Source: Christiangramia sp. OXR-203
GTDB lineage: Bacteria; Bacteroidota; Bacteroidia; Flavobacteriales; Flavobacteriaceae
Direction: 5' to 3'
Assembly: GCF_034372165.1 (NCBI RefSeq)
Contig: NZ_CP139698.1
Coordinates: 1,612,001 to 1,676,000 of the forward strand
Length of the DNA stretch: 64,000 bases
Shown here one piece after another: positions 1 through 64,000 of this stretch; position 1 is the stretch's first letter, and each line of letters opens with the position of its first letter. Both the position numbers and the translations under genes were made by a program. The notes under the pieces were generated by a model, which saw nothing but the letters and a program-made list of their open reading frames with translations, ran no database searches and was not told the origin of the DNA.

Positions 1-226
1 TATCCCGAATCTCTTCTATGCTTAATTTCACCATTTTTTCAGGAGTATCTGCGATCTCAAATAGTATAGGAGTAATTTGATTGACTTTCACATCAGTGCT
101 TTGAGCAGAAAGTAACACAGCGATCAATAAGGTATAAGGATCTTTATGATCTAAGGGAATTGGAATTTCAGGATAAATTTCATCTAGCGTATCAATTACA
201 AACTGAACCTTTTCCTTTTTGGTCAT
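1..226 (-). CDS. nth: Endonuclease III, N-terminal part (runs off window)
   Basis: The 75 visible codons read from ATG at 226 toward base 1 and include PYTLLIAVLLSAQSTDVKVN, the typical start of the HhH-GPD fold of endonuclease III. The family excises oxidised pyrimidines and nicks abasic sites in base excision repair. The catalytic Lys/Asp and the iron-sulphur cysteines lie beyond the window, so completeness cannot be judged. The gene is divergent from the peroxiredoxin gene, with only 31 bases between the two starts, so both promoters must lie there or overlap the coding ends. Confidence 0.9.
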   Translation of the reverse strand, partial: MTKKEKVQFVIDTLDEIYPEIPIPLDHKDPYTLLIAVLLSAQSTDVKVNQITPILFEIADTPEKMVKLSIEEIRD

Positions 227-257
227 AAAGCTTTATTTTTAAGCAAAAGTAAGAATT

Positions 258-710
258 ATGACAACATTAAAAGCAGGGGATAAGGCTCCCGATTTTAAAG
301 CTGAAGATCAAGACGGAAATATCATCACATTAAATGATTATAAAGGAAAAAAGCTGGTTTTATTTTTCTATCCGAAAGCGAGCACACCTGGTTGTACTGC
401 GGAGGCTTGTAATTTAAGTGATAATTACGATGCAATGAGTGCAAAAGGTTATGACATTCTGGGCGTTAGCGCCGATTCAAAGAAAAGGCAGCAAAACTTC
501 AGAAATAAGTATGATTTTAAATACCCATTACTTGCAGATGAGGATAAGGAAGTAATCGAAGCTTACGGAGTTTGGGGACCCAAGAAATTTATGGGAAAAG
601 AATACGAAGGCATTCACCGAACAACTTTTATCATTGATGAACAAGGAATGATCGAAGAAGTAATTCAGAAGGTGAAAACCAAGGCTCACGCAGAGCAGAT
701 CATGGAATAA
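258..710 (+). CDS. bcp: Thioredoxin-dependent thiol peroxidase (Bcp/PrxQ)
   Basis: A 150-residue cytoplasmic peroxiredoxin that reduces hydrogen peroxide and organic peroxides using thioredoxin. The motif STPGCTAEAC places the peroxidatic cysteine at residue 46 and a resolving cysteine five residues later at 51, the PrxQ/Bcp arrangement. The thioredoxin-like core (LVLFFYPKA) and the C-terminal HRTTFIID segment are present and length is normal. It stands alone, divergent from nth and convergent with the DUF4258-like gene. An oxidative-stress role is inferred from the family. Confidence 0.93.
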   Translation: MTTLKAGDKAPDFKAEDQDGNIITLNDYKGKKLVLFFYPKASTPGCTAEACNLSDNYDAMSAKGYDILGVSADSKKRQQNFRNKYDFKYPLLADEDKEVIEAYGVWGPKKFMGKEYEGIHRTTFIIDEQGMIEEVIQKVKTKAHAEQIME

Positions 711-727
711 TGTAAATAACGGTCGAT

Positions 728-1108
728 TTATTCGGCCGTTCTTATTTTTACTTTCTGAATCGTAGCAATACTATCGCAATTCTGTATTCTGAATTCTAAT
801 TCTTCAGTTTCACGTGTTCCAGTAACATAATAGATATTGCAGGGTTTCGCATCAGTATCACTTAAGTAAAAATCAACGTCTCCATCTTCAAGTACTTCGG
901 AAATATATGAAGTGTCAATTTCTCGGTCCATGAAAACACTTAAAGATTCTTCAGACCATTTTCTTTCTTTGATCTTAATATTTTTCAGCACACGTGCATT
1001 AGGAGAGTAATCGCAAGAAGCTTTTTTACCACCCAGAAAGAATATTAATAGTACAATTCCGAAGAATAGTCCGACGCCAAAATAGCCAAAGCGATGTATA
1101 AGTTTCAT
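728..1108 (-). CDS. Single-pass membrane protein, DUF4258-like
   Basis: A 126-residue protein with an N-terminal hydrophobic segment (about residues 8-26), which anchors it in the membrane or exports it. A polar domain follows, with the phrase KERKWSEESLSVFMDREIDTSY and three cysteines. This resembles small flavobacterial proteins annotated as DUF4258 that sit next to alanine dehydrogenase; the family assignment is from memory and uncertain. It starts 3 bases after the ald stop, so the two are almost certainly co-transcribed. Function is unknown. Confidence 0.7.
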   Translation of the reverse strand: MKLIHRFGYFGVGLFFGIVLLIFFLGGKKASCDYSPNARVLKNIKIKERKWSEESLSVFMDREIDTSYISEVLEDGDVDFYLSDTDAKPCNIYYVTGTRETEELEFRIQNCDSIATIQKVKIRTAE

Positions 1109-1111
1109 TAA

Positions 1112-2314
1112 CTAGAAAATCAGGAGATTTATATCACGGTAAGAAAGATTGAACCATTCTGCTATCGATTTGTTGGTCAAAATTCCGTGGTAAAAATACA
1201 AACCATTACGTAAACCGCGATCAAATCTTAGAGTATTTTCCAAACCACCTTCTTCCCCAATATGTAATAAATACGGGGTAAAAATATTACTTATAGATTG
1301 AGAACTCGTTCTGGCGTATCTGGATGGGATGTTTGGAACACAGTAATGAATGACATTATGCTTTTTGAAAATTGGTTCATCATGGCTTGTGATCTCGCTG
1401 GTTTCCACACAACCTCCCATATCTATGCTTACATCAATGATCACAGCGCCTCTTTTCATACTCTGCACCATGTTTTCGGTAATGAGCACGGGACTTCGAT
1501 CCTTTCCACGAACAGCACCAATCACAACATCTGCACGTTTTAGCGCTTTTGATAAATTTTTAGGCTGAATGGTACTGGTGTAAAACGTATTGGTAAGATT
1601 CGCCTGAATATTACGCAGTTTCGTAAGGGAAGAATCGAATACTTTGACGCTTGCTCCCAAACCAATAGCCGACCTGGTAGCGAATTCACCTACAGTACCT
1701 GCTCCGATAATAACCACTTCAACTGGTGGTACACCGCTAATATTACCAAACATGAGTCCGTTTCCATCGGCATGATTACTCATGATCTCTGAAGCGATAA
1801 GTACAGAAGCTGTTCCTGCAATTTCACTCAAGGCGCGCACAATAGGATAGGAACCATCATCATCCCGGATAAATTCAAATCCAAGGGCGGTAATTCTTTT
1901 CTCTGCAAGCTTCTGAAAATACTCTTTACACTGAGTTTTAATTTGTAGCGCAGAAATTATGGTCGTTTGCGGATTGATATTTTCAAGTTCCTCCAGGGAT
2001 GGCGGTTCGATCTTTAAGATGGTAGGGCAGGAGAATACTTTGCGGGTATCTTTCGTGATTTCTGCTCCGGCATCTGAATAATCTTTGTCGCTAAAGCGGG
2101 CCCATTTCCCGGCACCGGATTCTATCATCACGCGATGACCGTGTGCGGTAATGGCTGCAACAGCATCGGGACTTAGACAAATTCTTTTTTCCTGGTAAGC
2201 GGTCTCTTTTGGTAGTCCTATGAATAATTCACCTTTTTTCTTGTAAATCTCAAGAGTTTCTTCCTGCGGAATCAGTTGTTCTTTAGTAAAAGGTGAAACC
2301 TGCTGTTTGCCCAT
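1112..2314 (-). CDS. ald: Alanine dehydrogenase
   Basis: A 400-residue NAD-dependent enzyme of the alanine dehydrogenase/PNT family, interconverting L-alanine with pyruvate and ammonia. The N-terminal domain carries GLPKETAYQEKRICLSPDAV with the substrate-binding Arg/Lys region. The Rossmann domain shows VVIIGAGTVGEFATRSA near residues 200-216. The N-terminal extension (about 28 residues before the usual family start) and a C-terminal extension after the PSRYARTSS segment are typical of Bacteroidota versions. It is the first gene of a pair with the DUF4258-like protein. Confidence 0.9.
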   Translation of the reverse strand: MGKQQVSPFTKEQLIPQEETLEIYKKKGELFIGLPKETAYQEKRICLSPDAVAAITAHGHRVMIESGAGKWARFSDKDYSDAGAEITKDTRKVFSCPTILKIEPPSLEELENINPQTTIISALQIKTQCKEYFQKLAEKRITALGFEFIRDDDGSYPIVRALSEIAGTASVLIASEIMSNHADGNGLMFGNISGVPPVEVVIIGAGTVGEFATRSAIGLGASVKVFDSSLTKLRNIQANLTNTFYTSTIQPKNLSKALKRADVVIGAVRGKDRSPVLITENMVQSMKRGAVIIDVSIDMGGCVETSEITSHDEPIFKKHNVIHYCVPNIPSRYARTSSQSISNIFTPYLLHIGEEGGLENTLRFDRGLRNGLYFYHGILTNKSIAEWFNLSYRDINLLIF

Positions 2315-2369
2315 AGTTATTGGTTAAAGCAGTTAAATTACAACTTAATATGGAATTGAAAAATATAAT

Positions 2370-2990
2370 CTAAAGTTTACGGTAGTAGTCTTCAACAAGT
2401 ACATTGGAATGTTCGATTCCTTCATCATCTTCCTGAAACTCTCTTAGATTTTTTCGGTCCTTATCAGAAATATTTGAAAATACCGAGACCTCTGTTTCAT
2501 CTAATTCGGATAGATCTAATCCATAAATCCTATCGAAAATTTTTATTCTAATTAGATAAACGACACTTAGTATAACAATAAAAAAAGGAGCGAGATAAAT
2601 TAAACCGTTGATATCCATTAAAAATTCACCATTCAAATAGACATCATCATAGATGACTGAAACCAATTGATAAGCATACATCACAGCTGGTATTAAGATA
2701 ACATGATACCACCAATGTTTGCAAGTGAAAAACCAAAGGAAAAGTAGTAATAAAGGAACTAACTTACTGGTATAAGTCCAAGCAGCTGTCATTACATCCT
2801 CGTAATAAAGACTCTCGTATGTAAAAAAAGAATTTTCCCAAACTTTACCGCTTGGGAAAATTTCATATATGTAAAATAAATAGGGAGAAAACGCCACTAA
2901 AAGGGCGATAATACTACCCGTTAGTAGGAATTCTGATGAGCCTTTTATCGACAGCTTGCTTCTTGATTTCATACTTTGTGTCGTTTTCAT
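2370..2990 (-). CDS. Polytopic membrane protein of unknown function
   Basis: A 206-residue protein with four likely membrane segments (about residues 22-45, 72-88, 92-112 and 130-150) and an acidic cytoplasmic C-terminus. I recognise no family. Its first 26 codons overlap the end of the small exported-protein gene 2914-3060 in another frame. No ATG, GTG or TTG that I can see removes the overlap without also removing the first membrane segment; the second Met, at 2972, still overlaps by 59 bases. Translational coupling with the upstream small gene is therefore likely. Confidence 0.6.
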   Translation of the reverse strand: MKTTQSMKSRSKLSIKGSSEFLLTGSIIALLVAFSPYLFYIYEIFPSGKVWENSFFTYESLYYEDVMTAAWTYTSKLVPLLLLFLWFFTCKHWWYHVILIPAVMYAYQLVSVIYDDVYLNGEFLMDINGLIYLAPFFIVILSVVYLIRIKIFDRIYGLDLSELDETEVSVFSNISDKDRKNLREFQEDDEGIEHSNVLVEDYYRKL

Positions 2991-3060
2991 TTGTAGTTGA
3001 AGTTACAAAAAATCCTGCTCCAAATATTGCTGCTGCGAAAAGTACTGCTTTAAGTTTCAT
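2914..3060 (-). CDS. Small exported peptide, 48 residues
   Basis: A 48-residue product starting MKLKAVLFAAAIFGAGFFV, a clean signal-peptide-like or membrane segment, then a polar tail ending IRIPTNG. An upstream in-frame ATG at 3108 is rejected because it lies inside the TATGTTTG promoter box at 3102-3109. The gene overlaps the downstream membrane protein gene by 77 bases. Short proteins of this plan are frequent in flavobacteria, but I know no function for them. Coding status rests on the signal-like start, the promoter and the coupling. Confidence 0.55.
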   Translation of the reverse strand: MKLKAVLFAAAIFGAGFFVTSTTNENDTKYEIKKQAVDKRLIRIPTNG

Positions 3061-3101
3061 AATATAAGATTTTAATATGGTTGTTTCGTTTTGTTCTGAG
3101 A

Positions 3102-3109
3102 CAAACATA
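3102..3109 (-). promoter_or_regulatory. Promoter -7 box TATGTTTG
   Basis: On the minus strand the sequence is TATGTTTG, matching the Bacteroidota -7 consensus TAnnTTTG, about 42 bases before the ATG at 3060. No clear TTG -33 box stands about 19 bases upstream, so strength is uncertain. It decides the start of the small exported gene. Confidence 0.5.
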
Positions 3110-3339
3110 GAACAACTTAAAATCCTGTGGGTTAAAACATTAATCGTACCTTTGCGCCCTTTTTCAAGGCAATAAAAACCCGAAAAACCGCTTAAAAAAC
3201 TTTAAATATGTTAGTTTAAATCTGTTTATAAATCGTTTAACGAATATAAATTAATAAATCAGGTTTATAAAATATCTGCAAAAGTAATAATATTCTTACA
3301 AACAATTTTGAGTATCAAATCGACGAAATTTTGATTCCG
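3110..3339. other. AT-rich intergenic region
   Basis: About 230 bases without a gene. It holds TACCTTTG at 3147-3154 on the plus strand, a promoter-like -7 box that faces no plus-strand gene for more than 2 kb. I see no tRNA, terminator or repeat here. Confidence 0.4.
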
Positions 3340-3744
3340 TTAACTTAACTTTAACATTCTTGAATTCTCTGATACTACCTGAATATGCACATTTTGATGA
3401 TCATCACTAAGTAGTTTCCCTACTTTTTGTGGCCATTCAATTAAATTCCATGCTCCAGAATCCAGGTAATCTTCAAATCCAATATCTAATGCTTCAATAT
3501 CTGATTCGATTCTATAAAAATCGAAATGATATACAGCACCCTGATCTGACTCGTAATGGTTAACTAAGGAAAACGTTGGACTGGAAACGGCGTCTTTAAC
3601 GCCTAATGCTTTAGATAACTCTTTAATTAGAGTCGTCTTGCCTGCACCCATCTCGCCGTAGAAGAGTAGTGTTTTACTCTTTGTATTACGTAGAATGTAA
3701 TCTACTGCTTGATCCAGTTCGTGAAGTTCGTAGGTTAACTCCAT
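3340..3744 (-). CDS. tsaE: tRNA threonylcarbamoyladenosine biosynthesis ATPase TsaE
   Basis: A 134-residue P-loop protein with Walker A GEMGAGKT at residues 30-37 and the family signatures SSPTFSLVNHY, HFDFYRIES and LIEWPQK. TsaE works with TsaB and TsaD to make the t6A37 modification of tRNAs that read ANN codons; it cycles the complex using ATP. Length is normal. It lies 129 bases downstream of porX on the same strand. It need not be in the same functional pathway. Confidence 0.92.
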   Translation of the reverse strand: MELTYELHELDQAVDYILRNTKSKTLLFYGEMGAGKTTLIKELSKALGVKDAVSSPTFSLVNHYESDQGAVYHFDFYRIESDIEALDIGFEDYLDSGAWNLIEWPQKVGKLLSDDHQNVHIQVVSENSRMLKLS

Positions 3745-3873
3745 AAATTCAATATGTCAGATTTGGGATGATAAAGATATATAAAAAAAGGATATACTGC
3801 TGTATGTTTTTGATAATCAATTAAGTACATCCTTATGTTGTGTATTTCAACGTTTAAAAATGTCGTTTATCGA

Positions 3874-5421
3874 TTATTTTGGGTTCAGGACTACAAATGG
3901 GATTACAACTTCTTCTAAGGAAATACCGCCATGCTGATATGTATTTCTATAATAACTTACGTAGTGATTAAAATTATTAGGATATGCAAAAAATAAATCC
4001 TCCTTAGCGAAAATATAAGAACTGCTCATATTGATCGTCGGCAGATGTACCGATTTCGGATTCTCTATAGCGAAAACTTCTTTCTTCTCGTAAGTCAGAC
4101 TTCTGCCTGTTTTGTATCTCAAATTTAAACTTGTATTCTTATCACCAATGACCTTTGAAGGGTTCTTTACATTGATAGTTCCATGATCTGTTGTAATGAT
4201 CAATTTAAAGCCTTGTTGCTGTGCTTTTTGTATGATATCAAGTAATGGTGAGTTTTTAAACCAGCTCTGCGTTAGGCTCCGATAAGATTTATCATTTGAT
4301 GCCAGCTCTTTTATTACTTCCATCTCAGTCTTAGAGTGAGAGAGCATGTCTACAAAATTGTAGACGACAACAGTAAGATCGTTGGCTTTCTGACTCTTAA
4401 AATTATCTGCTAGCTTTCTTCCCGCCTTTAAACTTGTGATTTTATGATATTCGTACCTCAGGTCTTTTCCTAATCTCTTGAGCTGTTCCCTGAGAAAATC
4501 AGATTCGTGTAGATTTTTACCTCCTTCTTCAGTATCGTTCTTCCAGTATTCTGGAAAGAGCTTTTCCATTTCACTTGGCATCATTCCGGAGAAAATCGCA
4601 TTTCGGGCATATTGTGTTGCAGTTGGCAAAATACTGAAGTAGGCATCTTCTTTCTCCTTCTTATAATGTGTCGTGATAATTGGTTCCAGTGATTTCCATT
4701 GATCATATCTTAAATTATCAACCACAACCAGCAATGTTGGCTCTCCAGATTTGATTTCTGGCAGAATCTTTTCCTTAAATAAAGTATGTGACATCACCGG
4801 AGGCTCACCACCTTGCTGAAACCAATCCTCATAATTCTTAGATATGAATTTGAAGAACTGATTATTTGCCTCCTGTTTCTGAGATTCCAGAATTTCAAAC
4901 ATACCAGAATCTTCAATTTCTTCTAACTGGATTTCCCAGTAGATCAATTTCTGATATAACGATACCCATTCTTCATAGGAATTCACCTGAGATAATTCCA
5001 TAGCAATTTTCCGGAATTCCTGCTGGTAGTTGGAAGTTGTCTTTTCAGAGATGAGTCGGGAATGGTCCAGGTTTTTCTTAAGGCTCAATAGTATCTGGTT
5101 TGGATTTACCGGTTTTATAAGGTAATCGGCGATCTTAGAACCAATCGCTTCCTCCATAATATACTCTTCCTCACTTTTTGTGATCATGACCACCGGAACC
5201 GTTTCGCGACGCTCTTTAATTTCAGCAAGGGTTTCCAGACCAGTAAGTCCCGGCATATTTTCGTCCAGGAATATGATGTCAAAATTTTCCTCTTCGATGA
5301 GTTCAAGCGCTTCAGTTCCACTTTTACAGGTTTGAACCTCGTAGTTTTTCTTCTGAAGAAATAATATATGTGGTTTTAGAAGGTCAATTTCATCATCGAC
5401 CCATAATATCTTTATCGTCAT
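3874..5421 (-). CDS. porX: PorX, response regulator with PglZ domain (type IX secretion)
   Basis: A 515-residue two-part protein. Residues 1-120 form a receiver domain with acidic pocket D9/D10, phospho-acceptor D53 (IIFLDENMPG) and conserved K103 region. From about 200 onward is an alkaline-phosphatase-superfamily PglZ domain with VVVDNLRYDQW, a nucleophile-type Thr in ILPTATQYARN and the metal motif TTDHGTINV. PorX is known to control type IX secretion genes with PorY and SigP, and structural work assigns its PglZ domain zinc-dependent phosphodiesterase activity on oligonucleotides. The cognate PorY kinase is not in this window. It is divergent from the HD hydrolase gene. Confidence 0.93.
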   Translation of the reverse strand: MTIKILWVDDEIDLLKPHILFLQKKNYEVQTCKSGTEALELIEEENFDIIFLDENMPGLTGLETLAEIKERRETVPVVMITKSEEEYIMEEAIGSKIADYLIKPVNPNQILLSLKKNLDHSRLISEKTTSNYQQEFRKIAMELSQVNSYEEWVSLYQKLIYWEIQLEEIEDSGMFEILESQKQEANNQFFKFISKNYEDWFQQGGEPPVMSHTLFKEKILPEIKSGEPTLLVVVDNLRYDQWKSLEPIITTHYKKEKEDAYFSILPTATQYARNAIFSGMMPSEMEKLFPEYWKNDTEEGGKNLHESDFLREQLKRLGKDLRYEYHKITSLKAGRKLADNFKSQKANDLTVVVYNFVDMLSHSKTEMEVIKELASNDKSYRSLTQSWFKNSPLLDIIQKAQQQGFKLIITTDHGTINVKNPSKVIGDKNTSLNLRYKTGRSLTYEKKEVFAIENPKSVHLPTINMSSSYIFAKEDLFFAYPNNFNHYVSYYRNTYQHGGISLEEVVIPFVVLNPK

Positions 5422-5500
5422 AATTATGATTATTTATGGCTTCCGAAGAGAACCATTATAATTGAAATAGAACTTATTACCGGGGCTAAGTTCATATATG

Positions 5501-5508
5501 TATCTTTG
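5501..5508 (+). promoter_or_regulatory. Promoter -7 box TATCTTTG
   Basis: TATCTTTG matches TAnnTTTG and lies 25 bases before the TTG start of the HD hydrolase gene. A -33 TTG is not obvious. The divergent porX promoter must lie in the same 111-base gap. Confidence 0.55.
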
Positions 5509-5532
5509 TTTTGAACATTAGATCATAAAAGC

Positions 5533-6762
5533 TTGGCTTCACAAACTAAACTCAAAATATTAAACGATCCAATTTACGGTTTTATTACCATTCCTAATGA
5601 ACGGATCTTTAAGATTATCGAGCATCCTTACTTCCAGAGATTGCGTAGAATTTCCCAAATGGGTTTATCATATCTGGTCTATCCAGGGGCGCACCATACA
5701 AGGTTTCATCATGCTCTTGGTTGTGTACATTTAATGCTGAAAGCAGTTAGGATACTCAGGATTAAAGGGGTAGAGATTTCAGAAGAGGAAGAAGAAGCAT
5801 TACTTATAGCAATTTTGATGCATGATATTGGTCACGGTCCTTTTAGTCATGCGATGGAACACAGCCTGGTGGAAGGAGTAGATCATGAGACCATTTCACT
5901 GCTTTTCATGGAGCAAATGAATATTGAATTTAACCAAAGTTTAACTCTGGCAATTCAGATCTTCAAAGGAAGTTACGATCGCAAATTTATGAACCAGTTA
6001 ATTAGTAGTCAGATGGATATGGATCGTCTGGATTATCTAAAACGCGATAGTTTTTATACCGGTGCTGTAGAAGGTAATATCAATAGTGAACGCCTTATTA
6101 CCATGCTGAATGTGGTGAATGATGAACTGGTGGTTGAAGAGAAAGGTATATATTCTGTAGAGAAATTTTTGATAGGTAGACGCTTAATGTACTGGCAGGT
6201 TTATTTACATAAAACCAGTCTGGTGGCAGAGCAATTGCTAATACGGGTATTAAAGCGGGCCAAGGAATTGATTGGTGAGGGTCATCAATTACATGCCAGT
6301 GGTAGTCTATTGTATTTTCTTCAGAATAAAGTAGAAAGGCATAATTTCGATCAGAATACTCTTGAGATGTTTTCGAGGCTTGATGATAATGATGTAATCT
6401 CTGCAATGAAGGAATGGATGTATTCAGATGATTTTGTACTCAGTAATTTGTGCGAAATGATCATTAACAGGAAACTTCTGAAGAGTAAGATCAAAAAGAA
6501 ACGACCTTCCCAGGAAAAGCTGGATCAGCGCAAAAAAGCGCTTCAGAAGAAATATAATATTTCTGAAAAAGAAGCATCTTACTTTGTATTCGAGGGCGAA
6601 ATCGCAAATCTTGCCTATAAACGAGAAAAGGATAACATTAATATTTTACATAAAAATGGTAAAATATGTGATGTAGTAAAGGTTTCAGACCAGTTTAATC
6701 TCAAAGCTCTTACAAATACTGTAACCAAATACTATATGTGTTATCCAAAAGTTAAAGATTAG
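5533..6762 (+). CDS. HD-domain phosphohydrolase (dGTPase-like)
   Basis: A 409-residue cytoplasmic protein of the HD superfamily. The metal-binding signature is visible as HHTRFHHALG followed by MHDIGHGPFSHAME, and a later Asp in MDMDRLDYLKRD. These match YdhJ/dNTP triphosphohydrolase-like proteins, which act on nucleotides. The exact substrate cannot be told from sequence. The start is TTG at 5533, giving MASQTKLKILNDPIYGFI; no ATG fits before the conserved NDPIYG motif. It is transcribed toward lpxD, which has its own promoter box. Confidence 0.85.
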   Translation: MASQTKLKILNDPIYGFITIPNERIFKIIEHPYFQRLRRISQMGLSYLVYPGAHHTRFHHALGCVHLMLKAVRILRIKGVEISEEEEEALLIAILMHDIGHGPFSHAMEHSLVEGVDHETISLLFMEQMNIEFNQSLTLAIQIFKGSYDRKFMNQLISSQMDMDRLDYLKRDSFYTGAVEGNINSERLITMLNVVNDELVVEEKGIYSVEKFLIGRRLMYWQVYLHKTSLVAEQLLIRVLKRAKELIGEGHQLHASGSLLYFLQNKVERHNFDQNTLEMFSRLDDNDVISAMKEWMYSDDFVLSNLCEMIINRKLLKSKIKKKRPSQEKLDQRKKALQKKYNISEKEASYFVFEGEIANLAYKREKDNINILHKNGKICDVVKVSDQFNLKALTNTVTKYYMCYPKVKD

Positions 6763-6773
6763 TTCATTTTTTT

Positions 6774-6781
6774 TACTTTTG
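6774..6781 (+). promoter_or_regulatory. Promoter -7 box TACTTTTG before lpxD
   Basis: TACTTTTG fits TAnnTTTG and ends 5 bases before the lpxD ATG at 6787, so the transcript would be leaderless or nearly so. It would drive the lipid A operon that runs to 11,900. Confidence 0.5.
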
Positions 6782-6786
6782 CCAGA

Positions 6787-7812
6787 ATGAAATTTAAAGC
6801 AAAACAAATTGCCGAGATATTGGAAGGTAAGGTGGAGGGAAATCCTGAAGCCGAAGTTTCTGAACTTGCCAAAATAGAAGAGGGGAGTGAAGGCTCACTA
6901 ACCTTTCTAAGTAATCCTAAATATAACAGCTTTTTATATACCACGAATGCGAGCGTTACGATCGTTAACGAAAACTTTGAGGTTGAGCAACCAGTAAATA
7001 CTACATTGATTAAAGTAAAGGATGCCTACAAGGCTTTTTCAACTTTACTTGAATATTATAACCAGATCAAGCTAAATAAGTCAGGAATTGAGAATCCTAG
7101 TTTTATTGCTGAATCTGCTACTCATGGTGACGGATTGTATCTGGGTGCTTTTGCATATATAGGAGAACAGGTGAAACTGGGAGAAAATGTAAAGATTTAT
7201 CCGAATGCTTATATAGGTGATAATGTGCAGATAGGTGATAACACGACTATTTTTGCCGGAGTGAAGATCTATTCTGAAAGTATTATAGGAAACGATGTGA
7301 CTATTCACAGTGGCGCGGTAGTTGGTGCTGATGGTTTTGGATTTAGTCCGGGAGAAACTGGTGCGTATAGTAAAGTTCCGCAGATAGGGAATGTTATTAT
7401 TGAGGATCATGTGGATATTGGAGCAGGAACGACAATAGATCGTGCAACCTTAGGCTCCACGATTATTAAAAAAGGTGTGAAACTGGATAATCATATACAA
7501 ATCGCACATAATGTAGAAATAGGAGAGAATACTGCTATTGCTGCACAAACTGGTGTTGCCGGATCTACAAAGATTGGAAAGAACTGTCTTATTGGAGGAC
7601 AGGTAGGAATCGCCGGGCATCTAACGATTGGAGACCGTGTGAAAATACAGGCCCAATCTGGTATTGGTAGAGATATTAAGGATGATGAAATGCTTCAGGG
7701 GTCGCCAGCATTTGGTTATGGTGATTATAATAAGTCCTACATACATTTCAAAAACCTACCGAAAACAATGAAATTAATTCACCAACTGGAAAAAAAGATT
7801 AATAATGGCTAA
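6787..7812 (+). CDS. lpxD: UDP-3-O-acylglucosamine N-acyltransferase LpxD
   Basis: A 341-residue left-handed beta-helix acyltransferase. The N-terminal uridine-binding domain (about 1-95) precedes many hexapeptide repeats such as [14 protein letters not shown]. The catalytic His lies in [19 protein letters not shown]. LpxD adds the N-linked hydroxyacyl chain in step 3 of lipid A synthesis, in the cytoplasm. Its last 8 bases overlap lpxC/fabZ, showing translational coupling. A shorter paralogue lies at 10570-11499. Confidence 0.93.
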
Positions 7813-9202
7813 TAAGGTTTCAAAACAAAGAACCATAAGGGAAGAAATTTCTCTTGAAGGCGTTGGCCTGCATACTGGAAAAGAAGTAACGCTAACTTTT
7901 AAACCAGCACCTGTAAATACAGGCTATGTTTTTAGAAGAACAGATCTTGAAGGATCTCCTGAAGTAGAGGCAGATGTCAACTACGTTGTGAATACCCAGC
8001 GTGGAACTAACCTTGATAAGAAGGGTGTTACGATCCAGACTTCGGAACATGTACTTGCTGCCTGTGTAGGTCTTGAAATAGATAACTTATACATTGAGCT
8101 TAATGCTCCGGAACCACCAATTATGGACGGTTCTTCCAAATTTTTCGTAGAAGCTCTTGAGAAAGCTGGTACTGAAGAACAGGAAGAAGACAGAGATGAA
8201 TTCGTGGTGACCGATATTATTTGTTATCGTGATGACAACGGATCTGAAATCATCCTTATGCCTGCAGATGAATATCAGGTGACAACCATGGTGGATTTTG
8301 GAACCAAAGTACTTGGTACTCAGAATGCTTCAATAGAACATATTTCAGAATTTAAGACTGAAATTGCCGATTCCAGAACATTTAGCTTTCTGCATGAAAT
8401 TGAAACTTTACTGGAACATGGGCTTATTAAAGGTGGGGATCTAAACAATGCGATCGTATACGTAGATAAAGAGATTAGTGAAGATACTCTTCAGAAGTTA
8501 AGAGTAGCTTTCGATAGAGATGATATTTCAGTAAAACCTAACGGGATTCTGGACAACTTAACATTACATCACCCAAACGAAGCAGCAAGACACAAACTGC
8601 TGGATGTAATTGGGGATGTGGCTTTAGCAGGTACAAGGATTAGAGGTAAAATCATTGCCACTAAACCTGGACATTATATTAATACCGAATTTGCTAAGAA
8701 ATTAGCCAAGGTTATCAAAGCTGAAAAGCGTAATAATGTACCAAAGATCGATCTCTCACAACCGCCACTAATGGATGTGAATGATATCATGAATACGTTG
8801 CCGCATAGATCTCCGTTTCTTTTAGTAGACAAGATCTATGAGCTTACAGATACTCACGTAATCGGGATGAAGAATGTGACCATGAACGAACCATTCTTTG
8901 TAGGTCACTTTCCTGGGAAACCAGTCATGCCTGGTGTTTTACAGGTAGAAGCCATGGCTCAAACGGGTGGAATTTTGGCTTTAAAGTCGGTTCCGGATCC
9001 CGAAAACTATCTAACCTTCTTTATGAAGATCGATAACGTGAAGTTTAAAAGACAGGTAGTGCCTGGGGATACTCTAATTTTTAAGCTGGAGTTGCTGGCT
9101 CCTATACGTCGTGGAATTTGCCAGATGCAGGGTTATGCCTATGTAAACGGACAATTAGCGACGGAAGCCATCCTAATGGCACAAATTGTAAAATCAAAAT
9201 AA
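7805..9202 (+). CDS. lpxC/fabZ: Bifunctional LpxC deacetylase / FabZ dehydratase
   Basis: A 465-residue fusion. Residues 1-305 are LpxC (UDP-3-O-acyl-GlcNAc deacetylase, zinc enzyme) with SEHVLAAC and [16 protein letters not shown] supplying metal ligands. Residues about 318-465 are FabZ, a hotdog 3-hydroxyacyl-ACP dehydratase with [13 protein letters not shown] and the active-site [20 protein letters not shown]. The fusion is characteristic of Bacteroidota and couples lipid A commitment with fatty acid elongation, which compete for hydroxyacyl-ACP. It sits between lpxD and lpxA. Confidence 0.95.
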
Positions 9203-9207
9203 AAACT

Positions 9208-9993
9208 ATGAACCAACCTTTAGCATATGTGCATCCGGGAGCCAAGATCGCCAAGAATGTGGTGATCGAGCCTTTCGCGACCATACATAATAATGTAGTG
9301 ATTGGAGAAGGTACTTGGATTGGTTCCAATGTTAGCATCATGGAAGGTGCACGTATTGGTAAGAATTGTAGTATTTTTCCAGGCGCAGTTATTTCTGCGG
9401 TGCCTCAGGACAAGAAATTTAATGACGAAGATACGCTAACTGTAATAGGAGATAATACTACCATTCGGGAATGTGTCACCATAAATAGAGGAACTACAGA
9501 TAGAATGAAGACGGTAATTGGGAACAATTGCTGGATCATGGCCTATTGCCACGTTGCTCATGATTGTATTGTAGGGGATAATTGTATTTTTTCAAATAAC
9601 AGTACCCTTGCAGGTCATATAAACGTTGGGGATCATGTGGTTCTCGCAGGAATGGCGGCAATTCAGCAGTTTTGCAGCATTGGAAAACATGCATTTGTTA
9701 CCGGTGGATCTATGGTTAGAAAAGATGTCCCGCCATTCGTAAAAGCGGGTAGAGAACCTCTAAGTTATGTAGGAATTAATTCTATCGGACTTAGAAGAAG
9801 AGGTTTTTCTACGGAAAAAATTCGGGAAATTCAGGATATTTATAGAATATTATACCAGAAGAACTATAATAATTCCCAGGCGGTCGCAATCATTGAAGCT
9901 GAAATGCAGGCAACTGCAGAGCGGGACGAAATATTAGAATTTATTAAAAACTCACAAAGGGGTATCATGAAAGGATACTTCAGTTCAAACTAA
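9208..9993 (+). CDS. lpxA: UDP-N-acetylglucosamine acyltransferase LpxA
   Basis: A 261-residue trimeric beta-helix enzyme that catalyses the first step of lipid A synthesis. The start is ATG at 9208, giving MNQPLAYVHPGAKIAKNVVI, the normal family N-terminus; a longer reading from 9118 would overlap the end of fabZ and is rejected. The hexapeptide repeats are clear, the catalytic His is in AYCHVAHDCIVGDN, and the C-terminal helical domain (FSTEKIREIQDIYRILY) is complete. It follows lpxC/fabZ after 5 bases. Confidence 0.95.
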   Translation: MNQPLAYVHPGAKIAKNVVIEPFATIHNNVVIGEGTWIGSNVSIMEGARIGKNCSIFPGAVISAVPQDKKFNDEDTLTVIGDNTTIRECVTINRGTTDRMKTVIGNNCWIMAYCHVAHDCIVGDNCIFSNNSTLAGHINVGDHVVLAGMAAIQQFCSIGKHAFVTGGSMVRKDVPPFVKAGREPLSYVGINSIGLRRRGFSTEKIREIQDIYRILYQKNYNNSQAVAIIEAEMQATAERDEILEFIKNSQRGIMKGYFSSN

Positions 9994-9999
9994 AAACTT

Positions 10000-10566
10000 A
10001 TGGCTAGTACCAGTGATATCAGAAACGGTTTATGTATTCGTTACAACCACGATATTTATAAGATCATTGAATTTCTACATGTAAAACCAGGAAAAGGCCC
10101 AGCATTCGTTAGAACCAAGCTGAAAAGCGTTACTACAGGAAAAGTTCTTGATAATACATTTTCCGCAGGGCATAAGATCGAAGATATTCGGGTTGAAACT
10201 CATAAATATCAGTTCTTATACGAAGATGGCGAATTCTGGCACTTCATGAACGTTGAAGATTACACGCAAATTCGACTTACAGAAAATGCTCTGGATATGC
10301 CAAAGCTTTTGAAGGAAGGCGAAGTGGTAACTATTCTTATCAATACTGAAGATAACATGCCACTTTCAGTAGAAATGCCCGGAAGTGTAGTATTAGAGGT
10401 TACGCATACAGAACCTGGTTTGAAAGGAAATACCGCTACAAATGCTACAAAACCAGCAACTGTAGAAACTGGTTATGAAGTGAATGTTCCTCTTTTTATC
10501 AACGAAGGTGATAAGATCAAGATCGAAACCGAAAAAGGTACTTATAAAGAGAGAATTAAGGAATAA
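10000..10566 (+). CDS. efp: Translation elongation factor P
   Basis: A 188-residue three-domain factor that relieves ribosome stalling at polyproline stretches. The tip loop HVKPGKGPAF carries the lysine K32 that matches the modified lysine of E. coli EF-P. No modifying gene is visible nearby. It lies within the lipid A operon, 6 bases after lpxA and 3 bases before the second lpxD-like gene, a placement familiar in flavobacteria. The proline-rich M56 protein at 12374-14353 is a plausible client, which is my inference. Confidence 0.95.
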   Translation: MASTSDIRNGLCIRYNHDIYKIIEFLHVKPGKGPAFVRTKLKSVTTGKVLDNTFSAGHKIEDIRVETHKYQFLYEDGEFWHFMNVEDYTQIRLTENALDMPKLLKEGEVVTILINTEDNMPLSVEMPGSVVLEVTHTEPGLKGNTATNATKPATVETGYEVNVPLFINEGDKIKIETEKGTYKERIKE

Positions 10567-10569
10567 TCT

Positions 10570-11499
10570 ATGAAATTCCCTCAAGAACATAAGCTGTCTC
10601 AGATAGCAGATCTTATTGATTGTTCGTATGTAGGTGAAGCAGATTTTCTTGTGCTGGGTATGAATGAAATTCACGTAGTAAATCCGGGAGATATCGTTTT
10701 TGTAGATCATCCTAAATATTACGATAAAGCACTGAACTCTGCAGCGACTGTTATTCTAATTAATAAAAAAGTGGACTGTCCTGAAGGCAAAGCTTTACTT
10801 ATTTCTGAAGATCCTTTCCGCGATTTCAATAAGCTTACACGCTATTTTAAACCATTTGAAAAACTGAATGCTACTATCGCAGAATCTGCAAAGATAGGTG
10901 AAGGATCTGTCGTGCAACCAAATGCCGTTATTGGAAATAATGTAACTATTGGTAAGAATTGTCTTATCCACGCAAATGTTACCATTGGTGATAATTGTGT
11001 GATTGGTGATCATGTGATTATCCATAGTGGAACGGTACTGGGCGGTGATGCATTTTATTATAAAAAGAGACCAGAAGGATTCGATAAACTACTATCCGGT
11101 GGTAGAGTAGTAGTGGAGGACCATGTGGAGATAGGAACGAATTGTTCGATAGATCGCGGGGTTACTGGAGATACTACCATTGGTGAAGGTTCCAAGCTTG
11201 ACAATTTAATTCAGATAGGACATGATACTGTTATCGGAAAAAATTGTTTATTAGCATCTCAAATTGGAATAGCCGGTTGTGTGATTGTAGAAAACGATGT
11301 CACTATCTGGGGACAGGTTGGAATTAGAAGTGATGTTCGAATTGCTACCGGAACGGTTCTTATGGCACAATGCGGAGTTTCAAAAGATACAGAACCTGGC
11401 ACAACCTATTGGGGCACGCCTTTTGGTGAAGTTCGAACAAAACTTAGAGAATATGCGGCGATAAAACAATTGCCGGAGATTGTCAAAAAATTAAAATAA
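10570..11499 (+). CDS. LpxD-like acyltransferase, second copy
   Basis: A 309-residue left-handed beta-helix protein of the LpxD family. It has the N-terminal domain (NEIHVVNPGDIVFVDHPKY) and repeats such as IGNNVTIGKNCLIHANVTIG. The His motif is IQIGHDTVIGKNCLLASQIG. It is shorter than the first LpxD and diverged, with a YWGTPFGE C-terminal segment. It probably acylates a nucleotide sugar or substitutes for LpxD under some conditions; substrate specificity is unknown. It follows efp by 3 bases in the same operon. Confidence 0.85.
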   Translation: MKFPQEHKLSQIADLIDCSYVGEADFLVLGMNEIHVVNPGDIVFVDHPKYYDKALNSAATVILINKKVDCPEGKALLISEDPFRDFNKLTRYFKPFEKLNATIAESAKIGEGSVVQPNAVIGNNVTIGKNCLIHANVTIGDNCVIGDHVIIHSGTVLGGDAFYYKKRPEGFDKLLSGGRVVVEDHVEIGTNCSIDRGVTGDTTIGEGSKLDNLIQIGHDTVIGKNCLLASQIGIAGCVIVENDVTIWGQVGIRSDVRIATGTVLMAQCGVSKDTEPGTTYWGTPFGEVRTKLREYAAIKQLPEIVKKLK

Positions 11500-11504
11500 G
11501 ATTT

Positions 11505-11900
11505 ATGGATCTAGAGACTAAAGATATTGTAACCAAATTTTATGAATCCAACTTCTATAAAGATGAAGAAGTGTTGAAATCCTATCTTCATCCAGATGTT
11601 GAATTACGCTGGTACGGTACTACAGGATTCAGAAAATTAAATTTGGATGGTATTTCTGAGATAACGAAAGAGATTTCAGAATCATACGAATCATTGCGGG
11701 CTGAGACTGAAAAGATCATCTCTAATGGGAATGAAGCTGCAATCCATTTTACCTATTTCGTTAGAACTATAGAAAACCCCGAAGAAGAAATGCCGCTAGC
11801 GCATTTTGTTGCTATGTGGGAGCTGAAAGATGGAAAACTATACAAGGGCACCCAAGTTAGTCAGCTAGGTGAAGAGATCGATGATGATCCCTGGTCATAA
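11505..11900 (+). CDS. NTF2/SnoaL-like protein
   Basis: A 131-residue protein with the cone-shaped SnoaL/NTF2 fold pattern. The motifs are FYESNFYKDEEVLKSYLHPD near the start, a central ELRWYGTTGFRKLNLDGI, and AHFVAMWELKDGKLYKGTQV near the end. Such proteins are small enzymes or binding proteins, and no specific reaction can be assigned. It is the last gene of the lipid A/efp operon, 5 bases after the LpxD-like gene and followed by a strong terminator. Confidence 0.75.
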   Translation: MDLETKDIVTKFYESNFYKDEEVLKSYLHPDVELRWYGTTGFRKLNLDGISEITKEISESYESLRAETEKIISNGNEAAIHFTYFVRTIENPEEEMPLAHFVAMWELKDGKLYKGTQVSQLGEEIDDDPWS

Positions 11901-11906
11901 AACTTT

Positions 11907-11936
11907 AAACCCTCTGATTTACAGAGGGTTTTTTTA
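11907..11936 (+). terminator. Rho-independent terminator of the lpx-efp operon
   Basis: CCCTCTG-ATTTA-CAGAGGG stem-loop followed by a run of seven T residues, directly after the NTF2-like gene. Confidence 0.9.
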
Positions 11937-11947
11937 TAATCAAACTC

Positions 11948-11989
11948 TTCTATGTTTGTAGAATCAAATAATTATTCTACATTTGTAGA
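11948..11989 (+). promoter_or_regulatory. Promoter with two BlaI-type operator palindromes
   Basis: Two inverted repeats precede the BlaI-like gene. The first, 11948-11963, has arms TTCTA and TAGAA. The second, 11976-11989, is TCTACATTTGTAGA, containing TACAnnTGTA as in BlaI/MecI operators. Both also contain a TAnnTTTG promoter box (TATGTTTG and TACATTTG), so repressor binding would cover the promoter. This suggests autorepression of the blaI-M56 pair. Confidence 0.7.
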
Positions 11990-12006
11990 GAATCAATATC
12001 TGTTTT

Positions 12007-12372
12007 ATGTTACTTTCTAATGCTGAAGAAGAATTAATGCAATTGCTCTGGAAGCAGGAGAATGCTTTTATGAAAGATCTTGTCGAAGCTTATCCCGATC
12101 CAAAACCTGCTACGACAACTATTGCAACTTTGCTTAGAAGAATGCAGGATAAAAATTTTGTTGCTTATGAGCAGATAGGCAGGTCCAGAGAATATTATCC
12201 AAAAGTGAGCAAGAAAGCTTATTTCTCTAAAAGAATGAATGGGATGATCAAGTCCTTTTTTGATAACTCCGCATCGCAGTTCGCGTCTTTCTTTACTGAA
12301 GAAACAGATCTTACGGATGATGAATTGAAAAAATTGAGAAAGCTGATTGATGATAAAATAAAAAAGGACTGA
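12007..12372 (+). CDS. BlaI/MecI/CopY-family transcriptional repressor
   Basis: A 121-residue winged-helix repressor. The DNA-binding part (SNAEEELMQLLWKQENAFMK, then KPATTTIATLLRRMQDKNFV) fits the family, and a C-terminal helical part serves dimerisation. In the family, a membrane M56 sensor protease triggers cleavage of the repressor. The partner M56 gene starts 1 base after this stop and the operator palindromes lie just upstream, so the pair is probably autoregulated. What it senses is unknown; no beta-lactamase gene is adjacent. Confidence 0.88.
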   Translation: MLLSNAEEELMQLLWKQENAFMKDLVEAYPDPKPATTTIATLLRRMQDKNFVAYEQIGRSREYYPKVSKKAYFSKRMNGMIKSFFDNSASQFASFFTEETDLTDDELKKLRKLIDDKIKKD

Positions 12373-12373
12373 G

Positions 12374-14353
12374 ATGCTGGAGTATATCTTAAAATCTACG
12401 GGGTGTTTACTGGTGCTTTTTGGCTTCTATAAATTTTTCCTTGAAGCTGAAAAATCTAATAGACTAAAGCGTTTATATCTCATCTTCATGCTATTATTTT
12501 CAGCGATCCTACCATTTATTAGCATTTCTTACGAGGTTGCTGCGAAAGAGTTCGTTGACACTGCGCCGATGATAGTAATACCATCTGAAAACTCATCAGC
12601 AAGACAGGGAACTGGTTTTTTAGAACAATATGGGAGTCAGATTTTGCTAGGAATTTACTTGATTGGGTTTATCGCATTTTTACTTCGGTTTTTATGGAAC
12701 CTTAATAAAATGCGGTTGACTATAAGAACAGGTCAGCTTAAAAAAGAATTACCGTATATCTATGTACTGCTTGGTAATTCCATCAATCCTTTCAGTTTCC
12801 TGCATTATATATTTTTCAGTAGAAAGGAATTTAAGAACGCAAAGATTTCAGAAGCGGTGATAGCACATGAAAAAGCGCATGTAGATCAAAAACATTCCTG
12901 GGATCTGCTATTTCTTGAATTGGTACATGCGATTTTCTGGTTCAATCCTATATTTATATTTATCAAAAATTCCATCAAATTAAACCATGAGTTTCTAGCA
13001 GATGAGCAAGTACTTGCAAAGCATCAAAATCTAAAGGATTATAGTGAACTTCTTTTAGGTTACAGCCGGGGACAGGATCATAATGTTCTGGCAAGTCCCA
13101 TCAATCATTCATTAATCAGAAAACGAATACTTATGATGACAAAAAATCTTTCAGCCAGAAGGCTGAGTATGAAAATGCTGCTTTTGGCACCTATTCTTGG
13201 TGGTTGTATCTATACTTTCAATGAAGAAATTGTAGCGAAGTCAATTGATGAAAACTCGGAATTGATCGAGTTTCAGAAGAAAAATTCGGTTTATATCACA
13301 GTGAACAATGAAGATATTCTTTTGTATGACAAGCCTGTATCCCTAAATGATTTTGCAGAGGAGTTGGATAAGCTTACAAAGAACTGGAACGACTGGCAGT
13401 TGAAAAATCCATATTTTTATGTAGACTTCGCTAATTCAACTACCGGTTTTATTGAAAAACTTAATGCTGAGTATCGCAGAACTGAGTTATCCAGAAATTC
13501 GGGAACTGAGTTTCTAGCTCCAAGCACTCCAGACACAGCCGCAACGCCACCACCACCTCCGCCACCAGCTGTACGGGCTATAGAAGGCAGAGAATCATCA
13601 AATAGTACCTCAAATTCAGCTATTGTAGAACAAAGAGACAATCTCTTCAGTATTCAGGTATCAGGCAACACGCTTCGAGTTAATGGTGTGAAAACGAATC
13701 CTAATAAGTTAAGTGAAAAACTGGATAAACTTTCCGAAGGGAAAACAGACGAGGAGTTAAAAAATTATAATTTTAGAATGCAAGTGACCGACCCTGCGCC
13801 TGGGTTTATGGAATCATTGAACAACGAATTTAGAAAAAGCAGAATGTCCAAAGTTAGCGGTCATGATATTCTTCCACCGCCACCTCCAGTACACCGTGGT
13901 GAAGATCATCAAGTTCCCAAGCCACCAAAACCGCCTAAATCAGCAAAACCACAAAAGGCACCTAAACCACCAAAACCACCTAAGAGTCACAAGGCTGCTA
14001 AGCCAGGGAAACATGTTACAGTTGAGGAAGAGTTAGTAGCCGCTGAATCCTTAGAGGTCATTTACGCTAAGGAAGAGAACGACATTAAAGATAAGAAGCT
14101 AAAGAACAAGTCAAAAGTTAGAGACAAGAACAAACAAAAAGCGGTGCCAAATCCTCCAGGACCGCCAGCCGCTCCAGATCCATTAAAGACAATCAAAGAG
14201 ATCAATGCAGAGGGTGGAAGTTTTTTCTATAACGGCAGAAAGATATCGGCTAAAAAAGCAACTAAGATTATAGAATCAAATAACTATACGAAGATTGTTG
14301 TTAATCAAACAGGAGATTCAAATGGTTTAATGAAGATTATAGGAAGTAGATAA
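12374..14353 (+). CDS. BlaR1-like M56 membrane metallopeptidase with repeated periplasmic domain
   Basis: A 659-residue sensor-type protease. Membrane helices lie at about residues 5-20, 32-50, 88-108 and 268-285. The zinc motif HEKAH sits in AVIAHEKAHVDQKHSWD, followed by NHEFLADEQVL with the third ligand. The extracytoplasmic part is unusual: two related segments of about 80 residues (from about 310 and 430, each ending GFxExLNxEFR-type) separated by polyproline. A long Lys/Pro-rich stretch (KPPKPPKSAKPQKAPKPP) and a third partial repeat follow at the C-terminus. It is coupled to the BlaI-like repressor. Confidence 0.85.
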   Translation: MLEYILKSTGCLLVLFGFYKFFLEAEKSNRLKRLYLIFMLLFSAILPFISISYEVAAKEFVDTAPMIVIPSENSSARQGTGFLEQYGSQILLGIYLIGFIAFLLRFLWNLNKMRLTIRTGQLKKELPYIYVLLGNSINPFSFLHYIFFSRKEFKNAKISEAVIAHEKAHVDQKHSWDLLFLELVHAIFWFNPIFIFIKNSIKLNHEFLADEQVLAKHQNLKDYSELLLGYSRGQDHNVLASPINHSLIRKRILMMTKNLSARRLSMKMLLLAPILGGCIYTFNEEIVAKSIDENSELIEFQKKNSVYITVNNEDILLYDKPVSLNDFAEELDKLTKNWNDWQLKNPYFYVDFANSTTGFIEKLNAEYRRTELSRNSGTEFLAPSTPDTAATPPPPPPPAVRAIEGRESSNSTSNSAIVEQRDNLFSIQVSGNTLRVNGVKTNPNKLSEKLDKLSEGKTDEELKNYNFRMQVTDPAPGFMESLNNEFRKSRMSKVSGHDILPPPPPVHRGEDHQVPKPPKPPKSAKPQKAPKPPKPPKSHKAAKPGKHVTVEEELVAAESLEVIYAKEENDIKDKKLKNKSKVRDKNKQKAVPNPPGPPAAPDPLKTIKEINAEGGSFFYNGRKISAKKATKIIESNNYTKIVVNQTGDSNGLMKIIGSR

Positions 14354-14360
14354 TTTTAGA

Positions 14361-14389
14361 AATCCCGATGCAAACTCATCGGGATTTTT
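14361..14389 (+). terminator. Rho-independent terminator after the M56 gene
   Basis: AATCCCGATG and CATCGGGATT arms around a six-base loop, followed by TTTTT. It separates blaI-M56 from sucD. Confidence 0.85.
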
Positions 14390-14473
14390 CATTTCAGGTT
14401 AATTTTATATCAACTTTAAGGTTTTTTATCGCAATAATCTATAAAATGACTTTAGGTTTTATATTTAAAAACA

Positions 14474-14481
14474 TACTTTTG
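14474..14481 (+). promoter_or_regulatory. Promoter -7 box TACTTTTG before sucD
   Basis: TACTTTTG matches TAnnTTTG and lies 23 bases before the sucD start; the surrounding sequence is A/T rich. No clear -33 TTG. Confidence 0.5.
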
Positions 14482-14504
14482 TGTTCCAAAATTAAAAGAC
14501 ATTT

Positions 14505-15380
14505 ATGAGCGTTTTAGTCAATAAAGATTCTAAAGTAATCGTGCAGGGTTTTACCGGTAGTGAAGGTACTTTCCATGCTGAACAAATGATAGAATACGGT
14601 ACAAATGTAGTTGGTGGAGTTACTCCTGGTAAAGGAGGGCAAAAGCATCTTGATAAGCCAGTTTTCAATACAGTTTCTGAAGCTGTAGAGCAGGTTGGAG
14701 CAGATGTTTCTATCATTTTCGTACCACCAGCTTTCGCTGCAGATGCCATTATGGAAGCTGCCGATGCTGGAATTAAAGTGATTATTACTATTACTGAGGG
14801 AATACCTGTAGCAGACATGGTAAAGGCTTCAGATTATATTAAAGACCGTGATTGTAGATTGATTGGACCTAACTGTCCAGGTGTTATCACTCCGGGAGAA
14901 GCTAAAGTTGGTATCATGCCAGGTTTCGTTTTCAAAAAAGGAAAAGTAGGGATCGTATCTAAATCTGGTACGCTTACCTATGAAGCTGCAGATCAGGTTG
15001 TAAAACAAGGTCTTGGTATCACTACTGCGATTGGTATTGGTGGGGATCCAATTATTGGAACTACTACGAAAGAAGCTGTAGAATTATTGATGAACGATGA
15101 TGAAACTGAGTGTATCGTAATGATCGGTGAAATTGGAGGTCAGCTTGAGGCTGATGCTGCACAGTGGGTAAAACAAAACGGTAACAGAAAGCCAGTTGTT
15201 GGATTTATCGCTGGAGAAACTGCTCCTGCTGGACGTACAATGGGACATGCTGGTGCGATCGTTGGAGGAAGTGAAGACACTGCTCAGGCTAAAAAGAAGA
15301 TCTTAAGAGAGAATGGAATCCACGTGGTTGATTCTCCTGCTGAAATAGGGATGAAAGTTGCTGAAGTTCTAAAAGGATAA
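14505..15380 (+). CDS. sucD: Succinyl-CoA synthetase alpha subunit
   Basis: A 291-residue TCA-cycle subunit. The CoA-binding Rossmann domain ([20 protein letters not shown]) is followed by the ligase domain with active-site His in [12 protein letters not shown], phosphorylated during catalysis. The protein works with the SucC beta subunit, converting succinyl-CoA to succinate with formation of a nucleoside triphosphate. sucC is not next to it here, as is usual in flavobacteria. It is a single-gene unit, with its own promoter box and terminator. Confidence 0.96.
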
Positions 15381-15400
15381 GCAAACCCGAAATAATTTAA

Positions 15401-15432
15401 AACCCTTCTTATACTGTAAGAAGGGTTTTTTT
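15401..15432 (+). terminator. Rho-independent terminator after sucD
   Basis: AACCCTTCTTA and TAAGAAGGGTT arms around a TACTG loop with a following T run; an 11-base-pair stem. Confidence 0.92.
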
Positions 15433-15454
15433 ATGCAAAGCTTTGGGCTTTTGC

Positions 15455-15462
15455 TATATTTG
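15455..15462 (+). promoter_or_regulatory. Promoter -7 box TATATTTG before fabG
   Basis: TATATTTG fits TAnnTTTG and lies 28 bases upstream of the fabG ATG, just after the sucD terminator. Confidence 0.5.
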
Positions 15463-15490
15463 GAAAGACAATTAACCAAGATCAAGTTAT

Positions 15491-16237
15491 ATGAAATTAC
15501 TACAAGGAAAGAATGCCATCATCACAGGTGGTAGTAGAGGTATTGGAAAAGGAATCGCTCAGGTTTTTGCCGAGCATGGAGCCAATGTCGCATTCACCTA
15601 TAATTCTTCGGCACAGTCTGCTGAAGATCTTGCAAAAGAATTAGAAGCTAAAGGTGTAAAAGCTAAAGCCTATCAATCTAATGCTGCCAGTTTCGAAGAA
15701 GCTCAGAAATTGATCGATGATGTAAATGCTGAATTTGGGTCGATAGACATCGTGATTAACAATGCTGGTATAACAAAGGATAACCTTTTGATGCGAATGA
15801 GCGAAGCAGATTTTGACAAGGTGATCGAGGTTAACCTGAAGTCTATATTTAACATGACTAAAGCCGTACAAAGAACCATGCTTAAGCAACGTTCTGGTAG
15901 TATCATTAATATGAGTTCTGTAGTAGGAGTGACCGGAAATGCCGGACAATCAAACTACGCAGCATCTAAAGCCGGGATCATTGGGTTTTCAAAATCGATG
16001 GCTCAGGAACTTGGTTCCAGAAATATTAGAACAAACGTAGTAGCTCCAGGTTTCATCGAAACCGAAATGACCGAAAAGCTTGATGAAAAAACAGTACAGG
16101 GCTGGAGAGATTCTATTCCTTTAAAACGTGGTGGAAAGCCTGAAGATATCGCGAATACATGTGTGTATCTTGGTAGTGATTTGAGTTCTTACGTGACGGG
16201 ACAGGTGATCCATGTGGATGGCGGAATGCATACTTAA
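15491..16237 (+). CDS. fabG: 3-oxoacyl-ACP reductase FabG
   Basis: A 248-residue short-chain dehydrogenase that reduces 3-oxoacyl-ACP with NADPH in fatty acid elongation. Visible are the cofactor motif TGGSRGIG near residue 13-20, NNAGI, the catalytic Ser in INMSSVVG, and YAASK with catalytic Tyr and Lys. The C-terminal GQVIHVDGGMHT is typical. Residues AQELGSRNIRTNVVAPGFIETEMT support FabG over other SDRs. It appears to head a short transcript with the small membrane protein that follows. Confidence 0.92.
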   Translation: MKLLQGKNAIITGGSRGIGKGIAQVFAEHGANVAFTYNSSAQSAEDLAKELEAKGVKAKAYQSNAASFEEAQKLIDDVNAEFGSIDIVINNAGITKDNLLMRMSEADFDKVIEVNLKSIFNMTKAVQRTMLKQRSGSIINMSSVVGVTGNAGQSNYAASKAGIIGFSKSMAQELGSRNIRTNVVAPGFIETEMTEKLDEKTVQGWRDSIPLKRGGKPEDIANTCVYLGSDLSSYVTGQVIHVDGGMHT

Positions 16238-16249
16238 TTGAATAATCTT

Positions 16250-16450
16250 ATGAATCTAAAATTAAATTGGAGTCAATGGAAGGGACTTGCGGTGATGGTC
16301 TTATCTGGAATCGCCACATATTTGTTGCCTCAGGATTCTCTACTTCAGACTCTTTCGGGAGCATTGATGGGAGTGGGGTTGGCCTTTCTTCTGCAATTTA
16401 TTCCGTTTAAATGGAGTGAATTAAATTTTAGAAGAAGATCTGCTAATTAA
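16250..16450 (+). CDS. Small membrane protein, 66 residues
   Basis: The ATG at 16250 gives MNLKLNWSQWKGLAVMVLSG and a second hydrophobic stretch GVGLAFLLQFIPF, so two membrane helices are likely, followed by a basic end (FRRRSAN). A TTG directly after the fabG stop (16238) would add four residues and is less likely. I recognise no family. The close spacing after fabG, 12 bases, suggests co-transcription. Confidence 0.55.
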   Translation: MNLKLNWSQWKGLAVMVLSGIATYLLPQDSLLQTLSGALMGVGLAFLLQFIPFKWSELNFRRRSAN

Positions 16451-16548
16451 GTGTATGAAACCCAAGGTTTAAAATTAATCGAGCTTTGTGGCTTACAGAA
16501 TCTGTAATCAGTCTATAATTCGTATTTTCACTATACCAACGTGAATTA

Positions 16549-18585
16549 ATGAACATTCAAATAATATTATTGATAACCCTGGCGCTTTTAATAGCTCTGG
16601 GGTTTTCTTTTTACCTGAATCTATATAAAAACACGAAAAGTTCCGGGAACTATGCACTTTTCGGACTTCGTAGTTTTTCTATATTTCTGATTCTTTTACT
16701 GCTTGTTAATCCCAAGATCACTCATACTGAACGCTTTCAGGTGAAAGAGAAACTGGTAATATTATCCGATGCTTCAGAGTCCATTAAAATTCTTCAGAAG
16801 GATTCTGTGGTTCAGAATTTTCAAAACAAGATTCTCTCTTCAGAAAAATTAAATAATAAATTCGAAATTATCAATTACAACTTCGGAAAGGAACTTATAA
16901 CATCAGATAATACTTCGTACTTCAGTGAAGACCTCACCAATATTCAGCAGTCTTTAAAACAGGCTGAAGAGCTAATGAATAATAATAAAGGTGTACTTGT
17001 TTTACTTAGTGACGGAAATCAAAATACCGGCAGAGACTTTCGATATTATAAATCTTCAGGAACTACTGAAATACTACCTGTAATTATAGGCGACACAAGT
17101 AGTTTTGAGGATGTAGCTATACAGCGAATCAATGTAAACAGGTATGCCTTCCTGCATAATAAATTTCCTGTTGAAATTTTCCTGAGCTATTCCGGATCTA
17201 ATGAACGTACTACAAAGTTGCAGATCCTGAACTCTGGAAAAGTTATCTTTCAGAAGGATATAGAATTTTCTGAAAAGAATAGATCATTGATAATAAATGC
17301 TGAACTGGAAGCTAAAAGTATCGGACTCAAAACCTATACGGCCAGGCTGAGCAAATTACCAGATGAGAAGAATGTCAGAAACAACACCGAAAACTTCTCC
17401 GTTGAAATTGTAGACGAAAGTTCTAAGATTTTGATTCTAAGTCCAGGTCCTCATCCAGATCTGGGAGCTTTGAAGACTGCTATAGAATCGAACTCACAAC
17501 GTAAGGTTGAGATTCAATATATTCCTGATTTTAATAATAATGAAATATCTGATATACAGTTATTTGTACTGTACAATGTAAACCGAAACTTTCAAAAAAC
17601 CTTAGAGTCAATTTCTGGTCTTGAGGCAGGTAAGTTATTCATTACAGGACCCGAAACCGACTGGCAATTTCTGAACGAACTCCAATTAGGGTTCTCTAAA
17701 AATAGCATCGATCAGGAACAAGATGTTTTTGCTCTAAAGAACGACAATTTCACCATTTATCAACCAAAACATTTGGCATACGAAGATCTACCGCCTCTAC
17801 AAATCGCATTCGGTAAAACTGAGGTCGAAGCTAATCGTTACGCAGTACAGTTATACCAGAAAATTCAGGGAGTCGAAACTGATAGTCCGCTTCTTGCCGT
17901 TTCCAGATCCAAACCAAAAATCGGTTTGCTTACGGGTGAAAATATTTGGCGTTGGAGAGCGGCAAGTTTTCGAAAATATCAGAATTTCGAGCAGTTCAAT
18001 GCATTTATCGGCGACCTGGTGCAAAATTTAAGCGCTGTGAAATCTAACGAAAGATTGATCGCAGAGCATCCTCAATCATTTCTGGAAAATGAATTTGTAG
18101 AAATAAGCGCTACTTATTACGATGAGAATTACAGCTTCGATTCCGGAGCTAATCTTAATCTCAGTATTTCGGATAGTCTGGGAAATCCTGTTTTAAAATC
18201 CAGTCTTGTAGTCAGGAACCTGCAGTATGTGGCAGAGATTGGGAATCTTGCACCTGGGAATTACACTTATAAATTACAGGTTGAAAATACAAATTTGATA
18301 AAGAATGGATCTTTTAACGTGCTCAATTATAATGCGGAAGAGCAACAGCAAACAGCAAATCTGGAAGCCATGCAATTCCTGGCATCGAATAATAATTCAA
18401 CCATGTTTTACGAAGATCAGTTTAAAAACTTTGAAAACTACTTGTTGAAGAATGATAGGCACAGGCCAATTCTGAAAAGCGAACAAAAAACCGTACCTTT
18501 GATAGACTGGTACTACCTGCTATTTCTTGTTGTATTTGCCCTTGCCCTGGAATGGTTTTACCGAAAATATAAGGGTCTAATTTAA
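16549..18585 (+). CDS. Membrane protein with von Willebrand-type domain
   Basis: A 678-residue protein with two N-terminal membrane helices (about 3-22 and 36-53), a large extracytoplasmic part and one C-terminal helix (about 652-668). After the second helix comes LVILSDASESIK, where DASES matches the DxSxS metal-ion-dependent adhesion site of VWA domains, and later VLLSDGNQNTG. Its plan resembles BatA/BatB-like proteins of Bacteroidota. The role is unknown; it may serve envelope assembly or stress tolerance. It lies 14 bases before the prohibitin gene, so they may share a transcript. Confidence 0.75.
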   Translation: MNIQIILLITLALLIALGFSFYLNLYKNTKSSGNYALFGLRSFSIFLILLLLVNPKITHTERFQVKEKLVILSDASESIKILQKDSVVQNFQNKILSSEKLNNKFEIINYNFGKELITSDNTSYFSEDLTNIQQSLKQAEELMNNNKGVLVLLSDGNQNTGRDFRYYKSSGTTEILPVIIGDTSSFEDVAIQRINVNRYAFLHNKFPVEIFLSYSGSNERTTKLQILNSGKVIFQKDIEFSEKNRSLIINAELEAKSIGLKTYTARLSKLPDEKNVRNNTENFSVEIVDESSKILILSPGPHPDLGALKTAIESNSQRKVEIQYIPDFNNNEISDIQLFVLYNVNRNFQKTLESISGLEAGKLFITGPETDWQFLNELQLGFSKNSIDQEQDVFALKNDNFTIYQPKHLAYEDLPPLQIAFGKTEVEANRYAVQLYQKIQGVETDSPLLAVSRSKPKIGLLTGENIWRWRAASFRKYQNFEQFNAFIGDLVQNLSAVKSNERLIAEHPQSFLENEFVEISATYYDENYSFDSGANLNLSISDSLGNPVLKSSLVVRNLQYVAEIGNLAPGNYTYKLQVENTNLIKNGSFNVLNYNAEEQQQTANLEAMQFLASNNNSTMFYEDQFKNFENYLLKNDRHRPILKSEQKTVPLIDWYYLLFLVVFALALEWFYRKYKGLI

Positions 18586-18599
18586 GTTCAAAAATTTAT

Positions 18600-19415
18600 A
18601 TGGAAAGATTACCTAAAATTGGTATCCCGTTATTTATCGGGTTAGTCATTGTAATAATTTTACTTGCAAAATCTACTGTAACTATCGATTCCGGAGAAGC
18701 CGGAGTTCTTTACAAAACATTTGGTGGTGGTGTTGTAACTGAAGGAAGTCCTCTTTCTGAAGGATTCCATGTGGTTGCACCCTGGAACAAAGTCTTTGTC
18801 TACGAAGTGCGTCAACAATCCATCGATGAAGAAATGACTGTATTATCTTCAAATGGTCTGGAAATTAGCCTGGATGCTTCCGTATGGTTTCAGCCAGAAT
18901 ATGAAGCTCTTGGTAAATTACACCAGGAAAAAGGAGAGGCTTACATTCAACGTTTACTTCAGCCAGCGATAAGATCTGCAACCAGGGCTGTGGTAGGACG
19001 TTACAATCCAGAGCAACTTTATGCCAGTAAGCGGGAAGCAATTCAGAAGGAAATCTTCGACGAAACAAACCTACTTCTGGAAGATCAATATGTTCAGGTG
19101 AATGAGGTTTTAGTAAGAGATGTTTCCTTACCGTCTACGATCAAAGATGCGATCGAACGCAAACTTAGACAGGAACAGGAGTCGCTTGAGTACGAATTCC
19201 GACTTTCAAAAGCAGAACAGGAAGCAGAAAGACAAAGAATTGATGCTGAAGGTAAAGCACGTGCGAACACTATTCTTAGTGAATCACTTACAGATAAAGT
19301 ACTTCAGGAAAAAGGAATTCAGGCTACCGTAGAACTGGCAAAATCACCAAATAGCAAGGTGATTGTTATAGGTTCTGGTGAAGGTGGAATGCCAATTATT
19401 CTTGGTGACAATTAA
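18600..19415 (+). CDS. Prohibitin-family SPFH membrane protein
   Basis: A 271-residue protein with an N-terminal membrane anchor (IGIPLFIGLVIVIILLAKS) and an SPFH/band 7 domain (SGEAGVLYKTFGG, VVAPWNKVFVYEVR). A coiled-coil follows, rich in Glu, Arg and Ala (RKLRQEQESLEYEFRLSKAE). Prohibitins form large ring-shaped scaffolds in the membrane and often bind the FtsH protease. No ftsH gene is in the window. It directly precedes the his regulatory region but reads out before it. Confidence 0.9.
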   Translation: MERLPKIGIPLFIGLVIVIILLAKSTVTIDSGEAGVLYKTFGGGVVTEGSPLSEGFHVVAPWNKVFVYEVRQQSIDEEMTVLSSNGLEISLDASVWFQPEYEALGKLHQEKGEAYIQRLLQPAIRSATRAVVGRYNPEQLYASKREAIQKEIFDETNLLLEDQYVQVNEVLVRDVSLPSTIKDAIERKLRQEQESLEYEFRLSKAEQEAERQRIDAEGKARANTILSESLTDKVLQEKGIQATVELAKSPNSKVIVIGSGEGGMPIILGDN

Positions 19416-19466
19416 TAAACAAATATTAAAAATTAAAAAACTGGTTTTATAATTCAGATTTTTATT

Positions 19467-19474
19467 TAGCTTTG
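19467..19474 (+). promoter_or_regulatory. his operon promoter -7 box TAGCTTTG
   Basis: TAGCTTTG fits TAnnTTTG and ends 8 bases before the leader peptide ATG at 19483. The transcript would begin at or within a few bases of that ATG, so the leader peptide message is nearly leaderless. Confidence 0.6.
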
Positions 19475-19482
19475 GCATCACA

Positions 19483-19539
19483 ATGACGAATTTTAATGTA
19501 CATCACCATCATTTTTTACTCCACGCTCAAGCGAGGTAA
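19483..19539 (+). CDS. hisL: his operon leader peptide
   Basis: An 18-codon reading frame, MTNFNVHHHHFLLHAQAR, with four consecutive His codons and a fifth close by, ending at TAA. Such a run in a tiny frame directly before hisG is the hallmark of translation-coupled attenuation: shortage of charged tRNA-His stalls the ribosome here. The last codons contain CTCAAGCG (19526-19533), which can pair with the 5' arm of the terminator downstream. Confidence 0.85.
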   Translation: MTNFNVHHHHFLLHAQAR

Positions 19540-19604
19540 ATTTGATATGTTGTAACACTAACTATAATATCATAACCCGTTTGAGAAATCAAGCGGGTTT
19601 TTTT
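19526..19604 (+). terminator. his transcription attenuator with alternative pairing
   Basis: The terminator is AACCCGTTTGA-GAAA-TCAAGCGGGTT at 19574-19594 or so, followed by seven T residues. A competing antiterminator forms when CTCAAGCG at 19526-19533, inside the leader peptide end, pairs with CGTTTGAG at 19578-19585. A ribosome stalled on the His codons leaves 19526-19533 free and prevents termination. One that reaches the stop codon at 19537 covers it and lets the terminator form. Confidence 0.82.
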
Positions 19605-19625
19605 ATTCCTAATATTAACTAAATT

Positions 19626-20489
19626 ATGAGTCAGCAAAAATTAAGAATCGCAGTACAGAAGTCAGGAAGACTTTTTGAAGATTCTATCAAGGTTTTAAAA
19701 GATGCAGGTATTTCCATTGATAATGGGAAAGAGCAGCTAAAAGCATCATCGAGAAATTTTCCATTAGAAGTGATGTATTTGCGTAATGGTGATATTCCTC
19801 AATATTTGAGGGACAGTGTGGTAGATGTTGCCATTATTGGCGAGAATGTGCTTATCGAGAAGGGAAAAGATATTATTAGAGGAGAGAAACTTGGTTTCTC
19901 TAAATGTAAAGTTTCCCTCGCGGTTCCTAAGTTTTTTAAATACAACAATATCAAGGATCTTGACGGACTCAAAATCGCCACTTCCTATCCAAACACGGTT
20001 AAAGACTATTTGCAGGAGAAAGGTATCTCTGCCGATCTTCATATCATTAATGGTTCTGTTGAAATTGCTCCTAATATTGGGCTTGCAGATGCCATTTGCG
20101 ATATTGTGTCCAGTGGAAGTACACTTTTTAAAAACGGACTCAAGGAAGTTGAAGTAATGCTGAAAAGTGAAGCGGTATTAGCGATTTCTCCTAAGATTAC
20201 TGAAGAGCGTAAGCAGATACTAGAAAAGCTGCAATTCAGATTAAAATCTGTATTGAACGCGCGAACTTCAAAGTATATTCTTCTGAATGCACCTGATGAT
20301 AAATTGGAAAAGATTATTAGCCTGCTTCCCGGGATGAGAAGTCCAACTGTTTTACCTTTGGCAGAGAAGGGATGGAGTTCGATCCATACCGTGATCAATG
20401 AAGATAGGTTTTGGGAAGTTCTTGATGAACTGAAAAGTAATGGTGCTGAAGGAATTCTGGTAGCACCAATAGAAACTATGGTACTTTAA
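19626..20489 (+). CDS. hisG: ATP phosphoribosyltransferase HisG (long form)
   Basis: A 287-residue enzyme that joins ATP and PRPP in the first, feedback-controlled step of histidine synthesis. The periplasmic-binding-protein-like catalytic part (LRIAVQKSGRLFEDS, ICDIVSSGSTLFKNGL) is followed by the regulatory domain (about residues 210-287) that defines the long form, which needs no HisZ. It is the first structural gene after the attenuator and is followed by hisD after 6 bases. Confidence 0.95.
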   Translation: MSQQKLRIAVQKSGRLFEDSIKVLKDAGISIDNGKEQLKASSRNFPLEVMYLRNGDIPQYLRDSVVDVAIIGENVLIEKGKDIIRGEKLGFSKCKVSLAVPKFFKYNNIKDLDGLKIATSYPNTVKDYLQEKGISADLHIINGSVEIAPNIGLADAICDIVSSGSTLFKNGLKEVEVMLKSEAVLAISPKITEERKQILEKLQFRLKSVLNARTSKYILLNAPDDKLEKIISLLPGMRSPTVLPLAEKGWSSIHTVINEDRFWEVLDELKSNGAEGILVAPIETMVL

Positions 20490-20495
20490 TTTACA

Positions 20496-21785
20496 ATGAT
20501 GAATACGATCAACAATCCTGACAGATCTAAGTGGAACGAAATTTTAAAGCGTCCAACTCAAACGGTTGCCGACATTGAGCAAACGGTGCACAAAGTTTTT
20601 GATGAGATCAGGCTTACAGGAGATGCAGCAGTTAGAAAATATACTAAAGCTTTCGACGGAATCGACTTGGAAACGTTTAAGGTTTCGGCTTCTGAAATGA
20701 ATGCAGCTTCAGATGAAATTTCTCAGGAATTAAAAGAGGCGATAGCACTGGCTAAAAAGAACATCGAAATATTTCATGCAGCACAGAGAACTGAAAGAGT
20801 TGTTGTGGAAACTATGAATGGAGTAAAATGCTGGCAGGAAAAAAAGGCGATACAGAAAGTAGGACTTTATATTCCAGGAGGAACAGCACCTTTATTTTCC
20901 ACTATTTTGATGCTGGCAACTCCAGCAAATATTGCCGGTTGCGAGGAGATCGTACTCTGTACACCGCCAGATAAGAATGGAAACGTAAACCCTGCAGTTT
21001 TATATACAGCGAAATTATGCGGAGTAACACAGGTTTTTAAAATTGGTGGAATTCAGGCGATTGGAGCAATGACCTTTGGTACCGAAAGTGTACCCAAAGT
21101 TTATAAGATCTTCGGGCCAGGGAATCAATTTGTTACTGTGGCAAAGCAGCTGGCTACAAGATACCAGGTAGCGATAGATATGCCTGCTGGACCATCAGAA
21201 CTGCTAGTATATGCAGATGATTCAGCGAATCCGGCTTTTGTTGCTTCAGATCTATTGAGCCAGGCAGAACATGGCGTGGATAGTCAGGTGATTATGGTAA
21301 GCACTTCAGAAAAAATGCTCGAGATGGTAAGAGATGAACTAGAGAAGCAGCTTAATGAATTGCCTCGAAAGGCCATTGCACGGCAGGCGATTGAAAACTC
21401 TAAACTTATTCTGGTAGAAACTGAAGAGACAGCGTTGGATCTAATTAACGAGTATGGACCAGAGCATTTTATAGTATGTTCAGCCAATGAGAATTATTTT
21501 GTGGAAAATATTGTGAATGCAGGATCTGTTTTTATTGGGAATTATGCTCCGGAAAGTGCCGGTGATTATGCTTCAGGTACGAATCACACATTACCAACAA
21601 ATGGTTATGCAAAACAATATAGCGGGGTGAATCTTGATAGTTTTATGAAGCAGATCACTTATCAGAAAGTTACAGAAGAAGGAATTAGGAATATTGGCCC
21701 TGCGATTGAATTAATGGCAGAAGCTGAAGGATTACAGGCTCATAAAAATGCTGTAACTCTAAGATTAAAATCACTGAAACAATAA
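20496..21785 (+). CDS. hisD: Histidinol dehydrogenase HisD
   Basis: A 429-residue zinc enzyme that oxidises L-histidinol to histidine in two NAD-dependent steps, the last reactions of the pathway. Characteristic segments are GLYIPGGTAPLFSTILM, FGPGNQFVTVAKQLA, DMPAGPSELLVYADD, LLSQAEHGVDSQ, and NEYGPEHFIV. The gene begins with two ATG codons in tandem and either may be used. Its stop shares one base with the hisC start, indicating coupling. Confidence 0.95.
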   Translation: MMNTINNPDRSKWNEILKRPTQTVADIEQTVHKVFDEIRLTGDAAVRKYTKAFDGIDLETFKVSASEMNAASDEISQELKEAIALAKKNIEIFHAAQRTERVVVETMNGVKCWQEKKAIQKVGLYIPGGTAPLFSTILMLATPANIAGCEEIVLCTPPDKNGNVNPAVLYTAKLCGVTQVFKIGGIQAIGAMTFGTESVPKVYKIFGPGNQFVTVAKQLATRYQVAIDMPAGPSELLVYADDSANPAFVASDLLSQAEHGVDSQVIMVSTSEKMLEMVRDELEKQLNELPRKAIARQAIENSKLILVETEETALDLINEYGPEHFIVCSANENYFVENIVNAGSVFIGNYAPESAGDYASGTNHTLPTNGYAKQYSGVNLDSFMKQITYQKVTEEGIRNIGPAIELMAEAEGLQAHKNAVTLRLKSLKQ

Positions 21786-22831
21786 TGAATTTCGATCTGA
21801 ATAATCTCGTAAGGGATAACGTGAAAAATCTTCTGCCATATTCATCTGCCAGAGATGAATATAAGACTGATGGCGAGGCGATGATATTTCTGGATGCGAA
21901 TGAAAATCCATATGAAAATGGATTGAATCGATATCCAGATCCACAGCAAATACTTTTAAAATCCAAAATTTCAGAAATTAAGCAAGTTTCTGAAAAACAA
22001 ATGTTGCTTGGGAATGGGAGTGATGAAGTTCTGGATCTCATATTCAGGGCATTCTGTGAACCTGGAACGGATAATGTTATAAGCTTGCCACCAACTTATG
22101 GAATGTACAAGGTGCTTTCTGAAATTAATAATGTTGAAAATCGTGAAGTGCTGCTAACTTCAGAATTTGAACCTGATGTGGAAGCGATCCTGGAAGCTGT
22201 AGACGCAAATACTAAATTATTGTTTTTGTGCTCTCCAAATAATCCTTCTGGAAATTCTTTCAATGCTGAACTGGTAAAGAAACTTTTAGAATCCTTTAAT
22301 GGTCTGGTTGTGATCGACGAAGCGTATATAGACTTTTCAGACATTGCAGGATGGTCTCAATCGCTTGATACATATCCAAACCTTATTATTACTCAAACCT
22401 TCTCCAAAGCCTTCGGAATGGCAGGGATCAGGTTGGGAATGCTATTCGCTTCAGAAAAGATCATTAAAATTCTGAATAGGATCAAGCCTCCATATAATGT
22501 AAATGAACTTACACAACAAAGAGCTTTAAGAGGTCTTCAGAATTATTCAGAAATAAAAAAGCAAGTCATTGATATTAAGAATGAAAGGGAGCGCTTATCT
22601 AAAGCCTTAGTTCAACTAAAATATGTTTCCAAAATATACCCTTCAGATGCCAATTTTCTACTCATAAAGGTGGATGATGCAGATCAAAAATATATGGAAT
22701 TGATCGGTAAAGGTATTGTCGTAAGAAATAGAAGCAAGCAGCCACTTTGCGAAAATTGTCTTCGAATTACGGTAGGAACCGCATTAGAAAATCAGAATTT
22801 ACTCAAGGCCTTCAAAGAATTAGAATCATGA
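21785..22831 (+). CDS. hisC: Histidinol-phosphate aminotransferase HisC
   Basis: A 348-residue PLP enzyme of the class I/II aminotransferases, transferring an amino group from glutamate to imidazole-acetol phosphate. Visible are [12 protein letters not shown] at the start, [23 protein letters not shown] and the PLP lysine in [16 protein letters not shown]. It overlaps hisD by one base and hisB by four (ATGA). Length is normal for the family. Confidence 0.95.
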
Positions 22832-23967
22832 AAAAAGTATTGTTTATAGATCGGGATGGAACTCTTATCCACGAACCTGAAGATTACCAGATCGACAGTA
22901 TCGATAAGCTTATTTTTTATCCCCAGGCGATCACTTACCTGAATAAAATAGCCAAAGAACTGGATTATGAACTGGTGATGGTCACCAATCAGGACGGACT
23001 TGGAACCGACAGTTTCCCTGAATCAGATTTCTGGCCTTATCAAAATTTTATTATAAGAACTTTTGAAAGTGAAGGCGTAAAATTTTCAGAACAGTTGATC
23101 GATCGCACGTTTGCAAAAGATAATGCGAAGACCCGCAAACCCAATACCGGCCTTCTAGAAGAGAAATATTTAAACAATAAAGAATATGATCTTCAGCAAT
23201 CATTTATGATCGGGGACAGGCTTACAGATATGGAATTTGCCATGAACTTTGGAGGAAAAGGCATCTTTATAGATACGCATGAAAATCTGGCTGCAGATGA
23301 AATTTCGAAGGATGAAGAAGAAGTACGTCAACATATTGCTTTAAAAACCGCTTCCTGGAAGGAGACCTATGAATTTTTAAAACTTAAAGATCGTACAGCC
23401 GGAATCGAGAGAAAAACGAATGAAACAGATATTAAGATCGATCTAAACCTGGATGGTACCGGGAAAAGCGATATTAGTACAGGTATCGACTTTTTTGATC
23501 ATATGCTGGATCAACTAGCCAGGCATGGACAAATGGACCTTACGATCCAGGTAAAGGGTGATCTGGAAGTGGATGAACACCACACCATCGAGGATACAGC
23601 CATTGCCCTGGGTGAAGTGTTCAATAAAGCACTTGGAAATAAGCTCGGAATGGAACGATATGGCTTCTGTTTGCCAATGGACGATTGTCTTGCCCAGGTT
23701 GCTATTGATTTTGGTGGTAGAAACTGGCTGGTTTGGGAAGCAGAGTTCAAACGTGAAATGATCGGTAAAATGCCTACGGAAATGTTCTTTCACTTCTTTA
23801 AATCCTTCACAGATGGTGCCAGAGCTAATTTGAATATCAAAGCTGAAGGATCGAACGAACATCATAAGATCGAAGCAATATTTAAAGCCTTTGCCAAAGC
23901 GATAAAAATGTCGGTTAAACGAGATACAGAAAAAATGATCCTTCCATCTACAAAAGGAATGCTATAA
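22828..23967 (+). CDS. hisB: Bifunctional histidinol-phosphatase / imidazoleglycerol-phosphate dehydratase HisB
   Basis: A 379-residue fusion starting at ATG 22828 ([20 protein letters not shown]), within the ATGA overlap with hisC; a longer reading from 22747 is only hisC in another frame. Residues 1-165 are a HAD phosphatase with the FIDRDGT motif. Residues about 190-379 are the manganese dehydratase with [23 protein letters not shown] and [12 protein letters not shown]. It performs two non-consecutive pathway steps. The fused form is known from enterobacteria and Bacteroidota. Confidence 0.95.
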
Positions 23968-24548
23968 TGAAAATTGCGATTATCGATTATGGGGCAGGAA
24001 ATATCCAGTCTATAAAATTTGCTGTTCAAAGATTGGGTTTTGAAGCTGTTCTTTCCAGTAATTCCGAAGAAATTCAAAATGCTGATAAAGTTATTTTTCC
24101 TGGGGTTGGAGAAGCTGGTAGCGCTATGCGAATGTTGCGATCCACTGGTTTAGATAAGATTATTCCAAATTTGAAACAACCGGTACTTGGAATTTGCCTT
24201 GGAATGCAGTTGATGTGTAAATCTTCGGAAGAAGGAAATACTACGGGATTAGGTATCTTCGATGCTGAAGTGAAGAAATTTAATGTGGATCTAAAGGTGC
24301 CTCAAATTGGTTGGAATACCATTACCGAACTGGAAGGTAAACTTTTTGAAAATGTGTGTGCAGAAGAATATGTTTACCTGGTGCATAGCTATTATGTTCC
24401 GGAATGCAGCGATGAAATTGCCAGAACGAATTACGGTGTTGATTATTCAACTGCTTTAAACAGGAATAATTTTTACGGTGTACAATTCCATCCTGAAAAG
24501 AGCAGTAAAACCGGAGAACAGATATTAAAGAACTTTTTGAATTTATAG
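23967..24548 (+). CDS. hisH: Imidazole glycerol phosphate synthase, glutaminase subunit HisH
   Basis: A 193-residue class I glutamine amidotransferase. The nucleophile Cys is in [10 protein letters not shown] and the His/Glu pair in [10 protein letters not shown]; the oxyanion segment PGVGEAG is present. It feeds ammonia from glutamine to HisF. It overlaps hisB by one base and is followed by hisA one base later, so the operon is tightly coupled here. Confidence 0.95.
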
Positions 24549-24549
24549 T

Positions 24550-25278
24550 ATGCGAATTATCCCTGCGATAGATATTATCGACGGCAAATGTGTTAGACTC
24601 TCTAAAGGAGATTACAACACAAAGAAAATATACAATGAGGATCCTCTGGAAGTGGCGAAATCCTTTGAAGCTCATGGCATCAAATATCTTCACCTGGTAG
24701 ATCTCGATGGAGCTAAATCCAGTCATATCGTTAATCATAAAATTCTGGAATCCATTGCCTCAAAAACTTCTTTAAAAGTAGATTTTGGTGGAGGTCTTAA
24801 AACAGATAAAGATCTGGAGATCGCCTTTGAATGTGGTGCGAACCAGATCACAGGCGGGAGTATCGCGGTAAAAGATCCGCTGATCTTCAGATCCTGGCTT
24901 ACCAAATTTGGAGCTGAAAAGATCATTCTTGGAGCAGATGCCAGGAACAAAAAGATCGCGGTTTCAGGTTGGCTGGAAGAATCCAAACAGGAGGTGATTC
25001 CATTTATTCAGAACTTCGAAACCGAAGGTATCAAATATGTGATCTGTACAGATATTAGCAAGGACGGAATGCTTGAAGGTCCATCTTTTGATCTTTATGC
25101 TGAGATTCTGGACGAAACTAAAGATATTAAATTGATCGCTTCTGGTGGAATATCTCATTTCGATGAACTTCCAAAGTTGCAGGAACTTGGTTGCGAAGGC
25201 GTGATCATAGGAAAAGCGATCTATGAGAATCGTATTAGTCTGAAACAACTTGAAAATTATATTTTAGAAAACGAATAG
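24550..25278 (+). CDS. hisA: ProFAR isomerase HisA
   Basis: A 242-residue TIM barrel that isomerises the phosphoribosyl-formimino intermediate. The catalytic Asp is in [20 protein letters not shown] (Asp 8). The second acid is in [14 protein letters not shown], and phosphate binding is in [12 protein letters not shown] and [12 protein letters not shown]. It lies one base after hisH. A gap of 51 bases separates it from hisF. Confidence 0.95.
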
Positions 25279-25329
25279 GAGTAGACCACTTAACTAAGAA
25301 CTACTCAAAAACCTTGAAATTTAAGACCT

Positions 25330-26085
25330 GTGCTTACAAAAAGAATAATTCCCTGTCTGGATATTAAAAATGGCCGAACGGTAAAGGGCGTCAATTTTAT
25401 TGACTTGCGTGATGCTGGTGATCCTGTAGAACTGGCCGCTGCTTATGCTGAAAAAGGCGCAGACGAATTGGTGTTCCTGGATATTTCTGCTACTGAAGAA
25501 AAGAGAAGAACGCTGGCGAAACTTGTTCTTGATGTAGCAGAGCAGCTTAATATTCCATTTACTGTAGGTGGCGGAATTTCTTCCGTAGAAGATGTAGACA
25601 TACTTCTGAAGAATGGTGCAGATAAAGTGTCTATAAACTCTTCCGCAGTAAAGAATCCTGATCTTATTAATCAATTATCAGACAAATTTGGGAGTCAGTG
25701 TGTTGTGGTTGCTATAGATGCTAAAAATATTGATGGCAAATGGACGGTGCACCTGGTTGGAGGAAAGTTTCCAACAGAACTGGATCTTTTTGAATGGGCT
25801 AAGGAAGTAGAAAGCCGTGGGGCTGGAGAGATCCTGTTCACTTCCATGGATCACGATGGTACCAAAAATGGTTTTGCCAATGAAGCGCTTGCTAAGCTTT
25901 CAGAAGAATTGAATATTCCGATCATTGCCTCTGGAGGTGCAGGAAATATTCAGCATTTTGAAGATACCTTTAAGGAAGGTAAAGCAGATGCCGCTCTGGC
26001 TGCAAGCGTTTTTCACTTTAAAGAAATTGAAATTTCAGATCTAAAAAACAGTCTTAAAAATTCCGGAATTCCGGTAAGAATATAA
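25330..26085 (+). CDS. hisF: Imidazole glycerol phosphate synthase, cyclase subunit HisF
   Basis: A 251-residue TIM barrel partner of HisH that makes imidazole glycerol phosphate and AICAR. The catalytic Asp residues lie in [18 protein letters not shown] (Asp 11) and [15 protein letters not shown], with phosphate-binding [11 protein letters not shown] and [12 protein letters not shown]. The start is GTG at 25330. The 51-base gap upstream is the largest within the operon, but I see no terminator in it. Confidence 0.95.
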
Positions 26086-26089
26086 TATT

Positions 26090-26710
26090 ATGGATATCGA
26101 TTTTAATAAAAATAACGACGGACTCGTTCCTGCTATCATTCAGGATCAGGATACTGGAAAGGTATTGATGCTTGGGTATATGAATGAGGAAGCATACCTG
26201 AAAACTAACGAATCCAAAAAAGTGACCTTTTTCAGCAGAACGAAGCAGAGACTATGGACCAAAGGTGAGGAAAGTGGAAATTTTCTAAACCTGGTTTCTA
26301 TAAAACTTGATTGTGATAAGGATACTTTACTTATCAAAGTACGCCCTGAAGGACCTGTTTGCCATAAAGGAACCGACACTTGCTGGGCTGAGGAAAACTC
26401 AACAGAATATGGTTTCCTGTCAGAATTGGAAGGTATTATCGCCAGCAGGAAGAAACTGAGTGAGACACCTAAGGAAAACAGACAGGAAAATGAGAATAGT
26501 TATGTGGTTTCATTGTTCGATAAAGGGCTCAATAAGATCGCGCAGAAAGTTGGTGAAGAAGCTGTAGAAGTGGTAATCGAAGCCAAGGATAATGACGAAG
26601 ACCTTTTCCTAAATGAAAGTGCAGATCTATTATTTCACTATATGATCCTGCTCAAAGCCAAAGGTTACGGACTTGAGGATATTGTAAAAGTTCTCAAGAA
26701 GAGACATTAA
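26090..26710 (+). CDS. hisIE: Bifunctional phosphoribosyl-AMP cyclohydrolase / PR-ATP pyrophosphatase HisIE
   Basis: A 206-residue fusion for pathway steps two and three. Residues 1-115 are HisI with metal/zinc motifs SRTKQRLWTKGEESGN and DTCW. Residues about 120-206 are HisE, an all-alpha MazG-like pyrophosphatase with KVGEEAVEVVIEAKD and ESADLLFHYMILL. It is the last gene of the his operon, 4 bases after hisF. I see no clear terminator before the following secreted-protein gene, which begins 19 bases on. Confidence 0.95.
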   Translation: MDIDFNKNNDGLVPAIIQDQDTGKVLMLGYMNEEAYLKTNESKKVTFFSRTKQRLWTKGEESGNFLNLVSIKLDCDKDTLLIKVRPEGPVCHKGTDTCWAEENSTEYGFLSELEGIIASRKKLSETPKENRQENENSYVVSLFDKGLNKIAQKVGEEAVEVVIEAKDNDEDLFLNESADLLFHYMILLKAKGYGLEDIVKVLKKRH

Positions 26711-26729
26711 GATTTAGTTCAAGACATTA

Positions 26730-29018
26730 ATGAGAAAATTGATCCTGCTATTGTTCCTGCCTGCACTGAGTTTCTCTCAAAGCATTCAGGTCGATCAGGA
26801 TAGATATACTGCACAGGAACTTATTGAAGATGTACTAATTCAAAGTGACTGTATTACAGAGGTGGTTGTGACCAATGTTTCCGGAGCAAATTTTTCAGAT
26901 GGCAGCAAAAGTTATGGATATTTTGATGCAGCAGGAACAGGATTTCCAATTAGTACTGGACTGGTTCTAAGCACAGGAAAGCTAAAGACCATTACAGAAC
27001 CTACTTCCAACCTTGCAAATGATTTTCATCCCGCTTGGGATGGTGATAGTCAGTTAGAGGAAGAACTTAATATCGACTCCTATAACGCCACGGTTATAGA
27101 ATTTGATTTTGTGCCTAATGTAGCCGGCATTAGTTTTCGCTATCTTTTTGCTTCTGAAGAATATCAGTTTGATAATTCGGTGACTTGTCATTTTTCTGAT
27201 GCTTTTGCCTTTTTCATTCGAAAGGCAGATGAAATTACATATGAAAACCTTGCAGTAGTTCCGGGTACCCAAACTCCTATTTTGAATACGACCGTTCATC
27301 CTTTTATCTCTGATAATTGTCCGGCCGTGAACGAAGCTTATTTTGATCGCTTTAATTTTGATGCTGAAACGATTTTCGATGGTCAGACGAAAGTTCTGAA
27401 TGCTGTCGCAGATGTCATCCCTGGTGAAACCTACCATGTGAAGCTAGTAATCGCTGACGATCTCAATGATAAATATGATTCTGCAGTATTCCTGGAAGCC
27501 GGAAGTTTTCGATCCAGTGCAGATCTAGGGCCAGATCGATTGGTTCAGAATAATGATGCTATTTGTCATGGTGAAAGTTTTTTACTTACGCCGGCTACAG
27601 CAACTGGAGATCAGGTCGAGTGGTACAGAGATGGTAATCTATTGCAGGATGAGACAGAGAATCAACTTCTTGTAACCGCACCAGGTGAATACTCAATTAA
27701 ATTAACTTCTACGGAAGGCTGCATTGCGCAGGGTAATGTCATAATAGAATATTATCCTCAAATAGATTACAGTCCTGCGGAACTTGTAGCTTGCGGTTTT
27801 TCTGATACTGAAACTGTCCGCTTCAACTTGCTTGAAAGTGTTTCCCAAATTTTGAATCCGAGTCAGAGAACGGTTGTAGAAGAGTTTTTCATGAATAGGG
27901 CAGATGCTGAAAACGGAGTTAATCAGATCACCGACCCTGAAAATTACAGTTCTGGTCTGGCAATCGTTTACGGGACTGTTCATGATGGTTTTGGATGTTC
28001 TGAAATCGCAGAGATAAAACTTACTATAGCTTCTGAAACCATTTTGAACGCTTTCACAATTTGTTCAGCTGTAGGATCTGGTGATGCTGAGTTACAAATA
28101 AACGAGCTTAGAGATCATCTTATTGAACAAAATAATAATGCTTCCGACTTCCAAATTTACTTTAGTAAAGAAAATGCCTTAAATGAGGAATCTGAAATAC
28201 TAACAGATATTTCATTTTCAGAATTAGAACAGGAAAAGCTATACGTAAAAATTCTTGACCAGGAAGCTTGCTTAGGTTTTGCGGTTTTACCAATTCAAAA
28301 TGCGGGTGTGGCTGAGCTTGAAGAAGACTTAATATTAAGTTTTTGCAATGCTAATGAAGAACAATTGTTGCTTGATTCTGGTCTGGACTCGAATGCTTCA
28401 GAAGATTTTTCAATTGAATGGTTTTACGAAGAGGAGCAACTTCCGCAGTCATCCTCGAAAATTTACATTTCTCAACCAGGAAATTACAGAGTAGAAGTTA
28501 CAAATCAAAATTCCTGTGTAAGTTCAAGATACTTCGAAGTTAACTTTATAGAAACAGCTATCATTCGGGATGTGAATATAAGGAACCTTACTAATGGATA
28601 CGAGGTAGAGGTTGGTATCACCGGAAATGCAACCTATGAATATTCGCTAGATGATACCGGACAATTTCAGCAAAGTTCGATCTTTAGTAATGTTTCGCCT
28701 GGAAATCATACGGTATATGTTCGAGATACCAAGGCTTGCAGTTTGATTTCGAAAGAATTATCCATATTTGGATATGATCATTTCTTTACTCCAAACGGTG
28801 ATGGTGTTAATGATACCTGGACTATTCATGGAATATCTGCAGATTATGTCGTGCAAATCTATAGCAGGTATGGTAAGTTATATACCGTGTTGGATCCTAA
28901 GAATGCCAGGTGGAATGGTAAGTTTGAAAATGTAGATTTGCCCGCTGGAGAATACTGGTTTAGTCTGATCCAAAACGGCGAAGTTAGCTTGACCGGACAC
29001 TTCAGCTTAATAAGATAG
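26730..29018 (+). CDS. Secreted protein with choice-of-anchor L domain and type IX B-type sorting tail
   Basis: A 762-residue surface protein. It has a signal peptide (MRKLILLLFLPALSFSQ), then a choice-of-anchor L-like domain (SGANFSDGSKSYGYF, FRYLFASEEYQFD) to about residue 265. Ig-like segments follow. The C-terminus has YDHFFTPNGDGVNDTW followed by a gliding-motility-type sorting domain ending FSLIR. The tail directs export by the type IX system, consistent with porX in the window. It may be adhesive or structural. Its position just after hisIE is probably incidental. Confidence 0.85.
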   Translation: MRKLILLLFLPALSFSQSIQVDQDRYTAQELIEDVLIQSDCITEVVVTNVSGANFSDGSKSYGYFDAAGTGFPISTGLVLSTGKLKTITEPTSNLANDFHPAWDGDSQLEEELNIDSYNATVIEFDFVPNVAGISFRYLFASEEYQFDNSVTCHFSDAFAFFIRKADEITYENLAVVPGTQTPILNTTVHPFISDNCPAVNEAYFDRFNFDAETIFDGQTKVLNAVADVIPGETYHVKLVIADDLNDKYDSAVFLEAGSFRSSADLGPDRLVQNNDAICHGESFLLTPATATGDQVEWYRDGNLLQDETENQLLVTAPGEYSIKLTSTEGCIAQGNVIIEYYPQIDYSPAELVACGFSDTETVRFNLLESVSQILNPSQRTVVEEFFMNRADAENGVNQITDPENYSSGLAIVYGTVHDGFGCSEIAEIKLTIASETILNAFTICSAVGSGDAELQINELRDHLIEQNNNASDFQIYFSKENALNEESEILTDISFSELEQEKLYVKILDQEACLGFAVLPIQNAGVAELEEDLILSFCNANEEQLLLDSGLDSNASEDFSIEWFYEEEQLPQSSSKIYISQPGNYRVEVTNQNSCVSSRYFEVNFIETAIIRDVNIRNLTNGYEVEVGITGNATYEYSLDDTGQFQQSSIFSNVSPGNHTVYVRDTKACSLISKELSIFGYDHFFTPNGDGVNDTWTIHGISADYVVQIYSRYGKLYTVLDPKNARWNGKFENVDLPAGEYWFSLIQNGEVSLTGHFSLIR

Positions 29019-29046
29019 ATTGAACCGGAAAAAATTTGAAATTAAA

Positions 29047-29904
29047 CTAATCCCAGCTACCCATTTTTCCAGAATGAAAATCATCATAAGCCTGCCTGAT
29101 TTCATCTTCAGAATTCATTACGAACGGCCCTCCAAAAACAACATTTTCATTTAATGGTTTGGCATGACCAATCAATAGTTTACTTTGTACTGAAGCACTG
29201 ATGTTCAGAATTTCAGAATTATTGGAGAATTCAGCCAAATGTAAGGCAGGCACCAAGATATCATTTACATTTAGTTCTCCAGAAATTACATAAAAGAAGA
29301 TCGTTTCATCTCTTGGAATTTCCAGTTCCAGTGTCGTGTTTGCATTAAAGTGTACCACAGCGAGATCAACGGAAGTTGGAGTATCAAAAGCTCCACGAAT
29401 TCCTTTGAAATTTCCTGATACGACCTGAGCATTAATAGATTTTTCATCATTTTCCCAGACGGAGATCTGCTCCTTCTGAAGTCCTTTATATTGTGGTTGC
29501 ATCATCTTCAGTCTTTGAGGAAGATTCAGCCATAATTGAAGGATCTCAAGGTCACCACCATTCTTTTTAAATTCTTCTGAAGAAACTTCGGCATGTAAGA
29601 GTCCGCTTCCGGCAGTCATCCACTGCACACCTCCAGCTTCAATTACACTTTTATGGCCACCGGTATCCTTATGCATGATATCACCATCAATTATAAAAGT
29701 AACGGTTTCCATACCACGATGAGGATGCGGGCCAAACGGCAATCCCTGGTTGTTCGCATTATAGGTTTGAGGACCATGATGATTTAAGAAAAGAAAAGGA
29801 TCCAACATTTGCAACTCCCTGGTTGGCATAGGAGACCAGGTCTTAAGATTCCCGATAGGGCGATATTCGGCCTTATGTAATTTCTTAATATTCCGCATTA
29901 GCAT
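29047..29904 (-). CDS. Pirin-family protein
   Basis: A 285-residue double cupin. Metal ligands are visible in FGPHPHRGMETVTFIIDGDI and in LLHAEVS, and the C-terminal motif NEDVVFGGPFVMN-like (NENVVFGGPFVMN) is typical of pirins. Some family members are quercetinases, while others act as regulators. ATG at 29904 directly abuts the stop of the NYN gene, or the third codon Met may be used; both imply co-transcription with the NYN gene. Confidence 0.9.
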   Translation of the reverse strand: MLMRNIKKLHKAEYRPIGNLKTWSPMPTRELQMLDPFLFLNHHGPQTYNANNQGLPFGPHPHRGMETVTFIIDGDIMHKDTGGHKSVIEAGGVQWMTAGSGLLHAEVSSEEFKKNGGDLEILQLWLNLPQRLKMMQPQYKGLQKEQISVWENDEKSINAQVVSGNFKGIRGAFDTPTSVDLAVVHFNANTTLELEIPRDETIFFYVISGELNVNDILVPALHLAEFSNNSEILNISASVQSKLLIGHAKPLNENVVFGGPFVMNSEDEIRQAYDDFHSGKMGSWD

Positions 29905-30645
29905 CTATTTATTTCTAACATAGATAAGCTTAAAACGGGAATTGGAATTCTCTCTGGATTCTATTTCAAACTTTTCAATAGAATCTATCATTGGAGTCAG
30001 CTTCTGAAAACCATAGTTACGCGAATCAAAATTTGGTTGTTTTTTCTGAAGTAAACTTCCAACATCTCCAAGGAACGCCCAGCCATCTTCATCGGCAACA
30101 TCAGAAATCGTTTGTGAAATAAGTCGGACCACTTTTGGAGTGATCTTGTCTACATTCTGTTTTTTACTCTCCTTGGTTTTTGCCTTATCATTCTCATTTT
30201 CATTCTCCTTAGAATTATTCTTCAGGATTTCAATATAGATGAACTTATCGCAGGCAACAATGAACGGATCTGGAGTCTTTTTTTCACCAATACCAATAAC
30301 TTTCATGCTAGCTTCACGAAGTCTGGTTGCAAGACGTGTAAAATCTGAATCACTCGAAACCAGACAGAAGCCATCAACTTTATTAGAGTAGAGGATGTCC
30401 ATGGCATCGATGATCATTGCAGAATCTGTAGCGTTCTTTCCTTGGGTATATCCATATTGCTGAATTGGTTGTATGGCATTTTCAAGAAGTACACTTTTCC
30501 ACTTGTTCAGGTGAGGTTTGGTCCAGTCTCCGTATATTCTTTTGATCGTAGGATTACCGTATTTGGCAATCTCTTCCATCATTTCTTTTATATGTGCTGA
30601 AGGAATATTATCTCCATCAATGAGCACGGCTAAGTTTGTATCCAT
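29905..30645 (-). CDS. NYN (PIN-like nuclease) protein with LOTUS/OST-HTH-like C-terminus
   Basis: A 246-residue protein. Residues 1-145 form a NYN domain with three acidic sites: VLIDGDNIPSAH, KNATDSAMIIDAMD and LVSSDSDFTRLATRLRE, which bind magnesium in PIN-like RNases. A charged linker (KENENENDKAKTKESKK) leads to a C-terminal segment (DEDGWAFLGDVGSLLQKKQ and YGFQKLTPMID) that fits an OST-HTH/LOTUS RNA-binding module. It probably processes RNA; the target is unknown. The pirin gene follows without a gap. Confidence 0.85.
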   Translation of the reverse strand: MDTNLAVLIDGDNIPSAHIKEMMEEIAKYGNPTIKRIYGDWTKPHLNKWKSVLLENAIQPIQQYGYTQGKNATDSAMIIDAMDILYSNKVDGFCLVSSDSDFTRLATRLREASMKVIGIGEKKTPDPFIVACDKFIYIEILKNNSKENENENDKAKTKESKKQNVDKITPKVVRLISQTISDVADEDGWAFLGDVGSLLQKKQPNFDSRNYGFQKLTPMIDSIEKFEIESRENSNSRFKLIYVRNK

Positions 30646-30703
30646 TTTTCTGGTTTGGTTGGATAAAGTTAAGGCTAAATTCAGTTTTTGCTAAGAAGTG
30701 GGA

Positions 30704-30733
30704 ATAAAAAAGCCCGGAAAATGTTTCCGGGCT
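30704..30733 (-). terminator. Rho-independent terminator of the baeRF-like gene
   Basis: The minus strand reads AGCCCGGAAA-CAT-TTTCCGGGCT followed by six T residues, a 10-base-pair stem 20 bases after the stop at 30753. Confidence 0.88.
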
Positions 30734-30752
30734 CTATTATTTTTTAAAATTT

Positions 30753-31907
30753 TTAGAATCTGAATAGCGCATTCATTTTAGATTCTTTTTCAGGCATTAA
30801 ATAATCCTGGATTAAATAAACGTTTCCACCCATTTCAATGGTTTTCTTCGCCGCCAGATTCATAAGAGAGGTGTTTTCGCTGGTTTGCTCATCATCAATC
30901 TCTGTTTTCATGTGATCTTCATCGTAAGTCCCCCATATTTCGGCTCGATTTTCAACAAACAACGTATCGATTCTTCCCTGGTGTATTGCCGACATGATAT
31001 CACTTGGTGCAGAAGAGGTATTCTCAGTTTGACTTTGTTCTTTATATTTCTCAAGCTTGCTGTCGCGATCCTTATCGAGAAATTTTTCTGCGATTTTCAG
31101 GGACTTTTCATGTACTCCCAGAAGATCTGAGTCGTTCGGATTCCCATCTATGACTTCATCCACAAGGTGGTTATAGGTATTAGCCTCTTTGTAAATTGAA
31201 AATAGATAGTCCTGACAATAAACGATCAATGGCAATTTTTCCTTATTTAGATAATTTTGAAGCCCTTGATCGACCGCACGAAAAAATTGTTTGATTTCAT
31301 CTTTTTCATCTCTATCACTACCTCCGTGACCGTGAAACTGAGTTTTCTCTCCTCCAGCTCCCTGCGTTCTAAATTGCAGAGCTTTTTCTTTATAATCATA
31401 ACCTACACGTTCTTCAAGTTCTGAAGGTGTAAGATCATCGATATCTATTGGAGTTATAGAATATTTACTGGCTTCATATAACTGCACATCACTTATCTGT
31501 AAGGCTAGTACATGGAATTTACCATCACCATTCATTGCCGGTATTAATGGTTTCACATAAAATTCTTCGGAAATATACGTGTAAGCTTCAAAATTTACAG
31601 GAAGACTGAAGGTTTTGAAATAATCTGGAGCAGCAAAAACCGCCAGTCCATCTGACTGGTGTCTCCAGAAATCTTTGTCATCCAGAAGTTCTTCAAACTT
31701 CTTAGACATTGTATCTAATTCACTTTTGTCAATTCCCTGAGCTGAAAGTTTTTTGCTTGCTTCAGTCCAAAGTGAGTGTAAATGCTTGAGATTTTTCTGT
31801 TCTAAAACTTCTTTTCCACCACGTTGTGTTGGAATGAAAATAGACACACAAGTGTCATTTTTAAAGTTTGCTAGTTCCTTGAATTCCTTTTCATTTATCA
31901 TAGACAT
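30753..31907 (-). CDS. baeRF-like protein (bacterial/archaeal eRF1-related family)
   Basis: A 384-residue protein starting at ATG 31907 (MSMINEKEFKELANFKNDTC). It has CVSIFIPTQRGGKE and a peptidyl-release-factor-like middle domain, and ends ENRAEIWGTYDE plus a C-terminal segment like those of the baeRF families. These are eRF1-related proteins thought to act on ribosomes, sometimes with hibernation functions; no activity is shown. A longer start at 31958 is a TTG that forms the -33 promoter element and is rejected. A histidine/glycine-rich loop (FHGHGGSDRDEKDE) is visible. Confidence 0.72.
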   Translation of the reverse strand: MSMINEKEFKELANFKNDTCVSIFIPTQRGGKEVLEQKNLKHLHSLWTEASKKLSAQGIDKSELDTMSKKFEELLDDKDFWRHQSDGLAVFAAPDYFKTFSLPVNFEAYTYISEEFYVKPLIPAMNGDGKFHVLALQISDVQLYEASKYSITPIDIDDLTPSELEERVGYDYKEKALQFRTQGAGGEKTQFHGHGGSDRDEKDEIKQFFRAVDQGLQNYLNKEKLPLIVYCQDYLFSIYKEANTYNHLVDEVIDGNPNDSDLLGVHEKSLKIAEKFLDKDRDSKLEKYKEQSQTENTSSAPSDIMSAIHQGRIDTLFVENRAEIWGTYDEDHMKTEIDDEQTSENTSLMNLAAKKTIEMGGNVYLIQDYLMPEKESKMNALFRF

Positions 31908-31928
31908 ATCTTTAATTTTTTGGTAGTT

Positions 31929-31958
31929 AAAAGGTAAGTCTATTGTGAAACACTTCAA
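31929..31958 (-). promoter_or_regulatory. Promoter with -33 TTG and -7 TACCTTTT
   Basis: On the minus strand TTG (31956-31958) is followed by 19 bases and TACCTTTT (31929-31936), close to the Bacteroidota TTG-N19-TAnnTTTG model. It lies 21 bases before the ATG at 31907 and decides that start. Confidence 0.65.
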
Positions 31959-32021
31959 AGCGAAAGCCCCGTCCTTACTACTAAATCTTTCTTAATTAGT
32001 CTCAAAATATTGTGAACTAGC

Positions 32022-32900
32022 TTAAAGTTCATCGTCTGGTTCTACGTGGATTAGCACATCTGCGACCTGGGGAACATTTTCCAGAACCTGGTCCTTGACT
32101 TCATGCGCAATATCATGACCCTCTTTAACGGTGATATTCGCATCCACAGCAATGTGTAGATCTATGTGGTAGGTCATACCTGTCTTGCGTACGTAACATT
32201 TCTCTGTTTCTACCACTCCTGGAACTCCCAGTGCGGCGCTTCTAATATCCATTTCTATATCCTCGTAACGATGCTCATCCATTACTTCTCCCAGAGCCGG
32301 TCTAAGTATAAGGTAGGCATTAAACAGAATAAATCCTGAAGCAAAAAGCGCCGCCCAGTCATCAGCATTTTCATATCCATCACCCATTATCAGGGCTATA
32401 CTTATCCCAACAAAAGCCATAAATGATGTAATAGCGTCACTTCTATGGTGCCAAGCATCTGCTTTAAGAACAGAACTATCTGTTTCATCGCTTTTTTTGG
32501 AAACGAACCTATAGGATAATTCTTTAATAATAATGATGACCGCGAGAACTATGAGTGTGTAGGGTTCAGGAACTTCGTGAGGGGTCTGTATGTTTTCAAT
32601 ACTTTCATAAGCAATGATCGTGGCTGAGACAATCAGAAAACCAACAACCATGAACGTAATAAGAGGTTCTGCTTTCCCATGCCCGTAAGGATGATTTTCG
32701 TCAGCAGGTTTGTTAGCATAGCGAATACCTAAAAGAACAAGGAAAGAAGAAAAAACATCGGTGGTGGATTCTATGGCATCTGCAATTAACGCATAAGAGT
32801 TGCCAAATATTCCAGTAACTGCTTTAGCTATTGCTAATAACGCATTTCCCGCTATACTAAAATAGGATGCCTTAACTGCCTCTTTGTATTCGGGACGCAT
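32022..32900 (-). CDS. Cation diffusion facilitator transporter
   Basis: A 292-residue CDF protein with six membrane helices. Metal-site residues are visible in the second helix (ADAIESTTDVF) and the fifth (DAWHHRSDAITS), and the cytoplasmic domain carries DIDLHIAVDANITVKEGHDIAH. It exports divalent metals such as zinc, iron, manganese or cobalt in exchange for protons; DxxxD in helix two rather than HxxxD points to iron or manganese rather than zinc, an inference. Gene is preceded by the TauE-like gene on the same strand. Confidence 0.9.
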   Translation of the reverse strand: MRPEYKEAVKASYFSIAGNALLAIAKAVTGIFGNSYALIADAIESTTDVFSSFLVLLGIRYANKPADENHPYGHGKAEPLITFMVVGFLIVSATIIAYESIENIQTPHEVPEPYTLIVLAVIIIIKELSYRFVSKKSDETDSSVLKADAWHHRSDAITSFMAFVGISIALIMGDGYENADDWAALFASGFILFNAYLILRPALGEVMDEHRYEDIEMDIRSAALGVPGVVETEKCYVRKTGMTYHIDLHIAVDANITVKEGHDIAHEVKDQVLENVPQVADVLIHVEPDDEL

Positions 32901-32935
32901 AGAAGTGAATTGAGCTGCAAAGCTATCAATTTTAA

Positions 32936-33700
32936 TTATTTCAGCTGATTGTAGATCAATAAAATCCCGCTAACGACCATCAGAATGATCAGTAGCTTCC
33001 GGAAGCTTGAACTCTTCATACTACTCAGGAATCTTTTTCCAATGATATTTCCTATAACCGCTCCAAGTCCTAAGGCAATTCCGTAGATCCATAATTCGGT
33101 ATAAAGAAGTCCGAAGAAGGTATAACTGCTAATTTGTGCGATACCGAGGAAGAATGAGTTCGCAGTTTTTGTCGCGATCAGCTCTTCTTTATCGAGCCCC
33201 AGATTCAGATAAAAAGGATTGAGAACAGGTCCTAGCGCACCAATTACAGTTCCCAGAATAGAAACTATAAACCCCAATGGTATGAAGTACCATAATCTAA
33301 CAGGAAATGATCGTTCTTTCTTTCCGAAGCGATATTGAAAAACTGTACTTATCAAAAATATTCCAACCAGAATTTGTAACCAGCCAGCATTGATTCGAGT
33401 AAAAAACCAACCGGCGAGTAAAGCTCCAAGTAGAGCGGGAGGAACGTAATACCAGAAAACCTGCCAGTTAATATGTTTCCAAAATAGGATAAGTCGGGCA
33501 GGTCTGCCAATAAAAGTACCCAGATTTAATACAGGCGGTGTTTGTGGAGTTCCAATTAGAAAGTTGAGAAATGGTACAAGAACTAATGCGCCACCACCAC
33601 CTGAGATCGTTGAAATAATAAATGCTACAATGCCTGCCAGGAAGAGAATAAGCAAATAGAACAGATCTATATTTTCAAACATGGATAAAGCGAGTATCAT
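32936..33700 (-). CDS. TauE/SafE-family transporter
   Basis: A polytopic membrane protein of about 254 residues with eight or so hydrophobic segments, the family's glycine-rich loop (STISGGGGALVLVPFLNFLIG), and the second repeat (GTVIGALGPVLNP). The family exports sulfite, sulfoacetate or related anions; substrate is not evident. I chose ATG 33700, which overlaps the DUF1853 stop as ATGA. Starts at 33709 and 33682 are also possible. It is coupled to the DUF1853 gene. Confidence 0.88.
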   Translation of the reverse strand: MILALSMFENIDLFYLLILFLAGIVAFIISTISGGGGALVLVPFLNFLIGTPQTPPVLNLGTFIGRPARLILFWKHINWQVFWYYVPPALLGALLAGWFFTRINAGWLQILVGIFLISTVFQYRFGKKERSFPVRLWYFIPLGFIVSILGTVIGALGPVLNPFYLNLGLDKEELIATKTANSFFLGIAQISSYTFFGLLYTELWIYGIALGLGAVIGNIIGKRFLSSMKSSSFRKLLIILMVVSGILLIYNQLK

Positions 33701-34515
33701 TTCCACCAAACTACAAAAAACCTTGAAAAACGATCCTCATACTTCATCCAGATCAGTGGTGATTTTTTCTTCTGAAAAAGCCCGGAAATTTCTTCCATTA
33801 GATCAGAATACGAATGCCATTGATTACAGGATTCCGGCTTTGAGCTCCATAAATTTTTCTTAGGAGCATAGAACAATGCATTATTCTTTTCCAGTTGCTG
33901 AAATTCCTGAAGGCTATAATATTGACCACTCTGCAATGTAGCATTAGAATCATTAGAATATAACTGAGCCTTAAAGCATATTTGTTGCTCTATTTCTTCC
34001 AGGTTCAGATCGTATTTCTTAAGATAAATTTGAGTTTCTGGATGCTTTAATAACGGTAACTGCCTAGTAGTGATCTTCTCCATTTTTTCCAGAAAAGAAT
34101 CTTTCCTGTTGGGACCTATTGGCATTTTCTCATTTTGACCTACTTCCGGATCCAGAATATAGATCTTATAAACCAGCTCCACATGTAAAGGTTTATTATT
34201 TTGATGATCGTAGAGTAAAAAGTCAAGCTCTCCCAGGGTAATCTTTTCTTGATTGACCTGGATATTGGAAGCAATAAGTTCGTAGCGATTGGAAAATTTA
34301 ATGGCTATTTCAAAAAAACTTTCCATTCTTTTCCCTAAAACTGAATTCCTGGGGTGATCAATCTTTTCAAGTTCAGCTATTAATTCCTCAGTGATATCTA
34401 CTTCAGGAAATTCGAAAACAGGAATTTCAGAACCGTATTTATTTCTGATATCTGGAGTTTGTAAAAATCCTGTAAACTGACTTAAAAGGTCTACTTCCGA
34501 AGTATTGGATAGCAT
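33697..34515 (-). CDS. DUF1853-family protein
   Basis: A 272-residue soluble protein matching DUF1853, with a nuclease-like pattern ELDFLLYDHQNNKPLHVELVYKIYILD and LGKRMESFFEIAIKFSNRYELI. The E-(x)-D...E-x-V-like spacing resembles PD-(D/E)XK folds, which is my inference. No function is established. It is followed by the TauE/SafE gene through an ATGA overlap and preceded by the GyrI-like gene after 11 bases; the grouping may only reflect transcription. Confidence 0.75.
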   Translation of the reverse strand: MLSNTSEVDLLSQFTGFLQTPDIRNKYGSEIPVFEFPEVDITEELIAELEKIDHPRNSVLGKRMESFFEIAIKFSNRYELIASNIQVNQEKITLGELDFLLYDHQNNKPLHVELVYKIYILDPEVGQNEKMPIGPNRKDSFLEKMEKITTRQLPLLKHPETQIYLKKYDLNLEEIEQQICFKAQLYSNDSNATLQSGQYYSLQEFQQLEKNNALFYAPKKNLWSSKPESCNQWHSYSDLMEEISGLFQKKKSPLIWMKYEDRFSRFFVVWWK

Positions 34516-34526
34516 AGAACGTTTGG

Positions 34527-35012
34527 CTATTTTGGACTAATCGGGATGTAAATATCTTCGAGAGATTCAGGATCATCTGGTCCTTTATAATCACTTCCCA
34601 TGATCTCAAAGTGGGGGCGGTGATCAAGCTGATATTCAGATTTAGGAAGCCAGTCCTCAAAGATATATTTCGCGGTTCCGGCAAAGTTCTGTGCGGTTCC
34701 ACGATGTCTGAAAACGGCATAAAGTCCGGCTTCCAGCTCAAGTCTTTCTAGACCTTCAGGCAATTCTGTATAATCATCTACCTCAACAGCGGCCCATTTT
34801 TCAAATTTTGTTTGAGGATCGAATTCGCCTTTTAAAAATGCTTTTTTATATTGTTCTACAGAATACAGATCCCGATTCGCCAGAGATGGTGTCTTTACTT
34901 TAATGCTCATAAAACGTTTCCAGAGTACTTCTGTCTTATCATTTGCCATACTGGTTTCCTTGCTTATGCCAGCAAGTTTAACAGCGTCAATTTCTTTTAT
35001 CTTTGGTTGCAT
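34527..35012 (-). CDS. GyrI-like small-molecule-binding protein
   Basis: A 161-residue protein with the AraC effector-binding/GyrI-like fold, seen in AVKLAGISKETSMAN, KWAAVEVDDYTELPEG, LEAGLYAVFRHRGTA, and the closing RPHFEIMGSDY and EDIYIPI. These domains bind hydrophobic or cationic compounds and some hydrolyse toxins. There is no DNA-binding domain. It starts 3 bases after the S9 peptidase stop, so the two genes are co-transcribed. Confidence 0.85.
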   Translation of the reverse strand: MQPKIKEIDAVKLAGISKETSMANDKTEVLWKRFMSIKVKTPSLANRDLYSVEQYKKAFLKGEFDPQTKFEKWAAVEVDDYTELPEGLERLELEAGLYAVFRHRGTAQNFAGTAKYIFEDWLPKSEYQLDHRPHFEIMGSDYKGPDDPESLEDIYIPISPK

Positions 35013-35015
35013 TTA

Positions 35016-37184
35016 TTAAGATTTTGGTCCCAATTCATAATTCTGCGGGGGAGTGGCATTCATCAAATGTTCCACAAAATAATCCCAGCGTCTTCTCATC
35101 ATATAATACGAATCTTTTCCGAAGCCATGACGCGCATGAGGAAAAATTATCAGGTCGAAATCCTTATTGGCTTCAATAAGGGCATCAACTACCAGATATG
35201 TATTATAAGGTGGTACATTATCATCCATTGCACCATGCGCCAGAAGCAATTTACCTTCCAGATTCTCTGCCATGTTCTGGTTGGCTTGTTTTGCATAATT
35301 TGAACTACCATCTTCATCTTTGCGCAATAAACCTATATAACGCTCGCCCCAGTCATCCTCATAATTACGGTTATCATGGTTTCCAGATTCAGAAATACCT
35401 ACTTTATAGAATTCGGGATAATTAAAGAGTGCAGCTGCAGTGGCAAATCCACCACCAGAATGCCCCCAGATTCCAACGCGATCCAGATCCATATAAGGAT
35501 ACTTTTCAGCTAACTGCTTTAAACCACTTATCTGATCTTCCAGTGTATTATCGGCCATATTTCCGTAGCAGGCATCGTGAAAAGATTTTGAACGATTCGG
35601 GTTGCAGGTACCATCGATGATAACAACTATAAAACCGAGTTCTGCCAGTGCCTGGTGATCACTCCTGCTTGGATAGAATGAACGGGAACCAACGCCTCCG
35701 CCTTGAGGTCCTGGATATATATAGTTTACTACTGGATAGGATTTGTTCTCATCCAGGTGTGTTGGCGTAAACATCAGGCCATAAAGATCCCAATCTCCAT
35801 TTCTTGACTTTACACTTATTCGCTTAGCAGGTTTCCAGCCATCCGCTTCCAGATCTGTTATATCTGCTTTCTCCAGCTCGGTAATTTGTTTTCCATTTAT
35901 TTTTTTGAGGACTGCCTTGTTAGGAGTATCTGGTTTGGAATAATTATCTACAAAATACTTCGAATCTGGAGAGATGCTTATTCTATGATTAGCATCTTCA
36001 GGAGTAAGATTCTGTAATCTTTTGCCATCAAATCGAATACTGTAGAATTGAGCAAAATAGGGATCCATAGATTGATCCTTCCCATTTGCCATAAAATAGA
36101 TCATACGATCTTCAGCGTTAAATTTTAAAACTTCAGTAACAACAAATTCACCTTTGGTAATCTGGTTCTTGAGTTTCCCGGTATTAGAATCGTAAAGATA
36201 TAAATGACCCCAATCATCTCTTTCAGAGTACCAGATGATCTCACTGCTTTCAGGGAAATATTTCCAGTTAATGCTCCCCTGTCCAGACTCATACTGAGTA
36301 TCTACTTTTTCTTCAAAAACTTCACGAACCTCTCCCGTAGTTGCATTGGCAATTCTGAACTTTGCTATTTTATGGTCTCTTGAAGTTGAAACAAATGCCA
36401 GTTCCTTGGAATCCTCGCTCCACTGGTTATCATCGAAAGCTCCAGAGCAACTAATGTCATCGCAAAGAGTTCCTCTTCTTGGATCCTGCGGAATTTTTAA
36501 TGGAATAATCTCTGAATTTTCTGTATTTATAATAACACGCTCGATCTGAATTACCTTTTCATCACCCGGAAGCGGATATTTCCACTGCTGAAGTTCTGGC
36601 GCCCCAACTTTAGTTGAAGCAAGGTACATATCGCTTACATGACGCTGGTCCTGTCTAAAAGTTGCGATCTTTTTAGAGTCCGGAGACCATAGCAAGATTG
36701 GCTTATCACTTTTTCTCCAACCGGCATTATCTGTGGCATAACCATAATTTTCGATTCCGTCTTTAGTTAATTGTGTCTCCTCACCAGTAACAGCATCTTT
36801 GATCCATAAGTTCCAGTCCTTGATATAAGCTAATTTATTTCCGTCTGGCGAAGCAACTTCTATACGCGAATACCTTCCATTTTCTTCGGAACCTGATTCG
36901 ATGTTTGCAAGTAATTCTTCTTTGGTAGTAAAAGTGCTTTTGGCACCAGTTTTACTTTTAACCAGAACGAACTCGGAACCATCCCGGGTGGTAACCCGAT
37001 ACCAGAAATTTCCATTTTCCAGCCATTGGGGATAAACGTAGCTCCGGTAAATCTTTTTATTAGTATTATAACTTAAGAACTTTTCAGCATTCGCGTAATC
37101 TTCAGCAGTGATGCTATCCTGGTTCTGTGAATTCACACTGGAGAACGTAATAAAAACAATAAGAACTAAAAGGTAGTTTTTCAT
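35016..37184 (-). CDS. S9 peptidase, dipeptidyl-peptidase IV type
   Basis: A 722-residue exported serine peptidase. A signal peptide (MKNYLLVLIVFITFSSVNSQ) is followed by a beta-propeller to about residue 470 with the double-Glu-like region and WSPDSKKIATFR. The alpha/beta-hydrolase domain holds the nucleophile Ser in GIWGHSGGGFATAAA, the Asp in AHGAMDDNVPP and His in FPHARHGFG. It removes dipeptides after Pro or Ala from peptide N-termini in the periplasm. It belongs to the core genome and is distinct from the prolyl-oligopeptidase-like protein in the island. Confidence 0.92.
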   Translation of the reverse strand: MKNYLLVLIVFITFSSVNSQNQDSITAEDYANAEKFLSYNTNKKIYRSYVYPQWLENGNFWYRVTTRDGSEFVLVKSKTGAKSTFTTKEELLANIESGSEENGRYSRIEVASPDGNKLAYIKDWNLWIKDAVTGEETQLTKDGIENYGYATDNAGWRKSDKPILLWSPDSKKIATFRQDQRHVSDMYLASTKVGAPELQQWKYPLPGDEKVIQIERVIINTENSEIIPLKIPQDPRRGTLCDDISCSGAFDDNQWSEDSKELAFVSTSRDHKIAKFRIANATTGEVREVFEEKVDTQYESGQGSINWKYFPESSEIIWYSERDDWGHLYLYDSNTGKLKNQITKGEFVVTEVLKFNAEDRMIYFMANGKDQSMDPYFAQFYSIRFDGKRLQNLTPEDANHRISISPDSKYFVDNYSKPDTPNKAVLKKINGKQITELEKADITDLEADGWKPAKRISVKSRNGDWDLYGLMFTPTHLDENKSYPVVNYIYPGPQGGGVGSRSFYPSRSDHQALAELGFIVVIIDGTCNPNRSKSFHDACYGNMADNTLEDQISGLKQLAEKYPYMDLDRVGIWGHSGGGFATAAALFNYPEFYKVGISESGNHDNRNYEDDWGERYIGLLRKDEDGSSNYAKQANQNMAENLEGKLLLAHGAMDDNVPPYNTYLVVDALIEANKDFDLIIFPHARHGFGKDSYYMMRRRWDYFVEHLMNATPPQNYELGPKS

Positions 37185-37408
37185 ATTCTATACTTTGAGG
37201 ATTGGTTTAATTTCAATGTTGATCTTAAAGTTATTGTAGCATATTCATTCCTTATAAATTCTTCCGAAGGATTAGATGCCAAATAATTTTTTTGATAGAT
37301 TTATTCTGAAAACTCTTATCAGGACTACAATTTAAAGATAATTACTGAAATCTCTGAAACCTGAAGCTCTTGAATCTTTGAGTAACTAGGAATGCGGTTC
37401 ATTTTGGA

Positions 37409-37416
37409 TATCTTTG
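37409..37416 (+). promoter_or_regulatory. Promoter -7 box TATCTTTG before truA
   Basis: TATCTTTG matches TAnnTTTG and lies 16 bases before the TTG start of the TruA gene. Confidence 0.55.
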
Positions 37417-37432
37417 CGGGAAAATCAAGCGT

Positions 37433-38221
37433 TTGTTCAGAAAAAGATTCTTTTATTTTATCAAAGTACAGTATTTAGGCTACCGTTTACATGGATGGCA
37501 AAAACAGCCTGATGTAAAAACTGTTGAAGGACTTATCACTAAAACATTTGGCTGGATCATGCCAGATGCAAAATATAAGATTCTTGGAACCAGCCGTACA
37601 GATGCTATGGTATCTGCGGAGGAGTCGGCATTTGAATTGTTTCTTGATCATGAACCTCTGGAAGATCTTCAGGAATTCCTTAAACTATTAAATAAAAATC
37701 TACCTCAGGATATTCGAGCTCTAAGTATCGAAGAAGTAGATGATAAATTCAATATCATACAGGATTCGAAAACCAAGGAATATGCCTATTTATTTAGTGT
37801 AGGTGATAAGTTTCATCCTTTTTGCGCGCCGTTTATGGCGAATTTTCAGGAAGATCTCAATATTGAAAAAATGAAACAAGCCGCTAAGCTCTATCAAGGC
37901 CAGCATAACTTTAAGAACTACTGCGTAAGAGTATCTGAAAATAGCACTTTTGAGCGTGAGATGTTAAGATCTGAAGTGGTTGAAAATACGCTTTATACTG
38001 CAAATTTCTTCCCTGAAAACTCCTATATATTTCATATCCATGCTGCAGGTTTTTTACGACACCAGGTTCGCTTAATGATGGGAACGCTAATACAGGTAGG
38101 GCGTGGAGAATTGAGTCTTGATCAAATTGAAGAAAGCTTAAGACCAGATACCCCGCACTTGCAAATGGACTTTATCGCTCCGGCATCTGGATTGATCCTG
38201 AGAAAACTCGAATTCGATTAG
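37433..38221 (+). CDS. truA: tRNA pseudouridine synthase TruA-like
   Basis: A 262-residue pseudouridine synthase of the TruA family, which modifies positions 38-40 of the tRNA anticodon arm. The catalytic Asp is D57 in the segment GTSRTDAMVSA. The usual motif is GRTDAGVHA, so Gly and His positions differ here. FLRHQVRLMMGTLIQVGRG near the C-terminus is the conserved family segment. The start is TTG at 37433 (MFRKRFFYFIKVQY). The divergence around the active site may mean an altered target. Confidence 0.82.
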   Translation: MFRKRFFYFIKVQYLGYRLHGWQKQPDVKTVEGLITKTFGWIMPDAKYKILGTSRTDAMVSAEESAFELFLDHEPLEDLQEFLKLLNKNLPQDIRALSIEEVDDKFNIIQDSKTKEYAYLFSVGDKFHPFCAPFMANFQEDLNIEKMKQAAKLYQGQHNFKNYCVRVSENSTFEREMLRSEVVENTLYTANFFPENSYIFHIHAAGFLRHQVRLMMGTLIQVGRGELSLDQIEESLRPDTPHLQMDFIAPASGLILRKLEFD

Positions 38222-38228
38222 CAATCTA

Positions 38229-40334
38229 TTACTTATCAGCGATGATCTTCAGCCCTAATTTTATCGTTTCATAAGGGATGGCTCCTTCAAAATGTTCAAA
38301 GTATGCTTTCAATGAATTAGGATCATTAAGATCAGACTTTGCTTTTTTAATCACTTTGAGATCAGATTTTGGAACGAACTGATGCAGGTTGATTTCCTCC
38401 TTCTCGTCATAAAGTTTGATTAGGTGTGCGTAGATCGTATTTGTTGAGACACCTTTTTCTTTTGCCATTTTCTCGATACTCAATCCGCGATCATATAATT
38501 CCAGTGTTTCCTTAAAGGTGTTAGACTTTTTAGAACGTTTAGTTTTCGGTTTTTTCTCCCTTTTATCTTTACTGAAGGCAATGATCTCTTTAATAAAACG
38601 ATACCCATAATCTTCCATTTTTTTACGACCAACCCCGTCTATCAGCAGGAATTCTGCATCAGACATTGGACGTTGTTTTTCCATGTCCTTTAATGCTGCA
38701 TCATTAAAAATGAGGTAAGCAGGAATATCTTCTTCCTTTGCGATGGAAAGTCTCAACTGTCTTAGTTTTTCGAATAGCGAATTAGAAGCTGACTCTTTTT
38801 TATCCTTTTCAGCTTTCTCCACTTGCTGTTTAACATCTGCCAGAAAGACCTTCTCTTTACTGAATAGAACTGACTTTGCATTTTCAGTTAACTGAAGATG
38901 ATTGTTTTTATCAAAAGCGATTTCAAGCAAACCAAGATTGATCAATTGTATAATATACTGCTGCCAGTTTTGCCAGGAAATATCTTTCCCGATACCATAG
39001 GTAGAAAGATCCTGGTAATTGTTCTTTCGAACCACTTCATTTTGTGAACCCCTTAGTACATCGATAACTACGGAAATTGGTTCAGAAGCTTTAAGTCGGT
39101 AGATACAAGAAAGTGCTTTTTGAGCGATGATCGTACCATCAAAGAACTCCGGTGGATTCCTGCAAATATCACAATTACCGCAATCCTCTTGAAGGTACTC
39201 TCCAAAATAACCAAGCAGGATCTTCCTTCTACAGGAAAGTGCTTCAGAATACTGTTTCATTCTGTCAAGCTTTGCCAATTGTACCTCTTCATTCTTTGCA
39301 TTCGAAGCAAATTTTTGAAGCTGGATCACATCAGCATAAGAATGAAACAAAAGTGTTTCAGATTCCAGTCCATCTCTACCGGCACGTCCAATTTCCTGGT
39401 AATATCCTTCCAGGTTCTTTGGCATGTTATAATGAATGACCCAACGGATATTAGATTTATCGATTCCCATTCCAAAGGCGATGGTTGCACAGATGATCTG
39501 TTTTTCATCATTGATAAAGTCATCCTGTATCTGCGAACGTTGATCATGATCGATTCCTGCATGATAGGCTTCAGCTTTGAATCCTTTTGCCTTCAGTTTG
39601 GCAGCAAGCTCTTCAGTAGTTTTTCGGCTTAGACAATAAACGATTCCACTTTCAGAACTACGATTATTGAGAAACTTAGCGATCTGCTCAAATCTCTTGA
39701 TCCCAGGTTTTACTTCCAGGCTCAGATTCTTTCTGTCAAAAGAAGCAATATGTTTTTTAGCTGAAGGGATATTCAGCTGTCGGCAAATATCATTTCTAGT
39801 AGCTTTATCTGCAGTTGCGGTAAGCGCTAGAATTGGAGTTGAAGGGAACCTGTTCTTAAGATATCCAAGTTGTGTATATGCAGGTCGAAAATCATGTCCC
39901 CAACTCGAGATACAGTGTGCCTCATCGATGGCGATTAGACTAACTTTTCCATTTACCAGGAATCGATCAACGATTTGAAGACTTTCCGGAGCAACATAAA
40001 TGAGTTTAAGCTCTTTATTCTCAATTTGCTTGAAAATAGCTTCACGTTGATCTTCGGTCTGGCTGCTGTTGAGGTAAGCGGCAGGAACACCATTGGCGTT
40101 CAAACCATCTACCTGGTCTTTCATAAGTGCTATAAGCGGGGAGATTACCAGCGTAATTTCAGGTAATAAAATTGCGGGAAGCTGATAACAAATAGATTTC
40201 CCACCACCGGTAGGCATGATCAACAGGTTATCTTTTCCATCGAATACAGACTGTATGATCTTCTTCTGTAAGGGTCTAAACTTCTCATATCCAAAATACT
40301 CCTTCAGAGTATCCAGCAGCTTAACTTCATTCAT
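38229..40334 (-). CDS. recQ: ATP-dependent DNA helicase RecQ
   Basis: A 701-residue superfamily 2 helicase for recombination repair. Walker A MPTGGGKSICYQ and DEAH-box AIDEAHCISSWGHDFRP are present, with GIDKSNIRWVIHYNMP and QEIGRAGRDG in the second motor domain. A zinc site (CxxC in ECGNCDIC) leads into the RQC domain, then an HRDC domain (DAEFLLIDGVGRKKMEDYG). A C-terminal helix-turn-helix-like tail (SIEKMAKEKGVSTNTIYAHL) completes it. Divergent from corA. Confidence 0.95.
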   Translation of the reverse strand: MNEVKLLDTLKEYFGYEKFRPLQKKIIQSVFDGKDNLLIMPTGGGKSICYQLPAILLPEITLVISPLIALMKDQVDGLNANGVPAAYLNSSQTEDQREAIFKQIENKELKLIYVAPESLQIVDRFLVNGKVSLIAIDEAHCISSWGHDFRPAYTQLGYLKNRFPSTPILALTATADKATRNDICRQLNIPSAKKHIASFDRKNLSLEVKPGIKRFEQIAKFLNNRSSESGIVYCLSRKTTEELAAKLKAKGFKAEAYHAGIDHDQRSQIQDDFINDEKQIICATIAFGMGIDKSNIRWVIHYNMPKNLEGYYQEIGRAGRDGLESETLLFHSYADVIQLQKFASNAKNEEVQLAKLDRMKQYSEALSCRRKILLGYFGEYLQEDCGNCDICRNPPEFFDGTIIAQKALSCIYRLKASEPISVVIDVLRGSQNEVVRKNNYQDLSTYGIGKDISWQNWQQYIIQLINLGLLEIAFDKNNHLQLTENAKSVLFSKEKVFLADVKQQVEKAEKDKKESASNSLFEKLRQLRLSIAKEEDIPAYLIFNDAALKDMEKQRPMSDAEFLLIDGVGRKKMEDYGYRFIKEIIAFSKDKREKKPKTKRSKKSNTFKETLELYDRGLSIEKMAKEKGVSTNTIYAHLIKLYDEKEEINLHQFVPKSDLKVIKKAKSDLNDPNSLKAYFEHFEGAIPYETIKLGLKIIADK

Positions 40335-40471
40335 GGGACAAAGGTAAAATTAAAGGCTCAGAACAACCAGCTGCAAGGTCAATTTTCAGCAGGAATAAAT
40401 ACTGCCTTAGCCAATGTGTTATCAAGAGTATTGACAGATTATTCCTATTTTTATGAAAATTAAAAGTTTAT

Positions 40472-41551
40472 ATGGCGAAACGAAGAAAGCTGTTGCTAAG
40501 GCGTCCCAAACATACAAAGACGGTAAACCAGGTGCCTGGAACAATGACCTATGTAGGGCATAAAGAATCTTCAGAAACCAAACTGGAAGTGATTGATTAT
40601 AATGCCGATCAGTACGAAAGGTATACTTCCAATTCGCCAGATGACGCCTTTAATTATGTAGATGAAAAAAGTGTAACCTGGTTTAATATTGACGGACTAA
40701 ATAATATTGGTGAGATCGAAAAACTGGGGGATTACTATGAATTGCATCCCCTCGTGATGGAAGACATCGTAAATACCGGGCAGCGACCTAAAATTGAAGA
40801 ATACCAGGATTATCTTTTCATAGTTGCGAAAATGCTTTACCACAAGGATGGTGAAATAGAAAATGAGCATATTAGTATGATCGTTGGTAAAAATTATGTC
40901 ATCACCTTTCAGGAATCTGATGGTGATGTTTTTGATCCTATCCGTGAACGTCTGGAAACTTCAAAAGGAAGGATAAGAGGTAAGGGAGCAGATTATTTGA
41001 TGTTTGCGCTTCTTGATGCCATTATAGATAATTATTTCCTAGTGATCGATGATATGAGCGATCGTATCGAACTATTGGAAGAGAGCTTGTTTACAAACAG
41101 ACCAAGTGATGATATCGTTTACGAGATCCAGGATCTTAAAAGAAATATTCTTCGAATTAGACGTGCTGTATTTCCTCTGCGGGAAGTGATAAGCCGACTG
41201 GAAAAAATGGAGAGTGAGATCATAGACCCACATACCGGAAATTATATTAGAGATCTATACGATCATATAATTCAGATATCAGAGAATATCGAAATCTATC
41301 GGGAAATGATCTGGGGTCTTATGGATATGTATATGACTACGATAAGTAACAAAATGAACGAGGTCATGAAAGTACTTACCATTATGGCGAGTATCTTTAT
41401 TCCGCTTACCTTTATCGCTGGAATCTACGGAATGAATTTCGAATATATTCCGGAGTTGCAATGGAAGTATAGTTACTTTGTACTTTGGGGAGTAATGATC
41501 ATCATATTCCTTTTAATGCTTTATTATTTTAAACGTAAAAAATGGCTTTAA
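40472..41551 (+). CDS. corA: CorA-type magnesium/cobalt transporter
   Basis: A 359-residue pentameric metal channel. The cytoplasmic funnel domain covers residues 1-290. Two C-terminal membrane helices follow, the first ending in the selectivity motif YGMN (IAGIYGMNFEYIPE), and the second rich in Ile/Leu near a basic end KRKKW. The gene shares its last 10 bases with the downstream lactonase-like gene, suggesting co-transcription. Confidence 0.93.
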   Translation: MAKRRKLLLRRPKHTKTVNQVPGTMTYVGHKESSETKLEVIDYNADQYERYTSNSPDDAFNYVDEKSVTWFNIDGLNNIGEIEKLGDYYELHPLVMEDIVNTGQRPKIEEYQDYLFIVAKMLYHKDGEIENEHISMIVGKNYVITFQESDGDVFDPIRERLETSKGRIRGKGADYLMFALLDAIIDNYFLVIDDMSDRIELLEESLFTNRPSDDIVYEIQDLKRNILRIRRAVFPLREVISRLEKMESEIIDPHTGNYIRDLYDHIIQISENIEIYREMIWGLMDMYMTTISNKMNEVMKVLTIMASIFIPLTFIAGIYGMNFEYIPELQWKYSYFVLWGVMIIIFLLMLYYFKRKKWL

Positions 41552-42699
41552 AATTCACCAAGATCGCTAAGATTACTGCATGCAGTGTATTTATTCTGAT
41601 AAGTTCTAATATTTCAGCTCAATCTGAAGCTGATGCAGACAAGGAAATGAATAAGATGTATGTAGGAACTTATACAAAGAAAGAAGGCCATGTAGATGGT
41701 AAAGCTGAAGGGATCTACTTGCTACATCAGGATCCAGATAATGGAAGTCTGACTAACTGCGGGACCCAGGCTAAGATTGTTAATCCTTCTTTCGTAAAGA
41801 CGGGCCGGCAGGGTAAGTTTCTTTATGCGGTTAGTGAACTGGGACCTGGAGACGATAAGTCTGGATATATATACTCTTACCAAATCCAGGAGAATGGAAA
41901 CCTTAAGGAAATTAGTAAACTTTCTACCGGAGGACATGCTCCCTGTCATATCGCCCTGGACAGATCTGGAAAGTTTGTATTCGTTAGTAATTATATGGGT
42001 GGGGTAGTGGCTACTTATAAAGTTATGTCTGATGGAGCACTTGAAAAGGTCAATGAATTAAAACTTCCTGAAGCTGAAACCGCTCATGCACATACGGTTA
42101 AGATAAGTGGTGATAATAGAACGGCATATGTTGCAGATCTGGGTAATGACCGACTTTTAGTGTACAAATTTGATGTTGCTAGTGGAACACTTTCAAAGCA
42201 CGAAGATTTCCAGGTTCAACTTCCTGAAGGAGCTGGTCCAAGGCATTTAAGTTTGAGTAGAAATGGTAATTTCGTTTATAGCATGAATGAGCTGAATTCT
42301 ACAGTGACCACCTATAAGGTCTTAAAGGGTGGCGCACTTGAAATTGTACAAACTCTTAGTTCATTGCCAGAAAGTTATTTGGATAAGAATTCTGGAGCAG
42401 ATATCCATATTGGTAAAGATGGAAAATATCTATATGCCAGTAATCGCGGTCATAACAGTATTGCTATATTTAGTATAGATCAGGTCAACGGAAAATTGAA
42501 GAATGTAGATTTTGTTCCGGTAGCGGGGAAGACACCACGAAATTTTGCCATATCTCCTTTCGGAAAATACTTATATGCCGCCAGTCAGGATACTGGAAAT
42601 ATTACCACCTACACGATCAATCCTGAAGACGGAAAATTAAAGATTCAGGAACCTATTTTTGAGATTAAAACTCCGGTATGTCTGGAGTTTCAGAAATAA
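41542..42699 (+). CDS. Exported lactonase-family beta-propeller protein
   Basis: A 385-residue protein with a signal peptide (ITACSVFILISSNISAQ) and a seven-bladed propeller of the 6-phosphogluconolactonase (YbhE-like) family. Repeated phrases such as HIALDRSGKFVFVSNY, KYLYASNRGHNSIAIFSID and NFAISPFGKYLYAASQD mark the blades. Periplasmic location argues against the pentose-phosphate reaction, so its real substrate is uncertain. Translational overlap with corA (10 bases) suggests coupling; a terminator follows. Confidence 0.85.
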   Translation: MALKFTKIAKITACSVFILISSNISAQSEADADKEMNKMYVGTYTKKEGHVDGKAEGIYLLHQDPDNGSLTNCGTQAKIVNPSFVKTGRQGKFLYAVSELGPGDDKSGYIYSYQIQENGNLKEISKLSTGGHAPCHIALDRSGKFVFVSNYMGGVVATYKVMSDGALEKVNELKLPEAETAHAHTVKISGDNRTAYVADLGNDRLLVYKFDVASGTLSKHEDFQVQLPEGAGPRHLSLSRNGNFVYSMNELNSTVTTYKVLKGGALEIVQTLSSLPESYLDKNSGADIHIGKDGKYLYASNRGHNSIAIFSIDQVNGKLKNVDFVPVAGKTPRNFAISPFGKYLYAASQDTGNITTYTINPEDGKLKIQEPIFEIKTPVCLEFQK

Positions 42700-42700
42700 A

Positions 42701-42727
42701 AAAAGCAGCCATTTGGCTGCTTTTTTT
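42701..42727. terminator. Bidirectional Rho-independent terminator
   Basis: AAAGCAGCC-ATTT-GGCTGCTTT with T runs on both strands, between the convergent lactonase gene and the deacylase gene. Confidence 0.9.
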
Positions 42728-43639
42728 CTATACGTCCTGTACAACAAAGAAACCATCGTTTCCCTGTGACTGGTAAAGCGGCATGAAAATATAAGCATCC
42801 CATTCGCTATAAACTTTCTCGCCGTTCTGTTCGGCTAGTAGTTCGCCTTTTTCAATTTTCTGAAAATTCTCATAACCTTCTTTCATTTTGAAAGTATCTC
42901 CATCCTCCAAACCATGGCGGTGAATTATTTCGAAGGTTTTTTGATCTGGAGCGTTCTTTTTGCTGAACCTTTCTACACACTCAGGATAGGTGGAAATTTC
43001 AGAAAGATCTAATTGATTTGCTTCCTTCAGAGCCAACCAGATCACCCCTTCGTGATTTTCTTCCGAAGTATCATCTGTATGTTGACCAGCTTCGAACACA
43101 AAACCAGTCATTCCGGTTCGGCTTAAATAATGGTCGATGTCTCCCGTAATGATATCACTAAAACCTCTAATGATATAAGTCGGGAAATTATGGGCCCAAT
43201 CATCATTATCGTTCACTTCCTGCACCGATACATACGGTAAACTTGCGGATGAGGTAGTATGGCAATCCAGAAAATACCTTTTCGTATGTTCTTTTTCAGA
43301 ATATTCATTTAGTACCTCAATGATCTCGAACATTTCTTTTTGCTCATGAGTTTGAGGATCATTTTTCTGAATATTTTCTTCTGTCCAGGTTCTGTTGAGG
43401 TCTTCGTCTATATAACGTTTGTTCTCATTAAGTGCTTTCTGATTCCCGGAAACTCCAACAATTTTACCCTCGATCTCAGGTTTGGTTTTATTCAGTTGTT
43501 TAAAAACTTCCTTCAGGGCGAATACACCACTTGGTTCATTTCCATGAATTCCAGCTGTTACGAATAATAACGGGCCTGGTTTTCCTGAAGAATATTCTCC
43601 TATTATCCTGTCTACGTTCTCTTCTAGCTTCTCTTTCAT
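42728..43639 (-). CDS. Succinylglutamate desuccinylase/aspartoacylase-family zinc deacylase
   Basis: A 303-residue zinc enzyme of the AstE/ASPA family (M14-related). The zinc ligands are in TAGIHGNEPSG and the third is in FLDCHTTSS; the catalytic Glu is in GFVFEAGQHTD. Family members hydrolyse N-acyl amino acids or small peptides. No arginine-catabolic genes are adjacent, so arginine degradation is unlikely. It follows the ATP-grasp ligase after 4 bases and shares its operon with the DUF1704 gene. Confidence 0.85.
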   Translation of the reverse strand: MKEKLEENVDRIIGEYSSGKPGPLLFVTAGIHGNEPSGVFALKEVFKQLNKTKPEIEGKIVGVSGNQKALNENKRYIDEDLNRTWTEENIQKNDPQTHEQKEMFEIIEVLNEYSEKEHTKRYFLDCHTTSSASLPYVSVQEVNDNDDWAHNFPTYIIRGFSDIITGDIDHYLSRTGMTGFVFEAGQHTDDTSEENHEGVIWLALKEANQLDLSEISTYPECVERFSKKNAPDQKTFEIIHRHGLEDGDTFKMKEGYENFQKIEKGELLAEQNGEKVYSEWDAYIFMPLYQSQGNDGFFVVQDV

Positions 43640-43643
43640 AAAA

Positions 43644-44690
43644 TTAATCCATTGTGGCCAGAGTCCTGTTGCTCAACTGACCTTTATACATATTCTTATA
43701 CTCAACTTTTCTTTCGATCGCCTCGATGATATAATCTGTAAAAGGGGAAAGTCCGATATCCTTAAAATGCTCCATTCCCCCCGGGCTAAGTACATTGATC
43801 TCGATCAATTTATCTTTAACAATATCAAGTCCCACGAAAAATAATCCGTCACGAATTAATTTAGGTGCTGTAAGGTCAACGATACGTTGCATTTCCGGAG
43901 TTAGCTCACTACTATCTGCAGTAGCTCCAAGGCTGAAATTACTACGGAATTCTCCTTCGCCTGCTACTCTTCTAATAATTGCTTTTTCGCCATCTCTTTC
44001 CATGATTTTACCATTTAGTAATAAGACACGCACATCACCATCTTTAACATCTGGTAAAAATTCCTGCGCGATTACGTATCCCTGAGAGCTTAAATGATCA
44101 ATAATCTGGTTGGTATTTTTCTCATGTTCATCTATAAGATACACATCCTGTCCTCCTGAGCCTTCCAGTGGTTTCAATACCATCTTTTTATTCTGTTTCT
44201 CCCAGAAATCTAAAAGTTGATCCTTATCTCTCGTAATGATAGAGGCAGGTTTGATTTCCTGAGGTAACTCTTCGAAATACAACTTATCTATAAAGGCATG
44301 CGATAGGGCATAGGCATCATTTAGAACCAGAACATCCAGTTGCTGGATCATTCTACCAAATGCTACTCCAGCTTGCTCAGCCCATTGTCTGCCTTCTTCT
44401 TCGGTAGGATTGTTTCTAATAAAAAGGACATCCAGTATCGTGCAATCAATTTGCTTTTTTATAGCCTTAGGACCCTGCAAGGCTTCCAGAAATTTCTTAG
44501 TAGACTTGGTTTTGGTATCCCTTGGTGGTTGAGTAGAATTTATAGTGATAGGTTTATCATGATGGAAGTTAAAATCGCCAACACCCATTGCATAAACTTC
44601 ATGACCTCTTTGATGAGCCATCTGCATTAGCGCGTTCGATGTACCATCTTTCTCTGTTGCGACATCATTTAATACAAAACATATTTTCAT
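43644..44690 (-). CDS. ATP-grasp ligase, glutathione synthetase-like
   Basis: A 348-residue ATP-grasp enzyme resembling bacterial GshB. It has an N-terminal domain (MKICFVLNDVATEKDGTSNA, DVLFIRNNPTEEEG), central ATP-binding segments (KKMVLKPLEGSGGQDVYLID) and metal-binding acidic residues (GLDIVKDKLIEINVLSPGGM). No GshA is nearby, so glutathione synthesis is not implied; an amino-acid or peptide ligation is. Its start overlaps the DUF1704 gene by four bases (ATGA), so the three genes are translationally linked. Confidence 0.8.
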   Translation of the reverse strand: MKICFVLNDVATEKDGTSNALMQMAHQRGHEVYAMGVGDFNFHHDKPITINSTQPPRDTKTKSTKKFLEALQGPKAIKKQIDCTILDVLFIRNNPTEEEGRQWAEQAGVAFGRMIQQLDVLVLNDAYALSHAFIDKLYFEELPQEIKPASIITRDKDQLLDFWEKQNKKMVLKPLEGSGGQDVYLIDEHEKNTNQIIDHLSSQGYVIAQEFLPDVKDGDVRVLLLNGKIMERDGEKAIIRRVAGEGEFRSNFSLGATADSSELTPEMQRIVDLTAPKLIRDGLFFVGLDIVKDKLIEINVLSPGGMEHFKDIGLSPFTDYIIEAIERKVEYKNMYKGQLSNRTLATMD

Positions 44691-46537
44691 TTACATACCA
44701 TTTGTGGAAGGCTTAAACCATTCCTGATTAATTTCAATTTTTCGAACATTTGTTCACTATGAAGAAACCGGGGTTTTATCCTTAGCGGTTCCAGAACTTT
44801 TCTGTCTGTTAATTCCCGGATTATATTTGTGTGCTTAATTCCGTATTTACCGGCTAGCAGAATATCATAATCATCATTATTCTTAAGGTGTTCTTTCAGT
44901 AGAACAAGCCCCTTTAAATAAATAATGTCTTTAATAAATCCACCGCCCTGCATGATTCGGGAAGTGATATTGAATGCTCTTTCCGCAGAAAAACCATAAT
45001 CCATTTTTAATAGTCTGAATATTTCCTGGAAATTCGCACCGTCTATAACTGCCTGTCCTGCCAGCACTCTTCCGGCAAGGATTCTAAGTCTGTTAGCCGT
45101 AAGACCATCTACCATAAATTCAGACATTACTGCCAGACCTTCCTGCAGTGGATCATAATCTGCAAGACCAATACTTAATTGCTTAAGAGGTTGTCTGCTT
45201 CCATTGTAATGTGTGAGAATATGTGTTCCAACTTCGTGCTGGATGAGTGCCTCCGCCTCGATACGGCTCATTTCATAATCTGCAGGAATGTATAATTCTC
45301 CGTGTGAAACCATCATTACGTTCACATCTTTTCGAATATGCACCTTGCAGTTAAAGTTTTCATCCTGTTGTTTAAAATAATCGAACTCCTTACGGGCAAG
45401 GCTGCTAAATGCTTTTGCGTCAAGAATATCATTCGATTCGCTATAAGTTTCTTCCGGTACTTCGTTAAGTATGTTCTGAGCCTCTTCACATAATTGTCGA
45501 TCCACACCTTTATAGAGTCGGATGCTATCATACATAAAGTTGCTGGATCCACGTTCACCAAGCATAGTAATCTGCATATCAAGCTCTTCACGTTTTTCGC
45601 GGAATAGAAAGGACATGGCTGGATCGTCAATGTCTTCGATCTTAAGATCGTAAAGTCTGCGTTTTAAAATATCAGGATCAACCGGTAGCAGGCGATAATG
45701 ATAGTCCAGAACATTCTGGTAGTTACTTTTAAAGAACTCTTCCTTGATCTCATGGATATTTGCAGGTGAAACCAGCCAGAGGAATTGATATGATTTTTCG
45801 ATATCTGCCAATTGCTTATCAATATCGAATACCACCTGCTTTAGATATTTCCTTCCCAGAGCGTTAAAGCTGGCTACGCCGCCCGTAGTTTGTACCCTGA
45901 TAAAATCAAAGAAGGACCTGTGCATGGCCTTGATCAGGAAGTCTTTAAAATTTCTAAAAAAGACAGGATATAATTTATTATTCTCATTTCGGTATATGGG
46001 CGGAATTTCAAGGCTAACGAGAACAGCTCCACAATTTTTAGCTTCCTCAATACTCATAAGATCTTCGGAACCTTCCGCATGCCTGTGTATGGTATCTACA
46101 ATCTCTGTATCCAGATACAGGCCAGTAAATACTTCATTTATGGTTAATAGATCCTTCTGAAGGGTTTCTAAACTGGTAGGAAGCTTTTCAGCAGGACCCT
46201 TAATACGCAGTTTCTGAGAGTCCTCGGCTCCCGCATAGATCTCGAATAACAAATATGATTTCATTTCTACTGAAAGAAAATCGGAAATAGCAATCAGTAA
46301 TTTTTGATAGCCTGCAAAATCTGAGTTTCCTATGACCATATAGGAGGATTCACTGGTTATGAACCTTTTAGTTCCTTTATCATTCGATTTTTTCCGGTAG
46401 ATAACAAGGTAGGGTAATTCTTTTTCAATATGCAAGATTCCCATACCGGGAAGCATGCAGCTTATTTCCTTCTTTTCTTTAAGAATTGTTAAGATTTGTT
46501 GAATGGAATTTTCAGATAGATCAGGTATTTCCTGCAT
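44687..46537 (-). CDS. DUF1704 metallopeptidase (QEGLA-motif protein)
   Basis: A 616-residue protein of DUF1704, often annotated as flavohemoglobin expression-modulating QEGLA motif protein. The active site HEVGTH (about residues 432-437, form HExxxH) is followed by LTHYNG and, 20 or so residues on, LQEGLAVMSEF, the QEGLA motif supplying a Glu. The human homologue of this family, MATCAP, is a tubulin tyrosine carboxypeptidase, so peptide C-terminal trimming is a fair guess. It is the first gene in an operon with the ATP-grasp ligase and deacylase. Confidence 0.82.
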   Translation of the reverse strand: MQEIPDLSENSIQQILTILKEKKEISCMLPGMGILHIEKELPYLVIYRKKSNDKGTKRFITSESSYMVIGNSDFAGYQKLLIAISDFLSVEMKSYLLFEIYAGAEDSQKLRIKGPAEKLPTSLETLQKDLLTINEVFTGLYLDTEIVDTIHRHAEGSEDLMSIEEAKNCGAVLVSLEIPPIYRNENNKLYPVFFRNFKDFLIKAMHRSFFDFIRVQTTGGVASFNALGRKYLKQVVFDIDKQLADIEKSYQFLWLVSPANIHEIKEEFFKSNYQNVLDYHYRLLPVDPDILKRRLYDLKIEDIDDPAMSFLFREKREELDMQITMLGERGSSNFMYDSIRLYKGVDRQLCEEAQNILNEVPEETYSESNDILDAKAFSSLARKEFDYFKQQDENFNCKVHIRKDVNVMMVSHGELYIPADYEMSRIEAEALIQHEVGTHILTHYNGSRQPLKQLSIGLADYDPLQEGLAVMSEFMVDGLTANRLRILAGRVLAGQAVIDGANFQEIFRLLKMDYGFSAERAFNITSRIMQGGGFIKDIIYLKGLVLLKEHLKNNDDYDILLAGKYGIKHTNIIRELTDRKVLEPLRIKPRFLHSEQMFEKLKLIRNGLSLPQMVCK

Positions 46538-46724
46538 AATTTGAAAACTTATATTTTAATCTTCTATAAACGCCATGTTTAGAGAGGATTTGATTGGTTT
46601 TATAACATTTAGCTTACTCCAATTTAGGAAGAATTAACCGTTCAAATCCTGTCTGTCATCTTTTGACAAATTTTTATGACGGACTTAATATAAATTAGGA
46701 AATGGCGAGGAGACTATTAAAAAC

Positions 46725-46752
46725 AAAAAAGCCTTCCGTGAGGAAGGCTTTT
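46725..46752 (-). terminator. Terminator of the disrupted tRNA-Arg transcript
   Basis: AAGCCTTCC-TCAC-GGAAGGCTT on the minus strand with T residues after it. It sits directly after the tRNA 3' end and points away from the island, so it is the tRNA gene's own terminator. Confidence 0.8.
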
Positions 46753-46754
46753 CG

Positions 46755-46800
46755 TGATGGCACCAGGATTCGAACCTGGGACCGCCTGCTTAGAAGGCAG
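46755..46800 (-). repeat. tRNA-Arg(UCU) 3' fragment, island attachment site
   Basis: Read on the minus strand, the sequence runs from the anticodon stem and loop (CTGC-CTTCTAA-GCAG, anticodon TCT) through variable loop CGGTC, T arm CCAGG-TTCGAAT-CCTGG, acceptor strand TGCCATC and discriminator A. The 5' half with D arm is absent: identity to a tRNA stops at 46800. The fragment is what remains when a tyrosine recombinase inserts an element in a tRNA, the intact gene being rebuilt at the other end. The integrase gene starts 160 bases away. Confidence 0.85.
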
Positions 46801-46959
46801 CATTTTTGAATACATCTGAGTACAAACTAAAGTATAGGAATCTGTAAAACAGCATGTATAGCAGTATTCGACCTCATTTGATAGCGATTGATATCAAAAA
46901 TATGTGTGCGTAAAGTGTGCGTAATTTTAGCTAAATTTATATTGTAAATAGGAAAGGAT

Positions 46960-48216
46960 ATGGCAAGAGCGAGATTAGTTTTAGATACACGGGTGAAGTC
47001 AAAATATTCCAATGATGGTCTGTTTCCAATTACTATTAGAATTTTTCATAAAAAACCTCGAATGATCCGTCTTCCGTATAGTACTTCCAAATCTGGTTGG
47101 GATGATAAAAATATGTTGCTTAAGAAATCGGCTGTTGCAAATAAAGATGTTGAATGTGATAAAATTAACACCTTAATTTATAACAAACTGCATTTAGCAA
47201 AGTCTACAATTTACAATTTAGGAGATACAATCAATATCATTTCTGTTGATACCTTAGTAGAAAACATTAAAAAGTGTTGGGATGAACAACTGGATTCTAA
47301 AGTAAAACGAAACTTATCTAATGAAATTACCTTGGATAATTGGGGTCAGATTTTAATCGATCGTAAATTAAAGGCTAATAAACCAGCTACAGCAAAATGG
47401 TATAAAGACTCCATCACCGCTTTTACACAATTTAATGAAGGTAAATCGGTGAAGCTATATCAAATTACAGTTACATTTTTGAAAAATTTTGAAATGGAGC
47501 ATATTTCCAGAGGAAATTCGAAAAACGGCATAAGTTCTTACATAAGAGCTATCCGGGCAATTTATAACAGCGCTTTAAGAGAAGAAAAGTATAATAATTT
47601 AAAAAATCCTTTTTTAAATTATAAAATTCCATCAACTGGAAGGACAAAAAAGAAAGCTCTCTCAAAAGAAAAAATTGTGGCTATTAGAAATTTAAAATAT
47701 GAAAAATTTTCCAATCTCTGGCATACAAAGAACTACTTCTTATGTATGTTTAATTGTAGAGGAATGAACCTTATTGATTTAGCAAAGTTAAGAGTTAAAG
47801 ATATAAGGAATAATAGAATTTTTTATGGTCGAAGTAAGACGGGAGATCCTTTATCTGTAAAGGTGACCATAGAATTTGCCAAAATTTTAGAATTTTATAT
47901 TCAGGATAAAGATAAAGACGATTTTATTTTTCCTATCGGATATGATGGTTCCGTTAGCACTTTTAAAAAATATAGATCTGATAGAAGGTTAGTAAATAAA
48001 TTGCTTAAAAAGATTGCTGAAGATGCAGGTATTGATGAAAAGATCACCTCATATTATATTCGGCATTCCTGGGCAACCATAGCTAAAAATATGGGTATTT
48101 CGACTGAAATAATAAGTGAAGGTTTAGGTCATCATTCATTAAAAACTACAGAAATCTATCTCAAAAGTTTTGATAATACAGTTCTGGATGATGCAAATGA
48201 TTTAATAGTAGCTTAA
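46960..48216 (+). CDS. Tyrosine recombinase (island integrase)
   Basis: A 418-residue phage-type integrase. An N-terminal arm-binding domain (RLPYSTSKSGWDDKNM) and a SAM-like core-binding domain (residues about 115-215) precede the catalytic domain. The latter has R267 in NCRGMNLIDLAKLRVKD, R368 in SYYIRHSWATIAKNMG, H391 in GLGHHSLKTTEIYL, and nucleophile Y400. It probably excises and inserts the island at tRNA-Arg(UCU). Its location directly beside the truncated tRNA is standard. Confidence 0.93.
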   Translation: MARARLVLDTRVKSKYSNDGLFPITIRIFHKKPRMIRLPYSTSKSGWDDKNMLLKKSAVANKDVECDKINTLIYNKLHLAKSTIYNLGDTINIISVDTLVENIKKCWDEQLDSKVKRNLSNEITLDNWGQILIDRKLKANKPATAKWYKDSITAFTQFNEGKSVKLYQITVTFLKNFEMEHISRGNSKNGISSYIRAIRAIYNSALREEKYNNLKNPFLNYKIPSTGRTKKKALSKEKIVAIRNLKYEKFSNLWHTKNYFLCMFNCRGMNLIDLAKLRVKDIRNNRIFYGRSKTGDPLSVKVTIEFAKILEFYIQDKDKDDFIFPIGYDGSVSTFKKYRSDRRLVNKLLKKIAEDAGIDEKITSYYIRHSWATIAKNMGISTEIISEGLGHHSLKTTEIYLKSFDNTVLDDANDLIVA

Positions 48217-48541
48217 TATATAGCTCTAATTTTCAATAAATTTGTTTTAATAGCCTTTTAGTATATTTCTATTCCAGATTAAATAGCAAGATTACCTTTT
48301 TAAAATTTCTGGTATCACCATATCATTTTTTTATTTAAATTTATAAATTCCAATTACTTACGAAGCTCTTTATAATTGCTTGGTAAATTTTTTTTGTGGT
48401 CGTGATAAAATCTATTTTCACCCAAAGGATAGATTTGTAGTGTTTTGACGAATAGGCCGTTATTTATAAATAGTCTGTTAATTCGCCTTCCTTCATTTTT
48501 GTTATAGATTAATTTAGTGCTTTGATTTTCAATTGGGTGCC
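48217..48541. other. Regulatory gap before the peptide exporter
   Basis: A 325-base AT-rich gap with no coding capacity I can support. It holds a palindrome AATTTATAAATT at 48338-48349, the TAGATTTG promoter-like box at 48430-48437, and the palindromic element at 48458-48481 shared with the precursor peptide gene. Confidence 0.5.
48458..48481 (+). promoter_or_regulatory. Shared palindromic element, copy A (exporter)
   Basis: Contains TATTTATAAATA, a perfect 12-base palindrome, flanked by CGT and followed by GTTAA. It matches copy B upstream of the peptide gene at 19 of 24 positions. In both copies the next conserved block, ATTTAGT, begins exactly 54 bases after the element's first base (48512 and 53795). 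A binding site for the AraC-type regulator in this locus is the simplest reading. Confidence 0.55.
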
Positions 48542-50719
48542 ATGTTTGGAGCAGTGAATTTTCCGGCTTACCGTCAGCTTGATCAAATGGATTGTGGGCC
48601 TACCTGCCTAAAAATCATTACAGAATTTTACGGTAGACATTTCAATATAGATTTTTTACGTGAAATCTCATCCCAACAAAAAGGAGGAGTATCCTTTCAG
48701 GGTCTTTCACAAGCAATGGAAAGAATTGGATTAGATTCTGTTGGCATTAAAGCTAACTTAAAGGAACTGATTGAAGATATTCCACTTCCTGCAATTGCTC
48801 ACTGGGAACAGAATCATTTTTTGGTGATATATAAAACTGATAAACGAAATGTTTTTGTTTCCGACCCGGCCATAGGAAAAATAAAATATTCTCATAATGA
48901 ATTTCAGGTGCGATGGTCAGGTAAGAATGAAAATGAGGGCGTATTACTCCTTGTCCAACCTAAAGAGGATTTTCTGGATAACGATAATGAAGAAGCTAAG
49001 CCGGAAGGAATAGGATTTTTACTCGAATATCTTAGTCCGTATAAAAAATATATAGGACAAATCACCTTGGGTTTATTCACTGCGATGTTAATTCAGTTAA
49101 TCCTTCCTTTTCTAACTCAAAGCATTGTGGATTACGGGATCAATTATGAGAATCTTGATTTTATATACCTGATCGTTATAGCACAACTTTTTTTATTTCT
49201 AACTCGTTCCGTCACAGAGGTGATTCGGGATTGGCTCTTACTGCACATCAGCACCAAAGTTACCATAGCTATGGTATCAGATTTTCTGGATAAACTTTTG
49301 AAGCTTCCAATTACTTTTTTTGACTCAAAAACCACCGGCGATTTTATGCAGAGGATTTACGATCATCAAAGAGTAGAGGAATTCCTGAGCGGCCAATCCC
49401 TGAGTATATTTTTTGACCTGCTTAGCATAATAGTTTTTGCTTTTGTTTTAGGAATTTTTGATAGTACGATACTTCTAATTTTCTTGATTGGAACTTCTTT
49501 GTTTTTAGGGTGGTCTCTTTTATTTATGAAAAAGAAAGAGGTTCTGGATCACCAGCAATTTGATTTGCATAGAAAGGAGCAATCCCATTTACTTCAAATC
49601 ATTATGGCGGTGATGGAAATCAAACTTAACAATTCTGAAGAAAGAAGAAAATCAGAGTGGGAGATGAATCAGTCCAGGCTTTTTGGATTGCAATCAACTA
49701 TCCTGAAGGTTGATCATAGTCAAATTAAGGGCGGTAAATTTATTAATGAAATTATGGGCATCCTGATTGTTTTTTGGTCAGCAAAGGCAGTTATATCAGG
49801 GGAAATATCCTTAGGTACCATGTTGGCAATCCAATTCATTGTAGGAAGTCTTTACATACCAATTTCTAATACTATCGATTTCCTAGTGGGCTATCAAAAA
49901 GCAAAACTTTCTTTAAAAAGATTGGCTGAAATTCACAATCAAAAATCTGAAGTATATCAGAATGAAAGCGTTGGTTTAGAGTTGAGAGGCGATATAAAAC
50001 TCGAAAATATCTCGTTTAATTATGGGGAACAAGGATCAAACGCTGTTATCAAGAATGTTTCTACAATTTTTCCACACGGAAAAGTTACTGCCATTGTGGG
50101 AGCTAGTGGATCTGGTAAGACAAGCCTTCTGAAAATATTATTGAGATTATATAAACCTTGTGAAGGCAGGATAAGTATTGGAAACGAAAATTTCGAACAT
50201 GTTGAAGTAAACAACTGGAGAAGGATGTGTGGGGTGGTTTTACAGGATGGAATTTTGTTCAATGATACCTTCGAAAGAAATATCACAGAATCAAAATCTG
50301 ATGAACCATTAAACCAAAAGCGATTAATAGAATCGGTCGAAATGGCCAATTTGACCGATTTAATTAGTTCACTCCCTCTTGGGTATCAGACCAGGATTGG
50401 TGAACAAGGACAGCTATTAAGCGGGGGAGAGAAACAAAGACTTTTAATTGCAAGGGCGATATACAAAGATCCTAAATATTTATTTTTTGATGAAGCTACA
50501 AGCTCCTTAGATGCTGAAAACGAAAAAGTAATAACAGAAAATCTGAATCATTTTTACCGGGATAAAACAGTAATTATCGTAGCCCATAGGCTATCCACAG
50601 TAAAAAATGCAGATCAAATATTGGTAATGAATAAAGGAAATATCGTGGAACAGGGGAATCACCAAGAGTTACTATCTCAGAAAGGTGTTTACTATACATT
50701 AATTAGAAATCAACTTTAA
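48542..50719 (+). CDS. C39-peptidase ABC exporter of a double-glycine peptide
   Basis: A 725-residue protein of the bacteriocin-processing exporter class. Residues 1-140 are a C39 cysteine peptidase with oxyanion Gln 12, Cys 18 (QMDCGPTC), His 92 (EQNHFLVI) and Asp 108 (SDPAIG). Membrane helices follow from about 165 to 450. The ATPase has GASGSGKTS near 517, LLSGGEKQRLLIARA and LFFDEATSSLDAE. ATG 48542 is preferred to TTG 48533. It cleaves after Gly-Gly and exports the core; the likely substrate is the 42-residue peptide at 53836. Confidence 0.92.
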   Translation: MFGAVNFPAYRQLDQMDCGPTCLKIITEFYGRHFNIDFLREISSQQKGGVSFQGLSQAMERIGLDSVGIKANLKELIEDIPLPAIAHWEQNHFLVIYKTDKRNVFVSDPAIGKIKYSHNEFQVRWSGKNENEGVLLLVQPKEDFLDNDNEEAKPEGIGFLLEYLSPYKKYIGQITLGLFTAMLIQLILPFLTQSIVDYGINYENLDFIYLIVIAQLFLFLTRSVTEVIRDWLLLHISTKVTIAMVSDFLDKLLKLPITFFDSKTTGDFMQRIYDHQRVEEFLSGQSLSIFFDLLSIIVFAFVLGIFDSTILLIFLIGTSLFLGWSLLFMKKKEVLDHQQFDLHRKEQSHLLQIIMAVMEIKLNNSEERRKSEWEMNQSRLFGLQSTILKVDHSQIKGGKFINEIMGILIVFWSAKAVISGEISLGTMLAIQFIVGSLYIPISNTIDFLVGYQKAKLSLKRLAEIHNQKSEVYQNESVGLELRGDIKLENISFNYGEQGSNAVIKNVSTIFPHGKVTAIVGASGSGKTSLLKILLRLYKPCEGRISIGNENFEHVEVNNWRRMCGVVLQDGILFNDTFERNITESKSDEPLNQKRLIESVEMANLTDLISSLPLGYQTRIGEQGQLLSGGEKQRLLIARAIYKDPKYLFFDEATSSLDAENEKVITENLNHFYRDKTVIIVAHRLSTVKNADQILVMNKGNIVEQGNHQELLSQKGVYYTLIRNQL

Positions 50720-50808
50720 ATTTAACCATTATCGAAAAATACAAAAAATACAAAAATGATAATATTCTTCAGCGTGAACCCGGTTGGATATTACGGAATG
50801 GCACTAAG

Positions 50809-52020
50809 TTGACATTTGTTTTCTTTGTATTATTACTAATTTCCGCTTCCAATTTTCCATTTAATGAAGTTATTCAAGGAAAGGTAATTGTCACCTCTCA
50901 AAATCCACCCGTACATATAAAAGCAAAATCTGTAGGTAAAATTTTAGCGATTAACTACCAACCTGGAGATTTAGTTTTTAAAGGGGATATTTTAGGAGAA
51001 CTAGAAAATGATTCATACACAAAAGATGTTGTAAATCTACGAGCTAAGTTAGATACCGTTTTCAATATTCAAACCCTCAAAGATTTAAATGAGATTTACC
51101 CTCCACATTTAATTTTAGGCAACGACCTTCAATTATATTACAATGCTTTTTTGAGCAATTATCATCATTTGATACTTGAAGCGTCCCTGAATGATCAATC
51201 TATTCATGATCATCAAATGAGGCAGGAATTATCAAATCAGCTTTATTCCATTGATAGTAAAAATGAAGAATTATCTATCGCTAAAAGAAATCTTGAAGTC
51301 TCGGAAACCAATTATAAGAGGTTCCAAGAATTATTTAATAAGGGGGTGGTTTCTCAGGTTGATCTTGAAAATATAGAAAAAGATTTCTTAATGCAGCAGC
51401 GCCAATTTCATTTTTTAAATCAACAGTATAATCAGTTAATATTAGAAAATAAAGGTATACTATCTAGGCTTCAACTTTCAAGTAATACGTCTTTAAAAAC
51501 TAAGCGTAATCTAGAGGTTGATCTACTATTATCTCAACAGAATTTAATCGGTGCTATCCAAAAATGGGAAGATACCTACCTTTTGAAAAGCCCCATTGAT
51601 GGCCGATTATCTTATTTTGAAGTTTGGGGAGAATATCAGAATGTAGAAGAAGGAGAATCAGTATATAGTGTTGTTCCCGATATTCAGCAGAATCTGATAG
51701 GGAAATGCATAATCCCCATTCGGAATGCAGGGAAGTTGAAAAAAGGGCAGAAGGTAAATTTAAAACTAGATAACTATCCTTATCATGAATGGGGAATGGT
51801 AAGAGCCAAGGTAGGATCGATTTCACAAATACCCAAAGGAGGAGACAATCCTGGTTACATTGTTTACTTAACTATCAATGACCTGAAAACCTCTTACGGT
51901 AAAGAATTAGAGTTTCATCAGGAATTAAATGGAACAGCAGAAATTTTACTGAAGGAGGTTACACTGATAGAACGGATTTTTTATCAGTTCCGTCATTTAT
52001 GGTCAAATAGAGAATTTTAA
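50809..52020 (+). CDS. HlyD-family membrane fusion adaptor
   Basis: A protein of about 403 residues with a membrane segment at the very start (FVFFVLLLISASNFP), a split biotinyl-lipoyl domain (VHIKAKSVGKILAINYQPGDLV and LKSPIDGRLSYFEVWGEYQNV), a long coiled coil (about 120-235) and beta-barrel. It links the C39 exporter to an outer-membrane channel. The frame stays open upstream to about 50722 and encodes a cytoplasmic tail like IIEKYKKYKNDNILQREPGW, typical of the family. The true start may therefore be a rare ATT or ATC codon at 50728-50731. Confidence 0.85.
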   Translation: MTFVFFVLLLISASNFPFNEVIQGKVIVTSQNPPVHIKAKSVGKILAINYQPGDLVFKGDILGELENDSYTKDVVNLRAKLDTVFNIQTLKDLNEIYPPHLILGNDLQLYYNAFLSNYHHLILEASLNDQSIHDHQMRQELSNQLYSIDSKNEELSIAKRNLEVSETNYKRFQELFNKGVVSQVDLENIEKDFLMQQRQFHFLNQQYNQLILENKGILSRLQLSSNTSLKTKRNLEVDLLLSQQNLIGAIQKWEDTYLLKSPIDGRLSYFEVWGEYQNVEEGESVYSVVPDIQQNLIGKCIIPIRNAGKLKKGQKVNLKLDNYPYHEWGMVRAKVGSISQIPKGGDNPGYIVYLTINDLKTSYGKELEFHQELNGTAEILLKEVTLIERIFYQFRHLWSNREF

Positions 52021-52030
52021 ATGATTGAAC

Positions 52031-53734
52031 ATGATTTTTTCATCTGTAATAAATCTTTCCCTGTACCGCTTACTGTTATTCGTGGCTTTGACCATATTTA
52101 TTTATAAGCCATTATTATTTGCCCAGGATAATATAAAACAGAGCACTACTATTTATTCAGTTAATTCATCTTTTACAGAATTGCATGAACTTGAGGCAGC
52201 CGCTATGGCAGATTCTAAAATTGACGAACTAAATAAGATTGTAGAAGTCCATTTGCAGAAGGCTAAAAAAGAGAATGATCCTGTTGAACTAGCCAGAGCT
52301 TATTACTACAGAATATTGACGGAGAAGCCTGAACGCGCAATTATTTATTCAGATTCCATGATCGAGATTACTGAAAACAGCGAACATCCAAACTACCCGA
52401 CTCTTGGCTATATTCTCAAAGCAAATGTGCTTTATGATCAGGGTAAATTTCAACCTGCATTAGATAATTTTTTAAAAGCCTATAATCTGGCTTTGGAAAA
52501 GAATAATATGGATGATCAGCGTGAAATTTCCCTTGCCATTGCTGCCATAAGGAATATTAACGGGCAACATTACGCCGCCGCCGATTTATATAAGCGATCC
52601 CTTAATCTTTTAAAACAGAAATCAAATTCAACTGAAAATTATTACGAGGATTATTCAACTCTGTTATATAACCTCTCACTTACCTACCTGAGATTGTCAC
52701 AATTGGATACCTCAAAATATTACGTTCAGAAGGGAATTGATTTGTCAAGATTAGAGAACAAAGAAGAAGATTTTAAAGATTTTGTTTTGGTGGATGCTCA
52801 GATAAATTTTTATAAAAAGGATTTTAAAAGGGCCAAGGATACACTTCTAAAATATATTGACGATTTTGACGGTACCAGTAAGGCGATCAAGCTTTATTAT
52901 TTGGGAAAAATTGAAAAAAATTATGGAAATGATAAGGTCGCGCTTACATATTTTAAAACCATAGATTCCATCGTCTCCTCAACAGAGGATCCTTTTAACG
53001 AAGTAAAGGATGTTTATCAGCAATTAATAATCAATTCGGTTTTAGAAGACGAAGAAAAGGAACAAATTGGCTATATAGAAAAACTAATATATTATGATAG
53101 TGTTTTGTCCTCAGAGCATGAAAATATTGCAAATCAGGCAATAGTTGCTTATGATATCCCGGATCTGAAAAGACAAAAACTTAAAGCTGAAAATCAACTC
53201 AAAACAAAAAATTTATATGTGACATTGATTGCTATTCTGGCTGGTCTGGCTGTTCTTATTGGCTTATATTTTTTTATACGCTCCAGAAAAATGAATGCAA
53301 GGTTAAAACTTCTTATGGAAGAATCGGAAATGGAAGAGGGAAAATCTAAGGCCATTACAGAGCATCCTTCTTCCATTCCGGAGGAAATTAGAAAGGATAT
53401 TTTAGAAAAACTGGCTGTATTTGAAAAATCAGATCGCTTTATGAGCAAAGATTTGGATATGTATGGCCTGGCCCAACAAATAGGTACCAATACTACCTAT
53501 TTGTCCACTGTAATCAATCATTACAAAAAGATGAATTTTCCAACCTACGTCAAGGATTTGAAAATTAAAGCGGCAATAAATCAACTGAGTAAGAATCCTG
53601 ATTTATTGAAATATAATTATCAAGGTTTAGCGGAAATTTTTGGTTTCAAAACAGGGGAATCATTTTCGAAAGCCTTTTACAAGAAAACTGGGGTATATCC
53701 ATCTAAATTTTTAAATGAATTAAAATCACGCTAA
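52031..53734 (+). CDS. Membrane-anchored TPR protein with AraC-type DNA-binding domain
   Basis: A 567-residue regulator. A signal or membrane segment at the start (about 5-28) leads to tetratricopeptide-like helices (YILKANVLYDQGKFQPALDN, LLYNLSLTYLRLSQLDTSKY) outside the membrane. A membrane helix lies at about 396-416, and the C-terminal 100 residues are an AraC-type double HTH (MYGLAQQIGTNTTYLSTVIN, AEIFGFKTGESFSKAFYKKT). It fits a one-component peptide sensor that spans the membrane. TTG at 52025 is a slightly longer option. It lies between the exporter and the peptide gene. Confidence 0.82.
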   Translation: MIFSSVINLSLYRLLLFVALTIFIYKPLLFAQDNIKQSTTIYSVNSSFTELHELEAAAMADSKIDELNKIVEVHLQKAKKENDPVELARAYYYRILTEKPERAIIYSDSMIEITENSEHPNYPTLGYILKANVLYDQGKFQPALDNFLKAYNLALEKNNMDDQREISLAIAAIRNINGQHYAAADLYKRSLNLLKQKSNSTENYYEDYSTLLYNLSLTYLRLSQLDTSKYYVQKGIDLSRLENKEEDFKDFVLVDAQINFYKKDFKRAKDTLLKYIDDFDGTSKAIKLYYLGKIEKNYGNDKVALTYFKTIDSIVSSTEDPFNEVKDVYQQLIINSVLEDEEKEQIGYIEKLIYYDSVLSSEHENIANQAIVAYDIPDLKRQKLKAENQLKTKNLYVTLIAILAGLAVLIGLYFFIRSRKMNARLKLLMEESEMEEGKSKAITEHPSSIPEEIRKDILEKLAVFEKSDRFMSKDLDMYGLAQQIGTNTTYLSTVINHYKKMNFPTYVKDLKIKAAINQLSKNPDLLKYNYQGLAEIFGFKTGESFSKAFYKKTGVYPSKFLNELKSR

Positions 53735-53740
53735 ACAACA

Positions 53741-53764
53741 CGTCATTTATAAATGGAGGGTTAA
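53741..53764 (+). promoter_or_regulatory. Shared palindromic element, copy B (precursor peptide)
   Basis: Contains CATTTATAAATG, a perfect palindrome, with CGT before it and GTTAA after it, as in copy A. ATTTAGT begins 54 bases after its first base (53795), identical to copy A. It lies 71 bases before the peptide's ATG. Confidence 0.55.
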
Positions 53765-53835
53765 CCTTTTTGCAGCCTGTACCCAAATGTGATTATTTAG
53801 TACTGAAATTTATTAATCCATTAAATATTCTAATT

Positions 53836-53964
53836 ATGAAAAAAGAACTAAAAGATTTTAAAGGAAGAGCCCTTAAAAATTTACACCAAATTAAAGGTGG
53901 GGGAGAAGATGGTCCAATTGACAGGGATAAGATCAAAACTCCGAAAGTTGGAAAACGAGATTGA
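53836..53964 (+). CDS. Double-glycine precursor peptide (secreted peptide)
   Basis: A 42-codon gene for a peptide with leader MKKELKDFKGRALKNLHQIK ending in GG, then the predicted core GEDGPIDRDKIKTPKVGKRD. The leader has the Leu/Ile positions and double-glycine end recognised by C39 peptidases. The core is 20 residues, very polar, with no Cys, so lanthionine or disulphide rings are excluded. It has two prolines and lies between the regulator and the exported prolyl-peptidase gene. A longer frame from 53770 is rejected because it begins upstream of the leader. It may be a signal or a toxin. Confidence 0.8.
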   Translation: MKKELKDFKGRALKNLHQIKGGGEDGPIDRDKIKTPKVGKRD

Positions 53965-53980
53965 AATTAAATCCGTAAAA

Positions 53981-54014
53981 AAATTCCCGGATCAAAATCC
54001 TGATTCGGGAATTT
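53981..54014 (+). other. Strong stem-loop between peptide and peptidase genes
   Basis: AAATTCCCGGATCA and TGATTCGGGAATTT arms (one G·T pair) around a six-base loop, a 14-base-pair stem. No T run follows on the plus strand, so it is more likely an mRNA stabiliser or attenuator for the small peptide message than a classical terminator. On the minus strand a T run follows, a possible terminator in that direction. Confidence 0.6.
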
Positions 54015-54027
54015 CAAAAAATGAAAA

Positions 54028-56196
54028 ATGAAAAAATATATCAAATATTTTCTATTCTATTCTTTGTGTTTTTTCCTTTCGGTTTCTTTTGCCCAGGAAG
54101 GAAAGAGCAATCATTTGGTTTATCCCCAAATCCTCAAAAAACCAACTTCCGAAATACATTATGGAATAAAAGTCTTAGACGAGTATTCAAATTTAAATAA
54201 GCTAGAAGATAGTTCGGTGAAAAATTGGTTCAAAGCTCAGGATTCTCTGGCTGAAAAGTATTTTGCTACAAATGACTTAATGAAAGAATATTTAGAGAAA
54301 TTTAAAAAATACCAAAATAATGCTCAATCCTCCTTGAGTATGGTTCGTATTAGTGAAAATGGAAATTATTTTTACTTAAAATATGATGATAGTTTGGGAT
54401 ATGAAAAATTGTTTTTTAGGGAGAATCTTGCTGATAAAGAAAAAGAATTATTCGATCCTTCCCAGTATAATTCTGGTAATCCGTCAATAACTTATCTAAA
54501 CCCCTCATTTGACGGAAAAAAGATCGCAATTGGTTTTAATGACAATGGTAGTTTTTCAAGTACAATCTTAATTTATGATCTTGAAACGAATCAGATTTTA
54601 AGAGAAGTGATTACAAATATCAATCCCGATTTTGGGGGAATAGAATGGTTGCCGGATAATTCAGGATTTATCTATTTATTTTTTCCGGAAGTAGATAATT
54701 CCCAACCGGGTTATAAGAAGAACTCTTTTTCTGTTATTTATAAATTAGGTGAAAACCCCGAAGATAGAAAACCAATTTTCCAGTCTCATTATGACTTACA
54801 TATTTCTGAAGATTTTTATCCTAAAGTAAAAATAGGATCGAGCCTGGATAATTATATCATTGGTTATATAGCCAGTTCTGATGATTATTATGACAGCTAT
54901 ATAGCTACCATTTCAGATGTCCTACAAGGAAAACCAGATTGGAAACCATTCTTCAAAAAAGAAGATGCGATATTCTACGATCAGGGAGAGGTTCGTGGTG
55001 ATAAATTTATTTTCCGCCAAGGAAATTTAAACGGGAATCTATTGGGGAAAGTAAGTATCGAAAATCCTGATTTCACTAATCCGGCTGTTTTGGCAGAAGG
55101 CAGTAAAGAGAATCCTATTATTAAATTTGAAGTAACAAAGGATAATATTTATTTCGCACGGTCCTTATATGGAGCAAATGTTTCTTTATATGTTCTCAAC
55201 TCTTCAAATAAGATCAGACAATTACAACCTCCTTTTGATCCCGGTTATGCTACCTTTTTTGGGGAGTCTGTAAAACACAATAATGTTGGGGTGGGTATGG
55301 ATGGTTGGACTTCTGATTATACCCGCTATTTAATAAATGAAGATGGAAGTTTCTCAAGAGAAGCACTTTCACCTCTATTGGCTTATCCAGAGTTTGAAAA
55401 TATTATAACGGAACAAATAATGGTTACCTCCCATGATGGGGTAGAAGTTCCTTTATCGCTGGTTTATAAGGAAGGTCTGGAAAAAAAATCAGCAAATGAA
55501 GTATTTATGTATGTATATGGTGCATACGGGGAAAGTTTGAGTCCATTTTTCTCTCCTATGTTTTTAGATTGGGCAGCCCAGGGTGGAATTTTGGCATTCC
55601 CTCATGTTAGGGGAGGCGGAGAAAAAGGGAAGGAATGGCACAAGCAGGGAATGAAGAATCTTAAATTTAATTCCTGGAAAGATCTTATTGCCTGTACCGA
55701 AGCTCTAATAAATTTGAATTTTACGGAACCAGGATTAATTTCACTTTATACCAGCAGTGCAGGAGGGATTACAGCCGGAATGGCTGTAAACGAACGTCCG
55801 GATCTTTTTTCTTCCTTTATAGCTGATGTTCCGCGACTAAATCCTTTTGGTCTGGAATCATCCAGCACGGCCAGCAGTACGAGTTACCTTGAGTATGGAA
55901 CGGTCAAAGACAGTACAGAATTTTCGGGTCTTGTAAAAATGGATCCATACTTAAACATACGGTCTAAAATGGCTTATCCGGCAGTTCTTGTAATGCCGAG
56001 CTATAACGATGACCGTATTCCATTATGGGATAGTGGCAAATATATAGCTAAACTGCAAAATAGTAATCAGACAAATAATCCTGTTTTATTGGATATCGAC
56101 TATCAAAACGGGCATGAAACAGCAGGTGATTATGATGAATCTGTCCGTCTATACAGTAAAATTTTCAGTTTCGCCAAATCCAATATGAAGCGTTAG
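54028..56196 (+). CDS. Exported prolyl-oligopeptidase-like S9 peptidase
   Basis: A 722-residue protein with a signal peptide (FLFYSLCFFLSVSFAQ), a propeller of S9A type (residues about 100-460) and an alpha/beta-hydrolase domain. Catalytic Ser 577 is in YTSSAGGITAGM, Asp 661/662 in SYNDDRIPLWDSG and His 696 in YQNGHETAGD; GGSNGG is usual at the Ser, so TSSAGG is a variation. The family cuts after Pro in short peptides. Being encoded next to a proline-containing exported peptide, it may process or inactivate that peptide. Confidence 0.85.
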   Translation: MKKYIKYFLFYSLCFFLSVSFAQEGKSNHLVYPQILKKPTSEIHYGIKVLDEYSNLNKLEDSSVKNWFKAQDSLAEKYFATNDLMKEYLEKFKKYQNNAQSSLSMVRISENGNYFYLKYDDSLGYEKLFFRENLADKEKELFDPSQYNSGNPSITYLNPSFDGKKIAIGFNDNGSFSSTILIYDLETNQILREVITNINPDFGGIEWLPDNSGFIYLFFPEVDNSQPGYKKNSFSVIYKLGENPEDRKPIFQSHYDLHISEDFYPKVKIGSSLDNYIIGYIASSDDYYDSYIATISDVLQGKPDWKPFFKKEDAIFYDQGEVRGDKFIFRQGNLNGNLLGKVSIENPDFTNPAVLAEGSKENPIIKFEVTKDNIYFARSLYGANVSLYVLNSSNKIRQLQPPFDPGYATFFGESVKHNNVGVGMDGWTSDYTRYLINEDGSFSREALSPLLAYPEFENIITEQIMVTSHDGVEVPLSLVYKEGLEKKSANEVFMYVYGAYGESLSPFFSPMFLDWAAQGGILAFPHVRGGGEKGKEWHKQGMKNLKFNSWKDLIACTEALINLNFTEPGLISLYTSSAGGITAGMAVNERPDLFSSFIADVPRLNPFGLESSSTASSTSYLEYGTVKDSTEFSGLVKMDPYLNIRSKMAYPAVLVMPSYNDDRIPLWDSGKYIAKLQNSNQTNNPVLLDIDYQNGHETAGDYDESVRLYSKIFSFAKSNMKR

Positions 56197-56259
56197 TTAT
56201 TTCATCCAGATTAATCAGAGTTTTCCTGTTTTTATTCCGATTGTTTATGAATGCAGCCC

Positions 56260-56274
56260 ATTCATTTATAAAAG
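56260..56274 (+). promoter_or_regulatory. Weaker palindrome copy C upstream of rteC
   Basis: TTCATTTATAAAAG retains the core but loses one arm. Its position, 87 bases before the gene start, and an ATTTA element 55 bases downstream, mirror copies A and B. Chance matching in AT-rich DNA is possible. Confidence 0.35.
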
Positions 56275-56346
56275 CAGATATCTAATATTATTTAAAGTGC
56301 AGGAATTACAGGATATTTAAGGTAGTATTTCTTAAATATCAATCTA

Positions 56347-57168
56347 ATGGATTTTCTGATTACCGAGGATGAGCTTAAAAATGAGATTCAGGAAATTGAG
56401 CAAACTTTCCTAAATAAGAATGCTGCATACTTTGAAATAATTAACTACTGCCGTAAAGTATTAGAAACCTACCGAAAAGAGATTTATTTAAATGGCTTCC
56501 CGGATACTCCTTCAGAAATTCAGTTTTTTAAAAAACAGAAAACGATTCCTTTAACATATCAGATTTATTACGAAAACTTGCTATCCATCGAATTGGAAAT
56601 TTCATCTATAGACGAATCCTCACAGTCGAAATTTATATCTAAAAAGATTCAAAAGATAAATAGTTTTCTTACTGGGCATAAAAATTTCCTTCGGTATATC
56701 GCCCTGGATCAGGAATACATGGATGAGATCTATTTCACCCGAAAATATTTTCATAAAGATCATATTGTTAATTATAGTCATTATGAAAGAGATCCCTTAT
56801 TCAGCTGCTCCCACGATTTACTTTTGAGTGAATTGAATGCCCGTAATTTCTTGCTCAAATATCTAAATAATAAATTTCGGGTTAAAGAATCTGCTTCCAT
56901 AGCTTATGAAGAACCTATAAAAATTAACTGGACTTCTTCTAAGGTGGCTCTAACCGAACTGATCTATGCCCTGCAGGTTAGTGGGAGCATAAATAATGGA
57001 AATACTACGCTGAAAGAACTGGTGGATATATTTGAGACATTAACAGGCTTAGATCTGGGAGACTACCATCATACTTTTTTAAGACTCAGGAGCCGCTCTG
57101 AACCTTTAAAATTTATCGATAAAATGAGAAATTCCATGCTTGAATATATGGAAGAGCTTGATGCGTGA
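56347..57168 (+). CDS. RteC-family protein
   Basis: A 273-residue protein matching the RteC family. RteC is known from the CTnDOT-type conjugative transposons, where it relays regulation to excision genes. Here the C-terminal half (INWTSSKVALTELIYALQVS and GNTTLKELVDIFETLTGLDLG) carries the recognisable region, winged-helix-like. It lies between the peptide locus and the excisionase-like HTH gene, a position consistent with control of mobility. Whether it acts on excision here is inference. Confidence 0.82.
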   Translation: MDFLITEDELKNEIQEIEQTFLNKNAAYFEIINYCRKVLETYRKEIYLNGFPDTPSEIQFFKKQKTIPLTYQIYYENLLSIELEISSIDESSQSKFISKKIQKINSFLTGHKNFLRYIALDQEYMDEIYFTRKYFHKDHIVNYSHYERDPLFSCSHDLLLSELNARNFLLKYLNNKFRVKESASIAYEEPIKINWTSSKVALTELIYALQVSGSINNGNTTLKELVDIFETLTGLDLGDYHHTFLRLRSRSEPLKFIDKMRNSMLEYMEELDA

Positions 57169-57279
57169 ACTTGAACATCCAAGCAGGAGCCAAGTTGGGT
57201 ATTGGTTTCAATTGAAATAAATCATTTTAGCTTTATAAGCTTAACTATCATTTATATCCTATACTACCATTATTCTTCC

Positions 57280-57402
57280 TGAAAATCAATTTTGCCAAGT
57301 TGGTGATTGCTTGGCTAATTGTTCATTTGTTATCTAACAATTTTGTAATGAAAATCAATTCCAATCCCACTGCTTTAAAAATTATAACCTGCGGTGGGAT
57401 TG
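57280..57402 (+). repeat. Repeat-rich gap upstream of the HTH gene
   Basis: Between rteC and the HTH gene lie a 12-base direct repeat TGAAAATCAATT (57280 and 57349), a small hairpin GCCAAG/CTTGGC (57293-57314), a palindrome TTGTTATCTAACAA (57327-57340), and a longer inverted pair CAATCCCAC/GTGGGATTG with ends at 57361 and 57403. Their density suggests an operator, a replication origin or an excision control site. Confidence 0.45.
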
Positions 57403-57419
57403 TTTAAAAACAATTCATT

Positions 57420-57695
57420 ATGCCAACGTCAATTATTACTACAGATGATTTAAGGGAGTTCAAAATAGAGCTCCTTGAAGAAATTCAGAAACTACTAGAA
57501 AAAGAATCCGGTAATATTTCTAAAAAATGGCTGAAATCCACCGAAGTCATGGAGATGCTAAAGATTAGTTCCGGAACTCTAAATGGTTTTAGAACAAAGG
57601 GGATACTACCATATAGTAAGATAGGAGGACTCATTTACTACGATTCAGCTATTATTCAAAAAATATTGACAGATAATCTAATCCAAAATGAATAA
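57420..57695 (+). CDS. Excisionase-like helix-turn-helix protein
   Basis: A 91-residue protein with a MerR-like or HTH_17 domain (residues about 38-85, KWLKSTEVMEMLKISSGTLN and then RTKGILPYSKIGGLIYY). The N-terminus is a short acidic helical region. Proteins of this type in Bacteroidota mobile elements act as excisionase or regulator. It begins 18 bases after the inverted repeat of the gap and is followed after 3 bases by the next gene. Confidence 0.8.
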   Translation: MPTSIITTDDLREFKIELLEEIQKLLEKESGNISKKWLKSTEVMEMLKISSGTLNGFRTKGILPYSKIGGLIYYDSAIIQKILTDNLIQNE

Positions 57696-57698
57696 GCC

Positions 57699-58346
57699 AT
57701 GAATTACATAAAACATTTAAACGCGGTGTTCAAGAGATTTTCTAAGGACTCTAGTCTGAATGCCACTCATATTAGTGTATATATGGCATTATTTCAATCC
57801 TGGAATATCCACCGTTTTAAAGAACTATTCTATATCCATAGGGATGAAATTATGGAAATGGCTAAAATTGGCTCCAATCCAACTTACCATAGATGCCTGA
57901 GAAAATTACACGATCAAAAATATATTCAATATCTGCCTTCCCATAATCCATATAAAGGGAGTAGGGTTAGGATGTTCATTTTCGATGCAAGCTCTAAACA
58001 AGTAGTGGGCAAGCATGAAACAAGTTCAGAACAAGTATTAACTCCTTCAATAAACTTAAATAAACAAAATAAAAACCTTAATAAACTTGAGCTCCCCCAA
58101 AGTGAAAATGAAGTATTAATTTTTTTTAAAAATAAAAATTGGCCGGAATTAGAAGGACGAAAATTTTACAATCACTACACTTCAATTGGCTGGTCGGTAA
58201 GAGGAAATATTAAAATCACTAATTGGCATGCAACTGCTGAGAGCTGGATGTTGAAAGCAAACGATTTTAGAAGTCAGTCATCAGTATTTCAAAATAGAGA
58301 CAACCTTAAAACAACTAAATATAAAAATTATGGCGAACCCCTCTAG
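57699..58346 (+). CDS. Replication-initiator-like winged-helix protein
   Basis: A 215-residue protein. The N-terminal 100 residues (HLNAVFKRFSKDSSLNATHI and MAKIGSNPTYHRCLRKLHDQ) read as a winged helix of a type seen in mobile-element replication or regulatory proteins. A linker rich in Asn/Lys and a conserved NHYTSIGWSV, ITNWHATAESWM patch follow. It overlaps the downstream ATPase by 17 bases, as initiator and loader genes do. I do not recognise a named family with confidence. Confidence 0.6.
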   Translation: MNYIKHLNAVFKRFSKDSSLNATHISVYMALFQSWNIHRFKELFYIHRDEIMEMAKIGSNPTYHRCLRKLHDQKYIQYLPSHNPYKGSRVRMFIFDASSKQVVGKHETSSEQVLTPSINLNKQNKNLNKLELPQSENEVLIFFKNKNWPELEGRKFYNHYTSIGWSVRGNIKITNWHATAESWMLKANDFRSQSSVFQNRDNLKTTKYKNYGEPL

Positions 58347-58986
58347 CATTATAGAAGATGGAATTGAATATTCTCTTGGCAAATATGATGGAAAGAGAAT
58401 AATTTATGATTTCCCAAAAATCCTAATTTTTCTTGAAGCCAAAGGTAAAATTCTTTTTGGCCAGCATTTTAAAATATTTGAAGAGGATAAAGATATTCTG
58501 TTTAAGCTTTCCAACTACTTTATTAAAGACCATATAAATTGTGAAAAGTTGCGGATTGATCCGGATAAAGGAATTTTGCTTTCCGGTCCCGTGGGATGTG
58601 GTAAAACGAGCCTGATGAAGCTCATGCGGTATTTGGTGCCCCATCAAAGGAGCTACGTGGTTATGCCATGTAGAAATATTGTTTTTGCTTTTAATCACCT
58701 GGGATATAAAACTATTGAAGATTATGGAGATGAAGGTTTTTTCTGCTTTGATGATATGGGCATAGAGCCAATAGGAAGACATTATGGTAGGGATTGTAAT
58801 GTGATAGGGGAAATTCTGATATCTCGTTATGAACTTTTTCTTCAAACAAATTTAAAAACCCATGGCACCACAAATTTAAGTGCCATGGAAATTGAAGATA
58901 TGTATGGCTCAAGAGTCAGAAGCCGAATGAAAAAGTTATTCAACCTTATTGATTTTGACTATAATACAAACGATAAACGAAAATGA
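58330..58986 (+). CDS. DnaC/IstB-type AAA ATPase
   Basis: A 218-residue ATPase with Walker A GPVGCGKTS (about residues 91-99), Walker B CFDDMGIEP (about 138-146), and sensor-like TNLSAMEIEDMYGSRVRSRM at the end. Helicase loaders and transposition helpers share this form. The overlap with the initiator-like gene suggests a replication module. The ATG at 58330 is inside the preceding gene's last codons. No IstA transposase is near it. Confidence 0.8.
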   Translation: MANPSSIIEDGIEYSLGKYDGKRIIYDFPKILIFLEAKGKILFGQHFKIFEEDKDILFKLSNYFIKDHINCEKLRIDPDKGILLSGPVGCGKTSLMKLMRYLVPHQRSYVVMPCRNIVFAFNHLGYKTIEDYGDEGFFCFDDMGIEPIGRHYGRDCNVIGEILISRYELFLQTNLKTHGTTNLSAMEIEDMYGSRVRSRMKKLFNLIDFDYNTNDKRK

Positions 58987-60110
58987 AAATAGCAACCTTC
59001 AATGTTCAGAATTTATTCCATAGGGATAGAAGTTTTTTGGAGAAACCTTATGAAGATTGCTCCGTGGAATGGTTATATGAGATAGATCTTTTATTGGGAA
59101 AAATTCATAAATCAGATAAGGATAATGAGCGATTGAGAGAACTTTCATATATGGTAGGGATCGATAATTCATTGCAATTACCCTATGCGGTTATTAAAAG
59201 AAAATCAGGGTTTCTTTTTCTAAAAGGAATGAATTATTCTAAAGAATTGAAAGCAGGGGAACTTACTGACTGGAATGGATGGATAGCATTGCAAAATGCA
59301 CCATTGGAACCTTTAGCCATTGATAATAAAGCGAGAGTGATTGCAGATGTGAATCCTGATATCCTAATTTTGCAGGAAATTGAAGACCGGGCTTCTTTAG
59401 AGGAGTTTAATACTGTTGTACTGCCCAAATTTGACTGTGAGCCATTTAAGGATTCATTTGTGGTGCAGGGAAATGATAAAAGAGGGCAGGAAATTGGAAT
59501 TTTAACCAGGAAAGGATTTGAAATTCAATCTGTAAGAAGTCATATTTTTGATGTTAGCTTATCAGGAAGAAAAATTTTCAATAAAGATTTACTAGAGTAC
59601 AAAATCCGAACAAAAGAGAAAAATACAATTTTTATTCTTGCCGCTCATTTTCAGGAAACCAGGAAAGATAATGATCTTTCAGGAATTTTTAGACGGGAAC
59701 AGGCGGAAAATGTTGCTGAGATCTATAAGAAATTACTTGCTGAGGGTAAAGAAAATATTGCAATAGTGGGTACTCTTAATGCTGCATCTTTCTGCAATAC
59801 CTTAATGCCCTTACTTCAGGAAACCAATTTGAGCGATATTACCAGGCATCACTCCTTTAATGTCGAATTTGATAAAGGAATAGATGCTGGATATTATAGC
59901 TTGGGCGCTTACCAGAAAGGAGTAAATATTAAACAAAAGGATTATTTGTTACTGTCTCCGGAGCTTTTCGCCAAATTGAAAAAATGTGGGCTAAATAGAA
60001 GAGGAGTTTGGCCCGAAAAAAGACCTATGTGGTCTATTTATCCAAATATTCAACGGAAAAACCAGGCCGCCAGTGAGCATCCTGCAGTTTGGGTGGAGTT
60101 GGATATTTAA
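58983..60110 (+). CDS. Endonuclease/exonuclease/phosphatase-family protein with altered active site
   Basis: A 375-residue EEP-fold protein. MKIATFNVQNLF carries the metal-site Asn and ILQEIEDRASLEEF the Glu. GQEIGIL and KDYLLLSP are recognisable. The usual GDxN is GTLN (around 263-266), and the usual SDHxP is SEHPAVWVEL, so two key acidic residues are changed. It overlaps the ATPase by four bases (ATGA). It may be an inactive or differently acting relative; substrate unknown. Confidence 0.8.
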   Translation: MKIATFNVQNLFHRDRSFLEKPYEDCSVEWLYEIDLLLGKIHKSDKDNERLRELSYMVGIDNSLQLPYAVIKRKSGFLFLKGMNYSKELKAGELTDWNGWIALQNAPLEPLAIDNKARVIADVNPDILILQEIEDRASLEEFNTVVLPKFDCEPFKDSFVVQGNDKRGQEIGILTRKGFEIQSVRSHIFDVSLSGRKIFNKDLLEYKIRTKEKNTIFILAAHFQETRKDNDLSGIFRREQAENVAEIYKKLLAEGKENIAIVGTLNAASFCNTLMPLLQETNLSDITRHHSFNVEFDKGIDAGYYSLGAYQKGVNIKQKDYLLLSPELFAKLKKCGLNRRGVWPEKRPMWSIYPNIQRKNQAASEHPAVWVELDI

Positions 60111-60303
60111 ATTAAATGTTTGAATTTTTTTGTAAACCTATTTCAAGAAATGACATATAGGTTACGGTTACGGTTCGTATGTTTAAGGAGTAAGGGACTC
60201 GGATTTGTTGTCTTAGTATTGGTTTATTGGTCAAGTTAATTATTTTCTTTCTACGGCTGCCGCTTATTGGCGATTAACCGTCTTTGTTGGGGCTAGTTAT
60301 AAT
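60111..60303. other. Noncoding block with GGTTAC repeats left of IS66
   Basis: 193 bases between the EEP gene and the IS66 left end. It contains a tandem GGTTACGGTTACGGTT and, near its right end, TAACCGTC and GTTGGGGCTAGTTAT. It is not the missing remainder of the metallo-hydrolase gene cut at the other end of the IS. I see no coding region. Confidence 0.4.
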
Positions 60304-60328
60304 GTATGCGTCCGTCTAAGTGCATCTT
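60304..60328 (+). repeat. IS66 left inverted repeat
   Basis: Begins GTATGCGTCCG; pairs with the right end at 63074-63098. Confidence 0.75.
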
Positions 60329-60376
60329 TTCTGAACCCTTTGTAGATTATAATTTAGCGGTCTAAATATAATCAAA

Positions 60377-60646
60377 ATGACCCGATCTTCAATTGCCACA
60401 GAAATGCGTAAGCTAGTCGATAACTATTATGAATCAGGACAAAGCCGATCCTCTTTTGCCCGTAATCACGGAATTAGCAAAGGAAAACTCTGTTATTGGA
60501 TCCAGAAATTTCCCAAGGAGCAAGTTATAAAGCCCGCAAAAAGTAATTTTGTTTCCTTGTCGGCCGACCCTTCTACCACCCCAACATCCTCCAGGAGTAT
60601 GCATATCCGTTTAGGTAATGGCGTAGAAATTGAAATTTCCCTGTAA
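60377..60646 (+). CDS. tnpA: IS66 accessory protein TnpA
   Basis: An 89-residue protein with an N-terminal helix-turn-helix of the transposase accessory type (GQSRSSFARNHGISKGKLCY) and a conserved C-terminal MHIRLGNGVEIEI. IS66 elements need TnpA and TnpB with TnpC for transposition. Its stop shares one base with the tnpB start. Confidence 0.9.
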   Translation: MTRSSIATEMRKLVDNYYESGQSRSSFARNHGISKGKLCYWIQKFPKEQVIKPAKSNFVSLSADPSTTPTSSRSMHIRLGNGVEIEISL

Positions 60647-60999
60647 TGTTTGCCTTAAGTAGTTCCCTGAATTACCAGCTATATCTTCCTGGTACTGATA
60701 TGCGTAAGAGTTTCGATGGATTATGTGGGCTGGTCCTTAGAGAATTAGGCCATAGTCCCCAGGATGGTTCAGTCTATATCTTTATCAATAAAGCTCGCAA
60801 TAAAGTCAAGTTACTGCATTGGCAGTCCGGGGGCTTTGTGTTGTACTACAAGCGCCTGGAGCGTGGCACCTTTGAGTTGCCAAAATACGATGCATCCGTG
60901 GGAGGGTTACAGCTGGATTACACCCAACTGGTGATGCTTATCGACGGGGTGGCCATCACCAATATTACCCGAAGAAAGCGCTATAAAAAAGCCGGATAA
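60646..60999 (+). CDS. tnpB: IS66 accessory protein TnpB
   Basis: A 117-residue protein with the complete IS66 Orf2 signature: YLPGTDMRKSFDGLCGLV at the start, VYIFINKARNKVKLLHWQSG centrally and FVLYYKRLERGTFELP. It is coupled to tnpA by a one-base overlap and precedes tnpC by 42 bases. Confidence 0.93.
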   Translation: MFALSSSLNYQLYLPGTDMRKSFDGLCGLVLRELGHSPQDGSVYIFINKARNKVKLLHWQSGGFVLYYKRLERGTFELPKYDASVGGLQLDYTQLVMLIDGVAITNITRRKRYKKAG

Positions 61000-61041
61000 A
61001 TGCTGGCATATCTCTAACAAGGGTAGTATTTTAGCTGCCCG

Positions 61042-62520
61042 ATGACCTATCAGGAGCTACAAAAAGAAAACCAGCAACTTCGCCAGTCCAATGAAACCTT
61101 CAAGGAGAAGATCTCCGCTTTGGAGGTACAACTCGGACAGCTCTACAAGCTGATCCAGGGCTTTAAATCGGAACGTTTTATTCCTGAAATACTTCAGCAG
61201 CAGCTATCGCTTTTTTCTGAAAATTCAGATAAAACCGGGCAAGTAGTCACTCCTAAAGAAACGATCAGCTATACCCGGGAAAAAAAGAAGCACCCGGGCC
61301 GTAATACCTTGCCGGAACACCTTCCGGTACGGGAAGTCATTCTTGAACCAGAGGAAGATGTAAGCACGCTAAAAAAAATAGGTGAGGAAGTTAGTGAAAC
61401 CCTGGAGTATACCCCGGCCAGTCTGGTTAAAAGACGTACCATACGTCCTAAATATGCCAGGAAAAATGAGCAAGGGGTAGTCATTGCGCCACTGCCCACA
61501 CGTCCTATCGAAAAATCTATTGCCGAAGCCTGTTTATTGGCTTATATCCTGGTGAGCAAGTATATTGACCATTTGCCATTCTATCGTCAGATCCAGCGTT
61601 TTAAACGGGAGTTTGGCTGGGAACCTGCCTCCAGTACTTTAAGTGACTGGATGGCGGGTTGTTGCCAGCTCCTGGAGCCCCTCTATAATACCCTGAAACA
61701 AAAAATCCTCACAGACGGTTACATCCAGGCTGATGAAAGTCCGATTAAGGTGCTGGATAGTGATAAAAAAGGCAGCACACATCAAGGCTACCAATGGGTC
61801 TATCACGACCCCTTGCAAAAACTGGTGCTCTTTAATTACCGTAGGGGACGTAGGCAACATGGTCCCAGGGAATTCCTTGACGGGTATAAGGGATACGTCC
61901 AATGTGATGGGTACAGCGTGTATGATAAAATCGGTGTAGATCCGGATATTACTATGGCCGGTTGTCTTGTGCATGCCCGAAGAAAATTTGTAGATACTCG
62001 GGATCAGGATAAAGAAAGAGCGGATAAAGCATTAGCCATATTTAGTGAAATTTATAGGCAGGAACGAGCGATCAAAGAAGAAGCAGCTGGTGATGCGGAT
62101 ATGCGAAAAGAACTAAGATTACAAAAGGTGTTGCCACTATTGCAACAGATCAAAACCTGGGTCCAGGAAGAACAGTTTAAGGTGTTGCCAAAAAGTGCTA
62201 TCGGAAAAGCCATGACCTACTTTTTAAATCAATACCCCAAGTTCGAGGTGATCTTTGAGGATGGCAGGATCGAACTGGACAACAACCTTATTGAGAATGC
62301 CATTCGTCCGCTGGCCCTTGGCCGAAAAAATTTCCTGTTCGCAGGTTCCCACAGGGCTGCACAAGATGCGGCCATGTTATATTCTTTCTTTGGTAGTTGT
62401 AAAATGCAAGGTATTAATCCCCAAGAGTGGTTAGAGGATACCTTACGAAGGATACCCGATCATAACATCCAAAAGCTGGAAGAGTTATTGCCGGGGTACC
62501 ACCGTACAGACAAACCATAA
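61042..62520 (+). CDS. tnpC: IS66 transposase TnpC
   Basis: A 492-residue transposase. An N-terminal coiled coil (QLRQSNETFKEKISALEVQL) and helix-turn-helix/zinc region precede the DDE catalytic domain with D231 (IQADESPIKVLDSD), D291 (QCDGYSVYDKIG) and E418 (NLIENAIRPLALGRKN). The C-terminal IS66 tail (CKMQGINPQEWLEDTLRRI) is intact. No frameshift is seen, so the element may be active. Confidence 0.95.
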   Translation: MTYQELQKENQQLRQSNETFKEKISALEVQLGQLYKLIQGFKSERFIPEILQQQLSLFSENSDKTGQVVTPKETISYTREKKKHPGRNTLPEHLPVREVILEPEEDVSTLKKIGEEVSETLEYTPASLVKRRTIRPKYARKNEQGVVIAPLPTRPIEKSIAEACLLAYILVSKYIDHLPFYRQIQRFKREFGWEPASSTLSDWMAGCCQLLEPLYNTLKQKILTDGYIQADESPIKVLDSDKKGSTHQGYQWVYHDPLQKLVLFNYRRGRRQHGPREFLDGYKGYVQCDGYSVYDKIGVDPDITMAGCLVHARRKFVDTRDQDKERADKALAIFSEIYRQERAIKEEAAGDADMRKELRLQKVLPLLQQIKTWVQEEQFKVLPKSAIGKAMTYFLNQYPKFEVIFEDGRIELDNNLIENAIRPLALGRKNFLFAGSHRAAQDAAMLYSFFGSCKMQGINPQEWLEDTLRRIPDHNIQKLEELLPGYHRTDKP

Positions 62521-62531
62521 AAAACAAAACA

Positions 62532-63029
62532 ATGACCAAAGAGCAGATTAAAGAAAGACAAAAACACCTTCTAGAGCTTACCGGGACCTTTTGCGCCCAG
62601 AAACTTGATGGGGAATATTTTGAGCTCTGCGAAAAGCTCATCAAAAAAATGGGCAGGAAAAGGGAAGTCCCTTTTAAAAGGGGAAAACTCGAAATATGGG
62701 CTGCTGCAGTAATATATGCCATAGGCTCTATCAACTTCCTGTTCGATAAATCTTTTGAACCCTATATCCCTTCCAAGGAGATCCACGATTATTTTGGCAC
62801 CAAGCCTACAACAGTATCCAATAAAGCCAGGATCATTAAAGAAATGTTTGATATGTGGCATTTTAGCCCGGAGTTCTCTACTTCCAAAATGGAAGAAGAC
62901 AACCCTTTTAACAATATGGTTATGGTTGATGATTTTATCGTTCCTGTTGACTCCCTTCCTGAAAATATGCAACAAATGGTACACCAGGCAAGGGCTGAAG
63001 GTAAAGACATTACTTTTACTACAAAATAA
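62532..63029 (+). CDS. IS66 passenger protein, DUF6398-like
   Basis: A 165-residue protein inside the element's ends, 11 bases after tnpC. The sequence KRGKLEIWAAAVIYAIGSIN and FEPYIPSKEIHDYFGTKPTT fits the DUF6398 family, a winged-helix-like type of unknown role (the number is from memory). It is not one of the known transposition proteins. It may be a regulator carried by the element or captured cargo. Confidence 0.7.
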   Translation: MTKEQIKERQKHLLELTGTFCAQKLDGEYFELCEKLIKKMGRKREVPFKRGKLEIWAAAVIYAIGSINFLFDKSFEPYIPSKEIHDYFGTKPTTVSNKARIIKEMFDMWHFSPEFSTSKMEEDNPFNNMVMVDDFIVPVDSLPENMQQMVHQARAEGKDITFTTK

Positions 63030-63073
63030 TAAGATGATTAATCTAGCCCAGCAAATGAGCTGAACCCAGATAT

Positions 63074-63098
63074 AAGGCGTAGTTGCTCGGACGGATAC
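63074..63098 (-). repeat. IS66 right inverted repeat
   Basis: Minus strand begins GTATCCGTCCG, the partner of the left end. It fuses in frame-breaking position to the truncated gene at 63099. Confidence 0.75.
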
Positions 63099-63315
63099 AA
63101 GAATAATTAGGGGTAAGCATCGGTGTTGGACTGATATTTTGAAATTTACCATCCTTATAATTAGAGAGTTGTTCATATTTTTGCCTGTCATCTTTGGTTG
63201 GAGAAGCCCCAAATTTATCTTGTTGCATAAAAAGCCAAAGAGCAAGAATTAAAATGGAAGCTATTACAATAAATACAATCATCACTTTTTTTAATTTTCG
63301 AAAAAACTTGTTCAT
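63099..63315 (-). pseudogene. MBL-fold metallo-hydrolase, N-terminal 72 residues, cut by IS66
   Basis: The minus-strand reading gives MNKFFRKLKK, a membrane anchor (VMIVFIVIASILILALWLF), QQDKFGASPTKDDRQ, and DGKFQNISPTPML, the usual N-terminus of Bacteroidota NAPE-PLD-like MBL-fold proteins. After 72 codons the frame runs into the IS66 end. The zinc-binding HxHxDH region is missing, so it is nonfunctional. The rest is not found left of the IS. Confidence 0.75.
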
Positions 63316-63369
63316 CTTTTTTAGATAGAAAAATTTGATTCATTTAAATTCTTGAAAAAGCCAACACAT

Positions 63370-63825
63370 CTAATCTTTTCCAGAAAGCTTATCACTATTT
63401 TCTTTTATTAATTTGCTAAAAACACAACGGGCAACTACTACGGGATTTTCTTGGTGGTCTTGAAAAAGTTGAATATCCACTTTAACGATGGTTTTCCCAT
63501 CTTTAATCACTTGAGCCTTAGCTTCTATATCGATGGAGGTTGCAGCGTGTAGATAGTCTATGCGCATATCAATGGTATTGAGTTTGTCTTTGGGAGATTG
63601 CAGCGTAGTAGCAGCTGCAGTGCCACCTGCTGTATCTGCAATAGCAGCTAAAAACCCTCCGTGCCAACGCTCTTGAATGAAATCTCCAATGAATTCGTTT
63701 TTAAAAGGAACGTGAAGATGTGCATAACCCGACTTCACTTCCAAAATTTTTATACCTAATAGTTGATTAGCAGGCATCAATTCTTCAATGCCTTTTTTTA
63801 ATAACTCAATAAATTCTTTTTGCAT
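63370..63825 (-). CDS. PaaI-type hotdog thioesterase
   Basis: A 151-residue hotdog-fold enzyme. The segment WHGGFLAAIADTAGGTAAAT contains the catalytic Asp and glycine-rich helix start of the PaaI/YbgC-like thioesterases, and NTIDMRIDYLHAA is the second half of the fold. It hydrolyses acyl-CoA; the substrate is not evident. It is in a minus-strand cluster, upstream of the truncated MBL gene (54 bases) and downstream of the partial gene (11 bases). Confidence 0.88.
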   Translation of the reverse strand: MQKEFIELLKKGIEELMPANQLLGIKILEVKSGYAHLHVPFKNEFIGDFIQERWHGGFLAAIADTAGGTAAATTLQSPKDKLNTIDMRIDYLHAATSIDIEAKAQVIKDGKTIVKVDIQLFQDHQENPVVVARCVFSKLIKENSDKLSGKD

Positions 63826-63836
63826 ATTTTATGGCT

Positions 63837-64000
63837 TTATTTGTCATTTAATTTGCCGGTTGCAAATAAATAAGACCGCAAGATAATTTTTTTAATGATT
63901 TCTTTTTCTTCTTCATTTCGAGGGGCATACACCATAATAAAATTATGAGTAAGATAGCCCATTTTGGCAACTGGGTGTAACTCACCCCAACCTCGGCTTA
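63837..64000 (-). CDS. C-terminal part of an unidentified protein (runs off window)
   Basis: 53 residues read in from the window edge and end at TAA (63837-63839): GWGELHPVAKMGYLTHNF, MVYAPRNEEEKEII and ILRSYLFATGKLNDK. It has an amphipathic helical look, but I recognise no family. Its stop lies 11 bases before the thioesterase start, so they share a transcript. Confidence 0.6.
   Translation of the reverse strand, partial: SRGWGELHPVAKMGYLTHNFIMVYAPRNEEEKEIIKKIILRSYLFATGKLNDK

Follow-up and report, generated by a model that had tools for sequence, protein, structure and literature searches.

Excision of CTnDOT in Bacteroides is controlled by RteA/RteB and RteC; its input is tetracycline, received through a two-component system, and RteC is the activator of excision. 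ComC/CSP and the bacteriocin inducers are C39-exported induction peptides of Gram-positive bacteria, and they are sensed by a two-component system. Control of conjugation by peptide quorum sensing is known from Gram-positive bacteria (PMC6540685). Two Bacillus elements, ICEBs1 with RapI-PhrI and pLS20 with Rap-Phr, each encode a secreted peptide and a TPR receptor that govern the element's own excision or transfer (PMC6540685, PMC8055654). The Rap receptors are cytoplasmic, see re-imported peptides of 5-10 residues and act on other proteins. In Enterococcus, the conjugative element pCF10 is controlled by a linear peptide acting on the DNA-binding receptor PrgX (with cCF10/iCF10), and PrgY lowers self-sensing (PMC6540685). 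In the open-access literature, which was covered mostly at the level of titles and listings, we found no description of a Bacteroidota peptide signal for element transfer.

Here we analyzed a locus in a stretch of DNA of 64,000 nucleotides (the window). We think it rather probable, judging from the sequence comparisons below, that this locus is a self-contained peptide-signalling circuit of a conjugative-type element, in which a receptor would sense the peptide and switch the peptide gene, the exporter and rteC. The C39 exporter, HlyD adaptor, TPR/AraC regulator, 42-residue double-glycine (GG) precursor and S9 peptidase all proved, by Pfam and the list of ORFs, to lie where a sequence-only reading had placed them (Table 1). 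Of the span drawn in that reading, 48458-56196, the left end coincides with base 1 of an operator-like palindrome that is conserved; the right end had to be moved, since the unit continues past the S9 peptidase into rteC at 56347.

Table 1. Features of the locus and the adjoining part of the element (positions in the window).
Feature	Position	Strand	Remarks
Attachment-site copy	46754..46800		47 bp identical to G000:C1:1712666-1712712, part of tRNA-Arg(UCU) gene
Tyrosine recombinase (integrase)	46960..48216	+	Pfam Phage_integrase 5e-19
Operator-like box before exporter operon	48458..48475	+	CGTTATTTATAAATAGTC, 5 mismatches to consensus
-7-like TAATTTAG before exporter	48510-48517		34 bp after box
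C39-peptidase ABC exporter	48542..50719	+	start ATG 48542 from comparison with relatives; TTG 48533 also open
HlyD-type adaptor	50809..52020	+	Pfam HlyD_3 5e-11
TPR/AraC membrane regulator	52031..53734	+	signal peptide; TPR superhelix; helix of 89 residues that includes the TM segment; HTH_18 (AraC type) on the cytoplasmic side
Operator-like box before peptide gene	53741..53758	+	CGTCATTTATAAATGGAG, 2 mismatches to consensus
-7-like TTATTTAG before peptide gene	53793-53800		34 bp after box
Double-glycine peptide, 42 aa	53836..53964	+	leader 53836-53901; predicted core GEDGPIDRDKIKTPKVGKRD 53902-53961
Exported S9 (prolyl-oligopeptidase family) peptidase	54028..56196	+	Pfam S9 1.7e-38; Ser/Asp/His kept, S1-pocket Trp replaced
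First box before rteC, degenerate	56239..56256	+	7 mismatches to consensus
Second box before rteC	56260..56277	+	ATTCATTTATAAAAGCAG, 5 mismatches to consensus
-7-like GATATTTA before rteC	56312-56319		34 bp after second box
RteC-family regulator gene (rteC)	56347..57168	+	Pfam RteC 1.1e-54
HTH_17/excisionase-like protein	57420..57695	+	adjoins rteC
Protein of unknown function, downstream on element	57699..58346	+	
DnaC-like helicase loader	58330..58986	+	PHROG 50, 4.5e-14

The exporter ORF (48533-50719) matched Peptidase_C39 (E 4.9e-34), ABC_membrane (7.5e-23) and ABC_tran (5.5e-28) in Pfam. That is, a C39 domain with the Cys motif DCGPTCL is fused to ABC membrane and ATPase domains, and the rest of the genome gave no second exporter match spanning the peptidase domain. 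The N-terminus of the HlyD-type adaptor is longer in several relatives. Rfam gave zero matches, and PADLOC only generic ATPase and TPR matches. The mobile island of the earlier reading was borne out and sharpened to a conjugative-type element of ~54 kb in a tRNA-Arg gene, with att repeats at the tRNA. It carries an integrase, a conjugation ATPase, TraM, a coupling protein and a DUF5712 protein, which by family knowledge we take to be the relaxase; the term conjugative-type refers here to genes alone.

We scanned 84,980 genomes for exact matches to the back-translated pattern GPID[RS]DK with two degenerate codons and obtained 22 matches. The 13 matches from Flavobacteriaceae are without exception short GG peptides, each accompanied in its fetched locus by homologues of the regulator and the S9 peptidase, indicating that the 42-aa peptide is not a chance ORF; at the other nine, a short GG peptide and both neighbours are lacking. 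When nine homologous peptide genes were compared by codon (36 pairs, which are not independent of each other), pS was 0.75 and pN 0.04 in the motif, and pS was 0.68 and pN 0.18 in the leader. By this codon comparison, the motif GPIDRDKIK is under strong purifying selection. With gaps scored as differences, the mean identity over the 120 pairs of 16 peptides was 42% in the leader and 72% in the motif (G26-K34), and the corresponding values for the 69 pairs with leader identity below 40% were 26% and 67%. All 16 aligned peptides have GG at the end of the leader, and their predicted cores, 16-24 residues long and free of Cys, are well conserved across genera. Most cores read P-IDRDKIKxP, and one of the two prolines is missing in L051, L052, L177 and L179. 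A spread of the peptide beyond the family was also considered and was rejected: a looser core pattern hit 7 genomes (6 and the window) of 395 at class level, and the backward control gave 9 matches, so that we took these hits to be chance.

The module was mapped in 21 loci of Flavobacteriaceae in four gene arrangements, in which regulator, peptide and S9 peptidase are kept together and the exporter adjoins in 19; in a survey of the genus it was present in 5 of 24 genomes. These adjoining exporters, together with a core motif that is better conserved than the leader, are consistent with the earlier proposal of a dedicated GG precursor. We also sought the case that would speak against this proposal, an intact exporter without a peptide gene, and did not find it: the peptide is present wherever an exporter adjoins, in 19 loci. 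Of these, 11 had been found through the peptide itself, but eight through the exporter or the S9 peptidase (the window, G373, G225, G257, G144, G322, G110 and G321). In a profile search with S9, 42 of 397 genomes matched at E<=1e-150, and the 30 S9 loci fetched comprised 10 modules of the window type, four with a distant regulator beside S9 (L104, L106, L109, L114) and 16 with S9 alone. L114 has the distant regulator and S9, yet no GG peptide was recognised there. Six loci (L104, L106, L109, L290, L062, L064) combine distant regulators with unrelated GG peptides. L262 has the order integrase, box, regulator, tandem boxes and rteC, all of peptide, exporter and S9 being absent; its rteC is broken by a stop, and this element may be decaying.

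The regulator contains HTH_18 (Pfam 3.1e-9, above the cutoff), and its profile matches AraC-family structures. Its structural model (mean pLDDT 87) shows a TPR superhelix, a long helix with a membrane segment, and the HTH. A signal peptide and a TM helix, both read by eye from sequence and model, would put the TPR part outside the cytoplasm. On this predicted topology, we do not count the regulator among the RRNPP proteins, which are cytoplasmic receptors of re-imported peptides. A Foldseek search with the regulator returned peptide-binding TPR proteins; the likeness is at the level of fold only, and Rap-CSF and Rap-Phr complexes stood at ranks 41, 44 and 45, below generic TPR proteins.

The exported peptidase belongs to the S9 family (Pfam S9_N and S9), and the catalytic Ser, Asp and His are aligned in 20 of 20 sequences, one of them a fragment. 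The earlier term prolyl-type is doubtful, because the position of the S1-pocket Trp is Ser or Asn in all 20 aligned family members; the Trp of this proline pocket, W595 in the pig enzyme, is present in 2bkl, 7vgb and 3iuj. A firm assignment of post-proline processing to S9 was given up, since prolines are missing in four loci, the S1 Trp is absent, and related S9 peptidases lie beside unrelated cores; processing of this kind may be regarded as a possibility.

An 18-bp palindrome with the consensus CGTCATTTATAAATGACG lies upstream of the peptide gene, the exporter and rteC. In 19 of the 21 loci it precedes the peptide gene at 91-102 bp 5' of the ATG with 0-3 mismatches, and when a matrix built from other genera was used for scoring, it ranked first within the 12-20-kb locus in 17 loci, shared first place in L050, and came second in L169, after the exporter's box. 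The two remaining loci are L073, where regulator, peptide, S9 and exporter are present and a box was sought without one being found, and L180, where the box is weak. The exporter has a box in 10 of 14 exporter-first loci, the other four (L050, L051, L175, L176) showing 6-8 mismatches. Exact CGTYATTTATAAAT occurs in two copies in the 3.4-Mb genome, one before the exporter operon and one before the peptide operon. Half-boxes in the window, with two mismatches allowed, numbered 5 against 3.1 expected, which is not above chance. In an unselected scan, the sites with two or fewer mismatches (54 in 47 of 324 genomes) are mostly noise, because the backward control gave 33; with one mismatch or fewer there were four sites, three of them in modules. 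DNA had been fetched for 30 of the 54 sites; five of these adjoin a regulator homologue, four being modules.

The score of the -7-like element peaked at offset 34 from the box in all three sets (3.94 of 6 for the peptide, n=16; 4.36 for the exporter, n=11; 3.94 for rteC, n=16) and never exceeded 3.3 at the remaining offsets of the 30 scanned. The peptide set omits five of the 21 loci, namely L073 and L180, which have no good box, and L166, L167 and L172, which are near copies. The exporter operon, the peptide(-S9) operon and rteC are all preceded by a TTTATAAA-centred palindrome with a -7-like element 34 bp 3' of it. In each of the six distant-regulator loci named above, a TTTATAAA-centred palindrome with other arms lies 82-92 bp upstream of the peptide's start codon. 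A -7-like element again follows at offset 34, with scores of 6, 6, 5, 5, 4 and 4 of 6.

Before rteC the boxes usually form a tandem pair, which in the window is degenerate. We scored 29 of 30 fetched rteC loci, taken from more than 150 matches listed (L252 was omitted because its contig ends at the gene), and found tandem boxes at p<0.05 in six of seven loci with a regulator or S9 nearby and in one of 22 without, that is, without a match to either in the fetched ~1.5 kb. The 22 module-free rteC genes are 32-40% identical to that of the window, like most rteC genes with a module. On this comparison, the boxes go with the TPR/AraC regulator and not with rteC in general, since module-free rteC genes lack the pair, L262 has boxes without peptide and exporter, and the six distant-regulator loci have palindromes of their own. 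Covariation of the recognition helix with the box was not used as an argument: of the 13 aligned regulators that have a box, 12 keep the E of ESFSKAF, which L073 and L180 have lost, but in L179 a box occurs in the absence of the E, and L062 and L064 have the E with other arms.

The circuit that we propose may be described as follows. By family knowledge of the genes, the C39 exporter would cut the precursor after Gly-Gly and export a hydrophilic core of ~20 residues. The exported S9 peptidase would trim the core to its active form or remove it to set a threshold. The core or a fragment would then be bound in the periplasm by the TPR superhelix, either of the producing cell or of its neighbours. 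The membrane regulator, probably as a dimer, would bind the palindrome and activate the exporter and peptide promoters in an autoinducing loop, and it would act on rteC through the tandem boxes. RteC, again by family knowledge, would switch the excisionase-like gene beside it, and this would make excision and transfer dependent on the local density of element carriers. We infer the binding of peptide to receptor, its sign and the role of S9. The peptide-sensing circuit suspected earlier gains from genes kept together in 21 loci of several orders and from an operator-like box common to exporter and peptide; the boxes before rteC had not been foreseen, and they suggest where the output of the circuit lies. 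Taken comprehensively, our findings suggest that a mobile element listens to neighbouring cells before moving.

The same circuit might work with the opposite sign, the peptide being a signal of an already occupied neighbourhood that turns the regulator off, as PhrI does RapI. We consider this unlikely, although the logic is known from ICEBs1 and pLS20 (PMC6540685) and a regulator-only element exists in L262. The peptide and exporter promoters share an activator-like site, which is more natural for an autoinducing loop but is not decisive. We give a lower probability to the view that the module is bacteriocin cargo, with the core as a small antibacterial peptide, S9 as an enzyme for its processing or for immunity, and an ordinary regulator in the TPR/AraC protein that senses something else. 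A C39 exporter, HlyD and a GG leader are, by family knowledge, usual in bacteriocin export; in many of the 35 other exporter loci fetched, the GG peptides are longer and often contain Cys, and distant regulator homologues adjoin such peptides in L062, L064 and L109. However, the predicted cores are short, Cys-free and conserved across genera, boxes also stand upstream of rteC, and the Pfam domain search, in agreement with the earlier reading, recognised no immunity gene in the module, a function that S9 could serve. It is very improbable that the boxes are RteC operators, in which case the peptide module would be cargo driven by RteC, and the TPR/AraC protein would work elsewhere: L073 and L180, the two modules without a good box, are the only ones without rteC nearby, and RteC of CTnDOT binds DNA upstream of excision genes, but tandem boxes are rare at module-free rteC, and in L104, L106, L109 and L290 a regulator, a palindrome and a GG peptide occur together where the 3-19 kb fetched showed no rteC.

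Returning to the autoinducing circuit, we put forward a wider proposal tentatively, as about equally likely to be right or wrong. The TPR/AraC membrane proteins would be a class of peptide-pheromone receptors of Flavobacteriaceae, each with a neighbouring GG peptide (often with S9) and acting via its own palindrome, in which the TTTATAAA centre is constant, the arms are regulator-specific and the -7 lies exactly 34 bp downstream. One branch would have been captured by conjugative elements that time excision by the density of neighbours, and receptor-only elements such as L262 may eavesdrop. The same regulator type also lies elsewhere beside quite different GG peptides, some Cys-containing and not obviously signals. 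If our reading of the locus is right, TPR/AraC regulators gain a candidate ligand, and their operators a concrete rule; the peptide is short enough to synthesise, and one can ask cleanly whether neighbours are counted by a conjugative element.

Among the known systems, CTnDOT resembles the window in having an RteC-family gene beside an excisionase-like gene on a TraG/TraM-type element; in the window, the input probably comes not from tetracycline but through a regulator whose gene accompanies that of an exported peptide. ComC/CSP-type systems share the GG leader and the peptidase-containing ABC exporter, whereas TPR and AraC parts are joined in one protein in the window in place of a two-component sensor. 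The pCF10 system resembles the proposed circuit in that a linear peptide acts on the element by way of a DNA-binding receptor, and its PrgY parallels one possible role of S9 (PMC6540685); it differs in receptor family, location and export route, and a second, inhibitor peptide of its kind was not found at the window locus. RapI-PhrI and Rap-Phr are like the proposed circuit of the window in the element-borne peptide, the TPR receptor (putative in the window) and the control of the same element; in the window, the TPR part belongs to a membrane protein, single-pass and joined to an AraC domain, export is of the C39/HlyD type, the host is Gram-negative, and the probable target is rteC. The best reading of the circuit would be a Bacteroidota counterpart of RapI-PhrI conjugation control, built from unrelated parts.

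All the genes that the sequence-only reading had placed together, namely the exporter, the adaptor, the TPR/AraC regulator, the 42-residue double-glycine (GG) peptide and the exported peptidase, were found in the window in that order. Its mobile island was likewise borne out, as two 47-bp repeats about 54 kb apart bound the element at tRNA-Arg(UCU) and enclose a TraG-like ATPase, TraM, a DUF4138 protein, a coupling protein and a DUF5712 protein. A tRNA search of the window itself found none, and in the whole genome no second exporter match covered the C39 domain.

Features of the window's locus and of related loci (G000, the window's own genome; other G numbers, further genomes; L numbers, loci fetched from them)
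Feature	Position	Remark
Integrase		1st in gene order
C39-peptidase ABC exporter		2nd
HlyD adaptor		3rd
Membrane TPR/AraC regulator		4th
GG peptide, 42 residues		5th
Exported S9 peptidase	window 54028-56196	6th
RteC-family gene		7th
Excisionase-like HTH_17 gene		8th
Protein without assigned function		9th
DnaC-like loader		10th
47-bp repeat, left copy	window 46754-46800	element boundary
47-bp repeat, right copy	G000:C1:1712666-1712712	inside intact tRNA-Arg(UCU) gene
Three ORFs, presumably resembling an IS66-type insertion	window 60377-62520	inside element
L262 (G212)	9327-14049	integrase, box, regulator, tandem boxes, rteC with stop
L104, L106, L109		in each, box and GG peptide between a distant regulator and S9
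L290/L294 (G288), regulator	L294:6373-8088	box present
L290/L294 (G288), peptide	L294:8204-8425	73-aa GG, unrelated core
L062	about 7026	Cys-containing GG peptide beside regulator homologue
L064	about 7115	Cys-containing GG peptide beside regulator homologue

The search for homologous loci with the same genes, which that reading had proposed, gave 21, the window included. Exporter homologues (E<=1e-120) occurred in 88 of 397 family genomes; regulator and S9 homologues of the window's type adjoined the exporter in 5 of 40 fetched exporter loci, and all five had the peptide. An S9 profile search added four loci (G110, G321, G217 and G353), and in G217 and G353 no exporter was found within about 7-8 kb. 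Scanning 84,980 genomes for the peptide core gave 22 matches. Thirteen of them, from Arenibacter, Christiangramia/Gramella, Gillisia, Yeosuana or Confluentibacter, each came with a short GG peptide, the regulator and S9, and the nine elsewhere had none of the three; the Yeosuana and Confluentibacter matches correspond to G322 and G110, which the exporter or S9 searches had already given. The order exporter-HlyD-regulator-peptide-S9-rteC was found in 15 of the 21 loci and regulator-peptide-S9-exporter-HlyD in three; one has the exporter on the opposite strand, two have no adjacent exporter, and rteC is nearby in 19. The reading frames of the regulator in L168 and of S9 in L172 are split in otherwise complete modules, which may reflect sequencing error or decay. 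The nearest relatives of the window's locus are in Gramella sp. AN32 and a Christiangramia MAG (identity 98% for the regulator, 100% for S9 and RteC). Five of the 24 genomes of the genus carry the module, in keeping with its being mobile.

The window contains a direct repeat, at 48458 and 53741, each unit of which is one copy of a palindrome with the consensus CGTCATTTATAAATGACG, hereafter the box. In 19 of the 21 loci it stands 91-102 bp upstream of the peptide ATG and differs from the consensus at 0-3 positions; L180 has 6 mismatches, L073 has no box worth naming before the peptide, and rteC is nearby in neither. Ranking all sites of a locus with a matrix built from other genera put the peptide-side site first in 17 loci, joint first in L050, and second in L169, behind the exporter's own box. 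The half-box CGTYATTTATAAAT has two exact copies in the whole genome, both at this locus; allowing one mismatch adds 6 sites, compared with 5 for the backward control. Upstream sequence was available for 14 exporter-first loci (L170, where the sequence is cut, was excluded). In 10 of them the exporter-side box shows 3-5 mismatches, and it is poor in L050, L051, L175 and L176.

Before rteC, two boxes stand 20-21 bp apart in 15 of the 19 rteC-bearing loci and 31 bp apart in L081 and L177, with 1-8 mismatches per box in these 17 loci. The pair is visible only by eye in L052 and L174, and the window's own boxes are weak here. As a control, 30 rteC loci were collected by similarity, and 29 of them were scored for pairs against shuffles. 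A pair beating 95% of shuffles was found in 6 of 7 loci with the regulator or S9 nearby and in 1 of 22 without; at least two copies of TTTATAAA preceded rteC in 5/7 against 0/22, and at least one in 7/7 against 4/22. A TANNTTTG-like element peaks exactly 34 bp past the box in each of the three promoter classes, as compared with the other 29 offsets, same-genus loci being non-independent and the downstream-most TTTATAAA-like core being used for the rteC class. The spacers between the two vary among genera; TANNTTTG is the Bacteroidota -7 consensus. The L262 element has no peptide, exporter or S9, and may be decaying or may act as a listener.

Outside the module, six loci (L104, L106, L109, L290, L062 and L064) have a distant regulator homologue next to a GG peptide whose core is unrelated. 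Five of them were picked by regulator-peptide adjacency, without regard to the box; L290 came from a box search. All six have TTTATAAA 82-92 bp upstream of the peptide ATG; of the 18-bp boxes, three are fully palindromic, one is so at 16/18 positions and two at 14/18. Their arms differ from the module's (e.g. TTAGA, TGATA, CTTCA), and the TTTATAAA-centred palindromes of L062 and L064 are imperfect, with different arms. The -7-like scores at offset 34 were 6, 6, 5, 5, 4 and 4 of 6; L064 scores higher at another offset, and the extra TTTATAAA further upstream in L104 and L290 is without a -7-like element. On the evidence of these six loci it is the regulator that the palindrome goes with, and specificity may lie in the arms. 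The trios in L104, L106 and L109 suggest that regulator, peptide and S9 form a wider class. In L114, regulator and S9 were found and no GG peptide was recognised; in L290/L294 exporter, S9 and rteC were unmatched within the 19 kb fetched.

The 16 aligned peptides have in common GG and the core G-P-I-D-R-D-K-I-K/R; the tail after it varies and is mostly basic. Both Gly residues of GG and K32 are invariant across the whole alignment, and I19, P27, I28, D29 and D31 nearly so. Distant members are 67% identical in the motif against 26% in the leader, and nine homologous genes gave pS 0.75 and pN 0.04 for the motif and pS 0.68 and pN 0.18 for the leader. Such conservation of the core beside a freer leader is the reverse of the pattern of diversifying bacteriocins, and would suit a ligand whose receptor is fixed. 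The motif GPIDRDK was not found in the open-access literature searched.

The regulator model consists of a TPR superhelix, an 89-residue helix containing the membrane segment, and an HTH domain, so arranged that the protein probably senses outside and binds DNA inside. Its structural matches are peptide-binding TPR proteins, with Rap complexes placed 41st, 44th and 45th, and give general support only to such sensing. As for the peptidase, called prolyl-type from sequence, the S9 assignment stood, with the triad kept in 20 of 20 sequences, and the prolyl character is doubtful, the proline-pocket Trp being replaced by Ser or Asn in all 20. Its specificity probably differs from that of prolyl oligopeptidase; S9 may mature the signal or remove it.

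A box upstream of a promoter suits an activator. The simplest candidate circuit is an autoinducing one, though the signal may act with the opposite sign. In it the exported core would be sensed by the TPR domain of the regulator and would boost both its synthesis and its export; once a threshold is passed it would also raise rteC, through the tandem boxes, and hence excision. The literature drawn on here describes, for graspetides, TPR proteins with an unclear role near peptide precursors (PMC8939145), and offers as comparison systems Rap-Phr and pCF10 (PMC6540685), with a further account of the Rap-Phr control of conjugation (PMC8055654).
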